A program made the position numbers and the translations under genes. Positions 1-20,023 of a stretch of 20,023 nt of DNA are shown here, in pieces. The notes below the pieces were generated by a model. It was not told where the DNA came from. It made no database searches and saw nothing but the letters and a program-made list of their open reading frames with translations. Origin of the DNA: a virus; IMG/VR virus record IMGVR_UViG_3300001533_000681, positions 1 to 20,023 of that record. One strand, given 5' to 3'. Position 1 is the first letter of the stretch; each line of letters opens with the position of its first letter.

Positions 1-62
1 AATTATTAATTATATATATATTAATATATAAATATATTAATATATTAATATTATTATATATA
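1..62. other. A/T-only tract, possible DNA-unwinding region
   Basis: The first 62 bases contain only A and T, mostly alternating TA/AT steps with many short self-complementary stretches. Such DNA melts easily. It lies just upstream of a tandem repeat array and an early promoter, an arrangement compatible with a replication origin or a strongly AT-rich upstream element. No gene is visible here. A TATAAATA octamer occurs at 27-34 but could arise by chance in this composition. An origin role is inference only. Confidence 0.4.
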
Positions 63-78
63 CTTTAAGTATAATAAA

Positions 79-154
79 GCCCCCTTAAAAATTTTACGGT
101 ACTATAAAAAAGTTACAGCACCATAAAAATTTTATAGTACCTTAAAAAGTTAAC
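79..154. repeat. Tandem 19-bp repeats with GTAC-centred near-palindromes
   Basis: Four consecutive 19-base units start at 79, 98, 117 and 136. Units 98, 117 and 136 are clearly related (R-G-Y-A-C-Y-W-T-AAAAA pattern); unit 79 is degenerate. Seen with its left flank, each unit is an 18-bp near-palindrome of the form TTTTAY-RGTACY-WTAAAA, at 92-109, 111-128 and 130-147. Because the unit is nearly symmetric, the first copy and the reverse complement of the third give a perfect 12-bp inverted repeat (98-109 with 130-141). The same element recurs at 5001-5037, also next to an early promoter. This looks like tandem binding sites for a dimeric DNA-binding protein, or iterons. The protein that binds is unknown. 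Confidence 0.7.
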
Positions 155-178
155 AAATGAAAAAAATTATATTTACTA

Positions 179-206
179 TTGACTTTTTTATAAAAAATAT
201 TATATT
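179..206 (+). promoter_or_regulatory. Sigma-70-like early promoter upstream of gp46
   Basis: TTGACT at 179-184 and TATATT at 201-206, spaced 16 bases, resemble -35 and -10 boxes for a host housekeeping RNA polymerase. Transcription would start near 213 and lead into the gp46 gene at 244. The surroundings are very AT-rich, so the -10 box alone is weak evidence. The -35 match, and a similar arrangement before the gene at 5053, support the call. Confidence 0.5.
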
Positions 207-243
207 AACATATATTGATTAATCCCGTGGAGTTTTTATTTTA

Positions 244-2013
244 ATGAAATTGACATTTGAGAGTGCTGAATTTAAAAATATTTTATCATTTGGTAATAAA
301 GTAACAAAGATAGAATTTAATAACGGTCTAAATTTAATAACTGGTAATAATGGTTCTGGTAAGTCTTCTGCTCTACTTGATACATTATCATTTTGTCTAT
401 TTGGACAACCATATCGTAAAATCAAAATTGATGACCTCATCAATAGATATAACAGAAAAAATCTTGAAGTTACCTACACATTTTTGATAAATGATAACAA
501 ATATGTCTTGACAAGAGGATTAAAACCTAAAAAGTTATCTATAACTAAAAATGGTATTCCAGTGAAAATTCTTTCATCAAAAGGTTTAACTCAGGATGAA
601 ATTAATAAGATTATTGGCATAAACTATAACATATTTAAACAAATTATCTCATTGTCAATAAATCACAATGAACCGTTTTTAAAATTACCTCTTCCTAAAA
701 AACGTGAAATTATTGAACAAATATTTTCAATTGATGTATTTGCCGGAATGACAAAAATTGTTAAAAATGAAATTAAAGATTTAAAAGTCAAAATTGGAAT
801 CTCAAATAACACTATTACACTTTTAACACAATCGATTAAAGAAGACGATGAAAGAATAAAAGAACTTGAGGAGACTAAAAAACGATTTGAAGATGATAAA
901 AAGAATGAAATTAAAGATGTTGATGTTGAAATTAGACAATATAAAAATAAATTAATCGAAATAAAAGAAAATGGTAAACGACTCGCAGAAGACCTCAAGA
1001 AATTAAAACCAATTGACAATAGAGAAGAATTAAATTCTAAAAAAGAAAGTATTATATCTAAAATTGCAGAATATAAACTTAAAGTAAAAAATTCTGAAGA
1101 TGATATTGAGTTTCTTGAATCTCATGATGTTTGCCCAACATGTAATAATAAAATCTCAAATGAATATAAAAAATCTCAAATTAAAAATTTAAGTGAGATT
1201 AAGACCAAAAATGAATTGTCAATTGAATTATATGAAGAAGAATTAAAAGTTATTAATGATGATATTGAAGATATTGAACAAGACATTTACAAATATGAAG
1301 TGAAAAAAAGTAATGTTCAAACTTTAAAAGATAAAGCAAAAGATATACAATCTCGTTTGACTAGCTACGAGAACAGAAGAAAAACAATTGAAGATAGAAC
1401 ATTTGATTTTGACATCGCCAAAGCAAAAGAAGACCTTAAAAACAAAAAACAACAGTTTAGTGATATACAAGCAAGAGTGGCACAGGAAGAACAGGATTTA
1501 AATTATAGAAACATTGTAGTAAAGGCATTATCCGATACTGGAATTAAATCATATGTTTTTGAAGAGATGATTCCTATTTTAAATTATAATATCAATGAAT
1601 ATCTCACGTTATTTGAATTGCCCATTGTCATCAAATTTGATAAGTTTATGGAAGAAAACATTAAAGTGGTTAATATTGGTCTCGAAAATGTTTCTTATTA
1701 TTGTTTCTCTGAAGGGGAGAAGAAGAGGATAGACATGTCCATTCTTCTCTCCTTTATTGCTATCAAAAAATCACTAGCAACATGGAATTGTAATTTATTG
1801 GTTATTGATGAATTGTTTGATAGTTCAATTGACGAAGTGGGATTAGAGAAGTTAATTGAAAGTATGAACAATATGATTGATGATGAAAACAATTTAGGAA
1901 TATACATCATATCACATAGATTAAAAAAAGAATATTTTTCACAATTTGAATCACTCATTGAGATTCAAAAGAAAGGAAATGGATTTTCGACAATTAAATA
2001 TTTAAAGGATTAA
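244..2013 (+). CDS. 46: Recombination nuclease ATPase subunit, gp46/SbcC/Rad50-like
   Basis: Large subunit of the phage Mre11-Rad50-type complex that processes DNA ends for recombination-dependent replication. The 589-residue protein has the full SMC/Rad50 layout. There is a Walker A motif at 34-41 (GNNGSGKS), a Q-loop glutamine near 133, long charged coiled-coil arms at about 175-290 and 305-425, and a zinc-hook CPTC at 297-300 between them. The ABC signature FSEGEKKR is at 488-495, Walker B LLVIDELFD at 518-526 and the H-loop histidine at 558. Length is close to T4 gp46 (about 560). A GTGGAG ribosome site precedes the ATG. Its partner gp47 lies two genes downstream, whereas in T4 47 directly precedes 46. 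Family assignment is secure. Confidence 0.95.
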   Translation: MKLTFESAEFKNILSFGNKVTKIEFNNGLNLITGNNGSGKSSALLDTLSFCLFGQPYRKIKIDDLINRYNRKNLEVTYTFLINDNKYVLTRGLKPKKLSITKNGIPVKILSSKGLTQDEINKIIGINYNIFKQIISLSINHNEPFLKLPLPKKREIIEQIFSIDVFAGMTKIVKNEIKDLKVKIGISNNTITLLTQSIKEDDERIKELEETKKRFEDDKKNEIKDVDVEIRQYKNKLIEIKENGKRLAEDLKKLKPIDNREELNSKKESIISKIAEYKLKVKNSEDDIEFLESHDVCPTCNNKISNEYKKSQIKNLSEIKTKNELSIELYEEELKVINDDIEDIEQDIYKYEVKKSNVQTLKDKAKDIQSRLTSYENRRKTIEDRTFDFDIAKAKEDLKNKKQQFSDIQARVAQEEQDLNYRNIVVKALSDTGIKSYVFEEMIPILNYNINEYLTLFELPIVIKFDKFMEENIKVVNIGLENVSYYCFSEGEKKRIDMSILLSFIAIKKSLATWNCNLLVIDELFDSSIDEVGLEKLIESMNNMIDDENNLGIYIISHRLKKEYFSQFESLIEIQKKGNGFSTIKYLKD

Positions 2014-2023
2014 CGGTAAGCAT

Positions 2024-2383
2024 ATGGTTTACGTGGACAATAAAGACTTTTTAAGATTGCTTATTGAATACAAAAAAACAGGAAGTAGAAAAGCCTACAA
2101 TGAGATAGGTAAGATTTTTAGATTAATCGCAATTAACATTCTCAACAAGCCGAGTTTTATAAATTATACTCAGGACAGAAAAGATGAGATGATAAGTGAA
2201 GCCACCTTTGTTATGTGTAGGTATGTTCATTTATTTGATGAAAATAAATCTTCAAATCCATTTGCGTATTTTACACGATACGCATACAATGCATTCTATT
2301 TGTATTTCAAAAAAAATAAAAGAATAAAAAACACATTTATTAGTTTATCTTTCATTGAAAATTTTGATAAGGAATTAATGTAA
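2024..2383 (+). CDS. 55: Late-transcription sigma factor, gp55-like (short form)
   Basis: In T4, gp55 binds host RNA polymerase core and recognises the TATAAATA box of late promoters. This 119-residue protein matches gp55 as I remember it: YVDNKDFLRLLIEYK near the N-terminus (T4 YVNNKELLQAIIDWK), YTQDRKDEMI (T4 YTQSWKQEMI), and a FDENKSSNPFAYFTRYAYNAF stretch (T4 [21 protein letters not shown]). This is the sigma region 2 equivalent. The protein is much shorter than T4 gp55 (185 residues), lacking most of the C-terminal third, yet it ends in SLSFIENF (107-114), similar to the SLDFLYE sliding-clamp-binding tail of T4 gp55. It starts 10 bases after gp46 with only a weak ribosome site. TATAAATA boxes elsewhere in the window support the role. 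Confidence 0.85.
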   Translation: MVYVDNKDFLRLLIEYKKTGSRKAYNEIGKIFRLIAINILNKPSFINYTQDRKDEMISEATFVMCRYVHLFDENKSSNPFAYFTRYAYNAFYLYFKKNKRIKNTFISLSFIENFDKELM

Positions 2384-2385
2384 AG

Positions 2386-3450
2386 ATGAATAACAATATT
2401 TGTATTTTGACAGATACTCATTTTGGGTATGAAAATAATTCAGAACAGGTATTAGAAAGTAGTATTCGCTTTTTTGAAGAAGTATTAGTGCCTTTTCTGA
2501 ATAAAAATAAAATTAACAATATATTTATTCTTGGAGATTTATTTGAATCAAGAACGACTATTAATACACGAACACACAACATCGTATTTGATTTGTTTGA
2601 TAAAACTCTAAAAGATTTTGAAATTTATATTCTGATTGGTAATCATGATATTTATTATAATTCGACAACAGATGTTCATTCTCTGAAGTTTCTTTACAAA
2701 TTCGATAATGTCACTGTAGTTGATAAACCACAAATTATAAAAATACTAAATAAAGATATATTGATGATTCCGTGGATGGTTAATCAAAAAGATATTCCTG
2801 ATATTATGCAAGAATATCCTGCTGAAACGGTAATGGGGCATTTTGATATTGCAGGATTTAGTTTTAATAAACATGTTTTAAGTAAGAATGGAATTGACCC
2901 GACAACGTTTAGACGTGCCAAGAAGATATTTTCTGGTCATTTTCATACACGAAGTGATAGAGATATTGGAGAAACCAGATTTGTGTATGTTGGTACTCCA
3001 TATCAATTAACAAGAGCGGATATGGATGAAGAGAGAGGATTTATAATTTACAATTTGAGAACAAACAAACATAAATTCTTTTCAAATGACGTATCAACAA
3101 AATTTGTACAATTGGAATATCCTAAACGCTTTACAGAAGAAATGATTAAAAATAATCGTGTTGATGTGGTTATTAAATATAAAGATGATGAATATACACC
3201 TGAAGAATATAATAAATACATTGAGAAAATAGAAAAATTATATCCTGTTAAATTATCACCTGTGTATATCAATATATCAGATGATAAAGTGGATATTGAT
3301 ATTAAGGCATGTAATTTATCCTCTATTCCAGATTTAATGAAAAATTATGTTGAGGCAATGAAACTTAAATCTAAAGATAAAGAAGAGGTTTATAAGATTC
3401 TTGCCAGACTTTACTTTATGATAAAATTACAGGAGAAGTTTAATGTGTAA
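2386..3450 (+). CDS. 47: Recombination nuclease subunit, gp47/SbcD/Mre11-like
   Basis: Metallophosphoesterase-type nuclease subunit that pairs with gp46 to resect DNA ends. The 354-residue protein (T4 gp47 is about 340) carries the ordered metal-binding motifs: D10-T-H12, GDLFE at 50-54, GNHD at 85-88, GHFD at 151-154 and GHFH at 184-187. The C-terminal half, about 220-354, is less conserved and probably contains the capping and gp46-binding parts. The ATG lies 2 bases after the gp55 stop, implying translational coupling. Its last codons overlap the next gene by 8 bases. Both gp46 and gp47 retain all visible catalytic residues. Confidence 0.95.
   Translation: MNNNICILTDTHFGYENNSEQVLESSIRFFEEVLVPFLNKNKINNIFILGDLFESRTTINTRTHNIVFDLFDKTLKDFEIYILIGNHDIYYNSTTDVHSLKFLYKFDNVTVVDKPQIIKILNKDILMIPWMVNQKDIPDIMQEYPAETVMGHFDIAGFSFNKHVLSKNGIDPTTFRRAKKIFSGHFHTRSDRDIGETRFVYVGTPYQLTRADMDEERGFIIYNLRTNKHKFFSNDVSTKFVQLEYPKRFTEEMIKNNRVDVVIKYKDDEYTPEEYNKYIEKIEKLYPVKLSPVYINISDDKVDIDIKACNLSSIPDLMKNYVEAMKLKSKDKEEVYKILARLYFMIKLQEKFNV
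3421..3445 (+). repeat. Direct repeat of a translation start region, copy 1
   Basis: ATAAAATTA, then CA, then GGAGAAGTTTAATG. Apart from the two extra bases this is identical to 3704-3726. It covers the last codons of gp47, the ribosome site and the start codon of the CxxC gene. The two copies bracket that gene. Confidence 0.75.
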
Positions 3451-3724
3451 AATTGGTGATGTAGTTAAAATTGAAATATTTCCAGAAATATGTTGTGAAA
3501 TATGTAATGACGTAATTCATAATCACATGACATGTATTGTTTGTAAAGATGATTATGCCCCAACTTCTGAATATAGTAGTTTAATTGGAACTATATGTGG
3601 TGAAGCTAATAAAATATCCTGTGAAAATTGTGGAACAATTTACAAATTTGTAGATGAACCGTCATATGAAACACGTTACGATGAAAATGTAAAAGTTGAA
3701 ATAATAAAATTAGGAGAAGTTTAA
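3443..3724 (+). CDS. Small CxxC zinc-ribbon-like protein, unknown function
   Basis: I do not recognise this 93-residue protein. It has three CxxC pairs (18-21, 31-34, 60-63), additional cysteines at 2, 17 and 52 and histidines at 26 and 28, consistent with binding one or two zinc ions. The C-terminal third is acidic and basic mixed with no motif. No signal peptide or membrane segment is seen. Good AGGAG ribosome site at 3431-3435. It overlaps gp47 by 8 bases and the next gene by 1 base (TAATG). The sequence around its start is nearly repeated around the start of the next gene (3421-3445 and 3704-3726), so the gene is bracketed by short direct repeats. A nucleic-acid or protein adaptor role is a guess. 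Confidence 0.75.
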   Translation: MCKIGDVVKIEIFPEICCEICNDVIHNHMTCIVCKDDYAPTSEYSSLIGTICGEANKISCENCGTIYKFVDEPSYETRYDENVKVEIIKLGEV

Positions 3725-3726
3725 TG
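3704..3726 (+). repeat. Direct repeat of a translation start region, copy 2
   Basis: ATAAAATTA followed directly by GGAGAAGTTTAATG, covering the end of the CxxC gene, the ribosome site and the ATG of the glycosyltransferase. It matches copy 1 (3421-3445) over 23 bases with a 2-base gap. Confidence 0.75.
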
Positions 3727-4932
3727 AGTATAGTTAGTTTACTACCAACATCAGAAATGGATGTGTTTAAAGAACAATTAAACAATCCAAATAAAAATTA
3801 TAAAAATGTGACTCAAAAGAACGATTCTATTGTAAAGATACAAAAGAATGTTGTAATTAGTTATCCGAGTGATAGTACTGGTTGTGGACATATAAGAAAT
3901 ATATTTCCTATGCAGTATTTGAATTCTGTTTTTGGAAAGACAGGAAGATTTAATTTACTTATGGGAGCACAGGGAATGTTCATCATGCAACCAGAAATAT
4001 TGCAAAGAACCAGAAGTATATTTTTCCAAAGAACAATGGCACCGCAACAAATTCCTGTGGTCAGACAATATAAAGAACTCCAAAAGAAATTTAACTTCAA
4101 AATGATTTATGATATTGATGATTTTATTTGGGATGGTACTGAATTAGGTGAAGAGATACCAAAATATAATTTTGGTAAAAAAACAATCTCACCAGAAGTC
4201 CAACAAGCATCCATAGAGATAATGAAGTTAATGGACGTGGTTTGTGTCTCTACAAAATTTTTAGGTGATTATATAGCCTCTAAAGACGTTGAGAAGAGTA
4301 AGATTAAAGTGATACACAATACTGTGGCTCAAGCATTTTGGGGAAGTCAAAGAAAACCACCTATTACAAAAAAATTAAGAAAGCCAAAAGTTATTTGGTC
4401 TGCTTCTCCTACACACTGGAGTGATGAATATAAAATGGCAGGAGATATGGATAATGCTTGGCAGGAATGGGTAATCAATTCTGTAATTGATGGAAAGATA
4501 GATTTCTTTCAGATGGGTGGATGTCCTTGGTTTTTTAAACCAATTGAAAAGAAAATCACAGTTGTTCCGTGGTTGCATTCATACCAGTATCATTTAGCAA
4601 TTCTAAATATTAGACCAGATTTTGGTATTTCCCCGCTCGTGCCGAACTACTTCAACTACTCAAAATCATATATAAAATATCAGGAATATTGTGCTGTTGG
4701 TGCATTAGGTATTGGAACATTCTTTACAAATGGAAGACCATCACCGTATGATATTTGTCAGGTTAAGGTTCCTGATACAATAACAGTTGAGCAGATTGAT
4801 AAGCTATTTGATGACTTATGTGAACCAGAAAAATATAATCAAATTGTTTTGAATCAATATAAACAAATGATGGATAACCATTGGTATACTGAGTCACCGG
4901 GATACGTTAATATGTTGATGGAAATTTTTTAA
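3724..4932 (+). CDS. GT-B-fold glycosyltransferase (GT4-like)
   Basis: A 402-residue predicted glycosyltransferase. The N-terminal domain has a Rossmann-like start VVISYPSDSTGCGHIR (43-58) and the conserved YDIDDFIWDG (129-138), typical of GT4-type enzymes. VVCVST at 172-177 is the usual inter-domain strand. The C-terminal domain holds a donor-binding stretch (309-330) with FN..KS.IKY.EYCAVGALGI, matching the FN-KS-K-EY-A-G pattern of nucleotide-sugar binding. There is no signal peptide or membrane segment. It is co-translated with the preceding genes (1-base overlap). T4 has its DNA alpha-glucosyltransferase between genes 55 and 47, so sugar addition to modified phage DNA is a reasonable guess. 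Modification of a structural or host component is the alternative. No hydroxymethylase is in the window. Confidence 0.75.
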   Translation: MSIVSLLPTSEMDVFKEQLNNPNKNYKNVTQKNDSIVKIQKNVVISYPSDSTGCGHIRNIFPMQYLNSVFGKTGRFNLLMGAQGMFIMQPEILQRTRSIFFQRTMAPQQIPVVRQYKELQKKFNFKMIYDIDDFIWDGTELGEEIPKYNFGKKTISPEVQQASIEIMKLMDVVCVSTKFLGDYIASKDVEKSKIKVIHNTVAQAFWGSQRKPPITKKLRKPKVIWSASPTHWSDEYKMAGDMDNAWQEWVINSVIDGKIDFFQMGGCPWFFKPIEKKITVVPWLHSYQYHLAILNIRPDFGISPLVPNYFNYSKSYIKYQEYCAVGALGIGTFFTNGRPSPYDICQVKVPDTITVEQIDKLFDDLCEPEKYNQIVLNQYKQMMDNHWYTESPGYVNMLMEIF

Positions 4933-4941
4933 AAATAAATA

Positions 4942-4970
4942 TTGACAAGACCACTAGAATTTATCATATT
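4942..4970 (+). promoter_or_regulatory. Sigma-70-like early promoter upstream of DHH gene and replication operon
   Basis: A perfect TTGACA at 4942-4947 is followed after 17 bases by CATATT (4965-4970); TATTAT at 4967-4972 is an alternative -10. Transcription would begin near 4978, so the GTAC palindromes at 5001-5037 would lie in the transcribed leader, suited to repression by a bound protein. This promoter probably drives the long replication operon through gp32. Confidence 0.6.
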
Positions 4971-5000
4971 ATAGTCAAAGTGATTGATAAAGTGATAACT

Positions 5001-5044
5001 TTTTATGGTACTATAAAAAATTTAAGGTACTATAAAAATTTTAA
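5001..5044. repeat. Two tandem copies of the GTAC-centred 19-bp element
   Basis: 19-base units begin at 5007 and 5026, identical over their first 14 bases (GGTACTATAAAAAW). With the left flank they form 18-bp near-palindromes at 5001-5018 (TTTTAT-GGTACT-ATAAAA) and 5020-5037. They match the elements at 92-147, with the same 19-base period. The second copy runs into the AAGGAG ribosome site (5043-5048) of the gene at 5053, so a bound protein could affect transcription, and an RNA-level effect on translation is also conceivable. Confidence 0.75.
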
Positions 5045-5052
5045 GGAGATTT

Positions 5053-5949
5053 ATGAAGAAAATACCATTGGGTGCAAGGATTCTAAACATTACACATGTT
5101 GACCTTGATGGTTGTGGATGCAGTATAGTTTTAGGAAATGTCTATAAAAATATCACATATATTTTCTCATCGTTTTATAACATTGATGAAAAGTTAGAAA
5201 TCATAAATTATGATAATTATGATTATGTAATTTTAACAGATATTTATCCATCAGAAAGAAAATATTTAAAAATTTCTGATAAAATTATAATGATTGACCA
5301 TCATCCATCTGATTTACATGACCCCAAAAGAATGAGATTTGTAATTCCAGATAAAAAAGTTTGTGCAACGGTATTGGTAAAATACTTTGTTGAAAAAATG
5401 TACGATATTAAACTATCTCATCTGGATAAATTTGCAACTTTCATTAATGATTATGATGTTTGGAATCTAAAATATCCTGAAAGTAAACAATTGAATGATT
5501 TAATGTTTTACAAATATAGACCATCAAATTTTAGAGACGAGTTTATGGACGGACGTGTTGACTTTACAAATGAGGAGGTTGATTTTCTACAAAAATTAGA
5601 TGAAAAATTTCAAAAAGTTTACGATGAATTAGAAGTACATGAATTTGATAATATTAATGCATGTGTAGTTTTTGAAAATGACTTCGTAAATGAGATTGCC
5701 GACAAATTGATTAAAGAAGAGGGATACAATTTAGTTGTAGTTAAACATCCTAAGAAGGGAAGATGTTCTCTTCGTACAAGTTCTGAAGATATTAACATAG
5801 GACAAGTGCTTGAAGATTTTGGTTGGGGTGGTGGACATCCCAAAAGTGCGGGTATCTTTGTTAAAAATGATATGGAATTTCATAACAAAATGGAAACGTT
5901 AGAACGTCATCTTTATTCAAAATTTGAAATAATAAGAAAACAAAAATAA
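5053..5949 (+). CDS. DHH-family phosphoesterase
   Basis: A 298-residue DHH/DHHA1 phosphoesterase, the superfamily of RecJ nuclease and NrnA-type oligonucleotidase/pAp phosphatase. Motif I is H15-V-D17-L-D19-G, motif II includes T62-D63, motif III is D82-H83-H84, and motif IV is probably the D at 133-135 (NDYD). The C-terminal DHHA1 part has GWGGGHPKSAG (257-267), the usual substrate-binding glycine/histidine loop. All expected metal ligands are present. At about 300 residues it is closer in size to NrnA-type enzymes than to full RecJ. It may degrade short oligonucleotides from recombination and primer removal, or trim 5' ends. The exact substrate cannot be told. Good ribosome site AAGGAG at 5043. 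It is the first gene of the operon. Confidence 0.85.
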   Translation: MKKIPLGARILNITHVDLDGCGCSIVLGNVYKNITYIFSSFYNIDEKLEIINYDNYDYVILTDIYPSERKYLKISDKIIMIDHHPSDLHDPKRMRFVIPDKKVCATVLVKYFVEKMYDIKLSHLDKFATFINDYDVWNLKYPESKQLNDLMFYKYRPSNFRDEFMDGRVDFTNEEVDFLQKLDEKFQKVYDELEVHEFDNINACVVFENDFVNEIADKLIKEEGYNLVVVKHPKKGRCSLRTSSEDINIGQVLEDFGWGGGHPKSAGIFVKNDMEFHNKMETLERHLYSKFEIIRKQK

Positions 5950-5977
5950 TAAGAAACAAATTGTAGGAGAAACGGTA

Positions 5978-8623
5978 ATGGGGTTCAGAAGAATCTACTA
6001 TAATAATTATAGTAACACTATTCATTTATGGGAAACTATGAATGGAAAAAGTCAAAAAATTTCTGTAAAATCAGATATAGAATATTATGTTCCTGATAAA
6101 ACGCGGATGTCCGACAAAAAAGATATTTGGGGAAATCCGGTAATATTACAGACGTCTAAAACGAGAAAAGACATGAAGAGTTTTGTCGAATTCTCAAAAG
6201 TAAAGACATGTGAAGCATCATTGTCTGAGGACATGAAGTTTTTACAAAAGAGATATATTGGTGTTAATATGCCAGTTGATATGGATGATTTTCAGATTGC
6301 TACAATCGATATTGAGCTTAAATCTGGTTCTACATTCCCACAAAACATTGCTGATATTGTACCATACGAAATTAATTTGATTTCAATTCATTATTCAAAA
6401 ACTAACGAAGTTATAACGTATGGTACAGAAGAATATACGGGCGATAGTCTTTTAGTTAAAGAATATCATTATATTCCCGATGAAAAATCAATGCTTGAAA
6501 GATTCATTAAAGATTTCAGAAAAAGGAACGTTGATATAATTACAGGGTGGAATGTAAAGTTATTCGATATTCCATATTTTATTAATCGTTGTAAAAAACT
6601 TGAGATTGAGTTATGTTTATCTCCTCTAAATATATACGATGATGTCAAAGTGAAAAATTTTGATAATACAATGAATGCGTATTCAATTGCCGGAATATCA
6701 ATTCTTGATGGATTAGAATCATATAAAAAATTTACATATAAGAAACTTGCTTCATACAAACTAAATAATGTTGGTATGGAAGAAGTAAATGAAGGTAAGC
6801 TCGAATTTGAAGGCGAAATAAATCAGATATATAAAACAGATTGGAATCGTTTTGTTGAGTATAATGTTCAAGACGTTTTATTGACAAAAGCAATTGAGGA
6901 TAAAAAACAATGTATTCCTCTTATTATTAGCTTTTGTTATGAAGCATTGATTCCATTTGAAAGAGTTTATTCAACAATTGCATTGGTTACAGGATATTTT
7001 GTTCACTATCTTCACAAGAAGAACATTATGTTTCCTGACCCACCAGAAACACATAAGGAGTTGTATCCCGGTGCGTATGTTTATGCGACACCGGGGTTAT
7101 TTCAGTACTTAATGTCTTATGATGTTGAGTCTGAGTATCCTCACATGATTATGATGTATAACATTAGTCCAGAAACTTTGGTTTATATGCCTGACAGTGA
7201 AGAAGGATTAATTAAAACTCCGGCATCTGATTTATATGACTGTGAAACGCCACAAGGTCATTTTCAAATTTCAGGAATTTACTATCGTAAAGATAAAAAA
7301 GGTATCCTTCCTGAAATTGTGGAGAATATATTTAACGAAAGAAAATACTTTAAACAAAAGTCCAAAGTAGCAGACGGACTTGAAAATAAACAGAACATTG
7401 GAGAAATATCAAAAAATACATTCTTACCAATTGAGCTTGTTGAACGCCTTACAGGTGAAATAAAAACCGAGGGCCATTCAGCAACATATTATGACAGTCA
7501 ACAGCTAGTAAGAAAGATTCTTATCAATTCGATGTACGGTGTATTAGGTAATCCACACTTCGCATTTTATAACGCTAAGAATGCTTCAGCTATCACGATT
7601 GGTGGAAGACATTTAATTAAGTATCTCTCTGATGAAATAAACTTGTACATGAAAGAACGTTGGCATTTGGAAGTGCATAAATATTTACCTGAACTTTGTA
7701 AAGGTAAAACACTTCCACAGATTCAAGACAACGTAGTAGTTATTGTTGATACAGATTCAAATTATATCTGTCTTGATGAAGTAATAAAAGGAATTGGAAT
7801 TGAGTTTAAAAATAATGAACAATTTAGAAAATTTGCAAATATTTTGGATAAGAGATTTTTAAAACCATTCTTTGAAAAAATACTTGACAAATATGCTGAA
7901 CAGTTCGGTGTACCTCAAATGATTAATTTTAAAAGAGAAAAAATAATTCTCAAAAAGTTGACTATCAAGAAGAAAAAATATGCAGACTTGGTGCTTGACG
8001 ATGAAGGAAAAATTTCATACAAGGATGGTACATTATATACTGACAAACCTAAATTGTCAAAAACAGGTATCGAAACTGTACGAACAACAACACCAGAATT
8101 CTGTAAAGAGCATTTGGATAATTTATTAAGAAATATCATGGAATATACTGATGTAGAAAAAGTAACAGAAGTGCTAGGTAATATCTATGATGAATTCTAT
8201 GATGCATCAATTGAATCAATTTCAAAATGTGTTTCTGTTAGAAATTATACTAAATATAATTTTGATATAGATTCATTTGTTGAAAATGATAAAATTATAT
8301 ATCCTTCACACTGCCCTCAACATGTCAAAGCAGCCGTCAATTATAATTATTTGGTTGCTAAATATGGATTGAGTTTAGAAACTGTTGGGGATGGTTCTGA
8401 TATAAAATTGATATATGTTAATCCTAATAATGAATTAAACACTGAAGTAATTGGTTATATTGGTAAATATCCAAAACAATTTAAAAACATATTTAATATT
8501 GATAAAGAAGAACAATGGAAAAAACAATTTCAATCTATTCTTCAAAGATTTTATGATGTTGTTGGTTGGGGAAAAGTTAATGTCGATACAACATGTGCAA
8601 GTGATTTTATAACATTTGTATAA
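5978..8623 (+). CDS. 43: Family B DNA polymerase, gp43-like
   Basis: Replicative DNA polymerase with proofreading, 881 residues (T4 gp43 is 898). The 3'-5' exonuclease motifs are Exo I D111-I-E113, Exo II around GWNVKLFDIP (190-199) and Exo III Y295-N-V-Q-D299. Polymerase motif A is YDVESEYP (381-388), motif B is K513-ILINSMYG (ending 521) and motif C is VDTDS (590-594) with the catalytic aspartates 591 and 593. The chain is intact, with no intein or intron. The C-terminus ends ASDFITFV, resembling the short hydrophobic clamp-binding tail of T4 gp43 (ASLFDMFDF). AGGAGA at 5965-5970 precedes the ATG; a 28-base gap separates it from the DHH gene. Confidence 0.97.
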   Translation: MGFRRIYYNNYSNTIHLWETMNGKSQKISVKSDIEYYVPDKTRMSDKKDIWGNPVILQTSKTRKDMKSFVEFSKVKTCEASLSEDMKFLQKRYIGVNMPVDMDDFQIATIDIELKSGSTFPQNIADIVPYEINLISIHYSKTNEVITYGTEEYTGDSLLVKEYHYIPDEKSMLERFIKDFRKRNVDIITGWNVKLFDIPYFINRCKKLEIELCLSPLNIYDDVKVKNFDNTMNAYSIAGISILDGLESYKKFTYKKLASYKLNNVGMEEVNEGKLEFEGEINQIYKTDWNRFVEYNVQDVLLTKAIEDKKQCIPLIISFCYEALIPFERVYSTIALVTGYFVHYLHKKNIMFPDPPETHKELYPGAYVYATPGLFQYLMSYDVESEYPHMIMMYNISPETLVYMPDSEEGLIKTPASDLYDCETPQGHFQISGIYYRKDKKGILPEIVENIFNERKYFKQKSKVADGLENKQNIGEISKNTFLPIELVERLTGEIKTEGHSATYYDSQQLVRKILINSMYGVLGNPHFAFYNAKNASAITIGGRHLIKYLSDEINLYMKERWHLEVHKYLPELCKGKTLPQIQDNVVVIVDTDSNYICLDEVIKGIGIEFKNNEQFRKFANILDKRFLKPFFEKILDKYAEQFGVPQMINFKREKIILKKLTIKKKKYADLVLDDEGKISYKDGTLYTDKPKLSKTGIETVRTTTPEFCKEHLDNLLRNIMEYTDVEKVTEVLGNIYDEFYDASIESISKCVSVRNYTKYNFDIDSFVENDKIIYPSHCPQHVKAAVNYNYLVAKYGLSLETVGDGSDIKLIYVNPNNELNTEVIGYIGKYPKQFKNIFNIDKEEQWKKQFQSILQRFYDVVGWGKVNVDTTCASDFITFV

Positions 8624-8640
8624 CAGGAGAAAATATTATA

Positions 8641-9720
8641 ATGGCAAGAAAGAGTATATTCGACTTAGCAAGCAAAGACAACAAAATCAAAGAAATGATG
8701 GGTGATGCTTATCTTGATTTAGATAACAGACCAAAACAAGCATTTATTTCATCACAGGTAATTACATTGAATTTATTATTCAGTGGTAGAGTTAAGGGTG
8801 GAATTCCTAAAGGCAAAATGTCAATGATTGCCGCACCATCAATGTTGGGTAAATCTTTAATTGGATTATCATTTGTCAGTCAAGCACAAAGAATGGGAAT
8901 GCAGGTAATTATTATTGATACCGAAAGAGCATTTAGTCCCGAAACAGCTAAACTTTTTGGTATTGATATGAGTCATGATAACTTGTTCGTTTTTCAGGAC
9001 AATAGTATTGAAAAACTTATTACGTTTATTCTTAATATTTTTGAAGGAATGACAAGAGAAGAAAGAGAAAACATATTATGTGTTATGGATTCTTGGGGAA
9101 CACTTGTAACATCAAAAACCATTGAAGATGGATTAGCAGGTAAAGATGTTATGGACATGACAGAACCTAAGAAAAAGAATAAATTAGCAAACATTATTCT
9201 TAACACAAAGGCAACTTGGTTTATTATTAACCATGTTTATGATAACATTGGTGGTTTTGGTGAAATGCTTGCTATTCCGGGTGCAAGAAAAATTATATTT
9301 AATTGTGATTCTGTTGTTCTTGGAGAAACAAGAGCAAAAGATAGAGATAAAGAAAAAGAACTTCTTGGTCATATTATAACAGCAAAAACATATAAATCAA
9401 GATTTTCAAAAGAACAATCTAAATTGAAATTTAAAATTAAACAACATGGTCTTATTGATACATATTATGGTCTTCTTCCAGATGCAATTGAAGGTGGTTA
9501 TGTTCTTGAAGGTAAAGTAGGTAAATCTAAAGGATATTACAGAGCACACATTCAAGATGATAAACCATTAAAAGAAATTGATATTTACAATTCTAAATTT
9601 TGGTTGCCGTTGTTTAATGAAACTGATTTTAGAAAATATTTAGAAAATAAATATCAATTTGATGATGAATCAGATTTATTGAAAAATGAAAAAGACCTTG
9701 ACAAATTGTTAGAGGGATAG
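8641..9720 (+). CDS. uvsX: RecA/UvsX-like recombinase
   Basis: Strand-exchange ATPase that forms filaments on single-stranded DNA and starts recombination-dependent replication. Its 359 residues compare with 391 in T4 UvsX. Walker A is APSMLGKS (65-72), the catalytic glutamate region is IIDTERAF (91-98), and Walker B is LCVMDSWG (146-153) with D150. The segment YDNIGGFGEMLAIPGARKI contains the L2-like region and the conserved glycine-rich turn of UvsX proteins. The C-terminus is acidic (DDESDLLKNEKDLDKLLEG), as in other RecA-like proteins. It follows the polymerase by 17 bases with CAGGAGA as ribosome site. Confidence 0.93.
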   Translation: MARKSIFDLASKDNKIKEMMGDAYLDLDNRPKQAFISSQVITLNLLFSGRVKGGIPKGKMSMIAAPSMLGKSLIGLSFVSQAQRMGMQVIIIDTERAFSPETAKLFGIDMSHDNLFVFQDNSIEKLITFILNIFEGMTREERENILCVMDSWGTLVTSKTIEDGLAGKDVMDMTEPKKKNKLANIILNTKATWFIINHVYDNIGGFGEMLAIPGARKIIFNCDSVVLGETRAKDRDKEKELLGHIITAKTYKSRFSKEQSKLKFKIKQHGLIDTYYGLLPDAIEGGYVLEGKVGKSKGYYRAHIQDDKPLKEIDIYNSKFWLPLFNETDFRKYLENKYQFDDESDLLKNEKDLDKLLEG

Positions 9721-9731
9721 GGATACTGTTA

Positions 9732-11132
9732 ATGTCACAAGACCCGAAATTTTATGAAGATTTGTTAATAAAATTTCTTTACATTAAAAAAGTTGTGAGA
9801 GAAAAAATATTACCTTTTCTCTCACCAGACCTTTTTGATAGAGATGAAAACAGGGAAATTGTAAAACAAATACTTGCCTTTTTAGAAAAGTATGATAAAT
9901 TTCCTAAAGCTCAAGAATCATTATTAAAATTAAAAGAAGAACCACGAACTCATCTTAAAGAAACTATTATGTCCATCAATTCAGATGAATATGATGATGA
10001 ATATTTACTTGATGAATTAGAAACATTCATTAAAGAGAACATGATTTCTAATGTTTGTTATGGAACGATAATGTCTTTAAGTGAGGAAGATGGTTTAAAT
10101 GGGAGTAAAGACTCACCCGATAAATTAAGAGATGCATACGCATTTTCTTTTGACAAGAACATTGGTTTAAATTTGTTTAAATCCGAAGACCGGATGTATA
10201 AACATTTACATGAAAAGAAACACATTGTTGAAACAAACATCAAACGTCTTAATGAACAAATTGATGGTGGTGTACATGCAAAATCATTAACACTATTTAT
10301 GGCAGAAACTAATATGGGTAAATCATTAGTGATGTCATCAATGGCTGTTGGTAATGTTTTATCAAATAAAAATGTCTTATACATTTCATGTGAATTGTCA
10401 GAAAACGATACTGGTGTAAGAATGCTTGCAAATTTATGGGACATTCCTATAAAAGATTTAAAAACCATTACAAAAGATAAATTTCATAAAAAGTATGAAG
10501 ATATAAAAACAAAATTTGGTGATAAATTAGTTATTAGAGAATATCCACCAAAAGCTATGAACGCAAATACTATTCGAAATTTATTAAAGGAATTAGAATT
10601 AAGAAAATTTATACCAGATGTGATTTATCTTGACCAAATTGGAAACATGAATTCTATATACCGTGTTCGTTCTGATAATACCTATACTGAAATGGGTAAA
10701 GTCACGATGGAAGTTCGGGGTGTTGCTATTGATTATGATGTTCCAATCATATCTGCTATACAAACTAATAGAGATGGATTTGGTGCATCTGAAATTGATT
10801 TAAAAAATACTGGTGATTCTCTTGGTTATGTACAAACAGCTGATGTTGTTATTGCTATCACACAATCAGAAGAATTTAGAAAACAGGGAAAATTCATTTG
10901 GGATGTCCTTAAAAATAGATACGGGATTAATAAAGTGAAATTAACTGTAAATGTAAATTATGAAAAAATGAAAGTAACTGATGACTATGATGCTGTTGCG
11001 GAAATTCAATATGCGGAAATAAGAACATCTGAAGCTAAAAAAGAAAAAGCAAAAGAAGCTATATCAATGATTACAGATATTAAAAATGATGATATTGACA
11101 AAGAAGAAAAAAAATTAATTGAATGGGAATAA
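9732..11132 (+). CDS. 41: Replicative DNA helicase, gp41/DnaB-like
   Basis: Hexameric 5'-3' helicase of the replication fork, 466 residues (T4 gp41 is 475). The helical N-terminal domain covers about 1-150 and the RecA-like ATPase domain the rest. Walker A is AETNMGKS (191-198), the following strand has LYISCELSE (216-224) with the catalytic glutamate, Walker B is DVIYLDQIGN (296-305), and the sensor region is AIQTNRDGF (342-350). GDSLGYVQTADVVIAI matches the conserved C-terminal part of DnaB/gp41 proteins. The last 40 residues are highly charged. It lies 11 bases after uvsX and probably works with the primase at 13167. Confidence 0.93.
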   Translation: MSQDPKFYEDLLIKFLYIKKVVREKILPFLSPDLFDRDENREIVKQILAFLEKYDKFPKAQESLLKLKEEPRTHLKETIMSINSDEYDDEYLLDELETFIKENMISNVCYGTIMSLSEEDGLNGSKDSPDKLRDAYAFSFDKNIGLNLFKSEDRMYKHLHEKKHIVETNIKRLNEQIDGGVHAKSLTLFMAETNMGKSLVMSSMAVGNVLSNKNVLYISCELSENDTGVRMLANLWDIPIKDLKTITKDKFHKKYEDIKTKFGDKLVIREYPPKAMNANTIRNLLKELELRKFIPDVIYLDQIGNMNSIYRVRSDNTYTEMGKVTMEVRGVAIDYDVPIISAIQTNRDGFGASEIDLKNTGDSLGYVQTADVVIAITQSEEFRKQGKFIWDVLKNRYGINKVKLTVNVNYEKMKVTDDYDAVAEIQYAEIRTSEAKKEKAKEAISMITDIKNDDIDKEEKKLIEWE

Positions 11133-11144
11133 TAGGAGAATATA

Positions 11145-11528
11145 ATGTCTGAAAGAATGGGTATGATATCAACAGAAGCATTAAGTATTGATAAATCAGA
11201 AGAAAATATTATTGACAATATACAAAAAAAGAATTTTTTTAAAATTTTAAAAGAATGCGGGTATACTTACGAAAGATTGAAAGTTATATTTGAGAGTGAA
11301 ATTTATACCAATGAAACACAAAATGACTTAAATATAACTTTAAGAAAAATTAAGAAATCTCATGGTATACATTTATCAGATTCAGTAGTATTTCTTGAGG
11401 ATTTTACCCGTATTAAAAAGATTTTATATTTTCTTGATGGTGATTCTAAGTATATAATCAAAACAGAATTATCAGAAAGATACAATATTGATTTTGAAAC
11501 AGTTGATATGAATTATTTAAAATATTAG
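11145..11528 (+). CDS. Hypothetical protein in the gp33 position
   Basis: A 127-residue acidic protein I do not recognise by sequence. It is predicted mostly helical, without cysteine pairs or membrane segments. The stretch NFFKILKECGYTYERLKVIFE (about 30-50) has a faint resemblance to the middle of T4 gp33, the late-transcription co-activator (112 residues). In T4 the order is 33-59-32, and this gene lies two places before gp32. The C-terminus (VDMNYLKY) has hydrophobic residues but not a convincing clamp-binding tail of the gp33 type (TLDFLL). AGGAG at 11134-11138 supports the start. The gp33 link is a synteny-based guess. Confidence 0.75.
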   Translation: MSERMGMISTEALSIDKSEENIIDNIQKKNFFKILKECGYTYERLKVIFESEIYTNETQNDLNITLRKIKKSHGIHLSDSVVFLEDFTRIKKILYFLDGDSKYIIKTELSERYNIDFETVDMNYLKY

Positions 11529-11534
11529 GTACGT

Positions 11535-12230
11535 ATGGAAAATTCTACACATTTAATATTTTCAATTGTAAAGAAATTAGAATCTATTACATTTAAAACC
11601 TTAAACATAGGTAAAAAACTTGAGAATGTTAAAATTAAATTAGCTAAACTCAATAAAGGCACCGTTGCATGGGTTGATTGTAATGCAAGAATAAATAAAC
11701 TATATAATGAATTAGAATCAAGTTTAGACGTTAGTAATATTGAAAATCAAATTTTTAAATATGTAGCCCAATCAAGTTTTAGATATGCGGATTCTTATAC
11801 AAAAATGTATTGCAGTAAAATTTATAATAATATTGAAAATGGATATTATACACATAAACAATTCGTAATTGCATATATGTATGAATCATTATTTGTTAGC
11901 AAAAAAATTAGAATCAAAAATTTAAACTTGAATAGGATAAAAGAAATAAAGAAATTATTTACAAGGAAACAATTTAATGCAGATGTCGATTTTTTAATCT
12001 CCATTAATAAGTCCCTTAATATTACTAAGGTTCAAGATTATTTTAAAATTAATAACAATGGTGAAAATATTGTGTATAATTTGATTAAAAAAGGTTTTAT
12101 AAGTCCGATTTTTTATATGTATTATTATAAAAAAATATTTACAAATGATAAACAAAGTATCGACTCAAAAAGTAAAGAATATCTCCATTTTGAGAGATTA
12201 AATAATATTATTTTTAAATTTTTAAATTAA
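11535..12230 (+). CDS. Hypothetical protein, possible gp59-like helicase loader
   Basis: A 231-residue, lysine- and asparagine-rich basic protein, apparently all helical, located directly upstream of gp32. T4 gp59, the loader that puts gp41 helicase on gp32-coated DNA, is 217 residues, basic, all-helical and sits in the same place. The C-terminal region NGENIVYNLIKKGFISPIFY has the same pattern as the T4 gp59 segment around YIFKLLQSNIISFETF. Overall similarity seen by eye is weak, so the assignment rests mainly on position, size and composition. The ribosome site (AGG, 11527) overlaps the stop codon of the previous gene, implying coupling. Confidence 0.7.
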   Translation: MENSTHLIFSIVKKLESITFKTLNIGKKLENVKIKLAKLNKGTVAWVDCNARINKLYNELESSLDVSNIENQIFKYVAQSSFRYADSYTKMYCSKIYNNIENGYYTHKQFVIAYMYESLFVSKKIRIKNLNLNRIKEIKKLFTRKQFNADVDFLISINKSLNITKVQDYFKINNNGENIVYNLIKKGFISPIFYMYYYKKIFTNDKQSIDSKSKEYLHFERLNNIIFKFLN

Positions 12231-12247
12231 ACTTTTGGAGGTAAAAA
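12181..12247 (+). promoter_or_regulatory. AU-rich leader and strong ribosome site of gp32, possible autoregulatory operator
   Basis: The strongest ribosome site of the window, GGAGGT at 12237-12242, precedes the gp32 ATG (12248). Upstream, 12197-12231 is purely A/T and contains TTTTTAAATTTTTAAATTAAA-type repeats. This resembles the unstructured AU-rich operator of T4 gene 32 mRNA (repeated UUAAA units). At 12181-12198 a 5-bp hairpin (ATCTC/GAGAT, 8-base loop) lies 67-50 bases before the ATG, where T4 has its pseudoknot. The loop bases ATTT (12187-12190) could pair with AAAT at 12200-12203. The RNA structure is inferred and weak. Confidence 0.4.
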
Positions 12248-13117
12248 ATGCCTAAGTTTAAAAAAGACTGGTCATCAGTCATCAAGACAATGAAGGAACA
12301 AAACAAAGGCGGTAGCTACAAAGATTCTCGTATCTATATGCCAGACTACAAAGATGATGGAACGGCAAAAGCAACTATTCGCTTTCTTCCTGCTCCAGAT
12401 GTTGATGTTCCGTTTGTAAGTAAATATACTCACTACTTCAGAGGTATTGGTGGGTGGTATATTGATAATTGTCCAATAAATATTGGTGGTCAATGTCCTG
12501 TTTGTGAAGACAATAACAGATTGTGGGAAGAACACGAACAAGACGTTAGAAACAGAAGAAGTCTTAGAAAATTGAATTACTACGCAAATATTATTGTAGT
12601 TGAAGACAAAAAGACTCCTGCAAATGAAGGTAAAGTTTTCCTTTTCAAATTTGGTAAAAAGATTTTTGATAAAATCATGGAAACCATTGACGAAGGTGCA
12701 GTCCCATTTGATGAAAATGCAGGTGTAAATTTTTATCTTAAAATTAAAAAGACTAAAGTTGGAAATGATTTACTTCCTAATTATGACGCATCTGTCTTTT
12801 CAGAAAACGAATCAAGTCTTGAAGAGATTTGCGGTAGTAAAGAAAAAGAAAAAGAAGTATTGTCAAAAGCATATCCATTAGCTGAATTTAAAGATGTTAA
12901 ACAATTCAAATCATATGAAGAATTGAAAGCAAAATTTAATAAAGTTATTGGTGAAACAACTGCACCAGTTAATACACCAATTGCTAATGCAGATATGACT
13001 GAAACAAAAACTGAAACACCACCAAAAACTACTAAAGAAGAATTTAGTGATGAAGAAGTTTTTGCTGAAGAAGATGATAAAGATTTTTTCGACAACATGA
13101 CAATTGAAGAAAATTAA
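12248..13117 (+). CDS. 32: Single-stranded DNA-binding protein, gp32-like
   Basis: Cooperative single-strand binding protein of the replication fork, 289 residues (T4 gp32 is 301). The core holds a zinc site H62-x12-C75-x7-C83-x2-C86, matching T4 H64, C77, C87 and C90. The following YANIIVVEDKKTPANEGKVF segment closely parallels T4 gp32 [21 protein letters not shown], and continues as FKFGKKIFDKI. The N-terminus is basic (self-interaction domain). The C-terminal 30 residues are strongly acidic, as in T4, where this tail contacts polymerase, UvsX and gp59. It is the last gene before a hairpin terminator and has the best ribosome site here, consistent with high expression. Confidence 0.95.
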   Translation: MPKFKKDWSSVIKTMKEQNKGGSYKDSRIYMPDYKDDGTAKATIRFLPAPDVDVPFVSKYTHYFRGIGGWYIDNCPINIGGQCPVCEDNNRLWEEHEQDVRNRRSLRKLNYYANIIVVEDKKTPANEGKVFLFKFGKKIFDKIMETIDEGAVPFDENAGVNFYLKIKKTKVGNDLLPNYDASVFSENESSLEEICGSKEKEKEVLSKAYPLAEFKDVKQFKSYEELKAKFNKVIGETTAPVNTPIANADMTETKTETPPKTTKEEFSDEEVFAEEDDKDFFDNMTIEEN

Positions 13118-13127
13118 TTGATTGATT

Positions 13128-13146
13128 GGGGGAGTTAATCTCCCCC
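13128..13146 (+). terminator. Rho-independent terminator after gp32
   Basis: A perfect 7-bp G+C-rich stem, GGGGGAG (13128-13134) with CTCCCCC (13140-13146), encloses a 5-base TTAAT loop and is followed by TTGTTT. In this AT-rich DNA it stands out sharply. It sits 10 bases after the gp32 stop and would end or attenuate the operon that began at 5053. The following gene begins within 21 bases, so its expression needs readthrough or another promoter. Confidence 0.85.
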
Positions 13147-13166
13147 TTGTTTAAAAAGGACTATTG

Positions 13167-14189
13167 ATGAGTCATTTTGATTTAGAAAAACAACTTCTTA
13201 TTGAATTGGAAGTTAAAAATATTTTAGCTACACAATTCACTGATGTTTACTATTCGGGAACATCATATAATTTTAGATGTCATATATGTGGCGATAGCAA
13301 AAAGAGTATGTCTAAAAAACGAGGCCACATATATACATCTCAAATACCGTGGGTGTATCATTGTTATAATGGTGATTGTAACGCACACATGACTGTTGAG
13401 ACATGGTTAAAATCATACTTCCCATTTGAATATCAAAGAGTAATGAAGGAAGTTACAAAATTAAAAATGTCTGATAAACATTCAGAAAATGTAAAATCAT
13501 TGAAAGAAAAAATTAACAAAATAAAAATTAAAAAATTAGAAAAGAAAAATGATGAAAAGAACGATGTCAGCTTTTTTAAAAGCATAAAAGGATATCCAAA
13601 ATTAATTGAATATTGTAAAGAAAGATTAATCCCTGAATCAGTTTATATGAAATGGTATTATGTTGAAGATGGATTTTATAAAAATAGATTAATAATTCCG
13701 TTTTATGATAATAACGGAAAAATTTATTATTATCAAGGAAGAGATTTAAGAAAACATAGTAATTGTAAATATCTTTCACGTGCAGGCGATGATTTAAATT
13801 CGATTTATAATTTTTATAATATTGATAAAGATAAACCAGTTGTGGTTCTCGAAGGCCCAATAGATTCAATATTTATTGAGAATAGCATAGGGTTGACAGG
13901 ATTAAAAGATAAATCAGAATTATTAGCAAATATTACTCATAAATATTTTTTATTTGATAATGATAAAAGTGGACAAGAAAAATCAAGAATGTTATTAATA
14001 AAACGTGGTGAATATGTTTTCAATTGGAAACTATTTTTAAAAGACTATCCATGTAGAAAGAAAATCAAAGATGTTAATGATTTTATCATATATAATAATG
14101 CAGGTATAAGAAAACTAACATTTGAAATGTTAAAAAAATACTTTACAAATAATAGTCATCATAAATTATTTTTTGCGTGGAAGGCATAA
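13167..14189 (+). CDS. 61: DNA primase, gp61-like (DnaG-type)
   Basis: Makes RNA primers for lagging-strand synthesis together with the gp41 helicase. A zinc-binding domain shows C38-x2-C41 with CGDSKKS and then C66-x4-C71, as in T4 gp61. The TOPRIM domain has VVVLEGPID (225-233, E229) and YFLFDNDKSG (260-269, D264 and D266). I chose the ATG at 13167, giving 340 residues (T4 gp61 is 342), with AAAAAGGA at 13153-13160 as ribosome site. A TTG one codon upstream is not needed. The stop overlaps the next start (TAATG). Confidence 0.92.
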   Translation: MSHFDLEKQLLIELEVKNILATQFTDVYYSGTSYNFRCHICGDSKKSMSKKRGHIYTSQIPWVYHCYNGDCNAHMTVETWLKSYFPFEYQRVMKEVTKLKMSDKHSENVKSLKEKINKIKIKKLEKKNDEKNDVSFFKSIKGYPKLIEYCKERLIPESVYMKWYYVEDGFYKNRLIIPFYDNNGKIYYYQGRDLRKHSNCKYLSRAGDDLNSIYNFYNIDKDKPVVVLEGPIDSIFIENSIGLTGLKDKSELLANITHKYFLFDNDKSGQEKSRMLLIKRGEYVFNWKLFLKDYPCRKKIKDVNDFIIYNNAGIRKLTFEMLKKYFTNNSHHKLFFAWKA

Positions 14190-14845
14190 TGATTATTGCA
14201 GGAATAGATTATAGTAAAAATTCTCCGGGTGTTATGATATCAAACATCGATAAAAATTTTGAAATCATAAATACTGAATATAGAGGATTTACAAGTGTTA
14301 AGAAAACAACTAAATTAGATTCTAATCTTATATTCTATCATAAGAACGAATTTAATAATGATATCGAAAAAGCAGTTTGGATGAGAGACCACATTATCGA
14401 ATTTATTGAAGATGTTGATTACTGTGCCATAGAGGGGTACGCCCTCGCAGCCAAAGGTAAAGTGTTTGATATTGCAGAAGCAACAATGTGTACAAAGTTA
14501 GGAATTTATGAAGGACATAAAGCATTACGAATATATGAACCAAGCACAATAAAACTGTTCGCAACTGGTAATGGAAATTCGGCTAAAGTTGAAATGGGTG
14601 ATGCTTATGTCAAATACGAAGAAAAATTCAAACCAGATTTGAGTCACTTAACACCATATAAACCTCCATCAGAAGATTTAGTTGATGCATATTTTTGTAT
14701 GAAATTATTACAAACTGAATTGAAATTGAGATATGGAATTGTTGAATTAAGAGATTTAAGTTTAGAAACAATCAAAATTTTCAATAGAGTTACTAAAGCC
14801 AATCCTGAAAATATTTTAGTAAGAAATTTTATAATTAAAAATTAA
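14189..14845 (+). CDS. RuvC-like Holliday junction resolvase
   Basis: An RNase H-fold nuclease of the RuvC type, 218 residues. The first strand is MIIAGIDYSKNSPGV with D7, the second acidic residue is E82 in CAIEGYA, and the third motif is SEDLVDAY with D163 and D166. ATGNGNSAKVEM (125-136) matches the RuvC region with a conserved lysine (K133). These four acidic positions are the RuvC catalytic signature. It would cut branched recombination intermediates, a role that T4 gives to the unrelated endonuclease VII (gp49). The start at 14189 overlaps the primase stop and has AAGG just before it; a GTG at 14177 in the same frame is less likely. Other RNase H-fold roles cannot be excluded. Confidence 0.85.
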   Translation: MIIAGIDYSKNSPGVMISNIDKNFEIINTEYRGFTSVKKTTKLDSNLIFYHKNEFNNDIEKAVWMRDHIIEFIEDVDYCAIEGYALAAKGKVFDIAEATMCTKLGIYEGHKALRIYEPSTIKLFATGNGNSAKVEMGDAYVKYEEKFKPDLSHLTPYKPPSEDLVDAYFCMKLLQTELKLRYGIVELRDLSLETIKIFNRVTKANPENILVRNFIIKN

Positions 14846-14855
14846 GGAATAAATT

Positions 14856-15932
14856 ATGAGTGATTTAGATAATGTATTTGTGGATGATGGTGATGTTCTT
14901 GTTGGCGACAAAGAAAAAACTGTCATGATTATTGATGGTCATAATATTGCATATAGATGTTTGTATTCAACAATTTTTCATAATCCAGATGATGGTGTTG
15001 ATTTTTATCTATGGAGACATAATGTATTAAACAGCATTTTTAGTGTTGTAACAAAATATAATCCAGACAAATTAATTTTGGCATTTGATGAAAAGGGAAG
15101 TTGGAGATACGATTATTATGATGCGTATAAAGCACACCGTAAAGATGCAAGAGAAAAAAATAAAATTCAAATTGATTGGAATAGATTCTTTGAAGTGTTT
15201 GAAGAATTTATCAATGATATAAAAAATACATTTACAAATGTATATGTAATAAAATTGCCAAGAACTGAAGGTGATGATATCATAGGAGTTCTTTCTAATG
15301 ATATATTTAAAACCGATAAAATAATTATTGTTTCTAATGATGGTGATATGCATCAATTACTCGCTCATCCTAATGTCAATCAATATGACCCTAAGACAAT
15401 GAACCTTGTTGAATGTCTTAATCCTGAAACAGAATTAGAGTTAAAAATTCTTCAAGGTGATTCATCAGATAACATTAAAGGTGTCAGACGTGGTGTTGGT
15501 CCAATAACAGCTTCAAAGATTTTTAATATCGGCCTTGATGAATATATTGATACATTGAAAATTAAAGTTAACAGAAAAATGAAACCAAGTGAATGGATGA
15601 ATGATGATGATATTGGTGTGTACTGTCAAAAAATTGATGATGAAGGTAATTATATTAATGATGACAGACCAAAATTGACAAAGGAAGAAATTGATTATTT
15701 TATTAAACAAGAAAAGCAAATGATTAAAGATAATTATGAACGAAATAAAACATTAATAAATCTTGAATGTATTCCAGATACTATAAAAAATCCGATTATA
15801 AATACATATGAAACTTATGGAATAGAAGAAATAAAACCAAAAAATATTATTGGTTTCTTTAAAAGAAATAAAATGTTAAAACACTTGTCAGATTGGAATG
15901 ACGTATCGGGGTACTTTAAACAATTGAGTTAA
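14856..15932 (+). CDS. rnh: 5'-3' exonuclease, T4 RNase H/FEN-like
   Basis: Flap/5' nuclease that removes RNA primers from Okazaki fragments. 358 residues, against 305 for T4 RNase H. The metal-binding acidic residues fall in the usual order: D27 in MIIDGHN, D78 in ILAFDEKG, E138/D140/D141 in TEGDDIIG, D162/D164 in VSNDGDMHQLL, and D202/D205 in QGDSSDNIKG. A helix-hairpin-helix-like segment RRGVGPITASKIF (211-223) follows. An acidic tail of about 20 residues precedes the PIN/FEN domain. The region 230-290 carries an extra charged insertion, accounting for the greater length. Ten bases separate it from the RuvC-like gene. The enzyme could also belong to the T5/polymerase I-type 5' nucleases. 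Confidence 0.9.
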   Translation: MSDLDNVFVDDGDVLVGDKEKTVMIIDGHNIAYRCLYSTIFHNPDDGVDFYLWRHNVLNSIFSVVTKYNPDKLILAFDEKGSWRYDYYDAYKAHRKDAREKNKIQIDWNRFFEVFEEFINDIKNTFTNVYVIKLPRTEGDDIIGVLSNDIFKTDKIIIVSNDGDMHQLLAHPNVNQYDPKTMNLVECLNPETELELKILQGDSSDNIKGVRRGVGPITASKIFNIGLDEYIDTLKIKVNRKMKPSEWMNDDDIGVYCQKIDDEGNYINDDRPKLTKEEIDYFIKQEKQMIKDNYERNKTLINLECIPDTIKNPIINTYETYGIEEIKPKNIIGFFKRNKMLKHLSDWNDVSGYFKQLS

Positions 15933-16117
15933 ATGATTAATATATTTTTTATTGGTTAGAATTAAATTAATTTGTATTTTAACAGATGATAAAAATATTA
16001 AAAAATTATGAAAAAGTAATGAATTTTAAGAAAGAAAATATATAAATATTCAAGTTTTGTTTAATAAGAAAAAATTAAATAATATTATTTATAAAAAACA
16101 ATGGAACATAAATAGAA
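15933..16117 (+). other. Intergenic region between 5' nuclease and gp4
   Basis: 185 A/T-rich bases with no supported gene. It contains the TATAAATA late-promoter box at 16041-16048. A tiny reading frame, ATG at 16101 with four codons, has no support. No clear G+C hairpin is visible, so I see no terminator for the preceding gene. Confidence 0.6.
16041..16048 (+). promoter_or_regulatory. T4-type late promoter upstream of gp4
   Basis: TATAAATA, the exact T4 late-promoter box, lies in a noncoding region 70 bases before the gp4 start; the full context is ATATATAAATATTCAAG. Transcription would begin about 12 bases downstream. A gp55-type sigma factor is encoded at 2024-2383, and gp4 is a late gene in T4. 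Confidence 0.75.
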
Positions 16118-16582
16118 ATGAAAAGTAATACAGAGTATAGTCAAGGTTATTATAATCCCAAATATAAATCAAAATATGTTGGAAAAGGTAAACCATTTTA
16201 TCGTTCGTCGTGGGAATCTCGTGTGATGTATTGGCTTGATTACAATACCAATGTTATTGAATGGAACATCGAATCATTAGCAATACCTTATCGGTATGAA
16301 ATTGACCAAAGAATACACAGATACTATCCGGATGTTATTGCTAAAATAAAAACAAAAGATGGAATTAAAAAATATATCATTGAAGTAAAACCATATAAAC
16401 AAACATTAGAACCAGACAAACCAAAAATTAAAAATAAAAAACGCCAAGAAAGATTTATATACGAAACACTACGGTGGATTAAAAACAAAAATAAATGGGA
16501 TGCTACCGAACAATATTGTAAAAACCATGGGTTTGAATTTAAAATTATAACAGAGAAAGATTTGTGGAAAGGGGCAAGATAG
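16118..16582 (+). CDS. 4: Head completion nuclease, gp4-like
   Basis: 154 residues (T4 gp4 is 150). In T4 this structural protein joins the filled head before tail attachment. It belongs to the PD-(D/E)XK nuclease superfamily. Visible elements are YRSSWESRVMYWLD (28-41, E33), the pre-catalytic IPYRYEID, then YYPDVI with D72, and IEVKPYKQT with E89-V-K91. This matches the gp4 pattern of YRS-WE, Y-D and EIKPY. The chain ends in a basic helical region. The ribosome site is weak. A late promoter lies 70 bases upstream. The next gene begins 3 bases after the stop. Confidence 0.85.
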   Translation: MKSNTEYSQGYYNPKYKSKYVGKGKPFYRSSWESRVMYWLDYNTNVIEWNIESLAIPYRYEIDQRIHRYYPDVIAKIKTKDGIKKYIIEVKPYKQTLEPDKPKIKNKKRQERFIYETLRWIKNKNKWDATEQYCKNHGFEFKIITEKDLWKGAR

Positions 16583-16584
16583 GA

Positions 16585-19134
16585 ATGAGTGAAAATTTCT
16601 TTAAAACATCAATTGCATATAACAATTGGGAGAACAAGTACCAATACAAAAAAGAAACACCATTGGGTACATTTCAAAGAATAGCAAGAGAATTGGCATC
16701 CAATGAGAAGAATCCAGATGAGTGGTATGACATCTTCTTAAACACATTAATAAAATTTGACAAAGAGGGAAACCCGTTAGGAATTAAATGTAGTCCAGGT
16801 GGTAGAATAACAACAAACATTGGAACGGATTATCACAATGCAACACTTATGAATTGTTTTATTAACGGCCCCGTTAAAAATGCAATGATATCTTACGTCA
16901 GAAAAAATGAACACTTTGAAAATAAAATCAAAATTAAAACACCAGACACTCCAGATAATCTAACAAACATATTCTTAACAATAATGGAACAAGCAAAAAC
17001 TCTTGCTTCAGAGGGAGGATATGGATTAAACTTTGATTTTATACGTCCACGAGGCTCTATAATCAACGGTACTGGAATTAGACATCCCGGAGTAATATCT
17101 TATATGGAAGTGTGGGATTCAGTCGCAGGATGCATTGTAAAGGGTGATAATGATGGATATCTTGATTCATTGAAAGACTATACAACTAAAGAAGAACGTG
17201 AAGAGTTTTTCGGTATAGTTGAAAAAGAAACACGTAAAGGTGCAATGATGGGATGTCTCTCAGTTTGGCATCCAGATATTGAAGAATTTGTTCGTGCAAA
17301 ACAAGAGTCTGGTAAATTGACAAAGTTCAATATGAGTGTTGCTGTTAATGATGATTTTATGGAGTGTTGTAAAGAAGATAAAACGTGGGATTTAACATGG
17401 GAAGGTAAAATTGTTAAAAGAGTAAAAGCAAGACGTCTCTATGACCTTATCATGAAATCAACATATAATAGAGCAGAACCGGGTATTATTTTTGTTGATA
17501 ATATGAATAAAAATAACCCGATTTCTTATCTTGGTGAATGTAATGCAACCAATCCATGTGGTGAGATACCGGGAAATCCGATAATGTCAACTGTATGTCT
17601 TCTTGGTTCTATTAACTTAACACAATATGTTGAAATTTGTGATGGTGTTCTATGTTTTGATTGGGAATTATATAAAAAGGATATATTAACATATTCAAGA
17701 ATGCTTGACAATGTTTGTGATTTAACTGAACTTCCTCTTCCATCATATTCATGGGCTGTTAAAAATCTTAGACAATTTGGTATGGGATTAAATGGATTGG
17801 GGTCAATGTTTATTATGTTGGGTATTCCATACAATTCTAAAGAAGCAATTGATATGACAGCCAAACTTAAAATGTTAAAAGAAAATTTTACAATGCAATC
17901 ATCTGCATTATTAGCAAAAGAAAAAGGTACATTTCCTCTTTACAATTATGAAGAATTGAGTAAAACAGATTATTTTAAATCTGATAGATTAACTAATGAA
18001 ACAAAAGAATTGATTAAACAAAATGGTTTACGCAATGCAAAGACAACTACTAATCCACCATTGGGTAATTCATCTGTTATTTGTGATAATGTCAGTAATG
18101 GTATTGAACCGGTGTTTGATTTAGAAACAGAACGTAAAGTGATGTGTAGTTTTCCTGAAGGATTAAATTCAAAAAATCTTAAAGAAATTTTTAAAGAAAA
18201 AAAGAAAAAAGATTTCACCTATTGGGAGGGCGAATATGAAGGTAAGAAATATTATTACGAACCTCACAATAGAGGTCTCTGTGAAGTTTACACTCTTCGT
18301 GATTATGGTTATCAGTGGATTCTTGACAATTTTCCTGAAAATAAAAAAGCCGATTTCTTGGTTACTACAACAGATTTAGACATCCAAGACCATCTCAATA
18401 TTCAGGAAAAAGTTCAATATTATTGTAACCAATCTGTTTCAAAAACAATAAACTTACCAAATAAATATTCATTTGAAAAATTTAAAGAACTTTATATTGA
18501 AGCATGGAAACGTGGATTGATTGGTGTTACCACTTATCGTACTGGTTCAATGGAAGCAGTAATGGAAAAATTAGAAACTGCTGAAGAAAAGAATGAGATT
18601 ATAAAGAATGGTGTTAAGTTGCCGGAAACATTTGTAAATGGGCCAACAAAAACCATCAAACGTGAAGGTATGAAATTCTATATTCATTTCAGTTATCTTC
18701 CCGAAGATGGTGAACAAAAATTCCCTATAGCAATGTGGATTACTACAAATAGTAAAACTGATGTTCGTTTGTCAACTAAAGCATGTAAAAAACTTAGTAA
18801 GTTGGCAGTTGATTGTGGTATCAGTATTAAAATTGTTGAAGATACATGGGATAAATGTCTTGGTGATAATGCGACAAACAGACTTGCACGTATGGTTAGC
18901 CTGTGTCTTAGACACAATATCCCACGTCAAGATATTCTCGTTGCGTTAAGAGATATTAACGGTGATACCGTGAGCACACTGGTAACAGCCGTTAGAAAAT
19001 TTATTGGTGAAACCATTGAAGATGGTACACACATCGTTGGTATTCGTTGTCCTTCATGTAATAGTGATAATATTATTATGCAATCTGGATGCTTTACTTG
19101 TGGTGATTGTGGATATTGTGGATGTGGTGCATAA
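16585..19134 (+). CDS. nrdJ: Adenosylcobalamin-dependent ribonucleotide reductase, class II
   Basis: Converts ribonucleotides to deoxyribonucleotides for phage DNA synthesis, using a B12-derived radical instead of a separate NrdB subunit. The 849-residue protein has the first redox cysteine in LMNCFI (about C91), the active-site NPCGE (about 323-327, thiyl-radical cysteine 325), the second redox cysteine in MSTVCLLGSINL (about 338), and a PPLGNSS substrate loop near 490. A C-terminal cysteine-rich tail (CPSC, then C-FTCGDCGYCGC) resembles the zinc ribbon and redox pair of class II enzymes. No NrdB gene is nearby. I chose the ATG at 16585; an in-frame GTG at 16564 would lie inside gp4. AAAGGGG at 16568-16574 may serve as ribosome site. 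No cobalamin riboswitch is visible. Confidence 0.9.
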   Translation: MSENFFKTSIAYNNWENKYQYKKETPLGTFQRIARELASNEKNPDEWYDIFLNTLIKFDKEGNPLGIKCSPGGRITTNIGTDYHNATLMNCFINGPVKNAMISYVRKNEHFENKIKIKTPDTPDNLTNIFLTIMEQAKTLASEGGYGLNFDFIRPRGSIINGTGIRHPGVISYMEVWDSVAGCIVKGDNDGYLDSLKDYTTKEEREEFFGIVEKETRKGAMMGCLSVWHPDIEEFVRAKQESGKLTKFNMSVAVNDDFMECCKEDKTWDLTWEGKIVKRVKARRLYDLIMKSTYNRAEPGIIFVDNMNKNNPISYLGECNATNPCGEIPGNPIMSTVCLLGSINLTQYVEICDGVLCFDWELYKKDILTYSRMLDNVCDLTELPLPSYSWAVKNLRQFGMGLNGLGSMFIMLGIPYNSKEAIDMTAKLKMLKENFTMQSSALLAKEKGTFPLYNYEELSKTDYFKSDRLTNETKELIKQNGLRNAKTTTNPPLGNSSVICDNVSNGIEPVFDLETERKVMCSFPEGLNSKNLKEIFKEKKKKDFTYWEGEYEGKKYYYEPHNRGLCEVYTLRDYGYQWILDNFPENKKADFLVTTTDLDIQDHLNIQEKVQYYCNQSVSKTINLPNKYSFEKFKELYIEAWKRGLIGVTTYRTGSMEAVMEKLETAEEKNEIIKNGVKLPETFVNGPTKTIKREGMKFYIHFSYLPEDGEQKFPIAMWITTNSKTDVRLSTKACKKLSKLAVDCGISIKIVEDTWDKCLGDNATNRLARMVSLCLRHNIPRQDILVALRDINGDTVSTLVTAVRKFIGETIEDGTHIVGIRCPSCNSDNIIMQSGCFTCGDCGYCGCGA

Positions 19135-19163
19135 TTATTAATTATAAAAAAAGGAGTTTTAAA

Positions 19164-19835
19164 ATGTATAAGTTTATTAAAACACACAATGAAAAAAATC
19201 AGAATGACCATGTAGACATTATGGTTCAATCAAAGTATAACGATTTAACTCTTGAAGATTTATTTTCTATGTTTAAAGGGTTTTTACAAGCATGTGGATT
19301 TCCAGTTAATTATAATGAAGAACTTGACTTTGTAAAAACATATGCGGGTACAGAAGAAATTCAACTTGATTTAACACCAGACCAATTTAATGCTATTGCT
19401 GCATTGGCACATGAAAGAGATATCACTTTTAATGAAATGGTTAATACAATATTATCTGAACAAATCTCGGTAATTGAATCTAAAGAAGAATTCAATTCTT
19501 TTGTCGAACAATTAAAAGAAGAACCTGCTGAAGTTGATACAAATGTTGTGGAAGAATTTAATAAAATTGTTGAACAATTGAAAGAACAAGACATATCAAA
19601 TGAAGAAATGGTTGATGGTGAACAATTAGATTTATCTGACCAGAAAGCAAAATTGATTGATACACCAGAAGCAGTTGATAGAGACGTGTATGAAAAAGAA
19701 TTTGGTACTCCTCCTGATTCTGTAGAAAAAGAAGCAAGATTTACAGGTGTTGATCAACCGGATTCAGTAGAACAAGAATCTCGTTATGAAAAAATGAAAG
19801 ATGAATTGAAAGAAAATCAAAAAAAAGATGACTAA
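19164..19835 (+). CDS. Acidic protein with ribbon-helix-helix-like segment
   Basis: A 223-residue protein, start chosen at the ATG with AAGGAG at 19151-19156; longer in-frame starts overlap the reductase. The N-terminal 60 residues (with LEDLFSMFKGFLQACGF) look like a small folded domain common in T4-like phage proteins of unknown function. Residues 64-102 fit the ribbon-helix-helix pattern of CopG/Arc-type proteins: a strand EIQLDL, helix PDQFNAIAALAHERD, turn ITFN, helix EMVNTILSEQI. The C-terminal half is acidic and repetitive: EFNSFVEQLKEE (109-120) and EFNKIVEQLKEQ (131-142), then PDSVEKEAR and PDSVEQESR. Function is unknown. DNA binding is possible but the acidic charge is unusual for it. 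Confidence 0.75.
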   Translation: MYKFIKTHNEKNQNDHVDIMVQSKYNDLTLEDLFSMFKGFLQACGFPVNYNEELDFVKTYAGTEEIQLDLTPDQFNAIAALAHERDITFNEMVNTILSEQISVIESKEEFNSFVEQLKEEPAEVDTNVVEEFNKIVEQLKEQDISNEEMVDGEQLDLSDQKAKLIDTPEAVDRDVYEKEFGTPPDSVEKEARFTGVDQPDSVEQESRYEKMKDELKENQKKDD

Positions 19836-19918
19836 AACATGGGAATTTAGCAGATACAGATAATTTATAGAAAAATAAAGAATTTTTGCTAAAGTTTGTA
19901 TTTTTAATAATGAATTAA

Positions 19919-19926
19919 TATAAATA
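19919..19926 (+). promoter_or_regulatory. T4-type late promoter box, copy 1
   Basis: TATAAATA followed by CTTAAGG, close to the T4 late consensus TATAAATACTATT, in noncoding DNA on the + strand. It would drive genes beyond the window end. Confidence 0.65.
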
Positions 19927-19948
19927 CTTAAGGGGATGAAGCAGAATA

Positions 19949-19956
19949 TATAAATA
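19949..19956 (+). promoter_or_regulatory. T4-type late promoter box, copy 2
   Basis: TATAAATA followed by TTAAGG, exactly 30 bases after the first box, with similar flanks (TATAAATA-Y-TTAAGG). Together they form a tandem late promoter pair for a gene outside the window. Confidence 0.65.
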
Positions 19957-20023
19957 TTAAGGTAAATTGAAGAAAGTTATAGATAATTAGCAAATCGAAA
20001 ACCAAGATTGTTAATTTTTAGTA

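Follow-up and report, generated by a model that had tools for sequence, protein, structure and literature searches.

Tandem 18-bp pseudo-palindromes, repeated every 19 bp, are conserved and constrained in position at the replication regulon of two lineages of T4-like phages. The element is new as an element and known in kind. On the reading that we consider probable from the DNA, these arrays are operators of a sequence-specific, dimeric and probably phage-encoded regulator of that regulon. The window analyzed here is the whole of IMG/VR record IMGVR_UViG_3300001533_000681 (20,023 bp), and its source is a T4-like phage. Megablast of the window against named phages gave zero matches, the best DNA polymerase identity to a named phage is about 31% (cyanophages), and gp45 likewise has zero matches among named phages. 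The features that bear on the arrays are, in order along the window:

92-109, plus strand: array 1 unit 1, TTTTACGGTACTATAAAA; centre at about -113 from the inferred transcription start of gene 46, with a unit at the same place in relative G001 (L016:6994)
111-128, minus strand: array 1 unit 2, degenerate, AGTTACAGCACCATAAAA
130-147, minus strand: array 1 unit 3, TTTTATAGTACCTTAAAA; centre at about -75, the R of its core 43 bp before the TTGAC box
148-178, plus strand: AGTTAACAAA and an A/T-rich block between array 1 and the -35 box, from alignment
179-206, plus strand: sigma70-type early promoter of gene 46, TTGACT-N16-TATATT, with array 1 upstream
244-2013, plus strand: gp46, SbcC-like recombination nuclease subunit (PHROG 77, E 1.6e-108), opening the operon behind array 1
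2024-2383, plus strand: gp55-like late sigma factor (PHROG 234, E 3.2e-24), in the gp46 operon
2386-3450, plus strand: gp47, SbcD-like subunit (PHROG 100, E 1.8e-67)
4942-4970, plus strand: sigma70-type early promoter of the DHH/polymerase operon, TTGACA-N17-CATATT, with array 2 downstream
5001-5018, plus strand: array 2 unit 1, TTTTATGGTACTATAAAA; in the leader, centre at about +33
5020-5037, plus strand: array 2 unit 2, ATTTAAGGTACTATAAAA; centre at about +52, with the ribosome-binding site AAGGAG directly downstream
5053-5949, plus strand: DHH/DHHA1 phosphoesterase (Pfam DHHA1, 1.3e-07; PHROG 4771), opening the operon behind array 2
5978-15932, plus strand: replication genes behind array 2, namely gp43 DNA polymerase, UvsX, gp41-like helicase, UvsY-like protein, a 231-aa unknown, gp32-like SSB, primase, RuvC-like resolvase and an exonuclease/RNase H-like protein

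Judging from gene spacing, the replication genes at 5978-15932 appear to form one unbroken operon.

The repeat units and their arrays

The window holds five 18-bp pseudo-palindromes in two arrays of strict 19-bp period, each centred on GTAC except for one degenerate unit; positions and period are all as given in the initial annotation. The shared consensus proposed there, TTTTAY-RGTACY-WTAAAA, describes three of the units. It fails for unit 111, whose core is GCAC instead of GTAC and whose left arm is degenerate, with 3 mismatches, and for unit 5020, whose left end is ATTTAA. Similarly, the restriction of the element to two promoter regions is correct within the 20-kb fragment and has to be widened for the relatives, which show a third region, before gp45. 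When the consensus was scanned with up to 3 mismatches, 10 of the 12 strand-matches in the window were the arrays; shuffled controls gave 4.35 +/- 2.52 matches, and none of 100 reached 12. With a refined motif (TTTTAM-GGTACT-RTAAAA), all matches of at least 15/18 across about 190 kb, comprising the window phage and seven close relatives, belong to the arrays or to one single site, except for those at G001 23113 and G010 4847. In a motif-blind test of palindromy and 19-bp similarity, only the 5001 array ranks at the top of the window, and against controls of intergenic composition the outcome in this A/T-rich sequence is borderline. Hence, proof of the arrays rests on conservation and not on the statistics of a single window.

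The half-sites of a unit are not equivalent in sequence. Every unit of the clade with a GTAC core reads GGTACT or its complement AGTACC. The hexamer AGTACT occurs 42 times in the clade contigs (38.6 expected) and so is not avoided, yet no unit is centred on it, and at least one GG half-site therefore seems to be required. The other symmetric form, GGTACC, occurs 0 times in the clade contigs against 13.8 expected. CTGCAG and CCCGGG are likewise absent (10-14 expected for each of the three hexamers), which suggests restriction avoidance. A block of CCCCTTA type precedes array 1 (window 79-88) and recurs in the G001 intergenic region, around 6734 and 6881.

Conservation and geometry in relatives

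Scans of viral contigs returned close relatives, with polymerases 77-84% identical, together with contigs that cover the gp45 region, and the element is present in nearly all of the close relatives found. G001 carries an array before gp46 (6994-7049), with a further site in that divergent intergenic region (6846), and another array in the DHH-polymerase leader (12023-12078). The same leader has an array in G002 and a single unit in G004. The sliding-clamp operon, gp45-(143 aa)-gp44-(257 aa)-gp62, provides the third conserved location: its promoter has a pair of units in G003, G004, G009 and G010; in the G005 pair both cores have changed together to GGTC/GGCC (TACGGGTCTGTA, TACAGGCCCGTA), with the period kept. 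Unit orientation in array 2 varies among relatives (++, --, +-+, single +), as is more readily explained by a DNA site than by an RNA element. The proposal of a shared operator at both operon promoters of the window, upstream of the one at 179 and downstream of the one at 4942, is thus borne out by its conservation in relatives; checked for random matches in coding sequence or lack of conservation, it encountered neither. In distant relatives (44-50% identity), the motif is absent. Other tandem repeats, of CCTAGG, CCTAGAGTAACC and CTAGGTACCTAG types, stand before gp46 in L050, L051, L052, L053, L055 and L057, and are perhaps origins or other operators. At the opposite side of the gp46 intergenic region in G001 (L016), on the minus strand at about 6735-6765, a TATAAATA stretch that resembles a T4 late promoter is directed towards the leftward genes.

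The second lineage is represented by G013, a 224-kb genome from the same metagenome as G001, G003, G005 and G010, with about 65% protein identity to the window's group (54-70% in most shared replication proteins). Its half-site differs, TTTMAAGTACTTKAAA, and is found at the same three operons. Ahead of gp45 (159173-159209) and in the DHH-polymerase leader (177275-177311), TTTAAAGTACTTGAAA / TTTCAAGTACTTTAAA pairs are spaced by exactly 19 bp; gp46 has single flanking sites and no tandem array, and at a fourth location an unrelated early gene has one site (40856) in its leader. Motif matches of at least 14/16 number 10 in G013 against 1.9 expected, nine of them at these four locations, and there are two 19-bp-spaced pairs against 0 expected; about 50 other early-type promoters of the genome have no motif. 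Three motif versions, GTAC (G001/G003/G010), GGNC (G005) and CAAGTACTTG (G013), therefore come from one metagenome, 3300035698, from Ace Lake, Antarctica (PMC8542988). Half-sites that change within a fixed architecture are the pattern expected from a co-evolving binding protein. Before gp46 in G013 (184633-185302, L077), about 278 bp are duplicated in direct orientation, and both copies have two spaced AAGTACTT sites and GGTCC/GGACC palindromes.

The architecture was measured as the distance from the TTGAC box to the R of RGTACY. At the gp46 promoter, a unit lies at -43 in the window, -44 in G001 and -43 in G013; at the DHH-polymerase promoter, one lies at +64/+65 in five genomes and a second at +83/+84 in four. 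Box-to-unit distances at these two promoters are conserved in both the window's group and G013. At the gp45 promoter, the units are at -38 and -57 in three genomes (G003, G009 and G010) and at -45 and -64 in G013, and the GTAC-to-ATTGAC distance in G004 (36 bp) is as in the first three. The promoters themselves are near-identical across operons (TATTGAC-N-GAATTTATYATATT), so that the array can be seen as a layer added onto a common early-type promoter. The core of the 4942 promoter, TTTATCATATT, is identical in G001, G002, G004 and G013, and more distant relatives have a similar promoter before gp45 or DHH without an array. A second -35-like TTGACA within the array 2 leader has no consistent -10. 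The A/T tract between array 1 and the -35 box seems to resemble an UP element, and an AGTTKACAAA-like block is conserved beside arrays 1 and 3. The TTKACAAA block is kept in both lineages, in the gap between array and -35 box at arrays 1 and 3 and ahead of array 2 in the leader.

Comparison with known control elements

The obvious point of reference is the middle promoter of T4. The middle genes of T4 code for proteins of replication and recombination, and one of the middle promoters belongs to gene 46; the MotA box, to which a MotA monomer binds, consists of one non-palindromic (a/t)(a/t)(a/t)TGCTTtA sequence that lies at about -30 and replaces the -35 box (PMC2988021). Like the MotA/AsiA promoters, the arrays place a short DNA element at replication and recombination promoters (here gp46, DHH-gp43 and gp45). 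Unlike the MotA box, the element consists of tandem 18-bp pseudo-palindromes, located between about -70 and -113 or between about +33 and +52, and the -35 box is intact, with TTGAC kept at -35 and units 38-82 bp upstream or 64-84 bp downstream of it. That it is not a MotA box, as had been stated from the window alone, is therefore right on the grounds of both sequence and position. We conclude that the arrays fill the role of T4 MotA boxes and are built differently. Middle promoters were not identifiable in RB49, RB43 and Aeh1, and MotA is absent from many T4-like phages (PMC1524935). As a concrete cis-element that keeps its position at replication operons in two lineages, the array could serve as bait for the missing regulator.

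In its build, the element is closer to the operators of lambdoid phages. Lambda OR/OL and the P22 operators are 17-18-bp pseudo-palindromes with asymmetric half-sites, about two helical turns apart and located at several promoters, and lambdoid repressor specificity diverges between related phages. The arrays share the pseudo-palindromic tandem units of about 17-18 bp at promoters; they differ in belonging to apparently virulent T4-like phages, in serving replication operons, in their strict 19-bp centre spacing and in the lack of a CI/Cro-type HTH_3 match in the contigs scanned. A further comparison is with PeSLs, reportedly described by Arbiol et al. in 2010 as mobile early-promoter/stem-loop cassettes dispersed between many T4-type genes. 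These too combine a promoter and a palindromic sequence in T4-like intergenic regions. By that definition, the arrays would fall outside the class: among about 50 early-type promoters in G013, they keep to three operons and one single site, and they are tandem, of 19-bp period, and upstream of the promoter at two of the three operons.

Regulation and alternative explanations

If the arrays are operators, a dimer would sit on each 18-bp pseudo-palindrome, with neighbours 19 bp (about 1.8 helical turns) apart and probably cooperative. The regulator would control the early-type promoters of gp46-gp55-gp47, DHH-gp43-uvsX-gp41-gp32-primase and gp45-gp44-gp62 as one regulon. Bound near -70 to -113, it could contact the RNA polymerase alpha subunit or work by exclusion from the UP-like block, and near +33 and +52 it would be a roadblock to initiation or elongation. 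We infer the protein, its dimerisation, the cooperativity and the direction of control. Repression or timed shut-off is somewhat favoured over activation, given the good -35 and -10 boxes, the A/T-rich UP-like block and the operators at about +33 and +52 in operon 2; it would also account better for both placements of the arrays. One simple promoter mechanism is a poor fit to arrays that lie upstream in operons 1 and 3 and downstream in operon 2. This, the lack of a regulator candidate in the contigs scanned and two further findings count against the operator reading: the gp45 units covary as one 37-bp inverted repeat, as structured nucleic acid would also do, and the G013 gp46 sites are single and not tandem. 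A bolder and rather unlikely scenario is that of a virulent T4-like lineage with a rapidly re-specified phage-encoded repressor, of an unrecognised DNA-binding family, that switches all replication operons together and possibly also shuts down replication in related phages that co-infect and share the operator type, an effect that can be likened to lysogenic immunity.

The initial annotation had suggested a phage-encoded regulator for both operons. The common operator is supported; for the phage encoding, the searches found no MotA, AsiA, HTH_3, RHH_1 or MazE/AbrB domain. The HTH_3 profile (PF01381) matched 0 of 7 contigs, those of the window's group being fragments, with 14/14 in the positive control. 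RHH_1 (PF01402) and MazE/AbrB (PF04014) had zero matches in seven contigs including G013, with positive controls that worked, and the MotA and AsiA profiles (PF09114 and PF09010) had zero matches in seven contigs including G013, where the control genomes were also silent. In Pfam/PHROG scans of 325 ORFs (80 + 126 + 119), the 25 families listed for each scan included no transcription factor, and the 350-aa gene behind the fourth G013 site had zero Pfam matches above the cut-off. The 143-aa and 176-aa conserved unknowns of the gp45 operon were rejected as candidates, since they occur in array-less relatives too. The regulator gene may lie in an unsequenced part of the genome, since the window's group is known only from fragments.

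The most serious competitor to a DNA operator is an RNA hairpin, in which pairing of the units in mRNA, within the operon 2 leader and where the dUTPase transcript ends (3′) ahead of gp45, would control how stable the mRNA is or how it is processed or translated. Operon 2 leaders do fold well, with z of -3.5 in the window, -6.6 in G001 and -6.2 in G013, but repeats that are each palindromic fold so automatically. Moreover, the 18-bp unit is retained in the G002 leader, which has no fold (z -0.68), and in that of G004, where it occurs only once. At gp45 the case is better: 93.5% of inter-unit pairs form, 6 are compensated, the paired fraction is reached by 0 of 500 shuffles, and coding-strand wobbles are G-U 11 times and A-C 3 times. 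However, covariation can also arise when outer half-sites are symmetric or when template switching corrects quasi-palindromes, arrays 1 and 2 have no inter-unit covariation, and in operons 1 and 3 the array precedes the promoter, array 1 being part of a divergent intergenic region for which no transcript is known. Hence, RNA-hairpin function is disfavoured as unlikely, and is most plausible at the clamp array. An intrinsic terminator was rejected by inspection, the T-run being 5′ and the A-run 3′ of the stem.

That no phage DNA-binding candidate was found would suit a host transcription factor whose operator sites the phages had captured. We regard this as quite unlikely, because three motif versions in one Antarctic lake metagenome make phage-encoded specificity likelier. 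A scan for the tandem pattern in about 85,000 prokaryotic species genomes also gave 5 matches, none resembling the regulon by inspection; these were Sulfurimonas MAG coding sequence and other AAGTACTT-type repeats, with no phage replication genes seen. L028/L029 from the viral scan were set aside as unrelated AAAGTACTTT repeats at 40% GC. A last alternative, and a very improbable one, is that the units are iterons, initiator binding sites of replication origins that stand at promoters because T4-like origins use transcription. In its favour, the intergenic region of array 1 is divergent and rich in repeats (G001 6690-7145, G013 184633-185302), and the array adjoins extremely A/T-rich sequence (window 1-72). 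Against it, arrays 2 and 3 lack an A/T-rich stretch for unwinding other than the promoter, and control of transcription is indicated by three small, separate intergenic copies that keep a fixed distance from the -35 box.

Other features of the window

The window further encodes a glycosyltransferase, a gp4-like head closure protein and a ribonucleotide reductase. The last (16564-19134) is 856 aa long; its counterparts have about 1,222 aa in G003 (L018/L019, 11334-15002) and G013 (162164-165835) and still other lengths in G004 and G005, which suggests an intein or other insertion in the relatives.
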